Below, one piece after another: positions 1-64,000 of a stretch of 64,000 bases of DNA; within the stretch, counting starts at the first letter, position 1, and each line of letters opens with the position of its first letter. The notes under the pieces are model-generated. The model was not told the DNA's origin, searched no databases, and saw nothing but the letters and a program-made list of their open reading frames with translations. The translations under genes and the position numbers were made by a program. Origin of the DNA: Gammaproteobacteria bacterium (GTDB lineage Bacteria > Pseudomonadota > Gammaproteobacteria > Ga0077536); contig JACQWY010000014.1 of NCBI GenBank assembly GCA_016209015.1, positions 62,001 to 126,000 of the forward strand. The letters run 5' to 3'.

Positions 1-19
1 GCGGGCTGCGCGCGCACGT

Positions 20-793
20 TCAGGCCGGCGCTCGGGTGCCCAGGATGAATTCGCGTTCCTTCATGCGATGGAGGATCGCATGGCCACCGGCGATGACGGC
101 ATCGGGGTTCGTGCTGCCGAGTTCCTCGGCGATGCCGCGCAGCACGGACATGGCCGGCCGGCCGGGCTCCGTGCGCAGCAGTTCGAAGAGTCGCGCCGAA
201 GCGGGATTGAGATCGAGCACGGAGAAATCGTGGCGCCGGGTACGGAACGCGACGAGGCGGGTCGCCTGCGCCGGCGGCTCCGTCGGCTGGTTCGACGCGT
301 CGATCAGGTGCACGGGCCAGGTGTAGGTGACGTACTCGTGAATCGGGTTGAACACGATCTCCCCCGAAAGCAGGTCGCCCTCGGGATCGATTCCCGTCTC
401 GTCGAGCCGCCTCTCGTCCGCGCCGACGAGCGTCTCGAGCCAGTCGAAATGCGCGAGCTCCCAGAGATAGGGCGGGTCATCCGGGGCGGTGCGCTCGTGC
501 TCGAGGTAGTCCATGAATTCGAGCGGCAGCTCGATGAAGAGCGAAGTGCGCGCCTTGTGGCGAACGAAGTAGTCGCGCACGAGCGCGACCCAGGCCTCGT
601 CGTCGAGGATGGCGCGGATCCGCGGAAAATTCTCCGCCATGAAGCGCTCGGCATTCGCGAACGCGGCGTAGGCATACAGACCGAGACGACGCGCGTCGAG
701 CCCGGGCGGAACGGGCGTGTTGTCGGGATCGCGAAGATAGCGCGTGAACTCGCGCTGGAGGCGTACGAACTCGGGGACCGGAGTCTGGCTCAT
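20..793 (-). CDS. HvfC-like DUF2063 protein, MNIO partner
   Basis: A 257-aa protein of the HvfC/DUF2063 (putative DNA-binding domain) family, which accompanies MNIO/DUF692 enzymes and is thought to present or recognise the precursor peptide. The N-terminal ~110 residues carry the family pattern (LQREFTRYLRD near residue 13, then a YAYAAFANAERFM helix and an NFP motif near 60). The C-terminal half is a mixed segment ending in a helix-turn-helix-like stretch (residues ~200-250). Its ATG overlaps the TGA of the MNIO gene (ATGA), so the two are translationally coupled and the order is precursor, enzyme, partner. Only 19 bases lie beyond its stop, so a fourth operon member cannot be judged. The family call is good; the role is known only by analogy. 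Confidence 0.82.
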   Translation of the reverse strand: MSQTPVPEFVRLQREFTRYLRDPDNTPVPPGLDARRLGLYAYAAFANAERFMAENFPRIRAILDDEAWVALVRDYFVRHKARTSLFIELPLEFMDYLEHERTAPDDPPYLWELAHFDWLETLVGADERRLDETGIDPEGDLLSGEIVFNPIHEYVTYTWPVHLIDASNQPTEPPAQATRLVAFRTRRHDFSVLDLNPASARLFELLRTEPGRPAMSVLRGIAEELGSTNPDAVIAGGHAILHRMKEREFILGTRAPA

Positions 794-1650
794 GACGCCG
801 CCCTTCCGCCGCAGCGCTGCTGGATCTCGTGGATGCGCGCGACTTCCTTCACGACCGTGTCGAGCGAAGGAATGTGCTCATCGCGCTCGAGGAGCGTCGG
901 GAACACACCGAAGATTCCATAGGCGCTTTCGAGCAGCTCCCACACGGGGTCGATCACATCCGTGCCATGGGTATCGACGATCACGCCGTCGGGATCGCGG
1001 AAGTGGCCCGCGATGTGCGCGTAGGCGATGCGATCGGCCGGAAGCTGCTTCAGGAACTCCACGGGATCGAAGCCGTAGTTCTGGCTGTTCACGTAGATGT
1101 TGTTGATGTCGATGAGGAACCGGCAGTCCGCCTTCTCGAAGATCCGCTGCGTGAATTCGAGCTCGGAGATCTCCTGGCTGAGCGCGACGTAGTACGAGGG
1201 ATTCTCCACGACGATGCGCTCGCCGAGGATGTCCTGGACCTGCATGATGCGGGAGGCGAGATGGTCTGCGGCCTCGAGGGTGAACGGCATCGGCAGGAGC
1301 TCGTAGAGCTGGCCGGATTCCGCGCAGAACGTCAGGTGATCGCCGTAGCACTTCGCGCCGTAGCGCTTGCAGAACTCGCCGATGCGCTTGATATAGGGAA
1401 CATCGAGCGGATCCGGTCCGCCCAGATTGAGCAACAGACCGTGGCACACGAGATCGGTGCGCGCGACGATCTTCTCGAATGCTTCGCCGATCCGGCCCCC
1501 GGCGCCGATCCAGTTCTCCGGCGCGACCTCCATGAACGAGATGGGCTCGGGAATCGCTTCAAGGAGAGACCCCAGGTGGGGTCTTCTGAGGCCCAGACCG
1601 GCGCCGTGCACCGGGAAATCCCGGCGCACGGCGTCGGTGCTGGAGGACAC
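790..1650 (-). CDS. MNIO-family (DUF692) oxidase, HvfB/BufB-like
   Basis: Multinuclear non-heme iron oxidase (DUF692), a TIM-barrel enzyme. Characterised relatives modify cysteines of a RiPP precursor, for example to 5-thiooxazoles. Family motifs in order from the chosen start are EVAPENW, CHGLLLNLGG, YGDHLTFC, VENPSYY, LIDINNIYVNSQN, YAHIAGH and DTHG, which supply the His/Asp/Glu metal ligands. The open frame extends upstream to 1851, but that extension is the out-of-frame shadow of the precursor gene and is Arg/Ala-rich nonsense. The best start is therefore the GTG at 1650, five bases after the precursor stop, giving 286 aa, the usual family length. It overlaps the HvfC-like gene by 4 nt. 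The substrate is most likely the protein encoded immediately upstream. Confidence 0.88.
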   Translation of the reverse strand: MSSSTDAVRRDFPVHGAGLGLRRPHLGSLLEAIPEPISFMEVAPENWIGAGGRIGEAFEKIVARTDLVCHGLLLNLGGPDPLDVPYIKRIGEFCKRYGAKCYGDHLTFCAESGQLYELLPMPFTLEAADHLASRIMQVQDILGERIVVENPSYYVALSQEISELEFTQRIFEKADCRFLIDINNIYVNSQNYGFDPVEFLKQLPADRIAYAHIAGHFRDPDGVIVDTHGTDVIDPVWELLESAYGIFGVFPTLLERDEHIPSLDTVVKEVARIHEIQQRCGGRAAS

Positions 1651-1654
1651 AGGC

Positions 1655-1978
1655 TTACTTCTTGCCCTTGCCTTCGAGGTGGGCCATCGAGCAGCTCGAG
1701 CCGGCGAACGTGCCGCACACCGCCGGGTCCTTCGTGCCGGTGGCGATCTTGCCGCCCGCGTAGGCAGCCATGCCGTCACCGCCGTACTTGAAGCCGGTCT
1801 CGTCGTTGATGTTGACCTTGTTGCCCTGCATGTCGCGCGCTTCCGCAGCAACCGTCACGCCGGCCCCGAATTCCACCATCTGGAACGGATTGTCGGCAGC
1901 GCTGAGGGGCGCAGACATCGCGAGCACGATCGTCGAACCCAACGCCGCGGCGACGGGCTTCAGGCTGTTTTTCTTCAT
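1655..1978 (-). CDS. Secreted HvfA-like MNIO precursor peptide
   Basis: A 107-aa small secreted protein, first gene of the MNIO operon. Residues 1-28 form a signal peptide (KK start, hydrophobic core, cleavage likely after PLSA). The mature part begins NPFQMVEFGAG, similar to HvfA/BufA mature starts. The usual repeated EGKCG motif is absent: the tail reads HLEGKGKK, and the only cysteines are C88 (in VCG) and C96 (in SSCS). A strong Shine-Dalgarno (GGAGGAAGG) precedes the ATG. By analogy with bufferins and HvfA the modified peptide would bind copper or another metal in the periplasm. The divergent cysteine pattern makes the exact modification uncertain. Confidence 0.75.
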   Translation of the reverse strand: MKKNSLKPVAAALGSTIVLAMSAPLSAADNPFQMVEFGAGVTVAAEARDMQGNKVNINDETGFKYGGDGMAAYAGGKIATGTKDPAVCGTFAGSSCSMAHLEGKGKK

Positions 1979-2191
1979 ATGACCTTCCTCCTCACACTAT
2001 TATTGAACGCTTCGGTATCCCGGCCCCCTGCATCCCTCGCCGCAGTACCAGGACTGCATCCTTGGCGCAGTGCTGAGAGGTCTCGTTCCGGGTCGCGGGA
2101 AACTGATGGTATTACTCGGGTCCACGCAAGTCTACCCGACAGACCCGGGGACCCGGGCGGAGCGAGGCGCGCGCGCGGCGGCGTACAGTGC

Positions 2192-2223
2192 AAAAAAAAC
2201 CCCGCTCGACATTGTCTGCGGGG
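2192..2223 (-). terminator. Orphan leftward intrinsic-terminator-like hairpin
   Basis: Read on the minus strand, CCCCGC (2223-2218) pairs with GCGGGG (2205-2200), with an inner GAC/GTC pair, and is followed by eight T residues (2199-2192). This is a normal rho-independent terminator facing left. No leftward gene lies upstream of it, since the next gene at 2292 is rightward. It could therefore end a short leader RNA or sRNA, or attenuate transcription into the hvfA-like operon that starts 214 bases further on. The 1979-2291 gap holds nothing else I can name. Confidence 0.6.
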
Positions 2224-2291
2224 TAACGCAAAGTGAAGCGTAATGCTATCGCTACGGCGAAGAATGGTATGGTGGCTGACCGTTCGTGCTC

Positions 2292-3386
2292 ATGGGAAAT
2301 AGTCCTATAGACCCTAAGTTGCCAGCTAATCGCCGGCAGTCCCTCCCGCTCCTCGCTCTCGTCCTGCTCGTTCCGCTCGCGGCCGGTACGGTCTCCGCGG
2401 ACAGCGGCGGCGCGGCCTATGGCCGCGGTGATTTCGGCGCGGCGGCGGCGCAGTTCATGGCGCAGGCTCAGCACGGCGACGCCGTCGCCGAGAACAACCT
2501 CGGCGTGCTCTATCTCAAGGGCAAGGGTGTTCCGCAGGACTATGCGCAGGCCCGGACCTGGTTCGAGCAGGCCGCCGCCCAGGACCTGCCCGGCGCGATG
2601 TTCAACCTCGGCATGATGTACTTGCGCGGCTACGGTATGCCCGTCGACGCCCGGCAGGCGCTGCTCTGGCTCGACAAGGCGGCCGACAAGGGCGACCGCG
2701 AAGCGCAGTTCTTCGCCGGTCTCCAGTACTACAAGGGCAACGGGGTCGAGCGCGACTTCGCGACCGCCGCCCGGCGTTTCGAAGCGGCCGCCGCGCAGGA
2801 TCTCACCGCCGCCCAGTACAATCTCGCGGTCATGTACCTGCGCGGCGATGGTCAACCGAAGAACGAATCCGTCGCCATTCACTGGCTCACGAAGGCGGCG
2901 ACGCGCAAGCACGAAGCATCCGCGCTCGCCCTCGGTCAGATCCACCTCTCCCACGCCGACGAGCCCGAGCAGGCGAGGCTCGCGCTCGAAAGCTTCCGGC
3001 AACTCGCCGAATCGGGCAACGACGAAGCCCAGGTTGCGCTCGGCATGATGTACACGACCGGTCAGGCCGCGAAGCAGGATTACGAGGAGGGTCGCTTCTG
3101 GCTGCTGCAGGCCGCGAAGCAGGGCTCGCCGCAGGCCGCGCTCGACCTCGGCAATCTATACGCCCAGGGCATCGGCGTCGATAAGGACCTCTCCCGGGCT
3201 TACGCGTGGTACACGCTCGGCGCGGAAGCCGGCGACACCGTCGCCAAGCACAACCTCGAAGTCCTGCGACCGCGCATGAACGCCGACCAGCTCGAACAGG
3301 CCGGACGCCACATGATCGACTTCAAGAGTCAGCCGAGCGTGGCCGCGGACGGGAAGGCGGCGGGCGGCGACACCGCCGCGCAGTAG
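2292..3386 (+). CDS. Sel1-like repeat (SLR) periplasmic protein
   Basis: A protein of about 364 aa made of roughly seven tandem Sel1-type TPR repeats (residues ~60-320). Each is about 36 residues with the A..LG.(L/M)Y..G.GV..D...A..W...AA.(Q/K)G pattern. The N-terminus has a hydrophobic signal segment (ALVLLVPLAAGTVSADS), so it is probably exported. SLR proteins are scaffolds for protein contacts, and no enzymatic residues are visible. The start is either the GTG at 2286 or the ATG at 2292, both in frame, without a clear Shine-Dalgarno. The gene is followed after 2 nt by a small lipoprotein gene. The partner is unknown. Confidence 0.85.
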   Translation: MGNSPIDPKLPANRRQSLPLLALVLLVPLAAGTVSADSGGAAYGRGDFGAAAAQFMAQAQHGDAVAENNLGVLYLKGKGVPQDYAQARTWFEQAAAQDLPGAMFNLGMMYLRGYGMPVDARQALLWLDKAADKGDREAQFFAGLQYYKGNGVERDFATAARRFEAAAAQDLTAAQYNLAVMYLRGDGQPKNESVAIHWLTKAATRKHEASALALGQIHLSHADEPEQARLALESFRQLAESGNDEAQVALGMMYTTGQAAKQDYEEGRFWLLQAAKQGSPQAALDLGNLYAQGIGVDKDLSRAYAWYTLGAEAGDTVAKHNLEVLRPRMNADQLEQAGRHMIDFKSQPSVAADGKAAGGDTAAQ

Positions 3387-3388
3387 CC

Positions 3389-3643
3389 GTGCCTGCAGCA
3401 CGCGCGCCCGCGACGGGCCGAATCCTCATCCCGCTGCGCAGTCCGGCCGCATTGCTGTTCCTCGGCGCCCTGAGCGCCTGCGCAACGCCGCCTCGTCCGC
3501 CTGCCGTCCCGTCCGGCGATGCAGCGCGTGACAGCGGCTGTGCCCTCCAGTGCCAGCGCTGGGCGGATCAGTGCGATGTCGATCCGCGCGGTGTCCGACG
3601 CTGCCGGCATGTCTGCGAGCGGTTCGGGGAACACTGCGAATGA
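3389..3643 (+). CDS. Small twin-CX3C lipoprotein
   Basis: An 84-aa ORF beginning with GTG 2 nt after the Sel1 gene stop and ending in an ATGA overlap with the nucleotidase gene. It has a basic start, a hydrophobic stretch and a lipobox ending at Cys31 (FLGALSAC), so it is predicted to be a lipoprotein. The mature part has six cysteines in two copies of the same pattern: C51-x3-C55-x6-C62 and C72-x3-C76-x6-C83. This suggests a small disulfide-bonded helical hairpin. I do not recognise a named family. Its tight packing between two solid genes supports it being real; the exact start is uncertain. Confidence 0.6.
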   Translation: MPAARAPATGRILIPLRSPAALLFLGALSACATPPRPPAVPSGDAARDSGCALQCQRWADQCDVDPRGVRRCRHVCERFGEHCE

Positions 3644-4299
3644 GCGGCTCCCTGCTCACCGCGATCGACACCGTGGTGCTCGACATGGACGGAACCCTGC
3701 TCGATCTCTACTTCGATCAGCGACTGTGGCTCGAGCTCCTGCCCCGGCGCTACGCGGCGCTGCGCGGTATGCCGCTCGCCGCCGCGGAAATCGAGGTCCG
3801 CGAACGTCTGCAGGCCGAGCGCGGCACGCTCGCGTGGTACTGCATGGATCACTGGTCGCGGGAATTCGGGCTCGACGTCCCCGCGCTCGAAGGCGAGCTC
3901 GAGCATCTGATCATGGTGCGTCCCGGCACCGAAGCATTCCTGAATCATCTCGCGGGCCGGGGCATCCGCTCGGTGCTCGCGACGAACGCCCATCCCGCGA
4001 GCCTGGCGCGCAAGCTGCGCTGCACGGGCCTCGGGCGCTATTTCGACGACGTCGTCAGCGCCCACGAATTCGGCGCACCCAAAGAGGTACGGGCGTTCTG
4101 GGAGCGGCTGACCGCGCGGCTCGGCATCGAGCCCTCGCGGGCACTCTTCGTCGACGACAATCTCGCGGTGCTGCAATCCGCGGCCGCTTTCGGCATCCGC
4201 CACGTCTGGGGCGTGCGCACGCCGAACAGTCGCGGCCCGGCCATCAGCCACGACGGCTTCCCGGGCGTCGATTATCTCTCCGAGCTGCTCGCCGTCTGA
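3640..4299 (+). CDS. yrfG: HAD-family GMP/IMP nucleotidase (YrfG-like)
   Basis: A 219-aa HAD hydrolase matching the YrfG purine nucleotidase in length and motifs. Motif I is DMDGTLLDL near residue 12, motif II is the ATNAH segment near 110, and motif III/IV is the lysine of GAPKE followed by FVDDN near 170. It would dephosphorylate GMP/IMP in the cytoplasm. The ATG overlaps the preceding lipoprotein stop, and the upstream extension of the frame (to 3550) is only that gene's shadow. The 3' end overlaps convergent trmB by 28 bp. The HAD call is certain, the substrate is by analogy. Confidence 0.86.
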   Translation: MSGSLLTAIDTVVLDMDGTLLDLYFDQRLWLELLPRRYAALRGMPLAAAEIEVRERLQAERGTLAWYCMDHWSREFGLDVPALEGELEHLIMVRPGTEAFLNHLAGRGIRSVLATNAHPASLARKLRCTGLGRYFDDVVSAHEFGAPKEVRAFWERLTARLGIEPSRALFVDDNLAVLQSAAAFGIRHVWGVRTPNSRGPAISHDGFPGVDYLSELLAV

Positions 4300-5009
4300 C
4301 GCGGCGCCGGGTCCGGCGCGCGCGCGAGACAGAAGTCGAAGATCCGCCGGTTCTCGCGCAGTCCCTTGCGCTCGAACTTCGTGACGATGCGTGCCTTCAG
4401 GCGCGGCGCGTAACGCGCCGCTCCGGCGAGGTTCAGCCAGTCGCGCAGCGGCGCGGTCACTTCGATGACGTGCTCGGCATAGCCCTCGATGTCGGTCGCG
4501 ACGTAGAGCCTGCCCTGCGGCAGCAGTTTCGGCCGCAGCCGCGCGAGGAACGGCGCCTGCACGAGGCGGCGCTTGTGGTGGCGCGTCTTCGGCCAGGGAT
4601 CGGGAAAGAAGACGTAGACGCCGGAGAGGCTGCCGTCCGGCAGGCGCGCAAGCAGATCGTTCACGTCGCCGCCGTAGACGCGCACGTTCGAGAGCCCGCG
4701 CTTGTCGAGGCGGTTCAACAGATGCCCGAGGCCCGGACGGTGCACTTCGGCGGCGATGAAATCGAACTCGTGATGCGCCTCGGCGAGCGCCAGCATGCAC
4801 TCGCCGTCGCCGGCACCGATTTCGAGATGCAGAGGCGCGCGGCGCCCGAAACACGCCGCGGGCACGATCGGTCCGGACTCCGGCAGCGCATAGACCGGCC
4901 ACAGATCCCGCAACGCCGCCGCCTGCGAGGTGGTGATGCGGCCCTCGCGACGCACGAAACTGCGGACCGGGCGCAGTCGCAGTTCGGAGGACTCCTGATA
5001 TTCGGACAT
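4272..5009 (-). CDS. trmB: tRNA (guanine-N7)-methyltransferase
   Basis: A 245-aa SAM-dependent methyltransferase that makes m7G46 in tRNA. Diagnostic features are the SAM-binding LEIGAGDGE segment, the FIAAEVHRPGLGHLL stretch, and the TrmB signature VFFPDPWPKTRHHKRRL with its PDPWPK core. A C-terminal KFERKGLRENRRIFD follows. The start is the ATG at 5009; the longer open frame runs back through thiG and is a shadow. It is the last gene of the leftward receiver/MBL/thiS/thiG/trmB series, 38 bases after thiG. Confidence 0.95.
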   Translation of the reverse strand: MSEYQESSELRLRPVRSFVRREGRITTSQAAALRDLWPVYALPESGPIVPAACFGRRAPLHLEIGAGDGECMLALAEAHHEFDFIAAEVHRPGLGHLLNRLDKRGLSNVRVYGGDVNDLLARLPDGSLSGVYVFFPDPWPKTRHHKRRLVQAPFLARLRPKLLPQGRLYVATDIEGYAEHVIEVTAPLRDWLNLAGAARYAPRLKARIVTKFERKGLRENRRIFDFCLARAPDPAPRQTASSSER

Positions 5010-5047
5010 GGTGCTGCCGCCGTCGCCCCGTGCGGGGCGGGGCGCGC

Positions 5048-5845
5048 TCAGAAGAACGTGCCGTCGATGGGCGAGGAAGCCGAAGCGTAAGCCCGGCGCG
5101 GCATGCGGCCCGCACGATGAGCGAGACGTCCCGCTGCGACGGCGTGCCGCATGGCCTCGGCCATGAGCACCGGGTCGCGCGCTTCGGCGATCGCCGTGTT
5201 CATGAGCACGGCATCGCAGCCGAGCTCCATGGCGATCGAAGCATCGGACGCCGTGCCGACACCGGCATCGACGATGACCGGCACATTCGCGTTCGCGACG
5301 ATCTCGCGGATCGTGTAGCGATTCTGGATGCCGAGCCCGGAGCCGATCGGCGCGGCGAGCGGCATGATGGCGACGCAGCCGAGCGCTTCGAGCCGTCGCG
5401 CCATGATCGGATCGTCGGTCGTGTAGACCATCACCTTGAAGCCGTCGTTGCACAGCACCTCGGCCGCGCGCAGGGTCTCGACGATGTTCGGGTAGAGCGT
5501 TTTCTGATCGCCCAGCACTTCGAGCTTCACGAGGTCGTGGCCATCCAGCAGCTCGCGCGCGAGCCGGCAGGTGCGGATCGCGGAGTCGGCGTCGTAGCAG
5601 CCGGCGGTGTTCGGGAGCAGCGTGTAGCGATCGGGGGTGATGTAGTCGAGGAGGTTCGGCGCGCCCGCCTCCTGACCGACGTTCGTGCGGCGGATCGCGA
5701 CGGTCACGATCTGCGCCCCGCTCGCTTCGATTGCCCGCTTCGTCTCGTCGAAATCCTTGTACTTGCCGGTGCCGACGAGCAGCCGGGACGCGTAGCTTAT
5801 GCCGGCGATGACGAGGGGATCGGTCGTGGACGAAACGGAACTCAT
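5048..5845 (-). CDS. thiG: Thiazole synthase ThiG
   Basis: A 265-aa TIM-barrel enzyme that builds the thiazole phosphate of thiamine from DXP, dehydroglycine and sulfur carried on ThiS. Family motifs are [11 protein letters not shown] at the N-terminus with the Schiff-base Lys later in LVKLEVLGD, then the phosphate-binding GSGLGIQN and [13 protein letters not shown]. The ATG at 5845 gives the standard N-terminus ([12 protein letters not shown]); the frame's earlier ATG at 5908 would overlap thiS. It directly follows thiS, as expected for a pair that works as one complex. Confidence 0.95.
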
Positions 5846-5882
5846 GATGACGAACGGGCCGGTGTTGAAACTGGGAATGATG

Positions 5883-6080
5883 CTATCCGCCCCCGACGGC
5901 TTGCACAACTTCCACGCGGTCGCCGCCGTTCAGGATGGTGCTCGCGTAACGGCTGCGCGGCACGATTTCACCGTTCACCTCGATTGCGTAGCGGCCGCGC
6001 AGCGCGAGCCCCGCCGCGAGCTCCGCGAGCGTCGTTCCGTCGGCGGCAGCGTGCGCCGCACCGTTCACCAGCAATTGCAT
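5883..6080 (-). CDS. thiS: Sulfur carrier protein ThiS
   Basis: A 65-aa ubiquitin-fold sulfur carrier (starts MQLLVNG) ending in QAVGGG. The C-terminal Gly-Gly is adenylated and thiocarboxylated, and ThiG takes the sulfur for thiazole formation. The ATG at 6080 gives the normal length; the earlier start at 6116 would overlap the preceding MBL gene. It lies 10 bases after that gene and just before thiG. No thiF, thiO or thiH is in the window. Confidence 0.92.
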
Positions 6081-6090
6081 GGAAATACCG

Positions 6091-6999
6091 TCAGAGATCG
6101 ACGACGAGCCCTTCATAGGCGATGTGACAGGCCATCGTGCTGCCGCGTTCCGCGATGATGCGCAGGCAATCGTCGTGGATGCTGCCGACCTTGCCGTCGT
6201 CGTAAGTCGGGTCGTGGTGGTAGAGGTAGAGCGCCTTCACGCCGGCCTCGATCGCGAAGTTCACGGTGTCGACGTAGCAGGAATGACCCCAGCCGCGTTT
6301 TCGATCGTAGTCGTGAGGCGTGTACTGCGCGTCGTGAATGAGGATGTCCGTCCCGCGAATCGCGGCGAGCTCCGCCGTGCGCTCCTCCGTCTCGATCTTC
6401 TTGAGCAACTGGTGCTCCTCGGCGTCGAACTCCTCGTAGCGGCGCGCTATCGCCGACTTCAGGAAATCGATCTCGTTGTCGGAGATGTACACCACGCTCT
6501 TGCCGGCGACGTTGAGCCGGTAGCCATAGGTCATGCCCGGATGATGCACGCTGTGGTAAGCGACGCCGATCGGCCCGTGCTGCAATCCGCCGCGATTCGG
6601 ATTCACGTACTCGATGTGCGCCATCCAGGTCTCGGTCTCCACCGGGAAATACGGCGCCTTCATCTGGTTGGAGAGCTTCTGCTCGATGTCCGCGGCGCTC
6701 TCGCCCGGACCGAAGAACTTGATCGTCCACTTCGGCGAGAACGCCGGTTGGAAGAACGGCAGCCCGCAGATGTGATCCCAGTGGTAGTGCGTGAAGACCA
6801 CCATCATTTCCGACAGGTCGCCCGCCTGCATGAGCGCCTCGCCGAGCGGGATGATGCCCGTGCCGCCGTCGAGGACGAGCAGCGAATCGCCGGAGCGCAC
6901 TTCGACGCAGGACGTGTTGCCGCCGACGCCGAGGTGGGTCTTGTGAGGGGCGGCGTACGAACCACGGACGCCCCAGAAGCGCAGATAGGAGCCGCTCAT
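6091..6999 (-). CDS. MBL-fold metallohydrolase paired with a receiver protein
   Basis: A 302-aa metallo-beta-lactamase-fold hydrolase. The zinc signature HYHWDH is at residues 71-76 (H71, H73, D75, H76). It is followed by a HSVHHPG histidine segment, the metal-bridging Asp region YISDNE, and a late histidine in LYLYHHDP. The start FWGVRGSYAAP and LLVLDGGTG resemble the class II cAMP-phosphodiesterase/RNase Z-like branch. There is no signal peptide, so it is cytoplasmic. Its ATG overlaps the stop of the CheY-like receiver gene, suggesting the receiver controls or partners this enzyme. The substrate is unknown; a cyclic or modified nucleotide is plausible but unproven. Confidence 0.85.
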   Translation of the reverse strand: MSGSYLRFWGVRGSYAAPHKTHLGVGGNTSCVEVRSGDSLLVLDGGTGIIPLGEALMQAGDLSEMMVVFTHYHWDHICGLPFFQPAFSPKWTIKFFGPGESAADIEQKLSNQMKAPYFPVETETWMAHIEYVNPNRGGLQHGPIGVAYHSVHHPGMTYGYRLNVAGKSVVYISDNEIDFLKSAIARRYEEFDAEEHQLLKKIETEERTAELAAIRGTDILIHDAQYTPHDYDRKRGWGHSCYVDTVNFAIEAGVKALYLYHHDPTYDDGKVGSIHDDCLRIIAERGSTMACHIAYEGLVVDL

Positions 7000-7385
7000 C
7001 TCGCGGCCGCGCCGTTCGTGTACTTCAGGATCAATTCCTGGATGGTCTTCGTCGCCATGGGCTTGGCAACGAAGTCCACGACACCGAGGTCTTTCGCCAC
7101 CGTCCGGTCCTGTGCGTAGTCCTTCGAGCTGATGACGACCGTCGGCGTATCGCCGTGCAGCGGCAGACGCCGCAGCTCCTGCAGGAAGATCAGCCCGTCC
7201 TTGTCCGGCATGATGATGTCGAGGAAGAGCAGGTCGGGTTTGTGGTCCACGAGATAGCTCATCGCCTCTTCCGCGGAGGCATACGTCTTGAGCTCGACGT
7301 CGATGCTGCCCGCCACGCGCTCGAAGAACACCCGTACGGCGGGGCTGTCGTCGACGACCACGATGGTGGGATTGGCTTTGGGCAT
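6996..7385 (-). CDS. Single-domain CheY-like response regulator
   Basis: A 129-aa stand-alone receiver domain. The acidic pair D12-D13, phospho-acceptor D56 (FLDIIMPDKDG), a Ser in VISS near 86 and the invariant K108 (AKP) are all present, so it should be phosphorylatable. It has no output domain. It overlaps the downstream MBL-fold gene by 4 nt, and that protein is the most likely output. No histidine kinase is adjacent. It is the first gene of the leftward operon; a TATAAT hexamer lies about 70 bases upstream. Confidence 0.92.
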   Translation of the reverse strand: MPKANPTIVVVDDSPAVRVFFERVAGSIDVELKTYASAEEAMSYLVDHKPDLLFLDIIMPDKDGLIFLQELRRLPLHGDTPTVVISSKDYAQDRTVAKDLGVVDFVAKPMATKTIQELILKYTNGAAAR

Positions 7386-7453
7386 GATTCGATGGCTACT
7401 GGAAACCCACTCCTGACTTTCGAACGCAGGCCTAACTATATGACGGTGCGCGT

Positions 7454-7459
7454 ATTATA
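7454..7459 (-). promoter_or_regulatory. Possible -10 element for the receiver/MBL/thi operon
   Basis: The minus strand carries a perfect TATAAT here, 69 bases upstream of the receiver gene start. No good -35 is present at 16-18 bp. It is the best promoter candidate in the 7386-7546 gap, in which I see no gene. Confidence 0.4.
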
Positions 7460-7546
7460 GACGAGCCTCCTGGCATATCGAGCACTATTTGCCGGGGGCG
7501 TGCGCGGAGCGGTGTCGAGCGGACTCGGGGGCGCATCGCGGTTGGT

Positions 7547-7576
7547 TTGACTGACCGGGGCAAACGATTGGAGAAT
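7547..7576 (+). promoter_or_regulatory. Sigma-70 promoter of tRNA-Gly
   Basis: TTGACT at 7547-7552 and GAGAAT at 7571-7576, spacer 18 bp. The predicted start lies just before the mature tRNA 5' end at 7587, the usual arrangement for a single tRNA gene. Confidence 0.55.
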
Positions 7577-7586
7577 GAGGCCGCCC

Positions 7587-7660
7587 GCGGGTGTAGTTCA
7601 ATGGTAGAACATCAGCTTCCCAAGCTGAGAGCGTGGGTTCGATTCCCATCACCCGCTCCA
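7587..7660 (+). tRNA. tRNA-Gly (anticodon CCC)
   Basis: A full cloverleaf: acceptor GCGGGTG pairs with CACCCGC, the D-arm is GTTC..GAAC, the anticodon stem TCAGC/GCTGA encloses loop TTCCCAA (anticodon CCC), and a T-arm with TTCGATT follows. The discriminator is T and CCA is encoded. The sequence is close to E. coli glyU. It reads the GGG codon. The terminal A of CCA is also the first base of an ATG for the downstream HD-domain gene. Confidence 0.97.
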
Positions 7661-8346
7661 TGCGCCTTCATAAAGCACGAAAAAGCGAAGCGTTCGGCAC
7701 AGTGACCGACTGGAACATCTCCTCCATCCGCGACGCCGGGCTCGAAGCGGTCGTCTCGACGCTGTACAGCGATGCGCTGCCCTATCACAACTTCGCCCAT
7801 GCCCAGGACACGCTCGCCGCGGCCGAGACCATCATCCGGCACTGCATGAGGGAAGGCATCCGGGTCGACCCGCTCGTCGTCTATTACGGATTGCTGTTCC
7901 ACGACGCCGGTTACCACGAGAACCATCGCCGGTTCGGTTTTGCGAGCAAGGAGGCGTATTCCGCGGATCTCGCGGCCCGCCACCTGCGGGCGCGCAAGGT
8001 GCCGCCGGCGCTGGTGAAGAAGGTCGTCGCCGCGATCATGAGCACGCATCGCGACGGCACGTTCGTCACCGCCGAACAGAAGGCGGTCCGCGCCGCGGAT
8101 CTCTCCGGGCTCGCGGCGGACTATCCGCGCTTCCGCACGAACACCCTTCGCCTCAAGGAGGAATTCGATCGCTTGAACGGCACCGACACGCCGTGGAGCG
8201 AATGGATCCGCAAGGTGACCGAAACGATTTCCTTCTACCTAGCCCAGGAAATCCGCCTGACGAGTTATTTCGCGAACCCGCAGGGCGAATCGGCCTTTCA
8301 CGCTGCGGTGAGCGCGAACCTCGCTGAATTGCAGAAAGAAGCCTGA
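7660..8346 (+). CDS. HD-superfamily phosphohydrolase
   Basis: A protein of about 228 aa with an HD-type metal-dependent phosphohydrolase fold. It has an early His (YHNFAHA near residue 43), the HD pair in LLFHDAGYHENH, a further STHRD histidine, and a late Asp in VRAADLSGL. The substrate is not evident. The start is uncertain. ATG at 7660 overlaps the last base of the tRNA, so tRNA 3' processing would destroy it. An in-frame GTG at 7702 (VTDWNISS) leaves a 41-nt leader and may be the true start. It ends 8 bases before the convergent SPOR gene. Confidence 0.75.
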   Translation: MRLHKARKSEAFGTVTDWNISSIRDAGLEAVVSTLYSDALPYHNFAHAQDTLAAAETIIRHCMREGIRVDPLVVYYGLLFHDAGYHENHRRFGFASKEAYSADLAARHLRARKVPPALVKKVVAAIMSTHRDGTFVTAEQKAVRAADLSGLAADYPRFRTNTLRLKEEFDRLNGTDTPWSEWIRKVTETISFYLAQEIRLTSYFANPQGESAFHAAVSANLAELQKEA

Positions 8347-8354
8347 GGCCTGCC

Positions 8355-9062
8355 TCAGGTCGGCCCGTTGTCGCTGATCTTCAGGACGATCGCGTTCGCT
8401 CCCGCATCGAGCACTTTCTGACGCATCACCCGCGCGTCCTCCTTGCGCGTGTAGGGACCGAGGTGGACGCGATACCAGACGTCCTGTCCGTTGATGACGA
8501 CTTGATGGATGCTGGCCCGGATGCCCTGCAGGGCGAGTGAGGCCTTCGCGCGATCCGCCTCCTCGAATTTCTGGTAGGAACCGACCTGGATGATGTACGC
8601 CCCTGCCTTCTCGGCGGGCGCGACGGCCTGCGCGGGCGCAACGGCCGCCGCAGTGCTCTCGGCTTTGGGCGGCTTCGGCGGCGGCGGCGCGGATTCCTGC
8701 AGTTCCGTCTCCGGGACCTTCACTTCGACCTCGGGCAGGATCTTGTAGAAGTCGAACGTGGGCTTCGGCGGCACGTCTGCGGCCTGGAAATCGCGCTCCG
8801 GCGGCGGCGCGCGCTCGGGCTCCGGCGCCCGCTCTTCGCGGGCCGGGGCGGGTGCCTTCGGCGCGGCGGCCGGCGGCTCGACGGCGACTTTCATCTCTTC
8901 CTTCGCGCGCGGCATGTGATCGCGCCAGACGTAGACGCCGACGGCGACGACGAGCCCGAGCCCGAGCCCACTCATGAAAGACACCCAGCTGCCCTGCGGG
9001 CGGAGACGCTCGGGTTGCTTGGGCTTGTTCCGCGCGCTGCTGTGCTTGTAGTCGCGTGCCAT
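8355..9062 (-). CDS. FtsN-like SPOR-domain inner-membrane protein
   Basis: A 235-aa bitopic protein. It has a short basic cytoplasmic N-terminus, one membrane helix (residues ~29-45), a long Pro/Ala/Glu-rich periplasmic linker holding FDFYKILPE, and a C-terminal SPOR domain (residues ~153-230, with YIIQVGSYQKFEEADRAKA and YRVHLGPY). The linker motif and SPOR domain are typical of the FtsN-like genes found directly after argS. It would bind denuded peptidoglycan at the division septum. Its ATG overlaps the argS stop by one base (TAATG). Confidence 0.85.
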   Translation of the reverse strand: MARDYKHSSARNKPKQPERLRPQGSWVSFMSGLGLGLVVAVGVYVWRDHMPRAKEEMKVAVEPPAAAPKAPAPAREERAPEPERAPPPERDFQAADVPPKPTFDFYKILPEVEVKVPETELQESAPPPPKPPKAESTAAAVAPAQAVAPAEKAGAYIIQVGSYQKFEEADRAKASLALQGIRASIHQVVINGQDVWYRVHLGPYTRKEDARVMRQKVLDAGANAIVLKISDNGPT

Positions 9063-10843
9063 TACATTTCCGCGGGCGCGCTCACGCCCAAGAGTCCGAG
9101 ACCGTTGGCGAGCACCGTCTGCACTGCACGCGCCAGAGCGAGCCGCGCATCGCGCAGCGCCGGGTCGTCCACCATGATCTTATGCGTGTTGTAGAAACCG
9201 TGGAAATCCGTCGCCAGGTCCTTCAGATAATTCGCGACGAGATGCGGCTCCCGTTGTCCCGCGGCCGTGGCGATGACCTCCGGGTAGCGTGCGATGAGTG
9301 CGGCAAGGGCATGCTCGCGCTTCTCCGTCAGGCGACCAATCGCGGCGAGCGCGGTACGCTCGTCGTAGTGCTGCCCGGCCTGCGCGAGCTGCCGGAACAC
9401 GCTGCAGATGCGGGCGTGGGCGTACTGGATGTAGTAGACGAGGTTGTCCTGGCTCTGCGTCTTCGCGAGGTCGAGATCGAAATCGAGGTGCTGATCCGAG
9501 CGGCGCGTGATGTAGTAGAAACGCGCCGCGTCGCGGCCGACGTCCTCGAAGAGCTGGCGCAGCGTGACGAACTCCCCCGAGCGCGTCGACATCTGCACCT
9601 TCTCGCCGCCGCGATAGAGCGTCGCGAACTGCACGAGCAGGATTTCGAGCTTGCCGTCGGGCTGACCGAGCGCCTTCAGCGCCGCTTTCACCCGCGGAAT
9701 GTAGCCGTGATGATCCGCGCCCCAGACGTTGATCACCTCTTCGAAGCCGCGATCGAACTTGTCGGCGTGATAGGCGATGTCGGAAGCGAAGTAGGTCGGA
9801 ATGCCGTTGTCGCGCACGACTACGCGATCTTTCTCGTCGCCCAGCGCGCTCGATCGGAACCACTCCGCGCCGCCCTGCACATAGATGTAGCCGCTCGCGC
9901 GCAGCGCATCCAGCGCCTTGCCGAACAGCCCCTGCTCGACGAGCGAGCGCTCGGAGTACCAGTTGTCGAATTCCACGCCGAAGTCCGCGAGATCGAGCTT
10001 GATGCCGTCGAGGATGGACTGGCAGCCGAAGGCGTGGAGCGTGCGATATTCCGCGTCACCGAGCGTCCGGCGGCAGTGCTCGATGCTCGCGTCGACGACG
10101 GCTTCGACTTCCTCGTCGCTCGCAGCCGGCGCGGGAAAGCTCGCCGCGTCGGCATGATCGAAGCGACTGCCGTGCGCCGCGTGCAGCGCGGAGGCGATGT
10201 CGCGCACGTATTCGCCCTGGTAGCAGTTCCGCGGCAGTGCGACTTTGCGATCGCAGAGCTCGAGATAGCGCACCCAGACGCTCAGCGCGAGGATGTCCAT
10301 CTGCCGGCCGGCGTCGTTCACGTAGTACTCGCGACAGACCTCGTAGCCGACTGCGGACAGGAGATTCGCGAGCACCGCGCCGTAGGCCGCGCCGCGGCCG
10401 TGTCCGACGTGTAGTGGCCCGGTCGGATTGGCCGACACGAACTCGACCTGCACCCGCCGTCCGCCGCCGACCTCGCTCGTGCCGAACCGCGGGCCGTCTT
10501 CGAGCACCTGCGGCAGGACGTCGAGCACGGCGCCGGAATTCAGGAAGAAATTGATGAAACCCGGCGGCGCGACGTCGACCTTTTCGATGAATCCGGGCGC
10601 GACGAGGCGTCCGGCGAGGAGCTTCGCGATCTCCAGCGGCGGCTTGCGGCACGGCTTCGCGAGCAGCATCGCGACGTTCGTGCTCAGATCGCCGTGCGCC
10701 GCGTGGCGCGGCGGCTCGATGTGAATTTCCGGCAGGCTGTCGATCGGGAGAGTGCCGGCGTCGCGCAGTTCGGTCAGCGCGCGCGAGATCAGCTGGTGGA
10801 GACGTGGTTTCAAGGCTCGGGTTTCCGCGAAAATGGCGCGCAT
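9062..10843 (-). CDS. argS: Arginyl-tRNA synthetase
   Basis: A 593-aa class I aminoacyl-tRNA synthetase that charges tRNA-Arg. It has the N-terminal Add1 domain, then the HIGH-type motif as HVGHGRG (residues ~133-139). The insertion and catalytic domain follow with a degenerate KMSKS-like VQMSTRSG, as usual for ArgRS, and then the C-terminal DALR anticodon-binding domain with NLVYYIQYAHAR. Length is normal. It is coupled to the downstream SPOR gene. Confidence 0.97.
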   Translation of the reverse strand: MRAIFAETRALKPRLHQLISRALTELRDAGTLPIDSLPEIHIEPPRHAAHGDLSTNVAMLLAKPCRKPPLEIAKLLAGRLVAPGFIEKVDVAPPGFINFFLNSGAVLDVLPQVLEDGPRFGTSEVGGGRRVQVEFVSANPTGPLHVGHGRGAAYGAVLANLLSAVGYEVCREYYVNDAGRQMDILALSVWVRYLELCDRKVALPRNCYQGEYVRDIASALHAAHGSRFDHADAASFPAPAASDEEVEAVVDASIEHCRRTLGDAEYRTLHAFGCQSILDGIKLDLADFGVEFDNWYSERSLVEQGLFGKALDALRASGYIYVQGGAEWFRSSALGDEKDRVVVRDNGIPTYFASDIAYHADKFDRGFEEVINVWGADHHGYIPRVKAALKALGQPDGKLEILLVQFATLYRGGEKVQMSTRSGEFVTLRQLFEDVGRDAARFYYITRRSDQHLDFDLDLAKTQSQDNLVYYIQYAHARICSVFRQLAQAGQHYDERTALAAIGRLTEKREHALAALIARYPEVIATAAGQREPHLVANYLKDLATDFHGFYNTHKIMVDDPALRDARLALARAVQTVLANGLGLLGVSAPAEM

Positions 10844-10912
10844 TCTAACAGCCCGGCGAAAATCCTAGCGAGCCTCGGCGCCGCCGGGATGTCGGCGCCG
10901 TGCGCGGTGCGG

Positions 10913-11569
10913 CTATTTCACGACCGTGAGTCCGAGCGACTGCCATTCCTGCATGCCGCCCCGGAACCATTTGATCTTGTGCGCCGGGTATCCGAACTTC
11001 AGCAGCGTCCGGATGTTCGTCGGCGACTGCGCACACCAGGGCCCGTTACAGTACAGGACGAGGGTCTTCGCTTCAGAGTAGTCCCACAGCCCTTCCTGGC
11101 TGCGCGCACCGAAGCGCTTCTCGAGGATTTCGGCGATCTCGATCGGGTCCGCGCCGGCTTCCGGATTCAGTTTCGTCCAGGGCAGGTTGACCGAGCCGGG
11201 AATCGTGCCTTTCGCGAGCCAATCGGGAGTACGCGAATCGATGACGAGGATCGATTTGTCGCCGCGCTCGATCGCCCCCAGGTAACCGAGCACCTCGAGC
11301 TCGCCGACCGTCTCCACGCCTGGGGCGAGCGTGCCCGGCTGGACGCAGAACGGCGGGCAGTCGCGCGAGGTCTTGGCGTAATCCGCGCTGATCGTGTGGT
11401 TCGGATCCTGGTCGCGCATGATGGTGACGGGCTTGCCGTCGTGCGTCACCCGGACGCTCTCCAGATCGGCGGTGATCTTGACCTTGAGCTGCCCGGCCAT
11501 CGCGCCAACGGCGAAAAGCCCGCACGCGATGAACGGGACGATACGACGTAACGGGAAGACGTCGGCCAT
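10913..11569 (-). CDS. Exported rhodanese-domain protein
   Basis: A 218-aa protein with a signal peptide (residues ~1-24), an N-terminal segment with a Cys pair (CPPFC), and a C-terminal rhodanese domain (~90-218: VIDSRTPDWL, GSVNLPW, then loop LYCNGPWCAQS). The catalytic Cys is in YCNGPWC; the loop holds a second Cys and lacks the CxxxxR pattern of thiosulfate sulfurtransferase. It probably handles sulfur or a thiol in the periplasm. The ATG at 11569 is preceded by GAGAGG; an earlier in-frame ATG at 11605 is less likely. The substrate is unknown. Confidence 0.8.
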   Translation of the reverse strand: MADVFPLRRIVPFIACGLFAVGAMAGQLKVKITADLESVRVTHDGKPVTIMRDQDPNHTISADYAKTSRDCPPFCVQPGTLAPGVETVGELEVLGYLGAIERGDKSILVIDSRTPDWLAKGTIPGSVNLPWTKLNPEAGADPIEIAEILEKRFGARSQEGLWDYSEAKTLVLYCNGPWCAQSPTNIRTLLKFGYPAHKIKWFRGGMQEWQSLGLTVVK

Positions 11570-11638
11570 GGCATACCTCTCGCCGGTCGGGACAACGCCG
11601 GACATCCGGCTCGGTCGATTATGCCACCGCCCGCCACG

Positions 11639-13852
11639 CTAGAGCGCGTCCTGAGGATCGACGTCCAGTGACCAGCGGACGCGCCGGCGTGCCGGGAGGG
11701 CCTCGGCTGCGACGACGAAACTGCGCAGCGCCGCCGCGATCTCGGCGCGGCGCGGCGCTCTCAGCACGATTTGCGCCCGGAACTTTCCGGCACGCTTCTC
11801 CATCGCCGCGGCGACCGGCCCTTCGACTTCGAGTCCGGCGGGTGCGATGCGGCGCAGGCGGGCGGCGACGGCTTCGAGGAACTGCTGGGGATAGCGGCGG
11901 TCCGTCGCTTCGGCGCGGATCATCGCCATGGCGTGGAACGGCGGCAGCGCCGCGGCTTCGCGTTCGGCGAGCGCAGCGGCGGCGAAACCCTCGTAGCCGT
12001 GGCCGAAGACGCGCGCGAACAGCGGGTGCTCGGGATGATGGGTCTGCACGAGGACTTCGCCGGGCGCTTCCGCGCGTCCGGCGCGCCCCCCGACCTGGGT
12101 CAGGAGCTGCGCGAAGCGCTCCTCGGCGCGGAAGTCGAGGCTGAACAGGCGGCTGTCGGCGTCGACGACCGCGACGAGCGTGATACCCGAGAAGTCGTGC
12201 CCCTTCGCGAGCATCTGCGTGCCGATCATGATGTCGAGCCGGCGCGCGCGGATGTCCTCGAACGTGCGCCGGATCGCCTCCCGGCCGCGCATCGTGTCGC
12301 GGTCGATGCGTGCGATGCGCTGGCCAGGAAAAGCGGCGGCGAGCGCTTCGGCGACGCGCTCCGTGCCGACGCCGAGCGGGACGAGATCCGGCTCGCCGTC
12401 GCAGGTGTGATCAGGGACGGGTCGCGACAGCGGGTGCACGGCGCCGCAATGATGGCAGTGCAGCGCTTCGCCCTTCTTGTGCCAGACGAGCCGCGCGTCG
12501 CAGCGTGTGCAGCGCCCGACCCAGCCGCAGCGATGACAGATCACGGTCGGCGCGAAGCCGCGGCGGTTCAGGAACAGCAGGACCTGCTCGCGCCGCGCGA
12601 GGCGCTCGCCGATCGCGCGAAGCAGCGCCTCGGACAGGCCGCCGTCGAGCTTCAGGCCGCGGATGTCGAGGAGGCGCACGCGCGGCAGGACGGCGCTGCC
12701 GGCCCGCGTCCGCAGATGCACGGTCTCGTAGCGGCCGCGCTGACCGTTCAGGCAGGACTCGAGCGAGGGTGTCGCCGAGCCGAGCACGATGGGAACGTCG
12801 CGCTGGCGGGCGCGCATCACCGCGACGTCGCGCGCCGAGTAGCGCAGTCCGTCCTGCTGCTTGTAGGAGGCATCGTGCTCCTCGTCGATCACGAGGAGAC
12901 CCAGACGCGGCAGCGGCGCCCAGACCGCCGAGCGCGTGCCGAGCAGGATGCCGAGCTCGCCGCGCCGGCAGGCCGCCCACGTCTGCGCACGCGCCTGATC
13001 GGTGAGCCCCGAGTGGAGCACCCCGACGGCCGCGCCGAAGCGGGCCTCGAAGCGCGCGACGAGCGCCTGGGTCAACGCGATCTCGGGCACGAGCATGAGG
13101 ATCTGACGACCCGCTGCGAGCAGCTCGCGCATCGCCTGCATGTAGACTTCGGTTTTGCCGCTGCCGGTCACGCCCTGCAGCAGCACGACGCCGAAACCGC
13201 CGAAATGGGCGCGTACCGCAGCGAGCGCGCGTTCCTGATCCGCGTTCAGGACATGGAACGGCTCGAGCGGCGCGGACGCATGCGCCGCGGTGCCCTGGAC
13301 CGCGACGAGTACGCGCTCGAGCGCACCGAGCTTCTCCAGCTCGCGCACCGCACGGCGCGCGTCGAAATCGAGCGCGGCAAGGGCTGCGGCGTCGAGATCC
13401 GCCGCGCCCGCGAGCGCGAGGACGGCATGACGGCGGTGCGCCGGCCCGGCCGGCGTCGCGCCGAGCGCGCGGCCGGCGTCGGTGATCCGCCAGACCGTCC
13501 GCAGCGCTTCGCGCGGCGCACGGCCGCGCCGCACTTCCGCCGGCAACATGCCGCTCAATATTTCACCGAGGGGATGCTGATAGTAGTCGGCGGCCCAGCG
13601 CGCGAGCCGGAGCTGCTCGGCGTCGAACACGGGCGCTTCATCGAGGATCTCGCTCGCGGCTTTCGTGGCGAGCCTCGCACCGTCTTCGCGACAGGCGAGG
13701 ACGACGCCGAAACGCGTGCCGCGCCCGAAAGGCACGCGCACGCGGCAGCCCGACGCTATCGCCGGATCGGTCCCCGCAGGCAGGAAGTAATCGAATGTCT
13801 GACGCAGCGGCGCGAACACCGCCACCTCGAGTACGAACCGGGAGGGCGTCAT
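11639..13852 (-). CDS. priA: Primosomal protein N' (replication-restart helicase)
   Basis: A 737-aa superfamily 2 helicase that restarts stalled forks. Features in order are the 3' DNA-binding domain, Walker A GVTGSGKTE, a DEEHD box (VIDEEHDASYK), LGSATPS, a zinc region with paired CxxC motifs (CHRCGWVGRCTRCDARL and CHHCG), and the C-terminal helicase lobe with GTQMLAKGHDF and QVGGRAGR. The start at ATG 13852 gives MTPSRFVLEVAV and forms TGATG with the stop of the upstream gene. Confidence 0.96.
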   Translation of the reverse strand: MTPSRFVLEVAVFAPLRQTFDYFLPAGTDPAIASGCRVRVPFGRGTRFGVVLACREDGARLATKAASEILDEAPVFDAEQLRLARWAADYYQHPLGEILSGMLPAEVRRGRAPREALRTVWRITDAGRALGATPAGPAHRRHAVLALAGAADLDAAALAALDFDARRAVRELEKLGALERVLVAVQGTAAHASAPLEPFHVLNADQERALAAVRAHFGGFGVVLLQGVTGSGKTEVYMQAMRELLAAGRQILMLVPEIALTQALVARFEARFGAAVGVLHSGLTDQARAQTWAACRRGELGILLGTRSAVWAPLPRLGLLVIDEEHDASYKQQDGLRYSARDVAVMRARQRDVPIVLGSATPSLESCLNGQRGRYETVHLRTRAGSAVLPRVRLLDIRGLKLDGGLSEALLRAIGERLARREQVLLFLNRRGFAPTVICHRCGWVGRCTRCDARLVWHKKGEALHCHHCGAVHPLSRPVPDHTCDGEPDLVPLGVGTERVAEALAAAFPGQRIARIDRDTMRGREAIRRTFEDIRARRLDIMIGTQMLAKGHDFSGITLVAVVDADSRLFSLDFRAEERFAQLLTQVGGRAGRAEAPGEVLVQTHHPEHPLFARVFGHGYEGFAAAALAEREAAALPPFHAMAMIRAEATDRRYPQQFLEAVAARLRRIAPAGLEVEGPVAAAMEKRAGKFRAQIVLRAPRRAEIAAALRSFVVAAEALPARRRVRWSLDVDPQDAL

Positions 13853-14514
13853 CAGCCGTCGAGGATCGCGCTGCCGCTCCGATCCCCCCACAGGACCGCA
13901 TCGCCACGGCCTTCTGCGAGCAGCGCCTCGAGCGCGGCCGCGCTCATGCGGCGGTAGGGCTGGCCATCGAGCGGGCTGAGCGGGGCCTGGATGAGGCGCT
14001 TGTGCGGCATGACGACGAGTTCGAAATCGAAGTCCTGCCGCGACACCTCGAAGACGGTGTAGGTCTCGAGTGCGCGACCGCCGGTCGCGAGCGTCTTTTC
14101 CGCGAGACGATAAGCGATGCCGTGTTGCACGAGGAAACGCGAGACGGCCTCGACCTCGTCGTCGAAGAGATGCAGGGCGATGGATGAGTGCTCGAACGCC
14201 GTGCCGTAGAGGACGGGGCCGACGAGACGGGGCGAGAACGGCGCGAAGAACCGCATCGCCGCGAGCGCCGCTTCGCGCATCCGGGTCACGCGCGCCCCTG
14301 CCTCGACAGGCTCGAACACGCGCTGGTAGCCGATGATCGCGGCTTGCACCTCGAGGTTGTCCGGTGCCTGCCTGGCATCGCTCACGCCGAGCTGCGCGGC
14401 AGCCTTGCGTTTCGCCGCGGCAAAGCTGTCGGCCTCGCCTTCGACGAGCATGCGCGCCGCGGCGTTCGCGATGTCCGCGCGCAGATTGCGCCCGCGACGC
14501 CGCCGTTCACGCAC
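13852..14514 (-). CDS. Nucleotidyltransferase-like conserved protein
   Basis: About 220 aa, between mrcA and priA. The N-terminal half is helical (RADIANAAARMLVEGEADSF, then AAAKRKAAAQLGV). The central PRLVGPVLYGTAFEHSSIALHLFDDE looks like the G-S plus hDh strand pattern of a nucleotidyltransferase fold, but the canonical acidic residues are weak. This family is usually annotated only as nucleotidyltransferase or hypothetical. The start is uncertain: the GTG at 14514 is the first sensible codon after the mrcA stop, and upstream frame is mrcA shadow. The stop overlaps the priA start. Function is unknown. Confidence 0.7.
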   Translation of the reverse strand: MRERRRRGRNLRADIANAAARMLVEGEADSFAAAKRKAAAQLGVSDARQAPDNLEVQAAIIGYQRVFEPVEAGARVTRMREAALAAMRFFAPFSPRLVGPVLYGTAFEHSSIALHLFDDEVEAVSRFLVQHGIAYRLAEKTLATGGRALETYTVFEVSRQDFDFELVVMPHKRLIQAPLSPLDGQPYRRMSAAALEALLAEGRGDAVLWGDRSGSAILDG

Positions 14515-14531
14515 GACGCGCCACCGGTGCG

Positions 14532-17000
14532 TCAGAAGAGGTCGTCGGTCGCCGCGCCATTGCTCTGCCCCTCCGCCGACCCGTAGGTCGAACCGGAAGC
14601 CGTGGCGGCTCTCGGTACGTCGCTCTCGCGGAACGTCTCGAGTATCGCATCGGGATCGCCCGCGTTCGCGAGCAGTCCCGTGCGCGGATCGATGCGTGTC
14701 GTCACGAGGCCCGTCGGGCGCTCGAGCTCGGCCGGCGGGAGATCCTTGAGGACGAACGTCATGTAATCGATCCACATCGGCAGGGCCGCGCGCGCGCCGG
14801 TCTCGACTTTGCCGAGCGGCGCGGTCTGGTCGAAGCCGAGCCAGGTCGTCGTGACGATGCGACCGTTGAAACCCGAGAACCAGGCGTCCTTCTGGTCGTT
14901 CGTCGTGCCGGTCTTGCCGGCGATGTCCGGGCGCTTCATCGAACGCGCGCTCTGGGCGGTACCGCGCGTGACGACATCCTTCAGCATCGAGTACATGAGC
15001 CAGGCGTTCTGCTTGTCGATCGCCCGCGGTGCCGTGGGCGCCTCGGCTTCCGACTGCTGCGCCTGCATCGCCTCGAGATCGGCCGGCTCGTTCTGACCGG
15101 GCGCTGCGCGCTGCTCGCATTCGGCGCAGGCGACAGCGGGGTTCGCGGTCGCCACGCGCTGACCCTCGGGCGTCTCGATACGGGCGACGAAGTACGGCGT
15201 GATCCTGAATCCGCCGTTCGAGAACGCCGCATACCCGGTGACGAGCTCGAGCGGCGTGACCACGCAACTGCCGAGCGCGAGGGAGAGATTCCTCGGCAGC
15301 TTGTCGGGACGGAAACCGAAACGACTGACATGCTCCACGGCCGTGTCGATGCCGAGCTCACGCAGGAGACGGATGGAGACGAGGTTGCGCGAATTCGCCA
15401 ACGCATCGCGCAGACGCGTGGGGCCGTAGTACTTGCGGGTGTAGTTCTCGGGCCGCCATTCGTTCTCGAGGCCCGGCGCGTCGAAGACGATCGGCGCGTC
15501 GTTGATGAAGCTCGCCGCAGTGAAGCCGTGGTCGAGCGCTGCCGAGTAGATGAAGGGCTTGAAGTTCGAGCCCGGCTGACGCTGGGCCTGGGTGACGCGA
15601 TTGAATTTGCTCTTCTCGAAATCGAAACCGCCCACGAGCGCGAGGACCGCGCCGTCGTGGGAATCGATCGAGACGAGCGCGCCTTCGACCGCGGGCACCT
15701 GGGCGAGTCGCCAGTAGCCCGCCGGCTGGGTCGTCGCCTTGTCCTTCTCCTGCGTCTTCGGCGGCGGCGGCACCACCCACTGCACCCGCACGACGTCGCC
15801 GCGCTGGACGATGTCGGCGGCACGTTTCGGCGCCGCACCGGCGCTGTCCTGGTCGATGTACCGGCGCGCCCAGCCCAGACCGTCCCAACCGATATTCAGG
15901 CGCTGCCCGCTGGCGGTGAACACTTCGACTTCGCGCTCGCCGACCGCGAGCACGAGGGCCGACTCGAGCCCGCCGAGGCTCGGATAGGCTTCGAGCGCTT
16001 CGGCGAGTGCGGTTTCATCGGGCTTCGCGTCGAGCTCGGCGTGCGCCTCGGCGCCGCGATAGCCGTGCCGGCGATCGTAGTCGACGAGCGTGCCCTGCAA
16101 GGCCTCGACGGCTTTCGCCTGCGCCGCGCTCGAAATCGTCGTGTATACCCGGTAGCCCGTGCTGTAGGCTTTCTCGCCGTAATGATCCTGCATGTACGCG
16201 CGAACCATCTCCGCGACGTACGGCGCCGGCACCTCGGAGTCCTGGCCGTGGACACGCGTCTCGAGCGGCACGTCGAGCGCCGCGTCGTAGCGCGGCTTGT
16301 CGATGAATCCGAGCTCCAGCATGCGCCGGAGCACGTAGGCCCGGCGCTGCTTGGCGGCCACCGGATTCGTGATCGGATTGACCTTCGACGGCGCCTTGGG
16401 CAGACCCGCGATCAGGGCGATCTGCGCGATGCTGAGCTCGTTGAGATCGACCCCGAAATAGACCTGCGCCGCGGCTCCGACGCCGTAAGCGCGTTGTCCC
16501 AGGAAGATTTTGTTCAGATACAGCTCGAGGATCTCGTCTTTCGAGAGCTCGTGCTCGATCTTCATCGCGAGCACGATTTCCTTCAGCTTGCGTTCGAACG
16601 TGCGCTCCGGGGAGAGGAAGAAGTTCCGGGCTACCTGCATGGTGATCGTGCTGCCGCCCTGGCGCGCATGGCGCGTCCTGAACAGCTCGACGCCGGCGCG
16701 GACGATCGCCATCCAGTCGACGCCCGGGTGCTCATAGAAGCGATCGTCCTCCGCGGCGAGGAAGGCCTGCTTGACGAGCGGCGGCACGTCCTTGATCGCG
16801 ACCGGCTTGCGGCGCATCACGCCGAACTCGCCGATGAGCGCGCCGTCCGCCGAATACACGCGCAGCGGCGTCTGCAGCTTGACTTCGCGCAGCGTGTCTA
16901 TCGAGGGAAGCTCTGGAATGACCCACCACATCACGGCAGCGCCCGCCGCTACCGTGGCCACCGAGATCAGGAGGACGAGGTAGAAGGAAAGACGCAACAT
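14532..17000 (-). CDS. mrcA: Penicillin-binding protein 1A
   Basis: An 822-aa bifunctional peptidoglycan synthase. It has an N-terminal membrane helix (residues ~4-27). The GT51 glycosyltransferase follows with catalytic Glu in AAEDDRFYEHPGVD, then GGSTITMQ and KIFLGQRAYG. An OB-like region comes next, then the transpeptidase with SxxK (GSNFKPF), SRN (NSRNLVS) and KTGT (GKTGTTNDQKDAW). It polymerises and crosslinks murein at the outer face of the inner membrane. It is divergent from pilM, the common gammaproteobacterial arrangement. Confidence 0.96.
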   Translation of the reverse strand: MLRLSFYLVLLISVATVAAGAAVMWWVIPELPSIDTLREVKLQTPLRVYSADGALIGEFGVMRRKPVAIKDVPPLVKQAFLAAEDDRFYEHPGVDWMAIVRAGVELFRTRHARQGGSTITMQVARNFFLSPERTFERKLKEIVLAMKIEHELSKDEILELYLNKIFLGQRAYGVGAAAQVYFGVDLNELSIAQIALIAGLPKAPSKVNPITNPVAAKQRRAYVLRRMLELGFIDKPRYDAALDVPLETRVHGQDSEVPAPYVAEMVRAYMQDHYGEKAYSTGYRVYTTISSAAQAKAVEALQGTLVDYDRRHGYRGAEAHAELDAKPDETALAEALEAYPSLGGLESALVLAVGEREVEVFTASGQRLNIGWDGLGWARRYIDQDSAGAAPKRAADIVQRGDVVRVQWVVPPPPKTQEKDKATTQPAGYWRLAQVPAVEGALVSIDSHDGAVLALVGGFDFEKSKFNRVTQAQRQPGSNFKPFIYSAALDHGFTAASFINDAPIVFDAPGLENEWRPENYTRKYYGPTRLRDALANSRNLVSIRLLRELGIDTAVEHVSRFGFRPDKLPRNLSLALGSCVVTPLELVTGYAAFSNGGFRITPYFVARIETPEGQRVATANPAVACAECEQRAAPGQNEPADLEAMQAQQSEAEAPTAPRAIDKQNAWLMYSMLKDVVTRGTAQSARSMKRPDIAGKTGTTNDQKDAWFSGFNGRIVTTTWLGFDQTAPLGKVETGARAALPMWIDYMTFVLKDLPPAELERPTGLVTTRIDPRTGLLANAGDPDAILETFRESDVPRAATASGSTYGSAEGQSNGAATDDLF

Positions 17001-17078
17001 CTTGTGGTGTCAGTGGATTTTGCCACCATATCTAATACGTAACCACTTTAATTTAATAGGGTAAGACCCCGTTTCTAT

Positions 17079-17099
17079 TGCTTTTTCACCAAAAAAGCA
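17079..17099. promoter_or_regulatory. Inverted repeat between mrcA and pilM
   Basis: TGCTTTTT (17079-17086) and AAAAAGCA (17092-17099) are perfect inverted arms around a 5-base centre, ending one base before the pilM -35. It could be an operator for the divergent genes. The AT-rich content also allows a chance palindrome. Confidence 0.4.
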
Positions 17100-17100
17100 T

Positions 17101-17129
17101 TTGTCTTTGGTGCGGCGAGCGACTATAGT
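17101..17129 (+). promoter_or_regulatory. Sigma-70 promoter of the pil operon
   Basis: TTGTCT at 17101-17106 and TATAGT at 17124-17129 with a 17-bp spacer. Predicted transcription starts near 17136, leaving a leader of about 60 nt before the pilM GTG, which has AAGGGA upstream. Confidence 0.6.
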
Positions 17130-17145
17130 TAGCCCTAGTTCCTAA

Positions 17146-18257
<1,112 letters not shown>

Positions 18258-18258
<1 letters not shown>

Positions 18259-18833
18259 TGGCCCGCATAAACCTACTGCCATGGCGCGAGGAACTGAGGC
18301 GCCAGCGGCGCATCGAGTTTCTGACCATCGTAGGCATCTGCGCCGCGATCACGCTCGTCGTGTGGGGCGGCATTCATCTATATTACAACCAGCGCATCGA
18401 CTATCAGAAGGAACGCAACGATTACCTCGATACCCAGATTCTGAAGCTCGACAAGCAGATCAAGGAGATCCAGGAGCTCGAGAAGGAGAAGGAGCGTCTC
18501 ATCGCGCGCATGAAGGCCATCGAGAGCCTCCAGACCAGCCGCCCGGTGGTCGTGCACATCTTCGACGAGCTCGTGACTTCGCTGCCGGACGGCGTGTATC
18601 TCAAGCAGATCGCCCAAAAGGGCAGCAAGATCGAAATCAAGGGCGTCGCCGAGTCGAATGCGCGCGTGTCGAACTTCATGCGCAACGTCGAGAAATCGGA
18701 ATGGCTCAAGAATCCCAAGCTCGACATCATCCAGAGCGCGAGCGAGGACGGCCGGCGCATCGCCACGTTCATCCTGCGCGTGGAGCAGAACGCGCCGAAG
18801 CCTGAGATCAGCAAAGAGGGCGATGCGTCATGA
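18258..18833 (+). CDS. pilN: Type IV pilus inner-membrane protein PilN
   Basis: A 191-aa bitopic protein. The conserved N-terminal motif ARINLLPWREE binds PilM. One membrane helix (residues ~22-42) precedes a coiled coil (~45-90, rich in KQIKEIQELEKEKERL) and a small periplasmic ferredoxin-like domain. It forms a heterodimer with PilO. It overlaps pilM by 1 nt and pilO by 4 nt. Confidence 0.96.
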
Positions 18834-19471
18834 AGATGTCGGACATCAAGAACCTCTCCTTCGACAATGTCGGCAGCTGGCCGCTGCCCATCAAGATCGT
18901 ATTCACGCTGCTCGTCTGCGCGGCGATCATGGGCCTGGCCGTCTGGAAGGACATCACGCCGCTCCAGACCGATCTGCAGAAGGCCCAGGCGCAGGAAGTG
19001 GACAAGCGCAAGACGTTCGAGCAGAAGCAGAAGAAGGCCGCGAATCTCTCGGCGCTGAAGCAACAGCTCGAGGACATCAAGGATACGTTCGGCGATCTGC
19101 TGAAGCGCCTGCCGAACAAGACTGAAGTCGCCGCGCTGCTCGTCGACATCTCGCAGCAAGGCCTGGCTGCGGGCCTCGAGTTCGAGCTGTTCAAGCCGGG
19201 ACAGGAGCGCCCTGCCGACTTCTACGTCGAGCTGCCCATCCAGATCAAGGTCATCGGCAACTACCACGAGTTCGGCACATTCATCAGCGGCGTTTCCGAT
19301 CTGCCGCGCATCGTAACGAACCACGACATTCGCATCACGCCCGGCAACAGCGGGAAACTCGTACTGGAGACCACGGCGAAGACGTATCGCTACATGGACG
19401 AGGAAGAGGAGGGGGTCGAGGCGAAGAAGGCGGCGAAGAGCACCGCCAAGAAGCCCGGGGGTAAGAAGTGA
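18830..19471 (+). CDS. pilO: Type IV pilus inner-membrane protein PilO
   Basis: A 213-aa bitopic partner of PilN. It has a short cytoplasmic N-terminus, a membrane helix (residues ~20-40), a periplasmic coiled coil (QKQKKAANLSALKQQLEDI) and a C-terminal ferredoxin-like domain (YVELPIQIKVIGNYHEFGTF). The tail is acidic then lysine-rich (EEEEGVEAKKAAK). It links the inner-membrane platform to PilP and the secretin. It overlaps both neighbours by 4 nt. Confidence 0.95.
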   Translation: MKMSDIKNLSFDNVGSWPLPIKIVFTLLVCAAIMGLAVWKDITPLQTDLQKAQAQEVDKRKTFEQKQKKAANLSALKQQLEDIKDTFGDLLKRLPNKTEVAALLVDISQQGLAAGLEFELFKPGQERPADFYVELPIQIKVIGNYHEFGTFISGVSDLPRIVTNHDIRITPGNSGKLVLETTAKTYRYMDEEEEGVEAKKAAKSTAKKPGGKK

Positions 19472-20040
19472 TGAACGGCGCACGGAAGAGAACATTGAGC
19501 CCGGTACTCGTCGGGTGTGTGTTGCTCCTGCCCCTGGCGGGCTGCGTCAGCAAGGACAAGAGCGACCTCGAGAAGTACGTCGAAGACGTCCTGGCGCGCA
19601 AGGGCGGCCAGATCCAGCCGTTGCCGCCCATCAAGCCGTATGAGCGCTACATCTATCAGTCCGCCGAAAAAGGACTGCGCGATCCCTTCCAGTCGTTCCT
19701 GAACGAGGAGCCGAAGAAGGAGACCGTCGAGGCGCCGGCGAACGAATCGCAGAAGCACTTCATCGACGAGATGCAGACCCACAATCCGGAGGAACTGGAG
19801 AGCTTCGAGCTCGACAGCCTGCGCATGGTCGGCATCCTCCAGAACAACGACGAGCTGTGGGGCATCGTCAAGGACAATGCCGGCACCGTGCATCGCGTCC
19901 AGGTCGGCAACTACATGGGCCGCAACTTCGGCAGGATCACGACGATTCAGGAAGACAAGATCGAGCTGCGCGAGATCATCAAGACTCCGCAAGGAAATTA
20001 CGAAGAACGCCAAGCGACCTTGGCCCTGAGTGAACAGTAA
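19468..20040 (+). CDS. pilP: Type IV pilus lipoprotein PilP
   Basis: A 190-aa lipoprotein (lipobox LPLAGC near residue 26) with the PilP periplasmic beta-domain (RMVGILQNNDELWGIVKDNAGTVHRVQVGNYMGRN). It connects PilNO to the secretin PilQ. The linker RDPFQSF matches other PilP proteins. It ends 22 bases before the chosen pilQ start. Confidence 0.95.
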   Translation: MMNGARKRTLSPVLVGCVLLLPLAGCVSKDKSDLEKYVEDVLARKGGQIQPLPPIKPYERYIYQSAEKGLRDPFQSFLNEEPKKETVEAPANESQKHFIDEMQTHNPEELESFELDSLRMVGILQNNDELWGIVKDNAGTVHRVQVGNYMGRNFGRITTIQEDKIELREIIKTPQGNYEERQATLALSEQ

Positions 20041-20062
20041 ACCCAAGCTAGGGGTAAACGAA

Positions 20063-22285
20063 ATGAGAGCTGCGCCAATCACAACCATCCGAAATGAATC
20101 CTCTGCGCGGACCGGGAGTCCGCGCGGCGGATTGCAGGGGCTGCTCGCCGGCTTCGTCGCGATCGCGGCGGGCCTGCTGTCGCAGGCTGCACTGGCGGCG
20201 ACCCTCGAGGACATCAAGTTCACGTCGCTGCCGGGGGATCGGGTGCAAATCGCCCTGAAGCTCTCCGAGCCGATGACGAGTGACCCCCTGAGCTTCACGA
20301 TCGACAACCCGGCGCGCATCGCGCTCGACTTTCCGGGAACCGAGCTCAAGGTCCCCTCCAAGGTCCAGAACATCGGGGTCGGCAAGGCCCAGAGCGTCGT
20401 CGCCGTCGAAGCCGATGGACGAACCCGCGTCGTGGTGAATCTCGCGCAGCTCGTGCCCTACGAAGTGAAGACCGCGGGCAATACGGTCACGGTCACGCTC
20501 GAGGGGAATGCGGCGAACATCTCGGCCGACGTGGTCGCGGGCGCGACTACCTCGCCGTCGCGAGCGACCGCCGCCCCGGGCGCGCCCGCGCCTGCATCGT
20601 CGGCGATGACCATGCCGGGCTCGGCCCGCAACGCGCAGATTCGCGGCGTGGATTTCCGGCGCGGTGCGGCCGGCGAGGCGCAGATCGTCGTCGACCTGTC
20701 CGACCCGAACGTCGGCGTGAACATCCAGGAGCAGGGCGGCAAGATCCTCGTCGACTTCGCAGGGACCGGGCTGCCCGAGCAGTTCGATCGCAAATTGGAC
20801 GTGGTGGATTTCGCGACGCCCGCGAAGGAAGTGGATACCTTCAAGCACGGCAACGGTACGCGCATGGTCGTGACGCCGTCGAATCAGAACTTCGAGCACC
20901 TCGCCTACCAGTCCGAGAACGTTTTCACCCTCGAGCTCAAGCCGCTGACGAAGCAGGAGCAGGAGGCAGCGAAGAAGGAGAAGTTCGGCTACACGGGTGA
21001 GCGGCTCTCGCTCAACTTCCAGAACATCGAGGTTCGGGCGGTGCTGCAGCTCATCGCCGACTTCACGGGCTTCAATCTGGTGGCGAGCGATACCGTCGGC
21101 GGCAACGTCACGCTGCGCCTCAAGAACGTGCCCTGGGACCAGGCGATGGATTTGATCCTGAAGACCAAAGGCCTCGGCATGCGCAAGACAGGCAATGTCG
21201 TGATGGTGGCCCCGCAGGAAGAAATCGCCCAGCGCGAAAAACTCGAGCTCGAGGCACAGAAGCAGCTCCAGGAGCTCGCGCCGCTGCGCACGGAGTTCCT
21301 GCAGATCAACTATGCGAAGGCATCCGACATCGCCGCATTGATCAAAGCCGACGCGAACCGCCTCCTCTCCGAGCGAGGTAACGTGACCGTCGACGCCCGT
21401 ACGAACACCCTCCTGATTCAGGACACCGCGGAGAATCTGACCGAAATCCGCAAGATCGTCACGGCCCTCGACATTCCGGTTCGCCAGGTGCTCATCGAGT
21501 CGCGCATCGTGGTGGCGAGCGAGGACTTCAGCAAGGATCTCGGCGTGAAGTTCGGCTACAGCCAGAACAGCAACATCAAGAACCTGCAACTCGACGCGAA
21601 CGGCGAAGGCGGCTTCAACAGCGTCATCGGCGGCGCGCAGGCTGGCGACGTCAAGTACCCCGGAACGACCACGTTCCACACGGACGGCAAGGAAAACTAC
21701 ATCGTCAGCCTGCCGGTCGCGAACCCCGCCGGGGCGCTCAAGTGGTCGATCGGCAAGATCGGCAGCTATCTGCTGCAGCTCGAGCTGTCGGCCCTGCAGT
21801 CCGAGGGCAAGGGCGAAATCATCGCGAGCCCGCACGTCATCACCGCGAATCAGAAGGAAGCGCTCATCGAGTCCGGCACGGAAATCCCGTATCAGCAGGC
21901 GACTTCGAGCGGTGCGACTTCAGTGTCGTTCAAGAAGGCGGTGCTGAGCCTCAAGGTGACGCCGCACATCACACCGGACGATCGCATCATCATGGACCTC
22001 TCGGTGAACCGCGACGCCGTGGGCCAGATCTTCGCCGGCGTGCCGAGCGTGGACACGAACGAGGTCGACACCCAGGTGCTCGTCGACAACGGCGAGACGG
22101 TCGTGCTCGGCGGCATTTACAGCTCCTCGACACGCGACGCGGTGAACAAGGTGCCGTTCTTCGGCGACCTGCCCTACCTGAACCACCTGTTCAAGAACAC
22201 GCACACGGAAGCGAAGAAACAGGAGCTTCTCGTCTTCGTGACGCCGAAGATCCTGAAAGAGACGTTCACGCTGTCCGCGCGCTGA
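20063..22285 (+). CDS. pilQ: Type IV pilus secretin PilQ
   Basis: A secretin of about 740 aa forming the outer-membrane pore for the pilus. It has a signal peptide (to about ALAATLED), two N-terminal AMIN domains that bind peptidoglycan, an STN/N0 domain (ISLNFQNIEVRAVLQLIADFTGFN type), an N1/NolW domain, and the C-terminal secretin domain. The last carries the family signature VPFFGDLPYLNHLFKN. ATG 20063 is preferred over an in-frame GTG at 20030 inside pilP, because it has AGGGG upstream. A strong terminator follows. Confidence 0.95.
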   Translation: MRAAPITTIRNESSARTGSPRGGLQGLLAGFVAIAAGLLSQAALAATLEDIKFTSLPGDRVQIALKLSEPMTSDPLSFTIDNPARIALDFPGTELKVPSKVQNIGVGKAQSVVAVEADGRTRVVVNLAQLVPYEVKTAGNTVTVTLEGNAANISADVVAGATTSPSRATAAPGAPAPASSAMTMPGSARNAQIRGVDFRRGAAGEAQIVVDLSDPNVGVNIQEQGGKILVDFAGTGLPEQFDRKLDVVDFATPAKEVDTFKHGNGTRMVVTPSNQNFEHLAYQSENVFTLELKPLTKQEQEAAKKEKFGYTGERLSLNFQNIEVRAVLQLIADFTGFNLVASDTVGGNVTLRLKNVPWDQAMDLILKTKGLGMRKTGNVVMVAPQEEIAQREKLELEAQKQLQELAPLRTEFLQINYAKASDIAALIKADANRLLSERGNVTVDARTNTLLIQDTAENLTEIRKIVTALDIPVRQVLIESRIVVASEDFSKDLGVKFGYSQNSNIKNLQLDANGEGGFNSVIGGAQAGDVKYPGTTTFHTDGKENYIVSLPVANPAGALKWSIGKIGSYLLQLELSALQSEGKGEIIASPHVITANQKEALIESGTEIPYQQATSSGATSVSFKKAVLSLKVTPHITPDDRIIMDLSVNRDAVGQIFAGVPSVDTNEVDTQVLVDNGETVVLGGIYSSSTRDAVNKVPFFGDLPYLNHLFKNTHTEAKKQELLVFVTPKILKETFTLSAR

Positions 22286-22307
22286 GCGTCGCTGCCGCAG
22301 CATCGAG

Positions 22308-22337
22308 ACGCGGGGCCCCGGCCCCGCGTTTTTTTTT
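22308..22337 (+). terminator. Rho-independent terminator of the pil operon
   Basis: ACGCGGGGCC (22308-22317) pairs perfectly with GGCCCCGCGT (22320-22329), followed by a run of nine T residues. It lies 22 bases after the pilQ stop and should separate pil transcription from aroK. Confidence 0.85.
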
Positions 22338-22553
22338 GCTCTTCTCCGAACTGCGGGGCTGTTCCTCGGCACACCGCAGCGCGTATTTCCCACGTGTCGC
22401 CCTCGCGCAGGCGAGGGCCCATTCGTTCAGCCTCGGCGCCGAGGTCGAACCGCGGGCCCAGCGCAGAAGACGAGCGCGGTGCGGACCGGAGGTCGCGAAC
22501 GTCCGTCAGCCGAGGCGGAGTGCATCGACTGACCCCTCAGTCTGGAGAAGAAC
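22338..22553. repeat. 216-bp intergenic palindromic repeat element, copy A
   Basis: The ends form imperfect terminal inverted repeats: GCTCTTCTCCGAACTGCGG at the left and its near complement ending GTCTGGAGAAGAAC at 22553, with 17 of 21 positions matching. Inside is a perfect hairpin GCCCTCGC/GCGAGGGC (22399-22418). After it comes a module (from 22427) shared with the cluster at 63.4-63.8 kb, and then a segment CAGCCGAGGCGGAGTGC also found there. It contains no protein-coding gene. It looks like a non-autonomous REP/MITE-type element inserted between pilQ and aroK. Confidence 0.7.
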
Positions 22554-22616
22554 CTTTTTTTTGCGCCGGGCGCAGCGAGCTGGAACAATCTGCGGGAGGT
22601 CCCGGAGATCCCCGAC

Positions 22617-23132
22617 ATGTCGAAAAGCACGCGCCTCTTCCTCGTCGGCCCGATGGGCGCCGGGAAGACCACGGTGGGCCGCCGGCTCGCCAAGAGCCTC
22701 CATCGCAAGTTCCTCGATGCCGACCACGAGCTCGAACGGCGCACCGGGGTGAAGATCCCCGTCATTTTCGAAATCGAAGGTGAAGCGGGATTCAGGGCCC
22801 GCGAGAAGCGCCTCATCGCCGAGCTGACGGAGCTCGACGACGTCGTGCTCGCGACGGGCGGCGGCGCAATCCTCGATCCCGAAAGCCGTCAGACGCTCGC
22901 GGGCCGGGGTTTCGTGGTCTACCTGCATGCACCGATTGCGAAACTGCTCGCGCGCACGCGCTCCGACACGAACCGGCCGCTGCTGCGTACTGCGGATCCC
23001 GAAACCCGAATGCGCGAGCTGATCGCACAGCGTGAGCCCCTCTATCGCGAGGTCGCGGATTTGATCATCGACACCGGGGCACTTACATTGGGCGACATCG
23101 TCAAAACGATATTGAACGAAGCCGCCGCATGA
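22617..23132 (+). CDS. aroK: Shikimate kinase
   Basis: A 171-aa P-loop kinase phosphorylating shikimate at O3. It has Walker [12 protein letters not shown] (residues ~10-20), the shikimate-binding Asp in [24 protein letters not shown], and the lid with R in TNRPLL. Its position directly before aroB is the standard gammaproteobacterial order. It overlaps aroB by 4 nt. Confidence 0.97.
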
Positions 23133-24229
23133 TCACCGTCAACGTCGCCCTGTCCGCTCGCGCCTACCCGATTCTCATCGGTCCGGGACTGCTCGACGAC
23201 GCGGCACTCGTCGCCGCGCACATCCCCGGCCGCCAGGTTGCCCTGGTCACGAACGAAACGGTCGCCCCGCTCTATCTCGAGCGGCTGGAGAAGGCGCTCG
23301 CCGGACGGCAGCTCGTACGCATCGTTCTTCCGGATGGGGAACAGTACAAGACGCTCGAGAGCTTCAACGCCATCGTGAGCCGCATGCTCGAAGCCCGGCT
23401 CGAGCGCGGTTGCACGCTCGTCGCACTCGGCGGCGGGGTCGTCGGCGATGTCGCCGGCTTCGCCGCGGCCTGCTACCAGCGCGGCGTGCGCTTCGTGCAG
23501 ATACCCACGACGCTGCTCGCGCAGGTCGATTCCTCGGTCGGCGGCAAGACGGCCGTCAATCACGCGCTCGGCAAGAACATGATCGGGGCGTTCCATCAGC
23601 CGAGCGCCGTCATCGCCGACATTGCGACGCTGAACACGCTGCCCGATCGCGAGCTCCGTGCGGGACTCGCGGAAGTAATCAAGTACGGGCTCATCCAGGA
23701 TCTCGACTTCCTGGTCTGGCTCGAAGCCAATCTCGACGCCCTGCTCGCGCGCGATCCGGCGGCGCTCGCCGAAGCCGTGCGTCGCTCCTGTGAGCACAAG
23801 GCGGTGGTCGTCGCGGCCGACGAACGCGAGAGCGGACTGCGCGCCCTGCTGAATCTCGGGCACACGTTCGGCCACGCCATCGAGCACGCCCTCGGCTACG
23901 GGCAATGGCTGCACGGCGAGGCCGTCGCCGCCGGCATGTGCCTCGCCGCCGAGATGTCGGCGCGCCTGGGCCGGATTTCGCGCGCGGATGCCGACCGTGT
24001 GACGCGCCTGCTCGCGCGCGCCGATCTGCCGGTTTCGCCGCCGCCGGAAATTGCGCCGGCGACGCTGCTCGAGGCCATGAGCCTCGACAAGAAGAACAAG
24101 GACGGCCGGATCCGTCTCGTGCTCTTCGAAGCGCTCGGCCGCGCCGCGTTGTGCGACGACTACCCGCAGGACGCGCTGCTCGCGACGCTCGCGGAGGGGT
24201 CGCGCGCCGCGGCGCGCGCCATCGCATGA
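23129..24229 (+). CDS. aroB: 3-dehydroquinate synthase
   Basis: A 366-aa NAD- and metal-dependent enzyme converting DAHP to 3-dehydroquinate. Signature segments are [57 protein letters not shown] and the zinc-binding [13 protein letters not shown]. It is translationally coupled to aroK (ATGA). Confidence 0.97.
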
Positions 24230-24251
24230 ACCGACGCGCGCCCACGACCGC

Positions 24252-25394
24252 ATGAATAACGACGCGGGCCCTGGGCTCGCGCCCTACGCCGTCTCGGAGG
24301 CGAATTCCCGCGGCCGGCGGCATGCCGAGCCCGCGCCGCGCCGGCGCACCCAGTTCCAGCGCGATCGCGATCGCGTCATCCATTGCTCCGCTTTCCGACG
24401 CCTCGAATACAAGACCCAGGTCTTCGTGAACCACGAAGGCGACATGTTCCGCACGCGCCTCACGCACACCCTCGAGGTCGCGCAGATCGCGCGGACGATG
24501 GCGCGGGCGCTCAGGCTGAACGAGGATCTCACCGAGGCGATCGCCCTCGCCCACGATCTCGGCCACACGCCTTTCGGTCACGCCGGCCAGCACGCCCTGA
24601 ACGAATGCATGCGCGACTTCGGGGGCTTCGAGCACAACCTCCACTCCATACGCGTGGTCGACGAGCTCGAGATGCGCTATCCGGCATTCCCAGGGCTGAA
24701 CCTGCTGTTCGAGACGCGCGAGGGTATGCTGAAGCACTGCAATCGCGCGGATGCCGAGGCACTCGGGGAGCTCGGGCGGCGCTTCGTCGAAGGACGACAG
24801 GCGTCGCTCGAAGCACAGATTGCGAACGTCGCCGACGAAATCGCCTACAACCATCACGACATGGACGACGGGCTGCGCGCGCAACTGCTCACCCCGGATC
24901 AACTCCTCGCGCTGCCGTTCGTGCGCGATACCACGGAAGTCGTCATGCGGCGCTGGCCGGAGGCGGACGCCAAGCGCCTGCGCTACACCGTCATCCGCGA
25001 AATGCTGAACTGCTTCGTGCTGGACCTCATCGACGCGACGACGGAGCGTCTGGCGCAGCTCTCGCCGCGCGACATAGAGGACATCCGCGCGCATTCGAGC
25101 GCGCTCGTCGATTTCAGTCCGGGGATCCGGGCTCATCACCTCGAGCTCAAGCGGCTCCTCTTCTCGAAGCTCTACAAGCACGAACGCGTGTACGATATGG
25201 CGCAACGGTCGCAGGCCGTGGTGCGCGAATTGTTTTATGCTTTCATGCGCGAGCCGGGCCTGATCCCCGGCCCGGCCTCCGCCGGAACGACGGCAGAAGC
25301 GGCGACGGCGCAGCGCGTGGCGGACTACATCGCCGGCATGACGGACCGCTTCGCTATCGCCGAGCACCAGCGCCTTGCCGCCGCGGGAAGCTGA
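24252..25394 (+). CDS. dgt: dGTP triphosphohydrolase-like protein
   Basis: A 380-aa HD-domain deoxynucleoside triphosphate triphosphohydrolase. It has the conserved start RTQFQRDRDRVIHCSAFRRLEYKTQVF, metal-binding RLTHTLEV, HD in LAHDLGHTPFGHAG, and the late NHHDMDDG. It cleaves dNTPs to nucleoside and triphosphate. It follows aroB by 22 bases and precedes damX, an order frequent in Xanthomonadales-like genomes. Substrate preference within the family cannot be told. Confidence 0.92.
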   Translation: MNNDAGPGLAPYAVSEANSRGRRHAEPAPRRRTQFQRDRDRVIHCSAFRRLEYKTQVFVNHEGDMFRTRLTHTLEVAQIARTMARALRLNEDLTEAIALAHDLGHTPFGHAGQHALNECMRDFGGFEHNLHSIRVVDELEMRYPAFPGLNLLFETREGMLKHCNRADAEALGELGRRFVEGRQASLEAQIANVADEIAYNHHDMDDGLRAQLLTPDQLLALPFVRDTTEVVMRRWPEADAKRLRYTVIREMLNCFVLDLIDATTERLAQLSPRDIEDIRAHSSALVDFSPGIRAHHLELKRLLFSKLYKHERVYDMAQRSQAVVRELFYAFMREPGLIPGPASAGTTAEAATAQRVADYIAGMTDRFAIAEHQRLAAAGS

Positions 25395-25556
25395 TGTCGC
25401 GCAAGCCGGACCGGCCCGGAGCGCGGAATACTCGATGCCCAAGGCCCGAGCCCGGGCGCAAGGAGCGATGTGGTGATTGAACGGATGCCCGGGAACCGGT
25501 GGCGCGCCTGTTACACTCGGCCGCGCCTGCACACTGCTTCCTGAATCGAGCCTCGC

Positions 25557-27203
25557 ATGTCCGACGAAAACTTCCACATTGAACTCGACGACGTTCCGGC
25601 CGAGGCCACGGCGAACGAGCCCGCCTTCGACGCCGACAGCCTGCTCGTCACGCCGGCGCTGCAGCAGCGCATCGATCTCATCGAGCACCTGATCGACTTC
25701 GGGCGGCAGATCATTGTAATGGTCGGGCCGAGCGGTATCGGCAAGACGAACATGCTGCACGTGGTCGCGAACTGCGAGCACGACAACTGGGAGCGTCTGC
25801 ATTTGCGCGGCGGCCCGACGCTGAACGCGAAAGCGCTGGCGGCACGTCTGAACGGCGACATTGGCGCGGAGAAGCCGGCCAGTGACGAGCTCGACATCCA
25901 GCTCGACATGTTGCGTCGGCGCATGGTCGCCATCCAGCGCGGCGGTCACCTGCCGGTGCTGTTCCTCGATGATGCGGACCTGCTGCCGATGGATGCCGTG
26001 CAGTTCATCGTCGAGCTCGCACACACCGACGATCCGGAAGCCGAATTGCACGTCGTCATGACCGCGACGACCGGGCGTTCCGCGCTCGTCGACGATCTGC
26101 AGCGTCTCGTTCCGAACCATGCGCCCGTCCACGTCGTGGAGCTGCCGAAGTTCAACGATGCGCAGACCCGCGCGCTCGTGCAGAAGCTCGCGGAAACGAA
26201 CGGTCACGCAGACCCGGTCGCGTTCGCGGGCGAGCGGATCGCGGAAATCCAGGCGGAATCCGCCGGCATTCCGGAGCGCATCCAGGTACTCGCGCGCCAG
26301 CAGTTGCTCGCCGCGGCAGGCGCAGCCGCGCCGACGGCGCCGCGCCGGAAATTCACGCTCCGGATCAACCCGAAGCTCGTGGCGGCGCTCGGCCTGATGG
26401 GCGCGGTCGTCGCGACCGGGTACTGGTGGGCCGGCCGCCCGGCGCCACCTACGCCCGGCGGTCCCCACTCGTTCAACGAGCCGCAGGCACCGGTCAATGC
26501 CCCGGCGCCGGTGAACGACGCCCCGCCACCGCCCGCGGCGGCGCCGGCGCAACCGCTCAGACCCGGCGAGATCGCCGTGCCGCTGCCGCCGCCGGCCGAC
26601 GCCGCGCCGCCGGCGGCAGGCGGGCCCGCGCCGGGGGTACCGGCTCCAGCGGCCTCGGTCACGGCAACGCCGCTGCCGCCGCCTGCGGCCGCGCCCACGG
26701 AGCCGGCGGCGGACGCGGCACCGTCCCCGGAACCGGCGAAGAACACCGTGGAGCGGGCCCCGGAGACACCCGAACACAGGCAGCCGCCGCCCGCCGAACC
26801 CGCGGCGACGAGCGCGGAGAAAAAATCCGCCACCGAGAAGAAGAAGCAGCGCGCGAACGTCCAGAAAGGGGCGATGGCAGCGAAAACCGCGAAGACGAAA
26901 GACGCCCCCGCGCCCACGGCGCCGTCGGTCATTGCGAAGGCCGCCCCGGGCACGCAGGTCATACAGCTCTTCGGCCTGCGCGACCGGACGAAGGCGCAGC
27001 GCTTCATCGAGGCCCATGGGATCGGCGGCAGCGCGAGCATCGTCGCGAGCAGTTTGAACGGCAGTCCGCTCTATGTCGTGACGTATGGGCAGTACCCGAG
27101 CCGCAAAGCCGCCCAGCAGGCGCTGTCGGCCTTACCTGCGGATCTCAAAGCATTGAAACCGTGGATCCGCTCGGCTGCGAGCCTCGCGGGCGGCACACCC
27201 TGA
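25557..27203 (+). CDS. damX: DamX-like AAA ATPase with SPOR domain
   Basis: A 548-aa protein. It has an N-terminal ExeA-type AAA ATPase (residues ~25-250, Walker A VGPSGIGKTN, Walker B LPVLFLDDAD). A membrane helix (~280-297) precedes a long Pro/Ala-rich periplasmic linker (~300-460) and a C-terminal SPOR domain (~465-548, VIQLFGLRDRTKAQRFIEAHG). It acts at the division septum. The position after aroB/dgt matches the classical damX locus. The 162-bp gap before it has only a weak extended -10-like TGTTACACT near 25509. Confidence 0.9.
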   Translation: MSDENFHIELDDVPAEATANEPAFDADSLLVTPALQQRIDLIEHLIDFGRQIIVMVGPSGIGKTNMLHVVANCEHDNWERLHLRGGPTLNAKALAARLNGDIGAEKPASDELDIQLDMLRRRMVAIQRGGHLPVLFLDDADLLPMDAVQFIVELAHTDDPEAELHVVMTATTGRSALVDDLQRLVPNHAPVHVVELPKFNDAQTRALVQKLAETNGHADPVAFAGERIAEIQAESAGIPERIQVLARQQLLAAAGAAAPTAPRRKFTLRINPKLVAALGLMGAVVATGYWWAGRPAPPTPGGPHSFNEPQAPVNAPAPVNDAPPPPAAAPAQPLRPGEIAVPLPPPADAAPPAAGGPAPGVPAPAASVTATPLPPPAAAPTEPAADAAPSPEPAKNTVERAPETPEHRQPPPAEPAATSAEKKSATEKKKQRANVQKGAMAAKTAKTKDAPAPTAPSVIAKAAPGTQVIQLFGLRDRTKAQRFIEAHGIGGSASIVASSLNGSPLYVVTYGQYPSRKAAQQALSALPADLKALKPWIRSAASLAGGTP

Positions 27204-27265
27204 GCCGCCCTCCGCTTGCCCGCGTGCACGCGATTCGCTAACCCACCCGGTCCGACGCCGCGCGG

Positions 27266-27294
27266 GTGACACCCCGCGACTCGGCGGCTATAAT
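27266..27294 (+). promoter_or_regulatory. Sigma-70 promoter of gltBD
   Basis: GTGACA (27266-27271) and a perfect TATAAT (27289-27294) with a 17-bp spacer, about 100 bases before the gltB ATG. It is one of the best promoter matches in the window. Confidence 0.7.
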
Positions 27295-27395
27295 CGCCGT
27301 CCTTTTGGCCGCGCTCAGCGGTCCTCGAATTGGCCCGAAATCTGCGACGTAAACCGCTCGCAGTCTCGATTTGCTCAACCGGCAGGTGTTCACAC

Positions 27396-32001
<4,606 letters not shown>

Positions 32002-32009
<8 letters not shown>

Positions 32010-33450
32010 GGTCACCGGATTTCTCGAGTTCGCGCGCGGCAAGCAGCCCTACCGCCCCGTCGCCGAGCGTCTGAAAGACTGGCAGCAGGTCATGACGGAG
32101 TGGGAGCCGGCGACGTTGACCTCGCAGGCCGCACGGTGCATGGACTGCGGGATCCCGTTCTGCCATCAGGGCTGCCCGCTCGGCAACCTGATCCCGGACT
32201 GGAACGATCTCGTCTATCGCGAACGCTGGCACGAAGCGATCGATCGCCTGCACGCGACGAACAACTTCCCTGAATTCACCGGCACGCTGTGCCCCGCGCC
32301 GTGCGAAGGTTCGTGCGTGCTCGGCATCAACAACGATCCCGTGACCATCAAAGCCGTCGAGCTCGCGATCATCGAGCGCGCGTTCGAGGAAGGCTGGATC
32401 GCCCCGCAGCCGCCCGTCGTCGAGACCGGCAAGTCGGTCGCAGTCATCGGCTCGGGTCCTGCCGGCCTCGCCGCCGCTCAGCAACTGCGCCGCGCGGGGC
32501 ACCGCGTGACGGTCTACGAGCGCGACGATCGCATCGGCGGCCTGCTCCGCTACGGCATTCCCGAGTTCAAGATGGAGAAGCGCGTCCTCGATCGCCGCCT
32601 CGCGCAAATGACGGCCGAGGGCGTCGAGTTCCGCGTCAAGGCGAACGTCGGCGTCGACATCGACGCGAAGCAGCTCGCCGCGCAGTACGACGCGGTGCTG
32701 CTGACGGGTGGCGCGACTGCACCGCGCGATCTGCCGCTGCCGGGCCGCGAGCTGAAGGGCGTCTATTTCGCCATGCAGTACCTCACGCAGCAGAACCGCC
32801 GTCTCGTCGGCGACAAGATCCCGGCCGAGCAGGTGATCCACGCCGAGGACTGCCATGTCGTGATCATCGGCGGCGGCGATACCGGCGCGGACTGCCTCGG
32901 CACGGCGCATCGCCACGGCGCGAAATCGGTGACGCAGCTCGAAATCATGCCGCAGCCGCCGGTGACGCGCGCCGCGGACAACCCCTGGCCGGAATATCCG
33001 CGCATCTACCGTGTGGCCTCGGCGCACGAGGAAGGCGGCGAGCGCCTGTTCGCGGTCTCGACGAAGCGCTTCATCGACGGCGGCAAGGGCCGCGTGAAGG
33101 CGCTCGAGATCATCGACGTCCGCATGGTGCAGAAGGACGGCCGCATGGTGTTCGAGGACGTGCCGGGCTCGGAGCGCGAAATCCGCGCCGATCTCGTGTT
33201 CCTCGCCATGGGCTTCCTCGGCCCCGAGCCGGACGGCGTCGTCGGCCAGCTCGGCGTGAAGCTCAACGAGCGCGGCAACGTCGTGCGCGACAAGAACTGG
33301 ACGACCTCGGTCCCGGGTGTCTTCGTCGCCGGCGACATGCAGCGCGGACAGTCGCTGATCGTCTGGGCGATCGCCGAGGGCCGCTCGGCGGCGCAGGGCG
33401 TCGACGCGTATCTCATGGGCACGAGCGATCTTCCCGCCCCGCTGTTGTAA
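32002..33450 (+). CDS. gltD: Glutamate synthase small subunit
   Basis: A 482-aa GOGAT beta subunit passing electrons from NADPH to GltB. The N-terminal cysteines ([17 protein letters not shown] and CPAPCEGSC) bind the 4Fe-4S clusters. FAD-binding [11 protein letters not shown] and NADPH-binding GGGDTGADC motifs follow, with a late GDMQRGQSL. Length is normal, and it is coupled to gltB. Confidence 0.97.
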
Positions 33451-33455
33451 CCTGA

Positions 33456-33537
33456 GGAAGCTCTGAACGAGTCCATCCAGGACTTTTCAGAGCACGTCCG
33501 TGTGCCGCGGGAAGCTCTGGACTTGTTCAGAGCTTCC
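33456..33537. repeat. Double-hairpin palindromic repeat after gltD
   Basis: Arm GGAAGCTCTGAACGAGTCC (33456-33474) matches the complement of 33519-33537 at 18 of 19 positions. Each half can also fold on itself: GCTCTGAA...GAGTCC with GGACTTTTCAGAGC, and GGAAGCTCTG with the downstream complement. This is the form of a dispersed palindromic repeat unit. A short related stretch (AGGAAGCTCCGAAC) occurs at 52002. Confidence 0.65.
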
Positions 33538-33562
33538 CTGCGGTTCATCACTTTGCGCAGCA

Positions 33563-33584
33563 GGCCGTCTCGCGACGGCCTTTT
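33563..33584 (+). terminator. Rho-independent terminator after gltBD
   Basis: GGCCGTC (33563-33569), loop TCGC, GACGGCC (33574-33580), then TTTTGC. It lies 113 bases after the gltD stop and 20 bases before hemE, so it would end the gltBD message. hemE must then start from within this gap or by read-through. Confidence 0.7.
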
Positions 33585-33603
33585 GCTTTCGAGGGACCCG
33601 AGC

Positions 33604-34647
33604 ATGAACGACCGCTTTCTCCGCGCGCTGCGCCGCGAACCCGTCGACCGCACGCCGATCTGGCTGATGCGCCAGGCCGGCCGTTACCTGCCCGAGTACC
33701 GCGCGACGCGCGCGAAAGCGGGTGACTTCCTGACGTTGTGCAAAACGCCGGAATACGCCTGCGAAGTCACGCTGCAGCCGCTCGATCGCTTCCCGCTCGA
33801 CGCGGCGATACTGTTCTCCGACATCCTCACGATCCCCGATGCGATGGGCCTCGGCCTGAGTCTCGAGGAGCGCGTCGGTCCGCGCCTCGCGAAGCCCGTG
33901 CGCACGCCCGCCGACATCCGCGCGCTGCCCGTGCCGGATCCGGAAGGCGAGCTGCGCTACGTCACGGACGCCGTGCGTCTCATCAAGCGCGAGCTCGCGG
34001 ACCGCGTGCCGCTCATCGGCTTCGCAGGCAGCCCTTGGACGCTCGCGACGTACATGATCGAGGGCGGCAGCGATCGCGAGTTCAAGCTCGCGAAGGAGAT
34101 GGTCTACGGCGCGCCGGACGATCTCGCGATCATGATGGACAAGCTCGTGCAGTCGATCACCGCTTATCTCAACGCGCAGATCGCGGCGGGTGTGGACGCG
34201 GTGATGGTGTTCGACACCTGGGGCGGCGTGCTGAGCTCGGATGCGTATCAGCGCTTCTCGCTCGATCCCATGGCGGCGATCCTGCGCGGCCTGACGAAGA
34301 ACGTGCCGACGATCCTCTTCACGAAGGGCGGCGGACTCTGGCTCGAACGCATCGCGGCGACGGGCTGCAACGCCGTCGGCCTCGACTGGAGCGTCGACAT
34401 CGGCGAGGCGCGCCGGCGCATCGGCGATCGCTGCGCGCTACAGGGCAATCTCGATCCGGCGATCCTGCGCGCGCCGATTCCGGTCATCGAACGCGAGGCG
34501 AAAGCCGTGCTCGCGTCCTACGGCACAGGCGCGGGCCATATCTTCAATCTCGGTCACGGCATCACGCCCGACATTCCGCCCGAGCACGTCACGGCACTCG
34601 TCGCGACGGTGCACGAGGCGAGCGCGGCGTATCACCAGTCGGCCTGA
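33604..34647 (+). CDS. hemE: Uroporphyrinogen decarboxylase
   Basis: A 347-aa enzyme converting uroporphyrinogen III to coproporphyrinogen III. Signatures are [16 protein letters not shown] near the N-terminus, the catalytic Asp region [38 protein letters not shown], and [13 protein letters not shown] at the end. The start at ATG 33604 gives the standard MNDRFLRAL; the frame's earlier start lies in the repeat. Its 3' end overlaps the convergent lnt by 16 bp. Confidence 0.97.
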
Positions 34648-36155
34648 CGCCGGGGTGGCTTGCGCGTCGCCGCCGCGCCGGCAACGACGAGCCCGAGCGC
34701 GCCGAGCAAGGGCGCGTCGCCGAAACGCACGTAGGGCGTCGCGCCCGCGCGCGGTTCGGCCGAAGCTTCGAGCACGAGTGATTTGAATTGCGGCGAGCGC
34801 GCGCGGATCCCGCCGCGTTCGTCGATGACGGCCGAGATCCCGGTGTTCGTCGCACGCAGCAGCCAGCGCCCGGCTTCGCGCGCCCGCATGCGCGCGATCT
34901 CGAGATGCTGGTGGGGGGCGATGCTGTCGCCGAACCAGGCATCGTCGCTGACGTTGACGAGCAGCGTGGCCGCGGGCAACGCGCGGCGCACTTCGCCGCT
35001 GTACGCATCCTCGTAGCAGACCGTCACGCCGATGCGCTGGCCGCCGGCGACGATCGCCACCTGGCGCGCCGCGCCCGACGAGAAGCTCGACATCGGAATC
35101 TTCAGGAAATCGAGCGCGGGGCGGATCCAGGCATCGAGCGGCAGGTATTCACCGAAAGGCACGAGGTGGTGCTTGTCGTATTGGCCCTGGCCAGCGCCGA
35201 GCGCGACGACGCTGTTGTAGTAGCGATCGTTCGACGGATCGCCCGTCGGCAACCCGACGAGGAGGCTCGTGCCGGTCGCGGCGGCGCGCTTGCCGAACGC
35301 CGCGAGCTGCTCGGGGATTTCCTGCGGGAACGCCGGGATCGCGCTCTCCGGCCACACCACGATCGACCGGCCCCAGTACGGTTCCGAAAGCCTGCCGTAG
35401 AGCTCGAGCGTCGGCTCGCGGTATTCGCGCTGCCACTTGATCTCCTGCGGTACTGCGCCTTGCACGAGCGCGACCGGCAAGGCGCCGCCGGATGCAGTCG
35501 TCCATTGCACGCGCCCGAGCGCGGCGCCGCCGGCCAGGACCACCGCCGCGAGCGCGAGCGCGGGCCCGGGGCTCTTTCGCAAACGCAGCGCGAGCGCCGC
35601 GAGACAGCCGCCGAGCGTCGCAACCGCCCAGCTCGCGCCGAGCGCGCCCGCGACGGGTGCGTAGCCCGCGAGCACGGAATCGATCTGGCCGTAGCCGAGA
35701 TAGAGCCAGGGAAAGCCGGACAGGAACCAGCCGCGCAGCGCTTCGAGCAACACCCACAGCGCGGGACAGACCACGAGCAGTTCGAAGCGCGGCCGCGTGC
35801 CGCGCAGCCGCGAGGCGAGCCAGCCGCCGAGCGCGGGATAGAGCGCCATGCCCATCACGAACACGGCCGTCACGCTCACCGAGAATGCATACACCGGCAG
35901 GCCGAACTTGTGGATGCTGACCTGGATCCACGACACGCCCGCGCCGAACATGCCCACGCCGTACCACCAGCCGCGCCACGCCGCGACACGCGGCGGCGCC
36001 GCGTGCCAGAGCGCGAACAGTGCGGCAAGGGAGAGTGGGGCGAGCCAGTGCCAGCCGAAAGGCGCGAAAGCAAGGGACGCGATCGCGCCCGCCGCGATCG
36101 CGAGCAGCGGCAGGACGAAAGGTGGCGGTGTCTGCGCGCGGAGCAGCGGCGTCAC
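34632..36155 (-). CDS. lnt: Apolipoprotein N-acyltransferase
   Basis: A 507-aa inner-membrane enzyme adding the third acyl chain to lipoproteins. The N-terminal half has several membrane helices. The C-terminal nitrilase domain carries the catalytic triad: Glu in [11 protein letters not shown], Lys in [13 protein letters not shown], Cys in [12 protein letters not shown] 36155 is the start, since it overlaps the corC TGA (GTGA) and the longer frame is corC shadow. It is the last gene of miaB-phoH-ybeY-corC-lnt. Confidence 0.95.
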
Positions 36156-37018
36156 CCGGCCGTCGCGACCTTCTTCACGCGCATGACGTGGATGCGGCGG
36201 CGATCCGCGCGCAGGATCTTGAAGTCGAAGCCGTCGAACACCGTGCTCTCGCCGCGCTGGGGCAGGTGGCCGAACGCATCGATGACGAGACCCCCGATCG
36301 TGTCGTAACGCTCGTCGGGCAGCTTCGCGCCGAAGAAGGTGTTGAACTCCTCGATCGGCATGCGCGCCTTCACCGTATAGCGATTCGCGCGATGCTGACG
36401 CACCCACTCCTCGTCCTCGACGTCGTGCTCGTCGTCGATCTCGCCGACGATCTGCTCGATCACGTCCTCGATGCTGACGAGCCCGGCGATGCCGCCGTAT
36501 TCGTCGACGACGATCGCGAGATGATTGCGCGAGAGCCGGAACTCGCGCAGCAGGATGTTGAGCCGCTTGCTCTCCGGCACGAACACCGGCGGGCGCAGCA
36601 CGTCGTCAATCACGAAAGCGAAGGCCGGGTCCGCCGCGAGCGGCAGCAGGTCCTTCGCGAGCAGGATGCCGGTCACGCGCTCGTGCTTGCTGTCGATGAC
36701 CGGGAATCGCGAGTGCGCGGATTCGATGATCGCCGGCAGGTACTCCGCCGGTTTCGCGTCGGCTTCGATGAACACCATCTGGGAGCGCGGCACCATGATG
36801 TCGCCGACCTTGAGCTCGGAGACGAGCAGCGCGCCTTCCATCATCGCCGCGGTGTCGACGTCGATGAGGTGATTGCTCTCCGCCTCGTGCAGCAGCTCGA
36901 TCAACTGCACGCGTTCGCGCGGCGCGCCGAACCAGGAACCGAAGAAGCGGCCGCCGTAACGCTGCAGCAGCTTGCCGAGCCGGCGCGCCACCCGGCCGCG
37001 CGCGATCGCGCGCGTCAT
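36152..37018 (-). CDS. corC: CorC/YbeX-type CBS-domain protein
   Basis: A 288-aa cytoplasmic protein with two CBS domains (residues ~65-190, MVPRSQMVFIEAD and the following FPVIDSKHERVTGILLAKDLL) and a C-terminal CorC_HlyC domain (TIGGLVIDAFGHLPQRGE). YbeX/CorC is linked to magnesium efflux and to ribosome and RNA metabolism with YbeY. It overlaps ybeY and lnt by 4 nt each. Confidence 0.94.
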   Translation of the reverse strand: MTRAIARGRVARRLGKLLQRYGGRFFGSWFGAPRERVQLIELLHEAESNHLIDVDTAAMMEGALLVSELKVGDIMVPRSQMVFIEADAKPAEYLPAIIESAHSRFPVIDSKHERVTGILLAKDLLPLAADPAFAFVIDDVLRPPVFVPESKRLNILLREFRLSRNHLAIVVDEYGGIAGLVSIEDVIEQIVGEIDDEHDVEDEEWVRQHRANRYTVKARMPIEEFNTFFGAKLPDERYDTIGGLVIDAFGHLPQRGESTVFDGFDFKILRADRRRIHVMRVKKVATAG

Positions 37019-37482
37019 GGCGCCTGCTCTCCGGCATAGGGATCGGCATAGCCGAGGCCCGTGACGAGCTCGCGCTCGAGCGCTTCCATCGCGAGCGCTT
37101 CCGCCTCGGCGAGGTGATCGAGACCGAGCAGATGCAGCGTGCCGTGGATCGTCAGGTGCGCCCAATGCGCATGCAGCGCCTTGCCCTGGGCCTCGGCCTC
37201 CGCGACCGCGACGGGCGCGCAGATCACGAGATCACCCAGCAGATCGGGGGCGATCTCCTCGAGTCCTTCGGCGGGAAAGCTCAGCACGTTCGTCGGTCCC
37301 TGGCGATGTCGGTAGCGTTCGTTGAGCGCAGCGCCCTCGGCGGCGTCACAGATCCTGATGGTGAGCTCCGCCGCGTCGCGGAAGCGCGCCACGGCACGTT
37401 CCACCCACAGCGTGATCGCGGCGTCGCCCGGCTCGCCCGGCACGCGGCAGGCGCGCTGGATCTCGACGGCGACCGCCGTCAC
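37015..37482 (-). CDS. ybeY: Endoribonuclease YbeY
   Basis: A 155-aa zinc endoribonuclease for 16S rRNA 3' maturation and ribosome quality control. The zinc signature H-x3-H-x5-H is present as HGTLHLLGLDH near residues 113-123. RHRQGPTNVLSFPAE and LGDLVICAPVA are typical. It sits between phoH and corC, the classical order. Confidence 0.95.
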   Translation of the reverse strand: MTAVAVEIQRACRVPGEPGDAAITLWVERAVARFRDAAELTIRICDAAEGAALNERYRHRQGPTNVLSFPAEGLEEIAPDLLGDLVICAPVAVAEAEAQGKALHAHWAHLTIHGTLHLLGLDHLAEAEALAMEALERELVTGLGYADPYAGEQAP

Positions 37483-37509
37483 GGCCGCACACCGGCGGGA
37501 GGCTCGGGG

Positions 37510-38493
37510 TCATTCACGGCGGCCGTGCTCGAAATCCTCGTAGGCATCGAGGATCCGCGCCACCAGGGTATGCCGCACCACGTCCTGGGATTTGAAATAC
37601 GTGAAGCTGATGCCCTCGACCTCGCGCACGACCGCCATCGCGGTCTTGAGGCCGGAGTCCTTGCCCTTCGGCAGATCGATCTGCGTGACGTCGCCGGTGA
37701 TGACGGCTTTCGAGCCGAAGCCGATGCGCGTCAGGAACATCTTCATCTGCTCGTTCGTCGTGTTCTGCGCCTCGTCGAGAATGATGAAGGCATCGTTCAG
37801 CGTGCGGCCGCGCATGAACGCGAGCGGCGCGACTTCGATGACGTTGCGCTCGATGAGCTTCGCGACGCGTTCGAAGCCGAGCATTTCGTACAGCGCGTCG
37901 TAGAGCGGACGCAGATAGGGATCGATCTTTTGCGCCATGTCGCCCGGCAGGAAGCCGAGCCGCTCGCCGGCCTCGACTGCGGGCCGCACGAGGCACAGGC
38001 GCCGCACGCGATCCCCCTCCAGCGCCGCGACCGCGGAGGCCACCGCGAGATAGGTCTTGCCGGTGCCGGCCGGGCCGATGCCGAAATTGATGTCGCAGCG
38101 CTCGATATTGCGCAGGTAGAGCCGCTGGTTCGCACCGCGCGCCCGCACCACCATGCGCCGCGTCTGCACGGCCGCTTCGCCGTCCTCGTCCTCGCCGACC
38201 GCGGCGGCGGCGATTTCCTGCAGATGGAGATGCACGTCGGCCGGTGCGAGGATGCGCTGCTCGGTCACGGCATAGAGCCCGCGCAGGATGCGCGCGCCGG
38301 TCTCCACGGCGTGCTGGCCGCCGGTGAGACCGAAGGCATTGCCGCGGCTCGCGATCTCGATGCCGAGCCGGCGTTCGATGAGCCGCAGGTGATCGTCGAA
38401 CTGCCCGCAGAGGTTCGCGAGCCGCTCGTTGTCGACCGGGGTGAGATGCACTTCGACCGTCGCGGGACGGTCAAACTTGATTAGCTTGTTCAA
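37510..38493 (-). CDS. ybeZ: PhoH-like (YbeZ) ATPase
   Basis: A 327-aa P-loop protein with an N-terminal KH-like domain (~10-110). The PhoH domain has Walker [12 protein letters not shown], the [16 protein letters not shown] motif, and Walker [10 protein letters not shown]. It partners YbeY in RNA metabolism. The best start is the TTG at 38493, which overlaps the miaB 3' end by 23 nt and gives [17 protein letters not shown]. No ATG is available nearby. Confidence 0.93.
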
Positions 38494-39820
38494 TGGGTGC
38501 CGTGAGCTCCCCGCGCAGTGAATTGGGTAGGGCGACCGTAATCTTAACATCCACGAAGCGGCCGACGAGATCAGACGGACCCGCGAAATTCACGACCCGG
38601 TTGTTCTCCGTGCGGCCGGCGAGCTCGCGCCGATCCTTCCGGGCCGCCCCCGTCACGAGAATGCGCTGGACCGTGCCCTCCATTGCCCGGCTGCGGTCGT
38701 GGGCGAGCGCTTCGAGCCGGCCCTGCAGCACGGCGAGCCGCCGCTTCTTCTCCGCGAGCGGCACGTCGTCCGGCAGATTCGCGGCCGGCGTGCCCGGGCG
38801 GACGCTGTAGAGGAAGCTGAACGAGTGATCGAAGCCGACCTGCTCGACGAGCTTCAAAGTCGCCGCGAAATCCGCTTCGGTCTCGCCGGGGAAGCCGACG
38901 ATGAAGTCCGTCGAAATCGAGATGTCCGGCCGGAGCTCCCGCAGCTTGCGGATCTTCGAGAGGTATTCGAGCGTCGTGTGGCCGCGCTTCATGGCGGCGA
39001 GAATGCGGTCCGAGCCGCTCTGCACGGGCAGGTGGACGTGGCTCACGAGCTCGGGCACTTCACCGTAGGCGGCGATGAGCCGCGGCGTGAACTCGACGGG
39101 GTGCGACGTCGTGTAACGGATGCGCCCGATGCCGTCGATCGCCGCGACATGGCGGACGAGCGCGGCGAGATCCGCGATCTTCCCGTCGTGCATCGCGCCG
39201 CGATAGGCGTTCACGTTCTGGCCGAGCAGCGTCACTTCGCGCACGCCCTGCTGCGCGAGACCGTAGACCTCGGCGATGACGTCGTCGAACGGCCGGCTGA
39301 ACTCCTCGCCGCGCGTATAGGGCACCACGCAGAACGTGCAGTACTTGCTGCAGCCTTCCATGATCGAAACGAAGGCCGTCGGTCCGTCGGCACGTGGCTC
39401 GGGCAGACGATCGAACTTCTCGATTTCCGGGAAGCTGATGTCGATCGCGCGGCCGTGCTTCGCTTCGACCTCGGCGAAGAGCTCCGGCAGGCGGTGCAGC
39501 GTCTGCGGACCGAACACGAGATCGACGAACGGCGCACGCGTCCAGATGCCCTCGCCTTCCTGGCTCGCGACGCAGCCGCCGACGCCAATCACGAGCTCCG
39601 GCCGTTCCTGCTTGAGCTCGCGCCAGCGGCCGAGCTCGGAGAAGAGCTTCTCCTGCGCCTTCTCGCGCACCGAGCAGGTGTTCATCACGAGGAGATCCGC
39701 TTCTTCCGGCGTCGCCGCGAGCTCCATGCCGTGCGCGTCCGCCATGACGTCGGCGATCTTCGCCGAGTCGTACTCGTTCATCTGACAGCCGAACGTCTTG
39801 ATGTAGAGGCGCTTGGGCAT
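38471..39820 (-). CDS. miaB: tRNA-2-methylthio-N6-dimethylallyladenosine synthase
   Basis: A 449-aa radical-SAM methylthiotransferase for ms2i6A37 in tRNA. The N-terminal UPF0004 domain has three cysteines ([22 protein letters not shown]) for the auxiliary cluster. The radical SAM motif is CSKYCTFC, and a TRAM domain is at the end. It leads the phoH/ybeY/corC/lnt series. Confidence 0.97.
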
Positions 39821-39832
39821 GGCGGCGGCGGG

Positions 39833-40696
39833 CTAGAGCAGCGGCGTCTTCAGGCGCAGTTGCACGTTGTCGATGAGCCGCGCGTTGCCGAGCCAGGCCG
39901 CGACCAGGATCGACAGCTCGGAATCGCCGGGACCCGGCTCCTCGAGATCGGTGCTGCGCCGGACGCTGAAATATTCGGGCCGGAAGCCGGTTTCCGCGAG
40001 GCGCTTCATGCCGCTCTCCTCGAGCTCCGCGATGCTCGTCTCGCCGTTCTCGAGCGCCGTCGCGGCTTCCGTGATCGTCCGGTAGATGATCGGCGCTCGC
40101 GCCCGTTCTGCCGCGTTGAGATAGCTGTTGCGCGAGCTCATCGCGAGGCCGTCCGTCTCGCGCACGATCGGCATGCCGATCACTTCGACGGGCATGAGGA
40201 GATCATGGACCATGCGCTTGATCACGAGCACCTGCTGATAGTCCTTCAGGCCGAACAGCGCGAAGTCCGGCTGGGCATTGATGAACAGCTTGCTCACCAC
40301 GGTCGCGACGCCCGAGAAATGCCCGGGACGGAACCTGCCGCAGAGGATCGTCGAGAGCCCCGGCACGGTGACGCGCGTGTCCTCCTCGATGCCGCCCGGA
40401 TAGAGCGCGTCGAGGTTCGGCGCGAACAGCAGATCGAGGCCGGCTGCCGCGAGCTTCTCCTGATCGGCGGCGAGCGTGCTCGGATACTTCGCGTAGTCCT
40501 CGCCTTTGCCGAACTGGATCGGGTTGACGAAGATGCTGACCACGGTGTGATCGGCGATCTCCCGCGCGCGGTGCAGGAGCGAGATGTGGCCCTCGTGCAG
40601 ATTGCCCATCGTGGGCACGAACGCGATGGTCCCGCCTGCGCGGTGCCATTCGTTCACCTGGGCACGGAGGCCGGCGAGATCGTAGACGGTTTGCAT
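39833..40696 (-). CDS. panC: Pantothenate synthetase
   Basis: A 287-aa enzyme condensing pantoate and beta-alanine. It has PTMGNLHEGHISLL (HIGH-type motif), VSIFVNPIQF, GRFRPGHFSGVATVVSKLF, FGLKDYQQ, and a KMSKS-like SSRNSYL. ATG 40696 gives MQTVYDLAG; an earlier in-frame ATG at 40753 adds a low-complexity tail. It is last in the pcnB-folK-dNK-panC series. panB, often its neighbour, is not present. Confidence 0.96.
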   Translation of the reverse strand: MQTVYDLAGLRAQVNEWHRAGGTIAFVPTMGNLHEGHISLLHRAREIADHTVVSIFVNPIQFGKGEDYAKYPSTLAADQEKLAAAGLDLLFAPNLDALYPGGIEEDTRVTVPGLSTILCGRFRPGHFSGVATVVSKLFINAQPDFALFGLKDYQQVLVIKRMVHDLLMPVEVIGMPIVRETDGLAMSSRNSYLNAAERARAPIIYRTITEAATALENGETSIAELEESGMKRLAETGFRPEYFSVRRSTDLEEPGPGDSELSILVAAWLGNARLIDNVQLRLKTPLL

Positions 40697-40771
40697 CGGG
40701 GGCTTTCCGGGAGTTCGGCCGCCGGCGGCGGCTCGGGCTGATGGGCTCGTCATCGCACCGGGACAGGCCGT

Positions 40772-41428
40772 TCAGCCGGTCACGGACGGGTTGAAATAGT
40801 GCTTGCCGACCACGCCCTTGTCGATTTCCTCGAGGAGGCTGCGGTAATGCGCGTCGTCGTCGGCAAAGTTGATCTCCTCGGCGTTCACGATGAGCGTCGG
40901 CGCCAGGTCGTAATAATAGAAGAACTCGACATAGGCCGCACACAGCCGCGCGAGATACTCGGGCGCGATGCGCTGCTCGTAGTCGATCGCCCGGCGCTCG
41001 ATGCGCCCGAGCAGCACCGGGACCGGGGCCTGCAGGTAGATCACGAGATCCGGCACCGGGGCCTGGACGGTGACCCGGGCGTAGATTTGCTCGTAGAGCG
41101 CGTACTCGGCGGGCTCGAGCGCGACCTTCGCGAACAGGCGATCCTTGTCCATCAGGAAATCCGCGATCCGCGCCGGCTGGAACAGATCCGCCTGCCGCGC
41201 CTGTTCGATCTGCTCGAGGCGCTGGAACAAAAAATGGAGCTGGGTCGCGAACGCATAGCGCGCAGGCTCGGCGTAGAAGCGCGGCAGGAACGGATTGTCC
41301 TCGGCCTTCTCGAGCACGAGCTCGGCCTCGAAAGTCGCGGCGAGCCGGCGCGTGAGCGTGGTCTTGCCGACGCCGATCGGGCCTTCCACCGCGATGAAGC
41401 GCGGCCGCTGGCGGGCGGTCACGCTCAC
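40772..41428 (-). CDS. Deoxynucleoside kinase (dGK/dCK family)
   Basis: A 218-aa P-loop kinase of the deoxyadenosine/deoxyguanosine kinase family. Walker A is GPIGVGKTT at residues 16-24. The EKAEDNPFLPRFYAEPARYAF segment, the DRLFAKV motif (DRS-like), and a LID with RRAIDYEQRI are present. It salvages deoxynucleosides by 5'-phosphorylation; which base it prefers cannot be told. It overlaps folK by 4 nt and sits where panB lies in many relatives. Confidence 0.9.
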   Translation of the reverse strand: MSVTARQRPRFIAVEGPIGVGKTTLTRRLAATFEAELVLEKAEDNPFLPRFYAEPARYAFATQLHFLFQRLEQIEQARQADLFQPARIADFLMDKDRLFAKVALEPAEYALYEQIYARVTVQAPVPDLVIYLQAPVPVLLGRIERRAIDYEQRIAPEYLARLCAAYVEFFYYYDLAPTLIVNAEEINFADDDAHYRSLLEEIDKGVVGKHYFNPSVTG

Positions 41429-41922
41429 AGCCGGGTCACGCTGTCGGGATCGAAGCGCGCTGCGAGCTTGCGCACGGGGCCGAGCCCCGGCACCACGAGG
41501 TCGGGCGCGATTTCCAGGAGCGGCAACACGACGAATTCGCGCGCGGCGAGCTCCGCGTGCGGGACGGTCAGGCGGGCATCGGCGATCACGCGCTCACCGT
41601 AGAGCAGGAGGTCGATGTCGAGCGTCCTCGCGCCCCAGCGCTCGGCGCGCACGCGGCCGTGTGCGGTCTCGATGGCCTGGAGGGCATCGAGCAGGGCGTG
41701 CGGTTCGAGCGTCGTGTCGCAGGCGGCGACGGCGTTCACGTAATCGGGCTGACCCGCCGGGCCGAGCGGCGTGGTGCGATAGAGGTTCGAGCAGCACACG
41801 AGCGTGACGCCCGGAATCGCGCCGACTTCGGCGACGGCCGTCAGCACCTGCGCGGCGGGATCGTCGAGATTACTGCCGAAGCCGAGATGGACCCGGACCG
41901 GCGCGGACGCCGCACTCGTCAC
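41425..41922 (-). CDS. folK: 6-hydroxymethyldihydropterin pyrophosphokinase
   Basis: A 165-aa HPPK, transferring pyrophosphate to 6-hydroxymethyl-7,8-dihydropterin in folate synthesis. It has GFGSNLDDP at the start, SNLYRTTPLG, DYVNAV, and the signature RWGARTLDIDLLLYG followed by LTVPHAELAAREFVVLPL. It lies directly after pcnB, as usual. Confidence 0.96.
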   Translation of the reverse strand: MTSAASAPVRVHLGFGSNLDDPAAQVLTAVAEVGAIPGVTLVCCSNLYRTTPLGPAGQPDYVNAVAACDTTLEPHALLDALQAIETAHGRVRAERWGARTLDIDLLLYGERVIADARLTVPHAELAAREFVVLPLLEIAPDLVVPGLGPVRKLAARFDPDSVTRL

Positions 41923-41931
41923 CCGGGGAGC

Positions 41932-43278
41932 TCACTCGCCCGCGGGCGTGCGCGGCGGACGGCGACGGCGCCGGCGTCGGCGCGGGGCATCCGGTCCCGG
42001 CGCATCGAGCGTCGCGACGAGACTGCCGCGCTCGTGCTCCGGCACGTCGAGATAACGCGTCCAGAACTCCGCGGCCTCGGCGACCGCTTCGCCGGCCTGG
42101 GCGCGGAGCAGCAGGAAATCGTAGGCGGCACGGAAGCGCGGATGCTCGACGAGACGCGCCGCGCGCTTCGGACTGAAATTCACGAGCCGCTGCTGCAGGC
42201 TCCAGATCTCGCGCGTGACGTTCGTGAATCGGCGCGGGATGGCGATGCGCGCGACCTGTTTCGAGATCACCGTGTCGGCCGCGAACATGAATGCCTCGTT
42301 CGGATCCATGCCGTCGTCGACGAGCGCGTCGATCTGCTCCTCGACGGCGTGCCAGAGCAGCGCGGCGAAGAGAAACGCCGGCGTGACCGGCTTGTCGTGG
42401 GCGATGCGCGCATCGGTGTTCTGCAGCGCATAGGCGATGAGCATGTGCGGGAAGTTGTCCTCCTCGCGCGCGAGCGTCGCTTCGGCGAGCGGGAAGAGCC
42501 GCGCGAAGAGGCCGTACTGGCGCAGCACTTCGTAGGTCTGGTGCGCGACGCCGCCGTGGAAGAGCTTCAACACCTCGTCGAACAGCCGCGCCGAGGAAAT
42601 TTCCTCGAGCAGGTGGCCGAGCTTCGTGAACGGCGCGGAGGTCGCGGGATCGAAAGCGAAACCGAGCTTCACCGCGAAGCGCACCGCGCGCAGCATGCGC
42701 ACCGGGTCTTCGCGATAACGGGTCTCGGGATCGCCGAGCAGGCGCAGCCGTCCGGCCTTGATGTCCTCGTAGCCGCCGACGTAATCGACGATCGAGAAGT
42801 CCGCGATGTTGTAGTACAGCGCGTTGACGGTGAAATCGCGCCGCCAGACGTCGTCGTCGAGATCGCCGTAGACGTTGTCGCGGAGGATCCGGCCCTCGTC
42901 CGTCGTCGCCGCGCCCTCCACCTCGCCGTCGTGCGCGGCGCGGAACGTCGCGACCTCGATGATCTCCTGGCCGAACTGCACGTGCGCCAGCCGGAAGCGC
43001 CGGCCGATGAGCCGGCAGTTGCGGAACAGCTCGCGCACCTGCTCGGGCAGCGCGTCGGTCGCCACGTCGAAATCCTTCGGCTCGCGACCGAGCAGGAGAT
43101 CGCGCACGCTGCCGCCGACGAGAAAGGCCTTGAAGCCCGCCTTGTCGAGGCGATAGAGCACTTTCAGGGCGTTCTCGGAAACGTACTTCCGCGAGACCGG
43201 GTGCTCACTTCGCGTATAGATCCGGGGTTCGAGATGCGGCGAAGTACGGTTGTCTGATTGAAGGGATCGGGATTCCAC
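41932..43278 (-). CDS. pcnB: Poly(A) polymerase I
   Basis: About 448 aa. A class II nucleotidyltransferase that polyadenylates RNA to promote decay. It has the NTase signature LVGGSVRDLLLGREPKDFDVATDA, RRFRLAHVQF, RRDFTVNALYYNI and REDPVRMLRAVRFA. The C-terminus is Arg-rich (RRRRRRRR run) after the PcnB domain. The frame is open back to 43407, but that would run through tRNA-Glu. GTG 43278 is the most plausible start before the conserved YTRSEHPVSRKYVSENALKV. Confidence 0.93.
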   Translation of the reverse strand: MESRSLQSDNRTSPHLEPRIYTRSEHPVSRKYVSENALKVLYRLDKAGFKAFLVGGSVRDLLLGREPKDFDVATDALPEQVRELFRNCRLIGRRFRLAHVQFGQEIIEVATFRAAHDGEVEGAATTDEGRILRDNVYGDLDDDVWRRDFTVNALYYNIADFSIVDYVGGYEDIKAGRLRLLGDPETRYREDPVRMLRAVRFAVKLGFAFDPATSAPFTKLGHLLEEISSARLFDEVLKLFHGGVAHQTYEVLRQYGLFARLFPLAEATLAREEDNFPHMLIAYALQNTDARIAHDKPVTPAFLFAALLWHAVEEQIDALVDDGMDPNEAFMFAADTVISKQVARIAIPRRFTNVTREIWSLQQRLVNFSPKRAARLVEHPRFRAAYDFLLLRAQAGEAVAEAAEFWTRYLDVPEHERGSLVATLDAPGPDAPRRRRRRRRPPRTPAGE

Positions 43279-43319
43279 GCGGTGCTGGATTCGGATCTCC
43301 CGCGGCTGCGAGATTCCGT

Positions 43320-43347
43320 TTGTTATAGGGATACCAGTCCGTATATT
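43320..43347 (+). promoter_or_regulatory. Promoter of tRNA-Glu
   Basis: TTGTTA (43320-43325) and TATATT (43342-43347), spacer 16 bp; TATTAT two bases later is an alternative -10. It lies 21 bases upstream of the tRNA and is AT-rich against a GC-rich background. Confidence 0.5.
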
Positions 43348-43368
43348 ATCACGACCTCTTCGCGCCCT

Positions 43369-43444
43369 GCTCCCTTCGTCTAGTGGCCTAGGACGTCGCC
43401 CTCTCACGGCGAAAACGGGGGTTCGAGTCCCCCAGGGAGCGCCA
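43369..43444 (+). tRNA. tRNA-Glu (anticodon CTC)
   Basis: 76 nt. Acceptor GCTCCCT pairs with AGGGAGC, discriminator G, encoded CCA. The anticodon stem TCGCC/GGCGA holds loop CTCTCAC (anticodon CTC), and the T-arm is GGGGG TTCGAGT CCCCC. It reads the GAG codon. It is divergent from pcnB and marks the left edge of an AT-richer patch. Confidence 0.97.
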
Positions 43445-43541
43445 GGTATTTCAATATGTTAGGCGGAATTCAGCGCGGCTATTTGGCCTCGTGTCACGTG
43501 GATGACACCCAGGCATCGCGAGATTCCAGGGAGGCGCCGCT

Positions 43542-44291
43542 ATGCAAAAGCATGCATGCGAACTGTCGAGTGCAGTAGCTCTTACCCTTTTGATCGCCTC
43601 CCCGGTACAAGCGGCGCTTGTGGAGCGCCTAGGCGGCTTGGCCTACTACGACACCGTTATCGATGTCACGTGGCTAGGGAATGCTAACTTGGCCGCAGAG
43701 CAGACTTTTGGCGTCGCCGGAATAGTCAGCCTTCCCGGAGCCATAACGGGTAAAGGCGCGGACGGGACAATGTCCTGGGACGTCGCGAATCAGTGGGTCG
43801 CCAGGATGAATGCTGTTCGCTACCTGGGCTCCAACCAGTGGCGCCTTCCCACCATGATTGATACCGGTGCTCCAGGGTGCGATTTCTCGAATGCAGGGAC
43901 GGACTGCGGCTGGAATGTCCAGACTACGGAAAACGGCATCGTGTACAGCGAGATGGCAAGTTTGTACTACGACACGCTCGGAAATGCCGCGTCGGTGAGC
44001 CCGTCCGGTGCGTACTTATTTTCTGCGAATTTGAACATCGGCCCGTTTTCGAATTTTTCTCCGAACTGGTACTGGCTCGGCTTGCAGTACTCTCCGGGGG
44101 TCGCTTGGTCTTTTGCTTTCTACATCGGCGAGCAAGACGGCAACGCGAAAATGGAGCTACTTAACGTTGAACCCGTCGTATCGGGCGACCCTTTCAGATC
44201 AGTGCCGCTCCCCCCTGCGCTTCCCTCGGTCCTCGCGGCACTAGCGGCGATGTATGTGGGCAGGCAGTTCCGCCGAGTTCCGTCAGATTGA
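43542..44291 (+). CDS. Secreted DUF1566-like protein with exosortase-type sorting tail
   Basis: A 249-aa protein with a signal peptide (residues ~1-24). The DUF1566/Lcl-type body contains YDTVIDVTWLGNANLA, WDVANQWVARMN and NQWRLPTM. The C-terminal tail has VPLP, a hydrophobic helix and an Arg-rich end (VPLPPALP...GRQFRR), matching the plan of PEP-CTERM/VPLPA-CTERM signals processed by exosortase. Base composition is more AT-rich than its neighbours. GGGAGG precedes the ATG. It was probably acquired, or belongs to an extracellular-matrix protein set; function is unknown. Confidence 0.72.
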   Translation: MQKHACELSSAVALTLLIASPVQAALVERLGGLAYYDTVIDVTWLGNANLAAEQTFGVAGIVSLPGAITGKGADGTMSWDVANQWVARMNAVRYLGSNQWRLPTMIDTGAPGCDFSNAGTDCGWNVQTTENGIVYSEMASLYYDTLGNAASVSPSGAYLFSANLNIGPFSNFSPNWYWLGLQYSPGVAWSFAFYIGEQDGNAKMELLNVEPVVSGDPFRSVPLPPALPSVLAALAAMYVGRQFRRVPSD

Positions 44292-44943
44292 AGTCCTAGC
44301 CGATTGAATCACTGACTAGAACCGCAATTGACTCCGGTGCTTCCTCGCGGATGCATCCTCGCGGACGCTTGCAAGCGACGTTGTGATCGCCGGCCACGCG
44401 ATACCGCGCCGCCTTAGCTCGTCGGCCCGTCCAGCTTCAGACATGTCGCGGCTACGATGATGTAATCGTCATTCACACGTGGGACGTAATTTCGCACGCC
44501 TTCGCGCTGCGCTTTCTCAAGCCTTCGGATTCGATTTTCGATTGCAATTGATCTATTCCTACGTCGAGATGCGACCTACATTGGCGAGGCCCCGTGAGGT
44601 GAATACGGCGGAAGTGGATTGCGCGAAAATCCGGATTCGGGCCGACTGGGACTTGGTCCGGCTCTAGAGCAACAAGCGCCACACGGCAGTGAGCGCATGT
44701 CTTAATCACGGTTGGAACATCCCACCTTGATCGGCAAGAGTAGGAGGCGGCTGTTGCTGCGCACCGAAAATTGAGCAGATCGATTAGCTCGCCTGCTCAA
44801 ACACTTAGCAGACCCGAAGATGTTGACCACGCTGAGTCTATTGAACAAGATCGACAGAGTGCGCCTGCGCGACGTGTCACGCGTGGTTCCGGCGCGGCCC
44901 TGCACGGCGAGCGCGCTCCCCCGGCCCGAGCCCACCTCCCGCG
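44292..44943. other. 650-bp gene-poor stretch
   Basis: This stretch has lower GC than most of the window. It contains only short overlapping frames on both strands (for example 44479-44667 and 44473-44709) with no recognisable domain and no ribosome-binding site. No tRNA-derived direct repeat or transposase fragment could be identified. It reads like decayed accessory DNA. Confidence 0.5.
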
Positions 44944-45366
44944 CTATGGCGCCGTCACGCGCGCATAAGCCACCGTGTAGTGCGCGACGAGCCTGCCGCT
45001 CGCGACACCGCGGCACTCGGCGCTGCCGTAACAAGTGCGCCGGCCGAGCCTGAGCACGGTCGCCGTGCAGGCGATTGCCTCTTCGCGTGCGGGATGAAGG
45101 AAAGCGGTGTTGAGCTGCGAAGTGACCCAGGATTCCGAGAGTCCGCGCAGCGTCATGATCGCGCACCACATCGCGACGTCCGCGGCCGCCATGATGACGA
45201 TGCCGTTGACGACACCGCCCGGCCGATCGAACGAGCGGCGATAAGGGATGAGGATTTCACAGCACCCGGTTCCGACGCTCGCGACTTCCGGGCCGTAGGG
45301 CTTCAGGAAATCCTCGCCGGCCAGCAGCGCGTCGAGAACTTCGCGGGAGACGGCGGATTCGTTCAC
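44944..45366 (-). CDS. Hotdog-fold PaaI-type thioesterase
   Basis: A 140-aa protein with the hotdog thioesterase pattern. SFDRPGGVVNGIVIMAAADVAMWCAI has the conserved G-G...G..A.D helix, then a strand pair SQLNTAFLHPARE and CTATVLRLGRRTCYGSAECR. It would hydrolyse an acyl-CoA; the substrate is unknown. Its start carries AAGGAAGG upstream. It is transcribed away from the kinase-GTPase operon. Confidence 0.8.
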   Translation of the reverse strand: MNESAVSREVLDALLAGEDFLKPYGPEVASVGTGCCEILIPYRRSFDRPGGVVNGIVIMAAADVAMWCAIMTLRGLSESWVTSQLNTAFLHPAREEAIACTATVLRLGRRTCYGSAECRGVASGRLVAHYTVAYARVTAP

Positions 45367-45695
45367 GGTCCTTCCTTTCGTGGGCGTTGCAGGCCCAACT
45401 GTAAAACAATCATGCGACGGTTCGGCAACTGATCTAGCTCAAACTTCGCCCCCCTCCCCTCGCTATTCTCGCCGCCCAGGACGCCCCGATATCGCGCCGC
45501 GGCCTCACGGCCGGAGCGGCTCGCACATCGGATTCGACATGGTCTGAACGTCGATTTCACGGGATCGAGTGCCTTGCGACGTGCGCTCTATCCGGAGCTG
45601 CGCGGATGTCTTTCGAACTGGATTGCGGAACTGTTGCGACGGACCGGACGACCGGCCGCGGTCGCAGCGCGCGCGCGCCGTCCTGAGCCCCCACC
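45367..45695. other. Divergent regulatory gap upstream of the kinase-GTPase operon
   Basis: A 329-bp region between the leftward thioesterase and the rightward signalling operon. It has no convincing gene. It is GC-rich near the operon, with no clear sigma-70 hexamers, so the operon promoter is not evident by eye. Confidence 0.4.
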
Positions 45696-46430
45696 ATGAG
45701 CGCCGCCCGTCCGACCGTCCAGTTCACCGATCCCTATTTCCTCGATCCCGGCACGCGCCTGCTGCCACCTTTCGGCTCCGCCGAGGATGCCGCACGCTGG
45801 GCGACTTATCTCGGCCGCAGCGTGACACGCGCGCCGCTCGATCTGACCCGGCACACGCGCCGCATCCTCGCGCTGCGCGCCTATCGCGACGGCGTCGGCC
45901 TCTACGGCGCACTGCTCGACTTGTTCATCGCCCTCGGCCCGCGCGGCCGCGATTTGCGGCGCGGGCTCCTGCGGCAGTCGGCGCCGCTGCTCGCGCCGGA
46001 CGCTGCCGCGTTCCTCGCCGCACACCTCGACGAGGGCGTGCTCGCGACGACGCCGCATCCGCCGGCTCCGGCCTCACGGCTCACCGGGGCGCTGCGCGGC
46101 ACGCTCGAATGTCTCGAACAGCTCGCCGGCCCCGGCGCCGCGCCTGCCGCCCGCGACGCGCTCGCCGACGCGCTCGAGCTGCTCGCGCAGGGCGAGGTGG
46201 CGACCCCGATGGCACTGCTCGAGGACGCACTCGCGGGTGCACCGGCCTCGTTCGACGCACTGGCGCTGCTGCTCGAAATCTATCGCCGCGGCCGCTACGG
46301 CGAGGCGTTCGCGCAGCTCTGGGCGCGCCAACCCGGACTCGCTGCGACGGCGCCGGAGCTGTGGGCCGAGACCGCGGCATTCCTCCACGTCGCGCCGCCG
46401 CGCGCGGGAGCGACGACACATGGCCGCTGA
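45696..46430 (+). CDS. Unrecognised helical protein, first gene of the kinase-GTPase operon
   Basis: 244 aa, Ala/Leu-rich and probably all-helical. The N-terminus (QFTDPYFLDPGTRLLPPFGS) is unlike known domains. The middle contains a TRRILALRAYRDGVGLYGALLDLF helix pair. The C-terminal ~80 residues resemble TPR-like helix pairs (ALLEDALAGAPASFDALALLLEIYRRGRYGEAF). It has no signal peptide or membrane helix. It overlaps the next gene by 11 nt. I do not recognise a family; it may be an adaptor. Confidence 0.7.
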   Translation: MSAARPTVQFTDPYFLDPGTRLLPPFGSAEDAARWATYLGRSVTRAPLDLTRHTRRILALRAYRDGVGLYGALLDLFIALGPRGRDLRRGLLRQSAPLLAPDAAAFLAAHLDEGVLATTPHPPAPASRLTGALRGTLECLEQLAGPGAAPAARDALADALELLAQGEVATPMALLEDALAGAPASFDALALLLEIYRRGRYGEAFAQLWARQPGLAATAPELWAETAAFLHVAPPRAGATTHGR

Positions 46431-48120
46431 CCGGCATCCGGTCCGGGTCGAGCTCGTCGGCTTCGACGAGCGCCATCGCGCGACACTCGACGTCTTGTTC
46501 CAGGGACCCGGCAAAGGCGCGTGCACGATAGTCGCCGGGGGGCACGCGCAGGCCGCGATCATCGACGTCGATCGCATCGGCGGACTCGCGGGCTGGGAGG
46601 ACTACCGCCGCACGCACCCGCACGCGCCGACGGCGATCGTCTCCATCTACGACAAGAACCGAGTCGAGGGCGAGATCTTCCTGCGCAAGCCCGTGAAGAT
46701 CGACGACATGCTCTATGCCGTCGCCGCGATCCGCGCCCGGCTGCTCGGCACCGCCGCGCCCACCGCCCGCGCCGAGCCCGTCACGACCTCGGCGTTCACC
46801 CGCTCCGCGGCCGATCCGAAGAGCGAGACGGTGTGGCCGCAAGCCGTGCCGCGCAGCGTGCTGCGCGCGCGTGCCGCGGCGGCCGGCGGCACTCCGGCCG
46901 CGCCGCAACCGGTGGCGGTCGCCGGACCGGCGGCACGGCCGGCGCCGCGTCCGGTGCCGGTTCCCGCGGCGATCGAGGAGCCGATCACGCGCACCCGCAT
47001 GATGGCCTCCGCGGCCGCGCGTGCCGCGGCCAACGACGGTGCGCGTGCGGCACCCCCGTCCGAGCCCGCCACCGCGACGCGCCGCCACTTCGGCGTCGCC
47101 GCGCGCTCGAGCGCGGTGCGGGTGCGCATTCCCGATCCCGAGCGGGCGACGCAGAGCGTCCCCTCGCGGATAGGTGCGGGACCAGGGCTCGATCCGCAGA
47201 CATTCGCGCCCCAGCTCGCGGCGCTCGGCAAAGCGGCACGTGAGGCGCAGACGGCCTTGTCGCCGCACTCGGCGGTGGCCGCGAGCGCGCCTGCGGTCCC
47301 TGTCGCGCCGTTGCCCCTCGCCGTTGCGCCGACCGCTAGGGACGGCGACAAGCCGGTCGCGATCCCGCCGCCGTTGAGCGCCGGGCCGCTGCCGGTCGCA
47401 CCCCCGACGACGACGCCGGAGGAGCGTGCGCTGTGCGGCTCGGCCACCGACATCGATTGCATGGATGCGCGCGCCGTCGAGGGCCTGTGGTTCGACGCCG
47501 AGCAGAGCCCCTACGCTGCGGTGCGCACCGCCATTCGCAATGCCCAGCGCGATCGCGGCTACTGGCTGCTCGTGCACGAGGGCCGCACGCTGCTGTGCGC
47601 GGACGGCGTGCGCCAGGAAGTGATCCTGCACGTGCCGAAGGACGAGATCCGCCGCCTGTGCGCGGAGGAAGGCCAGGCCGGCAAAGCCACGATGCGGCGC
47701 GTGACGCAGGCGCTGGGCGCCGGCCTCACGCTGCCGATCGAAGCCGTGCTGTGGGAGATGGCGCTCTGGACCTACCGCGGCCGGCTGCCGGCGGGCACGG
47801 ATCTCGCGCAGCGCGTGAAGCTCACGCGCTGGCCGAACTTCACGCGGCTCATCGAGATCCCGGAGTCGCTGCGCATCGCCGCGATCCTGAGCCAGCAGGC
47901 GCTCACGCTGCCGTTCGTGGCCGAGGCCCTGCACGTCCCGCAGCGTTACGTGTTCGCGTTCTACGGCGCGGCCCACGCGCTCGGCATCGCCGAGAAGGTG
48001 CAGCGCGAAGTGCCGGCCGCCCTGGTGCCGGATGCGGAGCCCGAGGCCGAGCCGCCGACGGTCAACGTCTTCACCCGCATGTGGGCGCGCGTGCGCGGAC
48101 TGTTCGGACATGTCGGCTAG
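46420..48120 (+). CDS. Receiver-like protein with long Ala/Pro linker and C-terminal helical domain
   Basis: 566 aa. Residues ~5-110 look like a degenerate response-regulator receiver: AAIIDVDRIGG in the place of the phospho-Asp strand, TAIVSIYD, then FLRKPVKIDDML with the Lys-Pro pair. Residues ~115-345 form an Ala/Pro-rich, low-complexity linker. The C-terminal ~220 residues form a folded domain (YAAVRTAIRNAQRDRGYWLLVHEGRTLLCADG, then a winged-helix-like TLPFVAEALHVPQRYVFAFYGAAHALGI). ATG 46420 lies inside the previous gene's end. Its own end overlaps the kinase gene by 11 nt. Confidence 0.75.
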   Translation: MAADRHPVRVELVGFDERHRATLDVLFQGPGKGACTIVAGGHAQAAIIDVDRIGGLAGWEDYRRTHPHAPTAIVSIYDKNRVEGEIFLRKPVKIDDMLYAVAAIRARLLGTAAPTARAEPVTTSAFTRSAADPKSETVWPQAVPRSVLRARAAAAGGTPAAPQPVAVAGPAARPAPRPVPVPAAIEEPITRTRMMASAAARAAANDGARAAPPSEPATATRRHFGVAARSSAVRVRIPDPERATQSVPSRIGAGPGLDPQTFAPQLAALGKAAREAQTALSPHSAVAASAPAVPVAPLPLAVAPTARDGDKPVAIPPPLSAGPLPVAPPTTTPEERALCGSATDIDCMDARAVEGLWFDAEQSPYAAVRTAIRNAQRDRGYWLLVHEGRTLLCADGVRQEVILHVPKDEIRRLCAEEGQAGKATMRRVTQALGAGLTLPIEAVLWEMALWTYRGRLPAGTDLAQRVKLTRWPNFTRLIEIPESLRIAAILSQQALTLPFVAEALHVPQRYVFAFYGAAHALGIAEKVQREVPAALVPDAEPEAEPPTVNVFTRMWARVRGLFGHVG

Positions 48121-49621
48121 AAGCGTCGCCACCCTGCCGCCCGGGATGGCGCTCGGCGAATACCAGCTCGAAGCGGTGCTCGGCACGGGCGGCTTCGGCG
48201 TCACCTACCGCGCGACGGACACCTATCTCGGCATGCGCGTCGCGCTCAAGGAGTTCTATCCGTGCGAGCTCGTGACGCGCGACGCCCCGGGCGCCGTGCA
48301 ACCGCGCGGCGGCTGCGAGCAGATCTATCAGAAAGGACTCGAGCAGTTCCTCGGCGAAGCGCAGGTGATGGCGCGCTTCCGCCACCCGAACATCGTGCGC
48401 GTGCTGCGCTTCTTCACGGCGAACGAGACCGGCTACATCGTGATGGACTTCGAGGAGGGCGAGAGCCTCGCGCATCATCTGCGCCGCATCGCCACGCCGC
48501 TCACGGAGCAGCAGATCCTGGAAATCATGCTGCCGATCATGCGCGGTCTGCTCGAAGTGCACGAGAAAGGCATCCTCCACCTCGACATCAAACCGGCGAA
48601 CATCTTCCTGCGTCGCAACGGCATGCCCGTGCTGCTCGATTTCGGCGCCGCGCGGCTCGGTGCCGCGGCGGTGACGGACCAGGACATCGTCTCGCTGACC
48701 TCGGGCTACGCGCCCCCGGAGCAATACGAGGGCGCCTCGCGGCTGAGTCCGGTCGTCGACGTCTACGCGCTCGGCGCGACGCTCTACCGCTGCTTCACGG
48801 GCCGGCCGCCGGTCGACGCGCTGAAGCGCCGGATCGCCATCGGCGCCGGCCAGGACGATCCCCTCCCGCCGCTCGCGCGGGTCGCCCCCGAGCGCTGCAG
48901 CCCGGGCATGAGCCAGGCGATCAAGAAGATGCTCGCGCTCGAGCCCGCGGAGCGCCCCGGCACGATGGCCGAGGTGTTCGAACTGCTGGAGGTCGTCGAT
49001 CAGGAGCGCGAGCCGAATTCGGGCCCCGGCCGCTCGCGCGCCGCCTCGCGGCGCCGTCATCCCGCGGAGAACCTGAAAGTCATCATCGCGGGCCCGGTCG
49101 GCGCGGGCAAGACGACCGCGGTCGCGACCCTGAGCGACATCGAGCCCGTGCGCACCGACGCCGCCGCGACCGACATGACGAAGAACCTGAAGCTGCAGAC
49201 CACCGTCGCGTTCGACTACGGCGTGGTGCGTCTCGACGGCGGCGAGCGCGTGCATCTCTACGGCACGCCGGGCCAGGAACGCTTCGACTTCATGTGGGAC
49301 ATCCTGCGCAAGGGCGCGGCAGGCGTCGTGCTGCTCATCGACAACAGCCGGCGCGAGCCCTTCCGCGATCTCGATTTCTTCATCGACGCGTTCGGCGATC
49401 TGATCGCTTCCACGCAGCTCGCGATCGGCATCACGCGCATGGACATCAAGGCGATGCCGACCATCGACGACTACGCGCAGCACCTGATGGGCGAGAATCG
49501 CGGCTGGACGTCGCTGCCGCCGCTCTTCGCCGTCGATGCCCGCAACCGCAACGATCTGACCGTCCTCGTACGGGCCCTCCTGCTCTGCATGGATCCCGGT
49601 GTGGAGAACTACCGTGTCTGA
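48110..49621 (+). CDS. Ser/Thr protein kinase fused to an MglA-type small GTPase
   Basis: 503 aa. The N-terminal Hanks kinase (residues ~18-295) has Gly-loop LGTGGFGVTY (25-34), Lys47 in VALKEF, the catalytic loop HLDIKPAN (HLD in place of HRD; D159, K161, N164), DFG at 178-180, and an APPEQ stretch near 201. After a basic linker, residues ~322-500 form a COG2229/MglA-like GTPase. This has Walker A GPVGAGKT (328-335), GTPGQE (385-390), and TRMD (442-445) in the NKxD position. All key kinase and Walker residues are present. It overlaps genes on both sides. No membrane helix is seen, so it is cytoplasmic. This fusion is the core of the operon. Confidence 0.9.
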   Translation: MSARSVATLPPGMALGEYQLEAVLGTGGFGVTYRATDTYLGMRVALKEFYPCELVTRDAPGAVQPRGGCEQIYQKGLEQFLGEAQVMARFRHPNIVRVLRFFTANETGYIVMDFEEGESLAHHLRRIATPLTEQQILEIMLPIMRGLLEVHEKGILHLDIKPANIFLRRNGMPVLLDFGAARLGAAAVTDQDIVSLTSGYAPPEQYEGASRLSPVVDVYALGATLYRCFTGRPPVDALKRRIAIGAGQDDPLPPLARVAPERCSPGMSQAIKKMLALEPAERPGTMAEVFELLEVVDQEREPNSGPGRSRAASRRRHPAENLKVIIAGPVGAGKTTAVATLSDIEPVRTDAAATDMTKNLKLQTTVAFDYGVVRLDGGERVHLYGTPGQERFDFMWDILRKGAAGVVLLIDNSRREPFRDLDFFIDAFGDLIASTQLAIGITRMDIKAMPTIDDYAQHLMGENRGWTSLPPLFAVDARNRNDLTVLVRALLLCMDPGVENYRV

Positions 49622-50333
49622 CTATCGCCTGGCCGAAGGTCTGTTCCTCGCGATCACGCCGGCGGGCGCGTACTACGCCGTCTCGCGCGACGAGCCCGAA
49701 CCGCTGCGTACGCTGCTGCTCGCGCTGCTCGCCGCCGACGTCTCGCCGCCGCTCGACGAGCATACGCTGTTCCAGCTCGCCTCGGAGACCGGCGAGAGCG
49801 ACGTCGCGGCACTGCTCCATCGTGCGCAGCGGCTCGCGCTGATCCAGGGCGAGACGATGGCGGTCAACGCCCCGGTCGCGAGCCTCGAGATGCGCGCCCC
49901 CGCGCTCATCGCCGAGCTCTCCGGCCTCGGCCGTGCCGTGCTCGCGGAAGCCGACGGCTTCTACGTCGCGCGTGCCGACGTGCCGCACGAGGCCGCCGAG
50001 GAGATCTCGGCGCTGTCGGCGGATCTGTCCGCGCTCATCACCCGTCATCGCGGGCTGCTGAGCAACAACCTGAATCTCGGCGCGGACGCGTGGGGTGCAC
50101 TCGACGCGGCCGGCAACAGCACGCTCGGTATCTGGCCCCTGTACGTCGGGGGCAAACGTTTCGCGCTCGCCATCCTCGGTGAGCCGCGTCTGAACCGGCC
50201 AGGATTCACGGAGCTGATCTGGCTGCTCGTCCGCCGTTACGGCCATGTCCAGCCCGATGCCGACGAGCTTGTCTCGCGCTCGCGAGCGAGCTACGCCGCG
50301 CACCGGCTGAGCCAGGCCCACGACGAGGGTTGA
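49614..50333 (+). CDS. Divergent Roadblock-like protein
   Basis: 239 aa, starting with GTG at 49614, 8 nt inside the kinase-GTPase gene. The N-terminal ~90 residues look like a winged-helix-type domain (LRTLLLALLAADVSPPLDEHTLFQLASE). The C-terminal ~140 residues (ALIAELSGLGRAVLAEADGFYVARADV, LGIWPLYVGGKRFALAILGEPRL) resemble a degenerate Roadblock/LC7 fold. It could act as a GTPase-binding partner. The family assignment is tentative; the context is strong. Confidence 0.65.
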   Translation: MSDYRLAEGLFLAITPAGAYYAVSRDEPEPLRTLLLALLAADVSPPLDEHTLFQLASETGESDVAALLHRAQRLALIQGETMAVNAPVASLEMRAPALIAELSGLGRAVLAEADGFYVARADVPHEAAEEISALSADLSALITRHRGLLSNNLNLGADAWGALDAAGNSTLGIWPLYVGGKRFALAILGEPRLNRPGFTELIWLLVRRYGHVQPDADELVSRSRASYAAHRLSQAHDEG

Positions 50334-50369
50334 ACCCGAATTTTTTCTTTGCGCCAAGGAGAGTAGGAA

Positions 50370-50732
50370 ATGCGTGAGGAGGTTCTCGAGTCGATTCTGA
50401 TCGACCTGAACGGCGCCTCGGCGGATATCGAGGCTTCGGCCGTGATCTCCACCGACGGATTGATGATTGCCTGCGTGATGCCGGCCGGCCTCGACGAGGA
50501 TCGGGTCGGCGCCATGACCGCGGCCATGCTGTCGCTCGGCGATCGCACCTCGGCCGAGCTCGTGCGCGGCGATCTGGAACAGGTGATGGTGAAGGGCTCG
50601 CGCGGCTACGTGCTGATCATCCACGCCGGCCAGGATGCCGTGCTGTGCGTGCTCGCCAAGACCACCGCGAAGCTCGGTCTCATCTTCCTCGACGCCAAAC
50701 GCGCCGCGTCGAGCGTCGCCAAGGTGTTATGA
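50370..50732 (+). CDS. Roadblock/LC7 domain protein (MglB-like)
   Basis: A 120-aa single Roadblock/LC7 domain: ILIDLNGASADIEASAVISTDGLMIA, MLSLGDRTSAELVRGDLEQVMVKGSRGYVLI, VLAKTTAKLGLIFLDAKRA. Such dimers act as GAPs or co-regulators of MglA-type GTPases. AAGGAGAG precedes the ATG. It follows the divergent Roadblock-like gene after 36 bases, and the fused GTPase is the obvious partner. Confidence 0.9.
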   Translation: MREEVLESILIDLNGASADIEASAVISTDGLMIACVMPAGLDEDRVGAMTAAMLSLGDRTSAELVRGDLEQVMVKGSRGYVLIIHAGQDAVLCVLAKTTAKLGLIFLDAKRAASSVAKVL

Positions 50733-50755
50733 AGCGTCCGCAGGGAGGGTAGACC

Positions 50756-51244
50756 ATGAAAGACATGACCGAAGCGGACGTCCGCGAACCCGGGCGCGCC
50801 AGCACGCTCACGTTCCACGACGGCACGCAGCGACGCGTGATCTGCACGCAGCGGGAAGTGCCGTTTCCGGACGGCGAGCTCATCGTCTCGCGCACCGACA
50901 CGCGCGGCATCATCACGCACGCAAACGAAGCTTTCGTGCTGATGTCGGGCTACGCGCTCGCCGAATTGATCGGTGCGCCTCATCACATTCTGCGCCATCC
51001 GGACATGCCGGCCGTGGCATTCAAAGGCCTCTGGGATACGATTGAGGCCGGGAAGAAATGGCACGGCTACGTGAAGAATCTGCGCCGGGACGGCGCGTAC
51101 TACTGGGTATACGCCACCGTCGTGCCGAACGTGCGGAACGGGCAGATCGTGGGCTATACCTCGGTGCGTCGCAAACCTTCGCTGACGAAAGTGGCGGAGG
51201 CCGACGCGCTCTACAAGACGCTCGTACCGTCGTCGAACGCGTGA
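50756..51244 (+). CDS. Stand-alone PAS-domain protein (Aer-like)
   Basis: 162 aa with one PAS domain (residues ~40-140): TRGIITHANEAFVLMSGYALAELIGAPHHILRHPDMP, WDTIEAGKKWHGYVKNLRRDGAYYWVYATVVP. The sequence matches the PAS of Aer-type redox receptors (PHHILRHPDMP, KNLRRDG), so FAD binding is possible. There is no output domain and no membrane helix. It is preceded by GGAGGG and lies in the signalling operon, likely as its redox or energy sensor. Confidence 0.88.
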   Translation: MKDMTEADVREPGRASTLTFHDGTQRRVICTQREVPFPDGELIVSRTDTRGIITHANEAFVLMSGYALAELIGAPHHILRHPDMPAVAFKGLWDTIEAGKKWHGYVKNLRRDGAYYWVYATVVPNVRNGQIVGYTSVRRKPSLTKVAEADALYKTLVPSSNA

Positions 51245-51257
51245 AGGAGGATACGCG

Positions 51258-52001
51258 ATGACCTATCTGATGACGCTCAGCCCCGATTTCAATACGAAGT
51301 TCCTGCCCGGCTGGTTCGTGTTCAACACCTGGCTGCAGAAGAAGTTGAACCAGCACATCCATCTCGAGATCTACAACGACTTCCGCACCCAGCGCGATGC
51401 GATCACGGCCGACAAGGTTGACATCATCTACGCCAATCCCTACGACGCCTCGATGCTCGTGCGCGAGCGCGGCTTCGTGCCGGTGACGAAGCCGATCGGG
51501 CGCGCCGACGAGGCGATCGTCGCCACCGCGGCGGACGGCCCGTACCGCAAGCTCGAGGATCTCAGGCCCGGCACGCGCATCGCCTCGACCGACGATCCCG
51601 ATGTGCACACGATCGGCATGATCCTGCTCGAGCCTGCCGATCTGAACGTCGAGAACGTGCTCATCGAGCGCTACGACAACTACGTCGTCATCGTGAAGAA
51701 GCTCCTGAACGGCGAGGCCGACGCCGGCTTCTTCCTCGCCGAGATGTTCAACGAGCTCTCGGCGAGCACACGCTCGCGCCTCAAGGTGCTGATGCAGAGC
51801 CGGATCTACGTCGTGCACCACGCGCTGCTCGTCGGACCGCGCTTCGCGGACCACCAGGAGGCGATGCGCGACGCGCTGACCGCGATGACGGAGGAGCCGC
51901 GCACCGCGCGCATCCTCTCCGACATGGGCATCAAAGGATGGGACGTGCTCGACGACGAGGCGACCGAGTTCATGATCGACCTGATGGACACGCTCGTCTG
52001 A
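51258..52001 (+). CDS. PhnD-like binding-fold protein without signal peptide
   Basis: 247 aa of the periplasmic phosphate/phosphonate-binding (PhnD) fold. DFNTKFLPGWFVFNTWLQKKLNQHIHLEIYNDFRTQRDAI, VDIIYANPYDASMLV, RIASTDDPDVHTIGMILLE and GEADAGFFLAEMF are typical. It has no signal sequence or lipobox and no transporter genes nearby, so it should be cytoplasmic. A strong GAAGGAGG precedes the ATG, 13 bases after the PAS gene. It probably binds a small oxyanion or metabolite as an input to the operon. Confidence 0.8.
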   Translation: MTYLMTLSPDFNTKFLPGWFVFNTWLQKKLNQHIHLEIYNDFRTQRDAITADKVDIIYANPYDASMLVRERGFVPVTKPIGRADEAIVATAADGPYRKLEDLRPGTRIASTDDPDVHTIGMILLEPADLNVENVLIERYDNYVVIVKKLLNGEADAGFFLAEMFNELSASTRSRLKVLMQSRIYVVHHALLVGPRFADHQEAMRDALTAMTEEPRTARILSDMGIKGWDVLDDEATEFMIDLMDTLV

Positions 52002-52045
52002 AGGAAGCTCCGAACCCGTTCGGCGCGTCCCGACACCCTGCGTGC

Positions 52046-52147
52046 GCGGGCCGGCACGCGCTGGCCCGCGCCTGACCTGCGTCAAGCACCGGCGCGGCCC
52101 ACCCCGGACACTGTGATCACGCGGACCGGCACGCGGCCGGCCCGCGC
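52046..52147 (+). repeat. Pair of direct repeats before the CBS gene
   Basis: A 26-base GC-rich unit at 52046-52071 (core CCGGCACGCG) recurs almost unchanged at 52121-52147. Each copy can form a hairpin, for example GCGCGGGCC/GGCCCGCGC at 52044-52071. There is no T-run. The first copy may be a structured 3' end of the PhnD-like message, the second part of the CBS gene leader. Confidence 0.45.
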
Positions 52148-52168
52148 GTTCGGTTCGAGGAGGCCGTC

Positions 52169-52591
52169 ATGCTGCACAAGCCCACCCTCAAGGCGGCGAT
52201 GTCGCCTTTCCCCTATTCCATCGCGATCGACGCCAGGGTCGAAGACGCCCGGCATCTCATGAGCCAGCACAACGTGCGCCACCTGCCGGTCGTCGACGGG
52301 CAGCGGCTCGTCGGCATCGTGAGCGATCGCGATTTGCGCGTGCTGTTCTGCGCCGCGAACATCGCGGACTTCAAGGTGCGTGACGTGTACGTCGCCGAGC
52401 CCTACGTCGTCGAGCTCGACACCCCGCTCGAATGCGTGCTCGGTGAGATGGCGGACCGCCAGATCGGCGCGGCGCTCGTCACGCGCAACGGCAAGCTCGC
52501 CGGCATCTTCACCGCGGTCGACGCCTGCCGGAGCTTCGAGACGTTCCTGGACGAGGCCTTCCCGGCACCCGGCCCCGATCTGCGCGCCTGA
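52169..52591 (+). CDS. Two-CBS-domain protein
   Basis: A 140-aa CBS pair: SIAIDARVEDARHLMSQHNVRHLPVVDGQRLVGIVSDRDL and VVELDTPLECVLGEMADRQIGAALVTRNGKLAGIFTAVDACR. Such modules bind adenine nucleotides and regulate partners. There is no other domain. It lies 167 bases after the signalling operon with its own leader, so it may be separately transcribed. It is convergent with the LysR gene. Confidence 0.88.
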   Translation: MLHKPTLKAAMSPFPYSIAIDARVEDARHLMSQHNVRHLPVVDGQRLVGIVSDRDLRVLFCAANIADFKVRDVYVAEPYVVELDTPLECVLGEMADRQIGAALVTRNGKLAGIFTAVDACRSFETFLDEAFPAPGPDLRA

Positions 52592-52604
52592 GCGCGGACG
52601 CCGC

Positions 52605-53516
52605 TCAGCCCGCGAGCCGCGCCGCGATGAGCGAGGACGCCCATTCGACGAACACGCGGACTTTCGCGGAGAGGTGGCGGTTCGGCGGATAGATGACGTA
52701 GATCGGCAGCGGCTCGGCGCGCCAGTCGGTGAGCACGGGCACGACGCCGGGCGTGTCCTGCTCCGCACCCAGCATGAAATGCGGCATGCCGATGATGCCG
52801 AGCCCGGCACCGCCTGCGGCGAGATAGGCCTCGGCGTCGTTCACCGCGAGCTGGCCCTTCAAGGCGAGCTTGATCGTCTCACCGCCCTTCGTGAACACCC
52901 AGTCGAAGAGCTTGCCGGTCTGCGGCGAGAAATAATTCACGCAGCGGTGCGCGAGGAGCTCCTGCGGATGGCGCGGATGGCCGTGCCGCTCGAGATAGCC
53001 CGGCGCGGCGCAGAGCACGAACTGCAGGGTGCCGATCTGCTGCGCGACGAGGCTGTTGTCGACGAGATCGCCGCCGCGGATCGCGCAGTCGATGCCCTGC
53101 TCCATGAGGTCCACGGGCCGGTCGCTGCAGCAGAGCTCGAGGTGGATTTCGGGATAGCGCGCGAAGAACTCCGGCAGCGCCGGCACGAGCACGCGCCGGC
53201 CGAGCACGACACCGACGTCGACCCGCAGGCGCCCGCTCGGCGCGGACTGGGTGCGGGCGAGCGCGCTCTCGGTCTCCGCGACCTCGGCGAGAATGCGCAC
53301 GCAGCGGTCGTAGTAGGCGGCGCCGTCGGGGGTGACGCTGACGCGCCGCGTCGTGCGGTTCAGGAGCCGGACCGAGAGCCGGGACTCGAGCCGCTGGATG
53401 AGCGTCGTCACGGTCGCCTTCGGCATCCGCAACTGGCTGGCCGCGCGCGAGAACCCTCCGGTGTCCACGACCCGCACGAAGACCTCCATCGCCTGCAGTC
53501 GATCCAAACCTTCCAC
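52605..53516 (-). CDS. LysR-family transcriptional regulator
   Basis: A 303-aa LysR regulator. The N-terminal winged HTH (residues ~8-65, MEVFVRVVDTGGFSRAASQLRMPKATVTTLIQRLESRL) is followed by the effector-binding domain. It is of the CrgA/YafC-like subgroup. It is transcribed divergently from the RND efflux operon with a 108-bp intergenic region that holds palindromes, so it probably controls both. The inducer is unknown. Confidence 0.93.
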   Translation of the reverse strand: MEGLDRLQAMEVFVRVVDTGGFSRAASQLRMPKATVTTLIQRLESRLSVRLLNRTTRRVSVTPDGAAYYDRCVRILAEVAETESALARTQSAPSGRLRVDVGVVLGRRVLVPALPEFFARYPEIHLELCCSDRPVDLMEQGIDCAIRGGDLVDNSLVAQQIGTLQFVLCAAPGYLERHGHPRHPQELLAHRCVNYFSPQTGKLFDWVFTKGGETIKLALKGQLAVNDAEAYLAAGGAGLGIIGMPHFMLGAEQDTPGVVPVLTDWRAEPLPIYVIYPPNRHLSAKVRVFVEWASSLIAARLAG

Positions 53517-53524
53517 CCGCCGTA

Positions 53525-53550
53525 TTGTTCAGATAATTGAACAGTCAATT
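53525..53550. promoter_or_regulatory. Candidate LysR operator in the divergent region
   Basis: TGTTCA (53526-53531) and TGAACA (53538-53543) form a perfect inverted repeat with a 6-base centre. A second one, AATTGA (53535-53540) with TCAATT (53545-53550), overlaps it. This is the form expected for a LysR-type T-N11-A site. It lies just upstream of the regulator's own start. Confidence 0.5.
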
Positions 53551-53624
53551 CCATTCTAACTAGTTTGTCCTGATTGAATAGATCAATATGATGCAGTGCA
53601 TTGAGCCTTCTTCGAGACTAATCC

Positions 53625-54797
53625 ATGAGTCCTACCCAGCGCCGCTGGCAGGTGTCCGCGTGCGCCCTGGCGCTCGCGCTGGGCGCCTGCAGTAAAGCTC
53701 CCGCCCCGCCGCCTGCGAGCGCGAACCAGGCGCCGCCGCCGGTCAGCGTGGCGGCCGCCATCGAACGCGAGGTCCGGGAGAGCGACGAGTTCCCGGGCCG
53801 CATCGAGGCGACGGACGCCGTCGAGGTCCGGGCCCGGGTCAACGGCTACCTGCAGGCCGTGAAGTTCGAGCCCGGCGCGCTCGTCCGCAAGGGCGATCTG
53901 CTGATCGTCATCGACCCCCGCCCGTTCCAGGCCGCGCTCGACCAGGCCGAGGCGGCGCTGGCGAGCACGCGCGCCCAGCTCGCGCTCGCCCGTACCGAGC
54001 TCACGCGGCAGGAACAGCTCCTCAAGGACCGCGCGACCGCGAAGCGCGAGTACGACACCGCGGCGGCCCAGGTGCAGAGCCTGGAGGCGCGCGCCCACGC
54101 CGATGCGGCGACGATCGCGACCGCCCGCCTCAATCTCGAGTACACGCACATCACCGCGCCGATCAGCGGCCGCGCCGGCAAGGACGAGGTGACGGTCGGC
54201 AATCTCATCCAGGGCGAGGTGCCGAATTCTCCGGTGCTGACCACGATCGTCTCGCAAGACCCCGTCTACGTGTCCTTCGAGGCCGACGAGCGCGCCTATC
54301 TGAAATACATCGGACCGGCGCGCAACGGTCAGCTCGAGGTCGCCGTCGGTCTCGCCGACGAGAAGGACTTCCCGCACCAGGCGAAGCTCGGCTTCATCGA
54401 CAACCGCATCGACACCGCGAGCGGCACGGTGCGCCTGCGCGCCGTGCTCGACAACTCCGCCGGGCGCTTCACGCCGGGGCTCTTCGCGCGCGTGAAGCTG
54501 AACGCGACCGCCGCGCCGCGCCGCGTCGTGATGGTCGCGGATCGCGCAATAGGCACCGATCAGAGCAAGCGCTTCGTGCTGGTCGTCGACGACCAGCACC
54601 TCGCGCAATACCGCGAAGTCCGCATCGGTCGCGCCGAGCGCGGCCTGCGCGTGATCGAGGACGGCCTGAAAGCCGGTGAGACGATCGTCGTCAACGGCCT
54701 GCAGCGCGCGCGGCCCGGCATGCCCGTCACGCCGCAGACGGTCGAAATGGACGGCGTGCCCGGCGGCGCCCCCGCGGAGGCCCCGGCGGCGAAGTAA
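53625..54797 (+). CDS. RND efflux periplasmic adaptor lipoprotein
   Basis: A 390-aa membrane-fusion protein with a lipobox (LALALGAC, Cys22). The barrel-sandwich/lipoyl half-motifs (VRARVNGYLQAVKFEPGALVRKGDLLIVIDPRPF), an alpha-helical hairpin (~95-160) and a beta-barrel with GTVRLRAVLDN follow. It bridges the RND pump and the outer-membrane channel. It overlaps the pump gene by one base (TAATG). It resembles the MexE type. Confidence 0.93.
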   Translation: MSPTQRRWQVSACALALALGACSKAPAPPPASANQAPPPVSVAAAIEREVRESDEFPGRIEATDAVEVRARVNGYLQAVKFEPGALVRKGDLLIVIDPRPFQAALDQAEAALASTRAQLALARTELTRQEQLLKDRATAKREYDTAAAQVQSLEARAHADAATIATARLNLEYTHITAPISGRAGKDEVTVGNLIQGEVPNSPVLTTIVSQDPVYVSFEADERAYLKYIGPARNGQLEVAVGLADEKDFPHQAKLGFIDNRIDTASGTVRLRAVLDNSAGRFTPGLFARVKLNATAAPRRVVMVADRAIGTDQSKRFVLVVDDQHLAQYREVRIGRAERGLRVIEDGLKAGETIVVNGLQRARPGMPVTPQTVEMDGVPGGAPAEAPAAK

Positions 54798-57700
54798 TGG
54801 TCGATTTTCCGCGCCATTTCGTCGATCGCCCGATCCTCGCGGGCGTGCTCTCGCTCCTCGTCTTCTCCGCGGGCCTGCTCGCGCTGAAATTCCTGCCGGT
54901 TTCGGAATATCCCGAGGTCGTGCCGCCTTCCGTCATGGTGCGCGCGACATACCCCGGCGCGAATCCCAAGGTCATCGCCGAGACCGTCGCCGCGCCGCTC
55001 GAAGAGCAGATCAACGGAATCGAGAACATGCTCTACATGTCCTCGCAGGCGACGACGGACGGCGTGCTGCAGTTGACGGTCACGTTCAAGATCGGCACGA
55101 ACGCCGAGCTCGCCGAGACGCAGGTACAGAACCGCGTGCAGCGCGCCCTGCCGCGCCTGCCCGAGGAAGTCCGCCAGATCGGCGTCGTCACGCAGAAGCA
55201 GTCGCCGAATCTCACCATGGTCGTGCACCTGCTCTCGAAGGACGGGCGCTACGACGAGCTGTATCTGCGCAACTACGCGGTGCTGAACCTCAAGGACAAT
55301 CTGCAGCGCATTCCGGGCATGGGGGAGGTCGCGGTCTTCGGCGCGGGCGAATACGCGATGCGCGTGTGGCTCGATCCCTCGAAGCTCGCCGCGCGCTCGC
55401 TGACCGTCACGGACGTCGTCGCCGCGGTCCGCGAGCAGAACCAGCAGGTCGCGGCCGGCGTCGTCGGCGGTCCGCCGGCGGCGAAGAACGCGGAATTCCA
55501 GCTCTCGGTGAACGCGCAGGGCCGGCTCGCGAACGAGGAGGAATTCGGCAACATCGTGCTCGCGACGACGGCGGACGGCGGCGTGCTGCGGCTGCATGAC
55601 GTCGCGCGCATCGAGCTCGGGGCCGGCGAATACGCGCTGCGCAGCCTGCTCGACAACAAGCCCGCTGTCGCGATCGTCGCGTTCCAGGCGCCGGGATCGA
55701 ACGCGATCGCGCTCTCGAACCAGGTGCGGAAAACGATGGCGGAGGCGAAGAAGAGCTTCCCGGCGGGTGTCGACTTCCAGATCGTCTACGACCCGACGCG
55801 CTTCGTGCAGAAATCGATCGAGGCCGTGGTCAGCACGCTGCTCGAGGCCGTCGCGCTGGTCGTGCTCGTGGTGCTCATCTTCCTCAAGACCTGGCGCGCT
55901 GCGATCATCCCGCTCGCCGCCGTGCCGGTCTCGATCGTCGGCACGTTCGCGGTCATGTACGCGTTGGGCTTCTCCATCAATACGCTGACGCTCTTCGGCC
56001 TCGTGCTCTCGATCGGCATCGTCGTCGACGATGCAATCGTCGTGGTCGAGAACGTGGAGCGCAACATCGAGCTCGGCTTCCACCCGATCGAGGCCGCCTA
56101 CCGCGCGATGCGCGAAGTGAGCGGACCCATCATCGCAATCGCGCTGACGCTCTGCGCCGTGTTCGTGCCGATCGCCTTCATCAGCGGTCTGACGGGCCAG
56201 TTCTACCGCCAGTTCGCGTTGACGATCGCGATTTCGACCGTCATCTCGGCGTTCAACTCGCTCACCCTCTCGCCTGCGCTCGCCGCGATGCTCCTCAAAC
56301 CCCACGATGCGCCGCGCGACTGGCTCATGCGCGCGATGGACGCGGCGTTCGGCTGGTTCCTCAATGGCTTCGAGCGCCTGTTCCTGAAATCCGCGACGGG
56401 CTACACGGCGGCCGTCGGCCTGCTGATGCGCCACCGCTTCAGTGTCGTGCTCGTCTACCTCGGGCTCATCGCCGTGACTTACGTCGCGTTCACGATCGTG
56501 CCGCGCGGCTTCGTGCCGGCGCCGGACAAGCAATATCTCATCGCCTTCACGCAGTTGCCGGACGGCGCCTCGCTCGATCGCACGGAGCAGGTCATCCGCC
56601 GCATCACCGACGTCGCGCTGAAGACGCCCGGCATCGAGAACGCGGTCGCCTTCCCGGGCCTCTCGATCAACAACTTCACGAACGCGCCGAACGCGGGCGT
56701 GATGTTCTTCGGCCTCGACGAATTCGCGAAGCGGCGCACGCCCGATCTCTCGGGCGGCGCACTCGCGATGGAGCTCAACAAGCGCCTCGGCGCGATCGAG
56801 GATGCGTTCATCGCGGTCTTCCCGCCGCCGCCCGTCGAGGGCCTGGGCGCCATCGGCGGCTTCAAGCTCGAGATCGAGGACCGCGCCGGACTCGGCGACG
56901 AGGCGCTCTACCAGACCGTGCAGGCCGTGCAGATGAAGGCCTGGCAGACGCCGGGGCTCGTCGGCGTCTTCTCGAGCTATCAGATCAACGTGCCGCAGCT
57001 CTTCGCGGACGTCGATCGCGTGAAGGCGAAGCAGATGGGCGTCGCGCTCGGCGACATCTTCGCGACGATGCAGGTCAATCTCGGCTCCTATTACGTGAAC
57101 GACTTCAGCCGCTTCGGCAAGACCTATCGTGTGGTCATCCAGGCCGATGCGCCGTTCCGCGCCCACGCCGAGGACATCGCGCAATTGAAGACGCGCAACA
57201 AGGCGGGCGACATGGTGCCGCTCGGCGCGCTGCTGAAAGTGGAGAACAGCTACGGGCCCGATCACGCGATGCGCTACAACGCCTTCCCCGCCGCCGACAT
57301 CAACGGCAGCGGCGCGCCGGGGGTGGCCTCCGGGCAGGCACAGGCGATGATGGAGAAGATCCTCGCCGAAACGCTGCCGAAGGGCATCGGTTTCGAGTGG
57401 ACGGATCTCACGTACCAGGAGATCCTCGCCGGCAATACCGCCGTCATCGTCTTCCCGCTGTGCGCGTTCCTCGTCTTCCTCGTGCTCGCCGCGCAGTACG
57501 AGAGCTTCCGGCTGCCGCTCGCGATCATCCTCATCGTGCCGCTGTGCCTGCTGTTCGCGATCGGCGGCGTGTTCCTCACGCACGGCGACAACAACATCTT
57601 CACCCAGATCGCGCTGTTCGTGCTGATGGGGCTCGCCTGCAAGAACGCGATCCTGATCGTGCAGTTCGCGCGCGAGCTCGAGCGCCACGAGCACGGCGCG

Positions 57701-57946
57701 GGTCCGGTGCGTGCCGCGCTCGAAGCGTGCCGCATGCGCCTGCGGCCGATCCTGATGACGTCTTTCGCGTTCATCATGGGCGTCGTGCCGCTCGCGACCT
57801 CGACCGGCGCGGGCGCGGAGATGCGCCGCGCGATCGGCGTCGCGGTCTTCTCGGGCATGCTCGGGGTGACGATCTTCGGGTTGTTCCTGACGCCGGTGTT
57901 CTACGTCCTCGTGCACGGCTACCACAAGCGGAGCCAGCACGCATGA
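54797..57946 (+). CDS. RND multidrug efflux pump (HAE1 family)
   Basis: A 1049-aa proton-driven inner-membrane pump with 12 membrane helices and two large periplasmic loops. The TM4 proton-relay Asp pair is in GIVVDDAIVVVENVER, and the N-terminal motif FVDRPILAGVLSLLVFSAGLLAL is standard. Gene order with adaptor and outer-membrane factor, plus the divergent LysR, recalls MexEF-OprN. The substrates cannot be predicted. Confidence 0.95.
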   Translation: MVDFPRHFVDRPILAGVLSLLVFSAGLLALKFLPVSEYPEVVPPSVMVRATYPGANPKVIAETVAAPLEEQINGIENMLYMSSQATTDGVLQLTVTFKIGTNAELAETQVQNRVQRALPRLPEEVRQIGVVTQKQSPNLTMVVHLLSKDGRYDELYLRNYAVLNLKDNLQRIPGMGEVAVFGAGEYAMRVWLDPSKLAARSLTVTDVVAAVREQNQQVAAGVVGGPPAAKNAEFQLSVNAQGRLANEEEFGNIVLATTADGGVLRLHDVARIELGAGEYALRSLLDNKPAVAIVAFQAPGSNAIALSNQVRKTMAEAKKSFPAGVDFQIVYDPTRFVQKSIEAVVSTLLEAVALVVLVVLIFLKTWRAAIIPLAAVPVSIVGTFAVMYALGFSINTLTLFGLVLSIGIVVDDAIVVVENVERNIELGFHPIEAAYRAMREVSGPIIAIALTLCAVFVPIAFISGLTGQFYRQFALTIAISTVISAFNSLTLSPALAAMLLKPHDAPRDWLMRAMDAAFGWFLNGFERLFLKSATGYTAAVGLLMRHRFSVVLVYLGLIAVTYVAFTIVPRGFVPAPDKQYLIAFTQLPDGASLDRTEQVIRRITDVALKTPGIENAVAFPGLSINNFTNAPNAGVMFFGLDEFAKRRTPDLSGGALAMELNKRLGAIEDAFIAVFPPPPVEGLGAIGGFKLEIEDRAGLGDEALYQTVQAVQMKAWQTPGLVGVFSSYQINVPQLFADVDRVKAKQMGVALGDIFATMQVNLGSYYVNDFSRFGKTYRVVIQADAPFRAHAEDIAQLKTRNKAGDMVPLGALLKVENSYGPDHAMRYNAFPAADINGSGAPGVASGQAQAMMEKILAETLPKGIGFEWTDLTYQEILAGNTAVIVFPLCAFLVFLVLAAQYESFRLPLAIILIVPLCLLFAIGGVFLTHGDNNIFTQIALFVLMGLACKNAILIVQFARELERHEHGAGPVRAALEACRMRLRPILMTSFAFIMGVVPLATSTGAGAEMRRAIGVAVFSGMLGVTIFGLFLTPVFYVLVHGYHKRSQHA

Positions 57947-59376
57947 ACACGCTGCGCCTGCTGCCGCTCGCGCTCGTCCTCGCCGGCTGCTCGCTCGCGC
58001 CGAAGTTCGAGACCCCGCCGGTCGCCGTGCCGGCCGCGTTCAAGGAGCTCGCGCCGGACGAGCGCGGCAACTGGAAGACCGCGGAGCCGGGCGACGCGCT
58101 GCCGCGCGGCGCCTGGTGGACCGTGTTCGGCGATCCGCTGCTCGACGCGCTCGAGAACGAGGCCCGCGTCTCGAACCAGGATCTGAAAGCGGCCGCGGCG
58201 CGCGTGACCGCGAGCCGTGCCGTGCTCGGGCTCACTACGGCCGAGCGACTGCCGCGACTCGACGGCGGCTTCGGCGCGATGCGCTCGCAGCCGGGCCCGG
58301 TTCAACCGGGCCTGCCGCCCGGCACGAAGCTCGATCCCTACACGGTACTGCGCGCCCAGGTCACGGCGAGTTACGAAGTCGATCTCTTCGGCCGCATCGC
58401 CGACAGCGTGCGCGCCGCGCGCGAGGACGTCGCGGCCCGGGAAGCGCTCTACGCCTCGATGGAGCTCACGCTCGCGGCGGATCTCGCGCAGACCTATTTC
58501 GCGGCACGCCAGGCCGAGGCCGAGCTCGGGGTCCTGGGCGCCGCGGTGAAGCTCCGCGCGGAAGGGGTGCAACTGCTCGGGAAGCAGTATGCGGCCGGCG
58601 CGATCGGCGAATTCGATCTCGCCCGCGCGCGCACCGAGCTCGCCACCTCGGAAGCGGATCTGAAGGCGCTCGTGCGTTCCCGCGCGCAGTTCGAGCACGC
58701 GCTTGCGGTGCTGCTCGGCCGGCCGCCTGCCGAGTTCTCGCTGAGCGGGGGGACACTCGCGGCCACGCCGCCGCAGGTGCCGGCCGGGCTGCCGTCGAGC
58801 CTCCTGGAGCGGCGTCCGGACGTCGCGGCCGCGCAGCGCGAGATGGCGGCGGCGAACGCGCGCATCGGGGTCGCGAAGGCCGCGTTCTTCCCGGTGTTGA
58901 ACCTCACCGGCGCGTTCGGCTTCGAATCCGGCGATATCACGGATCTGTTCCAATGGTCGAGCAAGACCTGGGTGCTCGGACCGATCGCGGGCACGATGCT
59001 CGCGGCACCGATATTCGACGGCGGCCGCAACCGCGCGAACCTCGACCGTGCCTATGCCGCGCTCGAAGAGTCCGTCGCCTCTTATCGCCAGCGCGTGCTC
59101 GGCGCGTTCAGCGAGGTCGAGGACAACCTCGTCGCGCTCTCGACGCTCGCCGCGCAGTCGCAGGCGATCGCGGTCGCCGTGGAACAGGCGAGCGCGGCGG
59201 CGAAGATCGCGAACGTCCGCTATACCGCGGGGGCGACGGGCTATCTCGACGTGCTCGACGCCGAGCGCACGCGGCTCACCGTCGCGCGTCAGGAACAGGC
59301 TCTGCGCGGCGCGCGCGCCGTGACGACGGTCGCGCTCATCCGCTCGCTCGGTGGAGGATTCCAAAGCACGCATTAG
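57943..59376 (+). CDS. Outer-membrane efflux lipoprotein (NodT/OprN-like)
   Basis: A 477-aa TolC-family outer-membrane factor with a lipobox (LVLAGC near residue 14) and two OEP repeats. It contains SYEVDLFGRIADSVRAAREDVAA, QYAAGAIGEFDLARARTEL, RRPDVAAAQREMAAANARIGVAKAAFFP and YTAGATGYLDVLDAERTRL, all usual for NodT/OprM-type channels. It is coupled to the pump gene (ATGA). The frame's 5' extension is pump shadow. Confidence 0.94.
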   Translation: MNTLRLLPLALVLAGCSLAPKFETPPVAVPAAFKELAPDERGNWKTAEPGDALPRGAWWTVFGDPLLDALENEARVSNQDLKAAAARVTASRAVLGLTTAERLPRLDGGFGAMRSQPGPVQPGLPPGTKLDPYTVLRAQVTASYEVDLFGRIADSVRAAREDVAAREALYASMELTLAADLAQTYFAARQAEAELGVLGAAVKLRAEGVQLLGKQYAAGAIGEFDLARARTELATSEADLKALVRSRAQFEHALAVLLGRPPAEFSLSGGTLAATPPQVPAGLPSSLLERRPDVAAAQREMAAANARIGVAKAAFFPVLNLTGAFGFESGDITDLFQWSSKTWVLGPIAGTMLAAPIFDGGRNRANLDRAYAALEESVASYRQRVLGAFSEVEDNLVALSTLAAQSQAIAVAVEQASAAAKIANVRYTAGATGYLDVLDAERTRLTVARQEQALRGARAVTTVALIRSLGGGFQSTH

Positions 59377-59437
59377 ACGAGGCAGGGATGCGCCGGCCGC
59401 AGCGGCCGGTTTCGACGACTGCAGAGGCCACTCGATC

Positions 59438-61390
59438 ATGAATTCCCGCAGAACCTTACCGACCGTCGAAAAGCACTACCGGCGCACGCTCGACAAGGCC
59501 TGGGACGCGCTGGCCGCCGGACGCGAGCCCGAGCTCGGTCTCGCCCGCGCCCATGTCCGCGACTCCTGGCTGCGTGCGCTCGAGCGCGGTCTCGATCCGA
59601 CGAAGGAACGCGTCACGCGCATCGGCGAGGCGACGCTCACCGCGCTGCGCACCGAGCACGGCGAATTCCTGCTCGCCGCGAATCACGCCTGGAACCTCCT
59701 GCAGGACATCCTCGAAGACACCGACAGCCTGGTCACGGTCACCGCGCCGAGCGGCATCCTGCTCGACGTGCACTGCAGCCCGCGGCTGCGCGATCGCGCG
59801 GCACGGCTCGAGGTGGGTCCGGGTTTCGACTGGAGCGAGGAATCCGGGGGCACGAACGCGGCCGGTACGGCGCTCGCGCTGCGCACCGCCGTCGAGGTTC
59901 ATCACGCCGAGCACTTCCTCGGGATCGCGAGGACCTGGAACTGCGCGGCCGCGCCGGTCTTCGACACCGCGGACGACACGCTGCTCGGCGTGATCGACGT
60001 GACGACCTGCAACGACACCTACGACCCGAAGAGTCTCGCCGTCGCGATCACGACCGCCCAGCAGATCGAGCAGGCGCTGCATTCGCGCGAGCTCGCACGC
60101 TGGATGCAGCTCATGGAGTGGTATCACGGCGTCCTGCCGCGCTGGCCGCGCGACGCCCTCATCCTCGTCGATCGCAAGGGCCGCATCGTCACGGCGAACG
60201 ACATCGCGCGCGCCCGCTGCGCGGCGGACGGCGCGGGAGATCAGCTCTGGCGCGGCCGGCCGCTGCTGACCGCGCAGCCGCCGGCGGATCTCGCGGCGTA
60301 CAACGCGAAGCTGCCCGGCTGGGCGCGCGTCGCGGCGCTCGAAGCCGCGCCGGCGGCCCACGGCTGGCAGGGCGGCGTGCTCGTGCTCGACGCGCCGGGG
60401 CAACGACGTACGGTGCAGGTGCCGGCGGTTCCGCGCGTCCCGGATCCCCTGCCGGAGATCGTCGGCTCGAGCGCGGCGCTGCGGACGGTGAAGCAACAGG
60501 CGCAGCGCATCGCAGGCTCGACGGCGCCGGTGCTGCTGCTCGGTGAGACGGGCTGCGGCAAGGAGCTGTTCGCGCGGGCGCTGCATCGCCTCTCGCCGCG
60601 CGCCGACGGTCCGTTCGTGGCGGTCAACTGCGGCACGCTGACGCGCGAGCTCGCGGCGAGCGAGCTGCTCGGCTACGAGCCCGGCGCGTTCACGGGCGCG
60701 GCGCTGAAGGGCCGGCTCGGCAAGTTCGAAGAGGCGGACGGCGGCACGCTCTTCCTCGACGAAGTCGGCGAGCTGCCGCTCGAAGTGCAGGTGAGCCTGC
60801 TGCGCGCGCTCCAGGATCAAATCATCGTGCGCGTCGGCGGCAATCGCGAACGGCGCGTGAACGTCCGCGTCGTCGCGGCGACGAACCGCCAGCTCGAAGC
60901 GGACGTGCAGGCGCAGCGCTTCCGGGCTGATCTCTACTACCGGCTGAAAGTGCTCATGCTGACGATCCCGCCGCTGCGCGAGCGGCGCGAGGACGTGCTG
61001 GAGCTCGCGACGCACTTCCTCGTCCAGCTCGCCGCCGACTACGGTCATGGCGCGAAGGAGCCGAGCGTCGGGCTCGCGCGCTGGCTCGCGCATCACGACT
61101 GGCCCGGCAACGTCCGCGAGCTGCGCGCCACGCTCGAAGCAATGTATCTGCTCACCGACGCGGCGACGCTCGACGTGCCGGATCTGCCGGCCGACCTGCG
61201 CGGCTCCCCAAGCCCGTCGGCGACGCTTACCGCGACCGGCAGCTCGATCGCCGAGCTCGAACGCGAAGCGATCCTGCGCGAGCTCTCGGCGCACGACGGC
61301 AATCGCGTCGCCGCCGCGCGGCGGCTCGGCATCTCGCGCAGCTCGCTGTATCGCAAGCTGAAGCACTATCGCCTGGAAACCCCGCACTGA
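59438..61390 (+). CDS. AcoR-type sigma-54 activator
   Basis: A 650-aa activator. It has an N-terminal GAF-like sensor (residues ~60-215, VTAPSGILLDVHCSP and EESGGTNAAGTALA, the AcoR pattern) and a PAS-like stretch (~235-330). The AAA+ domain has Walker A GETGCGKE at 369-376, the sigma-54-contacting GAFTGA at 416-421, and Walker B GGTLFLDE at 435-442. A C-terminal Fis-type HTH (NRVAAARRLGISRSSLYRKLK) completes it. ATG 59438 is the likely start. The closest sigma-54-type promoter lies just downstream, before the DUF1329 gene. The inducer is unknown. Confidence 0.93.
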   Translation: MNSRRTLPTVEKHYRRTLDKAWDALAAGREPELGLARAHVRDSWLRALERGLDPTKERVTRIGEATLTALRTEHGEFLLAANHAWNLLQDILEDTDSLVTVTAPSGILLDVHCSPRLRDRAARLEVGPGFDWSEESGGTNAAGTALALRTAVEVHHAEHFLGIARTWNCAAAPVFDTADDTLLGVIDVTTCNDTYDPKSLAVAITTAQQIEQALHSRELARWMQLMEWYHGVLPRWPRDALILVDRKGRIVTANDIARARCAADGAGDQLWRGRPLLTAQPPADLAAYNAKLPGWARVAALEAAPAAHGWQGGVLVLDAPGQRRTVQVPAVPRVPDPLPEIVGSSAALRTVKQQAQRIAGSTAPVLLLGETGCGKELFARALHRLSPRADGPFVAVNCGTLTRELAASELLGYEPGAFTGAALKGRLGKFEEADGGTLFLDEVGELPLEVQVSLLRALQDQIIVRVGGNRERRVNVRVVAATNRQLEADVQAQRFRADLYYRLKVLMLTIPPLRERREDVLELATHFLVQLAADYGHGAKEPSVGLARWLAHHDWPGNVRELRATLEAMYLLTDAATLDVPDLPADLRGSPSPSATLTATGSSIAELEREAILRELSAHDGNRVAAARRLGISRSSLYRKLKHYRLETPH

Positions 61391-61590
61391 AGATCGTCCG
61401 CATCAATATTTGACGCCGTACGACGACGCTCGCCCGCGTGTCCCAATCTGCGACTGCGCGCGACAGTGATGTCCTGCATTGAACCCGCCGCCGGACACCG
61501 TGTCGCCGCACGGCGCGCCGGCCGCTGATCCGCTCGTGCGGCTTCCGCCACTTACCGCATTGCGACACGCCGCGACGCATGCCGCGCGCC

Positions 61591-61605
61591 TGGCATCCAT
61601 CTTGC
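61591..61605 (+). promoter_or_regulatory. Sigma-54 (-24/-12) promoter
   Basis: TGGCATCCATCTTGC carries the -24 GG and -12 GC with exactly 10 bp between them and matches the TGGCA...TTGC consensus. It sits 41 bases upstream of the DUF1329 GTG and 200 bases after the activator gene. TGTCGC/GCGACA half-sites at 61458, 61501 and 61562 are possible activator sites. Confidence 0.75.
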
Positions 61606-61646
61606 GTTCGCCACGCCGCTCATAATCACAACTTGGGAGGTCTCTG

Positions 61647-63017
61647 GTGAACAAGCTAATTTGCGCGTCCGTGCTCTCGGCCGTGGCTCTGCACCCGCTC
61701 GCCGCGGTTGCCGCCGAGGGCACGACGCCCGACGCCTATGTCGCCTGGTTCAATGCGAACCAGGCGGCGAAGCCGCAATTCGTCGATGGCGACACGATCA
61801 CGTTCGACAAGGCCGACATGATCCGCCCGTTCATTCCCGCCGAATACCAGGGCGAGATGATTTACGAGGGCATGTCCGTGCACATCAAGGACGCCGGCGA
61901 CATCACGCCGCCGCAGAGCTACAAGGACGCGACCGCGAAGTTCCAGCCGCAGGTCACGCTGGAGAGCGACGGAGCGATCAAGAACTACGTCGCCGGTCTG
62001 CCTTTCGATCCCGCGAAATTCCAGGCGGGCAGCGCCGAGGACGGCATGCGTCTGGCGTGGAACTTCAACTTCCGCTGGCAGAACCAGGGTCTGCAGAATC
62101 AGGAAGTGCACTGGGTGTGGGTGCGCAAGGGCGGCAGCCACGACGGCCACGAGGTGATGAACGATCGCTACAAGGCGTTCTACAAAGGCGGCGGCACGTT
62201 CGAACGCGTGCTCACCGGTCCGTATCAGCGCGTGTATCTCTCGCATCGCGTGGATCTGCCGGACAGCAATTACCGCGTCGCGGGGAGCTGGGCCGACAAC
62301 ACGGAGTTCCGCGAGTACACGGGCTTCACCTCGCCGTTCGACATCGCGGGCACGGCCTTCCTGATCCTGCGCTACGACGATCCGCGCAAAACCGACGACT
62401 CGTGGGCGTACATCCCGTCGCTGCGCCGCGTGCGCCGCATCTCGGTCGAGGTGAAGTCGGACTCGCTGCTCGGCACGGATCACACGCTCGAGGACTTCTA
62501 CTGCTTCGCGGGCCGTCCGCTCGAGTGGAACTGGAAGTATCTCGGTACGGCGAAGACGCTGGCCGTGGCGCGCTCGAAGAATGCGCACACGATCTACGGC
62601 GGGCCGAGCGGCTGGGTGCCGGTCGAGGACGACTGGGCGCTGCGCACCGTCGACGTCGTGCAGGCGACGCCGAAGCGCGACAACCATCCCTACTCCACGA
62701 AGTTCATGCACTTCGATCGCGATTCCGGCGAGTGCTACTACGCAAATGCCTACGACCGCGGCAACAAGCTGTGGAAGGTCTGGCAGCTCTCGAAAGTCTT
62801 CACCGACGATCCGTGGTATGTCGGCCAGAAGGACTTCAAGGCCGGCGACACGCCGCCCGGCACGCGCATGAGCGCGTTCCAGAGCATCAACGTGATCGAC
62901 ATGCAGAACAGCCGCGGCACGCTCGTGCCCTGCCGCGGCAGCGCCTATCCGAACAACCGTCCGGAAGACGTCAAGCGCATCATGGACGTGAACTACCTGA
63001 CGGAAGGCCGCCGCTAG
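61647..63017 (+). CDS. DUF1329 outer-membrane-associated protein
   Basis: A 456-aa exported protein with a signal peptide (residues ~1-23, cleavage near AVAAEG). The body is the DUF1329 domain: DMIRPFIPAEYQGEMIYEGM, FNFRWQN, RYDDPRKTDDSWAYIPSLRRVRRISV, LEDFYCFAGRPLEWNWKYLG, and a C-terminal TPPGTRMSAFQSINVIDMQ. Relatives often pair with DUF1302 porin-like proteins and RND lipid/hydrocarbon exporters in degraders of steroids and aromatics. It starts with GTG after GGGAGG. It has its own sigma-54 promoter and terminator, so it is a single-gene unit. Confidence 0.9.
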   Translation: MNKLICASVLSAVALHPLAAVAAEGTTPDAYVAWFNANQAAKPQFVDGDTITFDKADMIRPFIPAEYQGEMIYEGMSVHIKDAGDITPPQSYKDATAKFQPQVTLESDGAIKNYVAGLPFDPAKFQAGSAEDGMRLAWNFNFRWQNQGLQNQEVHWVWVRKGGSHDGHEVMNDRYKAFYKGGGTFERVLTGPYQRVYLSHRVDLPDSNYRVAGSWADNTEFREYTGFTSPFDIAGTAFLILRYDDPRKTDDSWAYIPSLRRVRRISVEVKSDSLLGTDHTLEDFYCFAGRPLEWNWKYLGTAKTLAVARSKNAHTIYGGPSGWVPVEDDWALRTVDVVQATPKRDNHPYSTKFMHFDRDSGECYYANAYDRGNKLWKVWQLSKVFTDDPWYVGQKDFKAGDTPPGTRMSAFQSINVIDMQNSRGTLVPCRGSAYPNNRPEDVKRIMDVNYLTEGRR

Positions 63018-63078
63018 AAAACCCCGACGCCACACCGCACCCTCTTCTCTCGTTCCAGACAGGACGATGGAAGACTTC

Positions 63079-63105
63079 GAGGCCGCACCAGCGGCCTCTT
63101 TTTTT
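63079..63105 (+). terminator. Rho-independent terminator of the DUF1329 gene
   Basis: GAGGCCGC (63079-63086), loop ACCA, GCGGCCTC (63091-63098), then seven T residues. It lies 61 bases after the stop. Confidence 0.85.
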
Positions 63106-63154
63106 GGTCACCGGCGTGCGGGCTCGATCGACGCATGCCGCCTGGCTGATACCC

Positions 63155-63185
63155 GTCGCCCTCGCGCCTGGCAGGCGAGGGCGAC
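63155..63185. repeat. REP-type palindrome, copy B
   Basis: GTCGCCCTCGC (63155-63165) and GCGAGGGCGAC (63175-63185) are perfect 11-bp inverted arms, the same core as in the element after pilQ. It is isolated from the rest of the module. Confidence 0.65.
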
Positions 63186-63305
63186 GAGTTGGGAAGGGGG
63201 CGCGGCTCGGTACGTCGATGACCCGTCTCCGCGGTTCGATTGAGAAGCTCTTCGTCCCGAGCCGATCTCTCCTGCACTCGGTGCAACAGTCGATCGCCCG
63301 CGTAA

Positions 63306-63594
63306 AATTTCGGGGACACGACACTTGGTTCCCGGCACCTGTCGCCCTCGCGCAGGCGAGGGCCCATTCGGTGACCCCCGGCATCTGCAGTGAACTTCGG
63401 TCTGTCGAGTGCTCAGCGCCGCGCTGGTATGCTGCGCCGGCCCCGCGGTTCGACCTCGACGCCGGGGCTGAACGACTGGGCCCTCGCCTGCGCGAGGGCG
63501 ACGAGCGGGCGGGGCCACGACACTCAATTTCGGGAGTGGCGCGGTTTCGACATGCGCGCTCGGTCGCGAAATTTAATGTCGTGTCCCCGAAATT
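63306..63594. repeat. Inverted pair of an 18-bp repeat enclosing REP palindromes C and D
   Basis: AATTTCGGGGACACGACA at 63306-63323 recurs as its exact complement at 63577-63594. Between them lie two copies of the GCCCTCGC/GCGAGGGC hairpin in opposite orientations (63344-63363 and 63480-63499) and an inverted partial copy of the module seen after pilQ (63427-63474). Sequences of the form GTGTCCCCGRAATT commonly flank REP-associated tyrosine transposase elements; no transposase remains here. Confidence 0.6.
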
Positions 63595-63599
63595 CCCAG

Positions 63600-63824
63600 T
63601 CGTTCAGCCCCGGCGCCGAGGTCGAACCGCGGGCCCAGCGCAGTAAACGAGCGCGGTCCGGAACGGAGCGCTCGAAAGCCCGAGGTTCACTGCGCGTGCC
63701 GTCGGTCACCGACTGGGCCCTCGCCTGCGCGAGGGCGACAGGCATCAGCCGAGGCGGAGTGCGTCGAATGGCCCCGCCGTCTGGAGAAGAACTTCTTTCT
63801 TTGGGCTCTTCTTCAGACTGCGAG
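63600..63824. repeat. Intergenic palindromic repeat element, copy E
   Basis: It shares with copy A (22338-22553) the GGCGCCGAGGTCGAACCGCG module, the GCCCTCGC/GCGAGGGC hairpin (63717-63736, opposite orientation), the CAGCCGAGGCGGAGTGC stretch, and the GTCTGGAGAAGAAC end (63779-63792). A facing GCTCTTCTTCAGACTGCGAG (63805-63824) makes a hairpin with that end. There is no coding gene inside. Confidence 0.6.
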
Positions 63825-63852
63825 GTCGCTGGGGAAATTTTTTCCCGCGACC
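63824..63852 (-). terminator. Strong hairpin after the leftward partial gene
   Basis: GGTCGC/GCGACC outer and GGGAAA/TTTCCC inner stems (63824-63852), 6 bases beyond the stop of the leftward gene at 63859. There is no T-run after it, so terminator function is uncertain. Confidence 0.35.
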
Positions 63853-63858
63853 CACGCG

Positions 63859-64000
63859 TCACTCGATGCAGCAATTGATGGCCTTCGTCACGAGCTCCCG
63901 GACCTTCGCCAGCAAGCTCTGTTTCGGCTCCGGCGCGGCCGTCGTCGCCTCGGCGACCGGCACGACCTCCGCCTCCGCCGCCTCACCGCGCGTCCCGAGA
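63859..64000 (-). CDS. C-terminal part of an unrecognised leftward gene
   Basis: An open frame entering from the right edge, 46 codons visible, ending in TGA at 63859. The visible residues are Ala/Glu-rich (EAAEAEVVPVAEATT), then a helix SLLAKVRELVTKAINC ending CCIE. The tail with two adjacent cysteines is distinctive, but I cannot name a family. No start codon is in the window. Support is the open frame and a hairpin just after the stop. Confidence 0.45.
   Translation of the reverse strand, partial: LGTRGEAAEAEVVPVAEATTAAPEPKQSLLAKVRELVTKAINCCIE

Follow-up and report, generated by a model that had tools for sequence, protein, structure and literature searches.

Several described repeat families resemble the sequence found here between pilQ and aroK. 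ISL3-family ISs and MITEs share with it the GGYTCTTC...GYGGG ends, an 8-bp AT-rich duplication and terminal inverted repeats (TIRs) of ~22 bp; for one of these ISs, ISArsp7 from Arthrobacter, the available extract of PMC6305408 gives an IR beginning GGCTCTTCGCGG and an 8-bp DR. Unlike ISL3-family ISs, our element lacks a transposase gene, has an interior unrelated to the ISL3 gene and yielded no parental IS in the collections searched. The Correia elements, MITEs of Neisseria, are likewise gene-less, dispersed and located among other repeats, with TIRs of similar length, but according to the extract of PMC3898611 they measure 100-155 bp, with 26-bp repeats and a TA duplication, against 280 bp and 8 bp here. 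The same extract describes dRS3/NIME as short conserved palindromes bounding spacers of 30-160 bp, at several hundred sites and in arrays. The inner module of our element has this very layout, and arrays in G005 (L204-L209), a genome of the same family, combine CCGTCACCCTCGCGAAAGCGAGGGTCCA hairpins with the published dRS3 palindrome ATTCCC(N8)GGGAAT (extract of PMC3898611). However, that core is absent from the inner module of our element, whose own arms read CCCTCGC...GCGAGGG, and in most readable cases the module lies inside a TIR shell. REP/BIME/REPIN repeats with their RAYT also place inverted hairpin pairs in intergenic DNA, but our element has TIRs and an 8-bp duplication, and the RAYT of its genome pairs with another repeat. 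Finally, SPRITE, BOX and RUP of Streptococcus pneumoniae are small repeats of intergenic DNA, found in clusters and inserted one into another; in the extract of PMC10969869 SPRITE is itself terminator-like, whereas our element, of different sequence, lands on an existing terminator.

The window, that is, the whole 64,000-nt stretch of DNA analysed, corresponds to C36:62001-126000 of a 5.7-Mb genome in 65 contigs. With a probability of roughly 0.8, the sequence between pilQ and aroK is a copy, decayed and with an internal deletion, of an ISL3-type MITE that lands mostly on terminators and carries conserved inner arms.

Results

A dispersed 280-bp unit

A preliminary description had placed between pilQ and aroK a 216-bp element with inverted ends and a central perfect hairpin, directly abutting the T-run of the pil terminator. 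Both structures are real: the inverted ends pair over 19 nt (22340-22358 with 22533-22551, 84% complementary), and the hairpin at 22399-22418 has a perfect 8-bp stem and a 4-nt loop. The contact with the T-run was also borne out (Table 1), and the proposed extent, 22338-22553, was nearly right, other copies shifting the ends to 22337-22554 (218 bp). As aligned by nhmmer, the window copy consists of unit positions 2-169 (22338-22505) and 232-279 (22506-22553), and the missing 62 bp of the unit include the second inner arm.

Table 1. Features of the pilQ-aroK locus and of the second cluster in the window
Feature	Position	Strand	Basis or remark
pilQ-like secretin, upstream gene	20030..22285	+	ORF; Pfam Secretin, AMIN, STN, Secretin_N
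pil operon intrinsic terminator	22308..22337	+	10-bp perfect stem 22308-22329, then T9
Left target-site duplication TTTTTTTT	22329..22336	+	
Element, 218-bp internally deleted copy of the 280-bp MITE	22337..22554	+	nhmmer match, alignment
Left TIR	22337..22358	+	consensus GGCTCTTC; first G is T in the window copy
Inner conserved arm with perfect hairpin GCCCTCGC-GCAG-GCGAGGGC	22396..22425	+	
Internal deletion junction, unit 169 / unit 232	22505..22506	.	nhmmer, alignment
Right TIR GGTTCTTCTCCAGACTGAGGGG (as read on the minus strand)	22533..22554	-	
Right target-site duplication TTTTTTTT	22555..22562	+	
aroK (shikimate kinase), downstream gene	22617..23132	+	ORF; Pfam SKI
Inner module (two arms) without TIR shell	63338..63508	-	unit 54-229 only; arms 63341, 63480-63502
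Second MITE copy, right part retained (unit 82-279)	63595..63792	+	left side cut by REP-like inverted pair

The consensus unit, taken from a profile built on 26 full copies, is 280 bp long (GGTTCTTCTCC...GGAGAAGAACC) and ends in 22-bp TIRs. This profile had 119 matches in 304 kb of the same genome, a sample chosen around copies and not random DNA, with both ends present in 39 of them, one in 57 and neither in 23. Genome-wide, the strict TIR pattern occurs at 133 sites, as compared with none for the reversed control, and a DNA search uncovered at least 190 matching pieces (40 of 230 candidate regions scored). Chance origin of the structure seen in the window is thus excluded. The repeat is short, non-coding and dispersed in many copies bounded by TIRs; the abundance anticipated in the preliminary description is therefore evident, contrary to its refuting condition that no more copies exist, and copy number together with unit structure supports its proposal of a non-autonomous, MITE-type mobile element. 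Mean identity among the 66 longer copies is 0.84, indicating that the family is not fresh.

The modules announced 41 kb away are present at 63108-63792. They belong to a cluster (63099-63843) behind another terminator that comprises a MITE fragment, a shell-less module, a pair of REP-like inverted repeats and a truncated MITE copy. The 280-bp unit found no match in plasmid and phage collections. TIR pattern matches in one Stahlbacteria, one Streptomyces and one viral contig lacked a partner end and are put down to chance, as probably is an orphan match at C16:9795, in ordinary gene context.

Target duplications, arrays and empty sites

Flanks of the 39 both-ended copies revealed an 8-bp target-site duplication. 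The left/right match peaks at exactly this length, with a mean of 4.41 matching positions of 8 against 2.98 expected, a value reached by none of 5000 permutations, many of the duplications being imperfect; exact examples are TATTTTCA (C57:268940) and TTTTTCGT (C11:40544). The A+T fraction is 0.67-0.92 in precisely the 8 bp on either side and mostly 0.2-0.45 beyond. Copies in tandem are spaced mostly by 8 bp (range 7-10), and array members are mostly closest to copies elsewhere in the genome, which argues that arrays grew mainly by repeated insertion; some neighbours, in C5 and C37, are mutually closest.

The preliminary description had suggested comparing empty sites in related strains. Searching the PilQ end in 25 genomes gave 18 matches, and the AroK motif was found in 12 of these 18 loci, our own included. 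In seven same-family relatives (L175, L177, L178, L179, L181, L182 and L183) the PilQ match lies 130-267 nt from the AroK motif, as opposed to 366 nt in our genome, where the distance minus the element and one octamer would be 140 nt. The terminator or T-run leads directly into a short AroK leader in L178, L179, L181 and L182, as exemplified by G013 (GCGGGAGCCTGGCTCCCGC-TTTTTTTT-GCCGGAGC), while L175, L177, our own L173 and the doubtful L183 were judged by the distance to the AroK motif only. At this family level, the comparison supports insertion at pilQ-aroK into a site that is empty in relatives.

ISL3-type ends and the search for a transposase

The MITE end reads GGYTCTTC-N8-GYGGG. ISL3 elements of the family relatives G008 and G009 have ends of the form GGCTCTTC-N10-RTGGG and 8-bp AT-rich duplications, both being represented by intact elements (G008, GGCTCTTCGCGTAATCGAATGGG, duplication GATATTTC; G009, GGCTCTTCAGGAAAATTTGTGGG, duplication CGAAAAAC). 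A third ISL3 element, in G045, has one end visible (GGCTCTTCCCCTGATCTAGTGGG). GGYTCTTC followed downstream by GTGGG is thus common to the MITE, the elements of G008 and G009 and the G045 end, and the octamer also matches ISArsp7, although the spacer between both motifs is 8 nt in the MITE and 10 nt in the ISs of the relatives. The 8-bp duplication, too, is that of ISL3-type elements.

No ISL3 transposase was found in the genome of the window, its sole PF01610 match being the tail of a DesA desaturase. This domain is known to be shared with the desaturase tail, and the PF01610 matches of our genome and of ULC165bin1 were rejected as transposases since they lie in desaturase frames, our own being named DesA_fam_desat. 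Such desaturases (L031, 697-1872; L172, 1471-2655) are false friends in transposase searches. PF01610 is matched in 46 of 58 related genomes, mostly by desaturase tails as judged from score and position; a few of the 58 have real ISL3 genes, the transposase having been checked for G008. In G398 we observed 11 short PF01610 matches, many of them C-terminal ISL3 transposase fragments of 44-46 aa, of which several lie where contigs end; they may mark a MITE of ISL3 origin that has retained part of the transposase gene.

Nor did our genome, where 100 of the 133 TIR sites were placed and the other 33 are weak (2 mismatches), yield an autonomous element sharing the TIR; not every MITE, however, need have such a parent. 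The ends at C10:10 and C65:86567 continue into REP repeats rather than a transposase gene. A single one-mismatch TIR match turned up in one of the 368 other genomes searched from the class, and among GTDB r220 representatives matching elements occurred in just one MAG, with a different interior and no autonomous parent. From the likeness of the ends, we infer past mobilisation by an ISL3 transposase; with none found in its own genome, the MITE family is now probably stranded.

Association with intrinsic terminators

A terminator was called when a stem of at least 6 bp abutted an A/T-rich octamer; this stem-based test replaced a loose hairpin-energy cut-off, dropped for letting through 966 of 1500 random sites. 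In all, the copies represent 75 insertion loci, of which 66 have at least one readable end and 22 have both. Fourteen of the 22 two-sided loci, and 28 of the 66 with any readable end, are on an intrinsic terminator, the remaining 8 and 38, respectively, showing no recognised one. Among octamers with at least six A, read outward, those with a stem number 26 of 30 at element ends and 14 of 68 in the controls (Fisher p = 7e-10), an enrichment in which preferences for hairpins and for long T-runs are inseparable because the controls in the same DNA include a single octamer with at least seven A, long T-runs being almost absent elsewhere in the sample.

Among the T/A runs of at least 7 nt in the window, that at 22329 and its duplicate at 22555 are occupied, that at 63099 directly precedes the degraded cluster and that at 2192 is free. 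The latter, an A8 run (2192-2199), sits beside a terminator-like minus-strand hairpin without an element. The Lysobacteraceae MAG ULC165bin1 (L136-L139, L141, L164-L171) has a fold-back family of its own, which is shorter and shares the TIR but not the interior; terminator-like T-runs are present at most of the eight pattern sites of this second family. The literature searched, including the available parts of PMC9208149 and PMC2267715, contained no description of MITEs that ISL3-type ends direct to terminators.

Conserved inner arms

The unit contains two inverted 30-bp arms, at about unit positions 60-89 and 197-226, one of which is the central hairpin of the preliminary description. Across 32 full copies the arms diverge from the consensus at 1.4% and 1.9% of sites, versus 12% and 8% for the TIRs and 8-12% elsewhere (arms against the rest, Mann-Whitney p = 2.6e-14). 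Comparison of 94 matches likewise gave arm identities of 0.92-0.99 whatever the state of the rest, although diverged copies were partly found through their conserved arms, which biases this comparison and, less so, that of the 32 copies. The rest had fallen to 0.71 in the six most decayed copies, with the arms still at 0.92, and one such diverged copy retains 60/60 arm positions against 114/161 for the rest. The 26-base arm, with up to 3 mismatches, occurs at 217 sites in the genome and at none in the reversed control. One of 39 relatives, G005, has it, at 6 sites; the exact arm is absent from viral contigs, short partial matches in plasmid and phage collections were judged chance, and no phage using the arms was found in phage collections or viral contigs.

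Arms also occur outside complete units. Where the flanks were long enough to tell (71 arm pairs), both TIRs accompany 33 pairs and a single TIR 23, while 15 have no TIR; several of these 15 match the profile from arm to arm only, which indicates that the inner module exists on its own too. Within the unit there would also be an older module with a 30-bp hairpin arm at each end, and it is these arms rather than the TIRs that are conserved. Selection, conversion between copies or a site-specific recombinase could each account for the conservation of the arms. That they are functional host sites (for a nucleoid protein, gyrase or mRNA 3'-ends; cf. BIMEs), kept by selection and with the MITE shell as their vehicle, is a tentative reading. 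It draws on the low divergence of the arms, their persistence at 92% or more where the rest stands at ~71% and the 217 genomic sites, but gene conversion or site-specific recombination could homogenise them as well, and the function proposed is a candidate one, suggested by sequence conservation. More doubtful still is the full scenario in which over 200 arms would be selected, putatively functional palindromes parked behind terminators by a terminator-seeking and now extinct transposon.

Relation to REP repeats and structured RNAs

The preliminary description had called the element REP/MITE-type and suggested looking for a RAYT-like Y1 transposase gene with matching ends. The genome does contain five Y1-transposase (Y1_Tnp) genes, and, like REPINs, the element has inverted hairpins in pairs, its inner arms, which also occur without TIRs. 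However, the Y1 gene at C39:223612 (228 aa; REP_Tyr_transpos 77.2 bits, cut-off 80) goes with another repeat, GTGTCGTGTCCCC, ten sites of which lie within the 3.3 kb around it, and not with the hairpin of the element; no Y1 gene flanked by the element's own palindromes was found. The other four Y1 loci lack exact GTGTCGTGTCCCC, element hairpin and TIR within ~1.5 kb, and the sole trace of the element at all five is a partial copy downstream of the C39:223612 RAYT. REPs are not known to make 8-bp duplications or to have 22-bp TIRs, both of which the element shows. Thus, the MITE part of the earlier assignment stands, but movement as a REP by RAYT does not fit its TIRs, duplication and ISL3-family ends, and it is improbable that the element is a REPIN, with hairpins moved by one of the genome's Y1 tyrosine transposases. 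The locus around C39:223612 (L033, G000 C39:222112-225444; ORF 1471-2157) is a complete REP/RAYT locus distinct from the MITE, and a GTGTCGTGTCCCC repeat is nested in the degraded second copy of the window (63511-63588).

The 280-nt consensus is predicted to fold back nearly completely (-185.8 kcal/mol, z = -10.3 versus shuffles), the window copy retaining z = -3.2. That the pilQ-aroK interval holds the gene of a structured non-coding RNA, or an attenuator, as this strong fold and the T-run beyond the right end might suggest, can nonetheless be set aside as very improbable: Rfam searches of the locus and window gave tRNAs alone above threshold and 13 sub-threshold matches, a chance level, covariation is scarce (term 1.04; two-sided changes in 6 of 68 pairs), and the element is absent from the locus in relatives and has copies at unrelated places.

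Discussion

A 280-bp gene-less unit with 22-bp TIRs is spread genome-wide, flanked by 8-bp AT-rich duplications and with orthologous empty sites. Of the two readings, ISL3-type MITE and REP/RAYT element, the former fits best because the intact ISL3 ISs of relatives have the same end pattern and 8-bp AT-rich duplications. Overall, this MITE of ISL3 type tends to sit at terminators and has, nested within it, a palindromic module that is over-conserved.

In the mechanism that we propose, an ISL3-family DDE transposase acting in trans would cut at the GGYTCTTC ends and insert the unit into AT-rich octamers. Long T-runs in a genome of 67% G+C would nearly all be terminator tails, so that most copies would come to lie directly behind an intrinsic terminator. 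At pilQ the target would have been the T-run of the terminator itself; since the octamer is duplicated on insertion, the terminator would keep its T-run and the host gene would be spared. Each inserted copy would also leave a further AT-rich octamer on its distal flank, open to another copy, which would explain head-to-tail arrays with mostly 8-bp spacers and mostly non-sister members.

The family is a clear natural example, documented with orthologous empty sites, of transposons without genes that settle mostly downstream of terminators. It illustrates that an element may reach high copy number in a compact genome while doing almost no harm, and that tandem arrays can build up via repeated insertion at one octamer; its over-conserved arms make it testable whether such repeats are maintained by selection for a host function or by recombination.

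Follow-up and report, generated by a model that had tools for sequence, protein, structure and literature searches.

The closest described systems to the locus in this study are the Group 3 MglA systems, which occur in many beta- and gamma-Proteobacteria and combine a protein made of a receiver-like domain, a linker and an HTH-like region with an MglA GTPase and one or two MglB proteins (Wuichet and Sogaard-Andersen, 2014; PMC4316618). In that account, Group 3 GTPases are marked by a Thr where Group 1 has its Arg finger, by GTPGQ in G3, by the loss of the G4 Lys and by DAR in G5, and Phyre2 predicted a winged HTH in the companion protein family. The survey was confined to GTPases no longer than 240 aa, and GTPases fused to further domains would therefore have escaped it. 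One experimental study touching Group 3 MglA systems was found in the literature. In Snodgrassella, which carries such a system, a point mutation in mglB altered colony spreading, which the authors attribute to pilus-dependent motility, and gave motile flares and a colonization advantage (PMC11112851).

Related arrangements are known outside Group 3. In Myxococcus, MglA-GTP and SgmX, a TPR protein, act together on type IV pili (PMC7519303), and the conservon cvn8, which belongs to the actinobacterial GTPase/Roadblock systems, controls gene expression (PMC8510531). In the Pil-Chp pathway of pilus control, FimV connects FimL/PilG to pilus position (PMC9596432). A literature search for the gene set described below, and for Roadblock proteins of Sphaerotilus and Thiothrix, found nothing.

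Gene Content of the Operon

The window, by which we mean the whole 64,000-nt stretch of DNA that was analyzed, carries a tightly packed operon of seven + strand genes at 45696–52001, all present as the earlier note had described. Genes 1/2 and 2/3 each overlap by 11 nt and genes 3/4 by 8 nt, and genes 5–7 follow after gaps of 13–36 nt. A scan of the operon for promoters and terminators found nothing above chance.

Gene 3 (48110..49621, +) encodes a 503-aa protein that joins a PpkA-like Ser/Thr kinase (residues 8–295) to a Group 3-type MglA GTPase (residues ~321–503), as evidenced through Pfam, PDB profile searches and motifs. The GTPase part reads GPVGAGKTT at Walker A, TT within TTVAFDYG, GTPGQE, TRMD and DAR, so that the claim of intact Walker A and GTPGQE motifs is borne out, and the last four of these, which are the Group 3 marks, are found in the window protein and its relatives alike. 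At 503 aa the fusion is longer than the single-domain GTPases of the Group 3 survey, whose 240-aa limit is a search setting and no biological definition. Gene 2 (46420..48120, +; 566 aa) has, in its AlphaFold model, a confident receiver fold at residues ~1–110, a long, low-complexity, disordered linker (pLDDT <50) and a conserved domain at residues 330–530 with a possible winged HTH. Its N-terminus matched receivers in Foldseek (6ont, 3.4e-4), which upholds the receiver-like call made earlier, and the succession of receiver fold, variable linker and conserved C-terminus is that of the Group 3 companion protein.

The Roadblock partners adjoin the GTPase. Gene 5 (50370..50732, +; 120 aa) is a canonical Roadblock/LC7 protein of the MglB/CvnB kind (Pfam 4.5e-15; PDB CvnB5 6.3e-12 and MglB 0.004). 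Gene 4 (49614..50333, +; 239 aa, GTG start) is Roadblock-like and divergent, with Pfam Robl_LC7 found in 10/56 homologues (best 1.5e-5) and a weak PDB match to CvnB5; the earlier call of a divergent Roadblock is thus backed by Pfam, but not by hhalign, in which gene 4 against gene 5 was negative, for which a shallow gene 5 profile is the probable reason. Downstream, the PAS and PhnD-fold genes are as predicted. Gene 6 (50756..51244, +; 162 aa) matches 8dik (Aer) at 7.5e-38 across residues 31–156 and, judged by this high similarity, is an Aer-type PAS protein that would bind FAD, and gene 7 (51258..52001, +; 247 aa) encodes a PhnD/PtxB-fold protein (PF12974 1.2e-37; PtxB 5e-4) with no evident signal peptide on inspection of its N-terminus. 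Domain and synteny evidence agrees with the proposal of a signaling operon with an MglA-family GTPase and Roadblock partners, for which the PAS and PhnD proteins are the probable inputs.

By its sequence marks and neighbors, the core of gene 2, GTPase and Roadblock is the already described Group 3 MglA system. The earlier statement that no named system has this composition therefore does not apply to the core, which is little studied, and stands for the kinase fusion, the FimV-like partner and the interchangeable sensors, which appear to be undescribed. What the window operon has in common with Group 3 is the receiver-like/linker/C-terminal protein, a GTPase with TT, GTPGQ, no G4 Lys and DAR, and one or two Roadblock proteins, whereas the fusion of the GTPase to a Ser/Thr kinase sets it apart, and the parts of PMC4316618 that were consulted make no mention of equivalents of gene 1, the Aer-type PAS or PhnD. 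The actinobacterial conservons (CvnA–D) likewise join GTPase, Roadblock, a possible HTH protein and sensory input in one operon; the present operon, however, has no CvnA-type membrane histidine kinase and instead has cytosolic sensors and a FimV-type TPR protein. DUF742 (CvnC) is absent from the operon and from the window's genome, in which the DUF742 model found nothing, and the identification of gene 2 as DUF742/CvnC was rejected for lack of support. The Myxococcus MglA/MglB/SgmX module also comprises an MglA-family GTPase, a Roadblock regulator and a TPR protein as possible effector for type IV pili, but its GTPase is of Group 1 with an intrinsic Arg finger, its components are encoded apart and it has no PAS or PhnD protein.

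Distribution and Synteny

From the 581 confirmed relatives found with a GTPase profile, the 80 best were retained, and the other operon genes were placed in the relatives' loci by HMMs. Genes 1, 2, GTPase, 4 and 5 are present in 59 of 61 well-flanked loci and all seven in 51, in a set that includes the window's own locus and favors sequences close to the query. The order 1-2-GTPase-4-Roadblock-PAS-PhnD recurs in Methylococcales, Thiothrix, Sphaerotilus, Thiodiazotropha, Chromatiales and others, and is rearranged in four loci (L055, L071, L042 and L065) with the same genes still together. Because the same order returns in dozens of genomes, the clustering is far beyond chance, and the possibility of an operon unique to one strain was discarded. 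Neither of the two results that would have counted against the earlier note, unrelated neighbors in other genomes or a dead fusion, was found.

Across a class-wide sample of 274 genomes, the GTPase (at 1e-20) was found in 46 and gene 4 in 25. There is also a second form of the system, consisting of gene 2, GTPase and Roadblock only. The kinase fusion is a rare variant, and the GTPase is usually a separate gene, being unfused in nearly all homologous operons, which overturns the earlier description of the operon as built on the kinase fusion. Nor is the kinase a general part of the module, since few loci have a fused one and searching with the kinase profile revealed no stand-alone kinase inside the module elsewhere.

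The sensor slot is variable. Where PAS/PhnD are absent or are joined by extra genes, protoglobin is found in nine well-flanked loci, and the other genes in this position encode FIST/NosP (L026), CZB (L090, L092), a PAS-SpoIIE phosphatase (L042) or an extra PhnD. The domains belong to families established as sensors or chemoreceptors and may play the same role in the module. The L042 protein (11205–13913; 903 aa), with PAS and a SpoIIE-type phosphatase, is flanked by gene 4 and a second PhnD gene and is a possible counterpart to the kinase in Ser/Thr dephosphorylation.

Gene 1 and Its Proposed Link to FimV and Type IV Pili

Gene 1 (45696..46430, +) encodes a 244-aa protein whose AF2 model (pLDDT 85.7) has a helical N-terminal domain followed by C-terminal TPR repeats. 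The proteins that the gene-1 family profile matches, in their cytoplasmic TPR stretch, include three that were verified as FimV/HubP through FimV_core and FimV_Cterm, and the similarity is one stretch of ~70 residues, in a repeat type that matches widely. Foldseek with gene 1 found nothing under 1e-3, no NCBIfam model matched the window protein, FimV_Cterm matched weakly in 3/62 homologues, and the SgmX model gave a single weak match among the homologues. FimV/HubP proper has a FimV_core LysM and FimV_Cterm, and gene 1 shares with it the cytoplasmic TPR stretch only; as judged from these comparisons, it is FimV-related through its TPRs and is not FimV itself. In 12 loci (L061, L063, L066, L069, L073, L075, L083, L088, L094, L096, L099 and L102), the module is followed downstream by a short gene of the FimV family, and three of these genes were verified by NCBIfam.

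Gene 1 is tied to gene 4 in several ways. A full-length gene 1 is present in 25/25 genomes of the class sample (274) that have gene 4 (P ~1e-34, ignoring phylogeny), the two genes are present alone in L163 and L168, and in L165 (6691–8118) they form one ORF, which suggests that their products are in direct contact. A similar joining is seen in Candidatus Thiothrix singaporensis (L088, 8606–10519), where a single ORF, uninterrupted by a stop, covers both gene 2 and the GTPase.

These observations are best accommodated, at a probability that we put at about 50%, by a Group 3 MglA sensory GTPase module to which a PpkA-like kinase has been added N-terminally, and in which signals pass from sensors to Roadblock proteins, to the GTPase, and on to gene 1, FimV and type IV pili or to gene 2 and transcription. 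Starting from the composition of the module, the folds of its proteins and the linkage of its genes, which are observed, we infer each of the functional steps. The PAS protein (probably sensing flavin/redox state) and the PhnD protein (binding a small ligand) would bias the Roadblock proteins, which, as regulators resembling GAPs or GEFs, would determine whether the GTPase is in its GTP or GDP state. The GTP-bound GTPase may then act through gene 1, whose FimV-like TPRs would engage or mimic the polar FimV/HubP landmark, so that gene 1 at this landmark would position or activate type IV pili, and gene 2 may provide a second branch, leading to transcription. In the fused variant, the kinase would add a phosphorylation input or the GTPase would gate the kinase, and the products of genes 1, 2, 4 or 5 are the likely kinase substrates.

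This reading is supported by the order of genes 1–5, which is kept in the great majority of loci despite rearrangements elsewhere, by the gene 1–gene 4 co-occurrence and the ORF joins in L165 and L088, and by the match of the gene-1 profile to FimV/HubP together with the downstream FimV-family genes. Further support comes from the sensor swaps, the Snodgrassella mglB phenotype, the part played by SgmX in Myxococcus, and the co-occurrence with PilT, a PilT-family ATPase being present in 49/49 genomes with the GTPase or gene 4 against 232/274 overall (P 1.2e-4, ignoring phylogeny). Both PilT and FimV are widespread in the class, and the genomes share ancestry, so that co-occurrence with either is weak evidence. 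On the FimV link, PilT and Snodgrassella, the role in motility or polarity that had been suggested earlier is the best-supported guess. The reading is weakened by two modules without the GTPase, namely L162 (G124; 4503–8416), where 1-2-4-globin-Roadblock adjoins a GAF histidine kinase gene, and L170 (G169; 3823–9064), with the order 1-2-4-PhnD-Roadblock-PAS-PhnD; no GTPase was found at 1e-20 elsewhere in either genome.

The output may instead be transcriptional, as in the Streptomyces conservons, with the GTPase/Roadblock pair controlling a DNA-binding gene 2 and the FimV-like TPRs serving as generic adaptors. The receiver core of gene 2 (D49, D51, S75, K90 and P91 in the window) is well kept among homologues, with D51, K90 and P91 each in 50/50 and D at position 49 in 45/50, and the winged HTH that Phyre2 predicted for this family (PMC4316618), like the control of gene expression by cvn8, is in keeping with such a switch, as a possible HTH in gene 2 would favor transcriptional output. 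The AF2 model of the C-terminal domain shows a three-helix arrangement with a strand; its profile matches to HTH proteins in the PDB, however, are non-significant (E 0.36 and 1.3), the domain has no match in Pfam, and such a switch gives no account of the FimV-family gene that adjoins the module in 12 loci; a purely transcriptional switch is the less likely reading.

Taking the pilus-directed reading further, the apparently undescribed parts suggest that the operon controls surface pili at the pole of the cell. We tentatively propose, as something that falls short of an even chance, a GTPase-based counterpart of Pil-Chp control, in which swappable cytosolic chemoreceptor-type sensors (Aer-PAS, protoglobin, NosP/FIST, CZB, PhnD-fold) would act on a Roadblock-regulated Ras-like switch and through it on the FimV/HubP pole landmark, the switch being coupled to a Ser/Thr kinase in one lineage. 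The operon resembles Pil-Chp/FimV/FimL in having a FimV-type TPR region and chemoreceptor-type inputs with a putative link to pili, but it is GTPase-based and without a CheA-type phosphorelay. The conserved FimV-like partner and the swappable sensor slot offer specific, testable guesses for the input and output of Group 3 systems.

The Kinase–GTPase Fusion

The N-terminal part of gene 3 matches Pkinase in Pfam (E 2.7e-41, residues 18–286), and its nearest PDB entry is PpkA (1e-50). The residues K47, E83, D159, N164 and DFG 177–179 are all intact, in agreement with the K47 and D159 assigned earlier, the DFG having been placed one residue too far along (178–180). Going by these intact catalytic motifs and the best similarity to PpkA, gene 3 is a PpkA-type Ser/Thr kinase. 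Its catalytic loop reads HLD instead of HRD, and with Leu for the Arg it would be a non-RD kinase.

The fusion is known in six genomes, being those of the window, G032 (L002), L026, L070, G157 (L178) and G552 (L197), and among 399 genomes of the phylum that were searched, only the window's genome and G552 score across both the kinase and the GTPase domains. The GTPase tree, built from the relatives gathered in this study, and the kinase tree each allow one fusion event for all six (AU p 0.396), and are thus compatible with a single origin, which neither tree proves. K47, E83, D159, N164 and D177 are kept in 5/5 aligned fusions. The G4 Asp is missing in L026 and L070 and the switch motifs in L178, where the kinase is intact and the GTPase degenerate; GTPase function would therefore not be strictly maintained among the fusions.

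By comparison with PpkA, which acts through FHA proteins to control type VI secretion, the fusion may be a signaling enzyme of its own, in which the GTPase gates a PpkA-like kinase and the window operon controls an output other than that of unfused operons. The nearness to PpkA, the trees that let the six fusions be one lineage, the degenerating GTPase of L178 and the change of the L026 sensor to FIST/NosP would all fit such an enzyme. The remaining genes in fused operons (window, L070 and L197) are nevertheless the same in kind as those in unfused operons, and the genes inspected next to the window operon include none of FHA or T6SS type; a separate output is unlikely. A kinase that is non-productive or a mere tether, leaving an operon that works exactly like an unfused Group 3 system, could be read from the Leu in the HRD motif of the window protein and from the rarity of the fusion; the catalytic residues kept throughout the aligned fusions argue against it, as does the fact that non-RD kinases can be active, and we regard it as quite improbable. 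On the preferred reading, in which the kinase is an addition to a Group 3 sensory module, the fusion is one protein in which the coupling of two kinds of switch can be tested.

PADLOC matched kinase domains only, and none of the other operon genes, and a reading of the locus as anti-phage defense was rejected.

Flanking Genes

Directly downstream of the operon, the window encodes a 140-aa double CBS-domain protein (52169–52591), whose conservation with the module is absent; it matched one locus among those searched, which is the window's own region, and it was rejected as an eighth member. Upstream, at 43542–44291, lies a gene for a 249-aa putative secreted protein without an NCBIfam match, whose VPLPPAL...RR tail resembles a PEP-CTERM-like sorting signal. 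At 52605–57946, a LysR-type regulator gene on the - strand is transcribed away from a gene pair for an RND efflux adaptor and its permease (MexE/OqxA- and OqxB-like), an ordinary arrangement.
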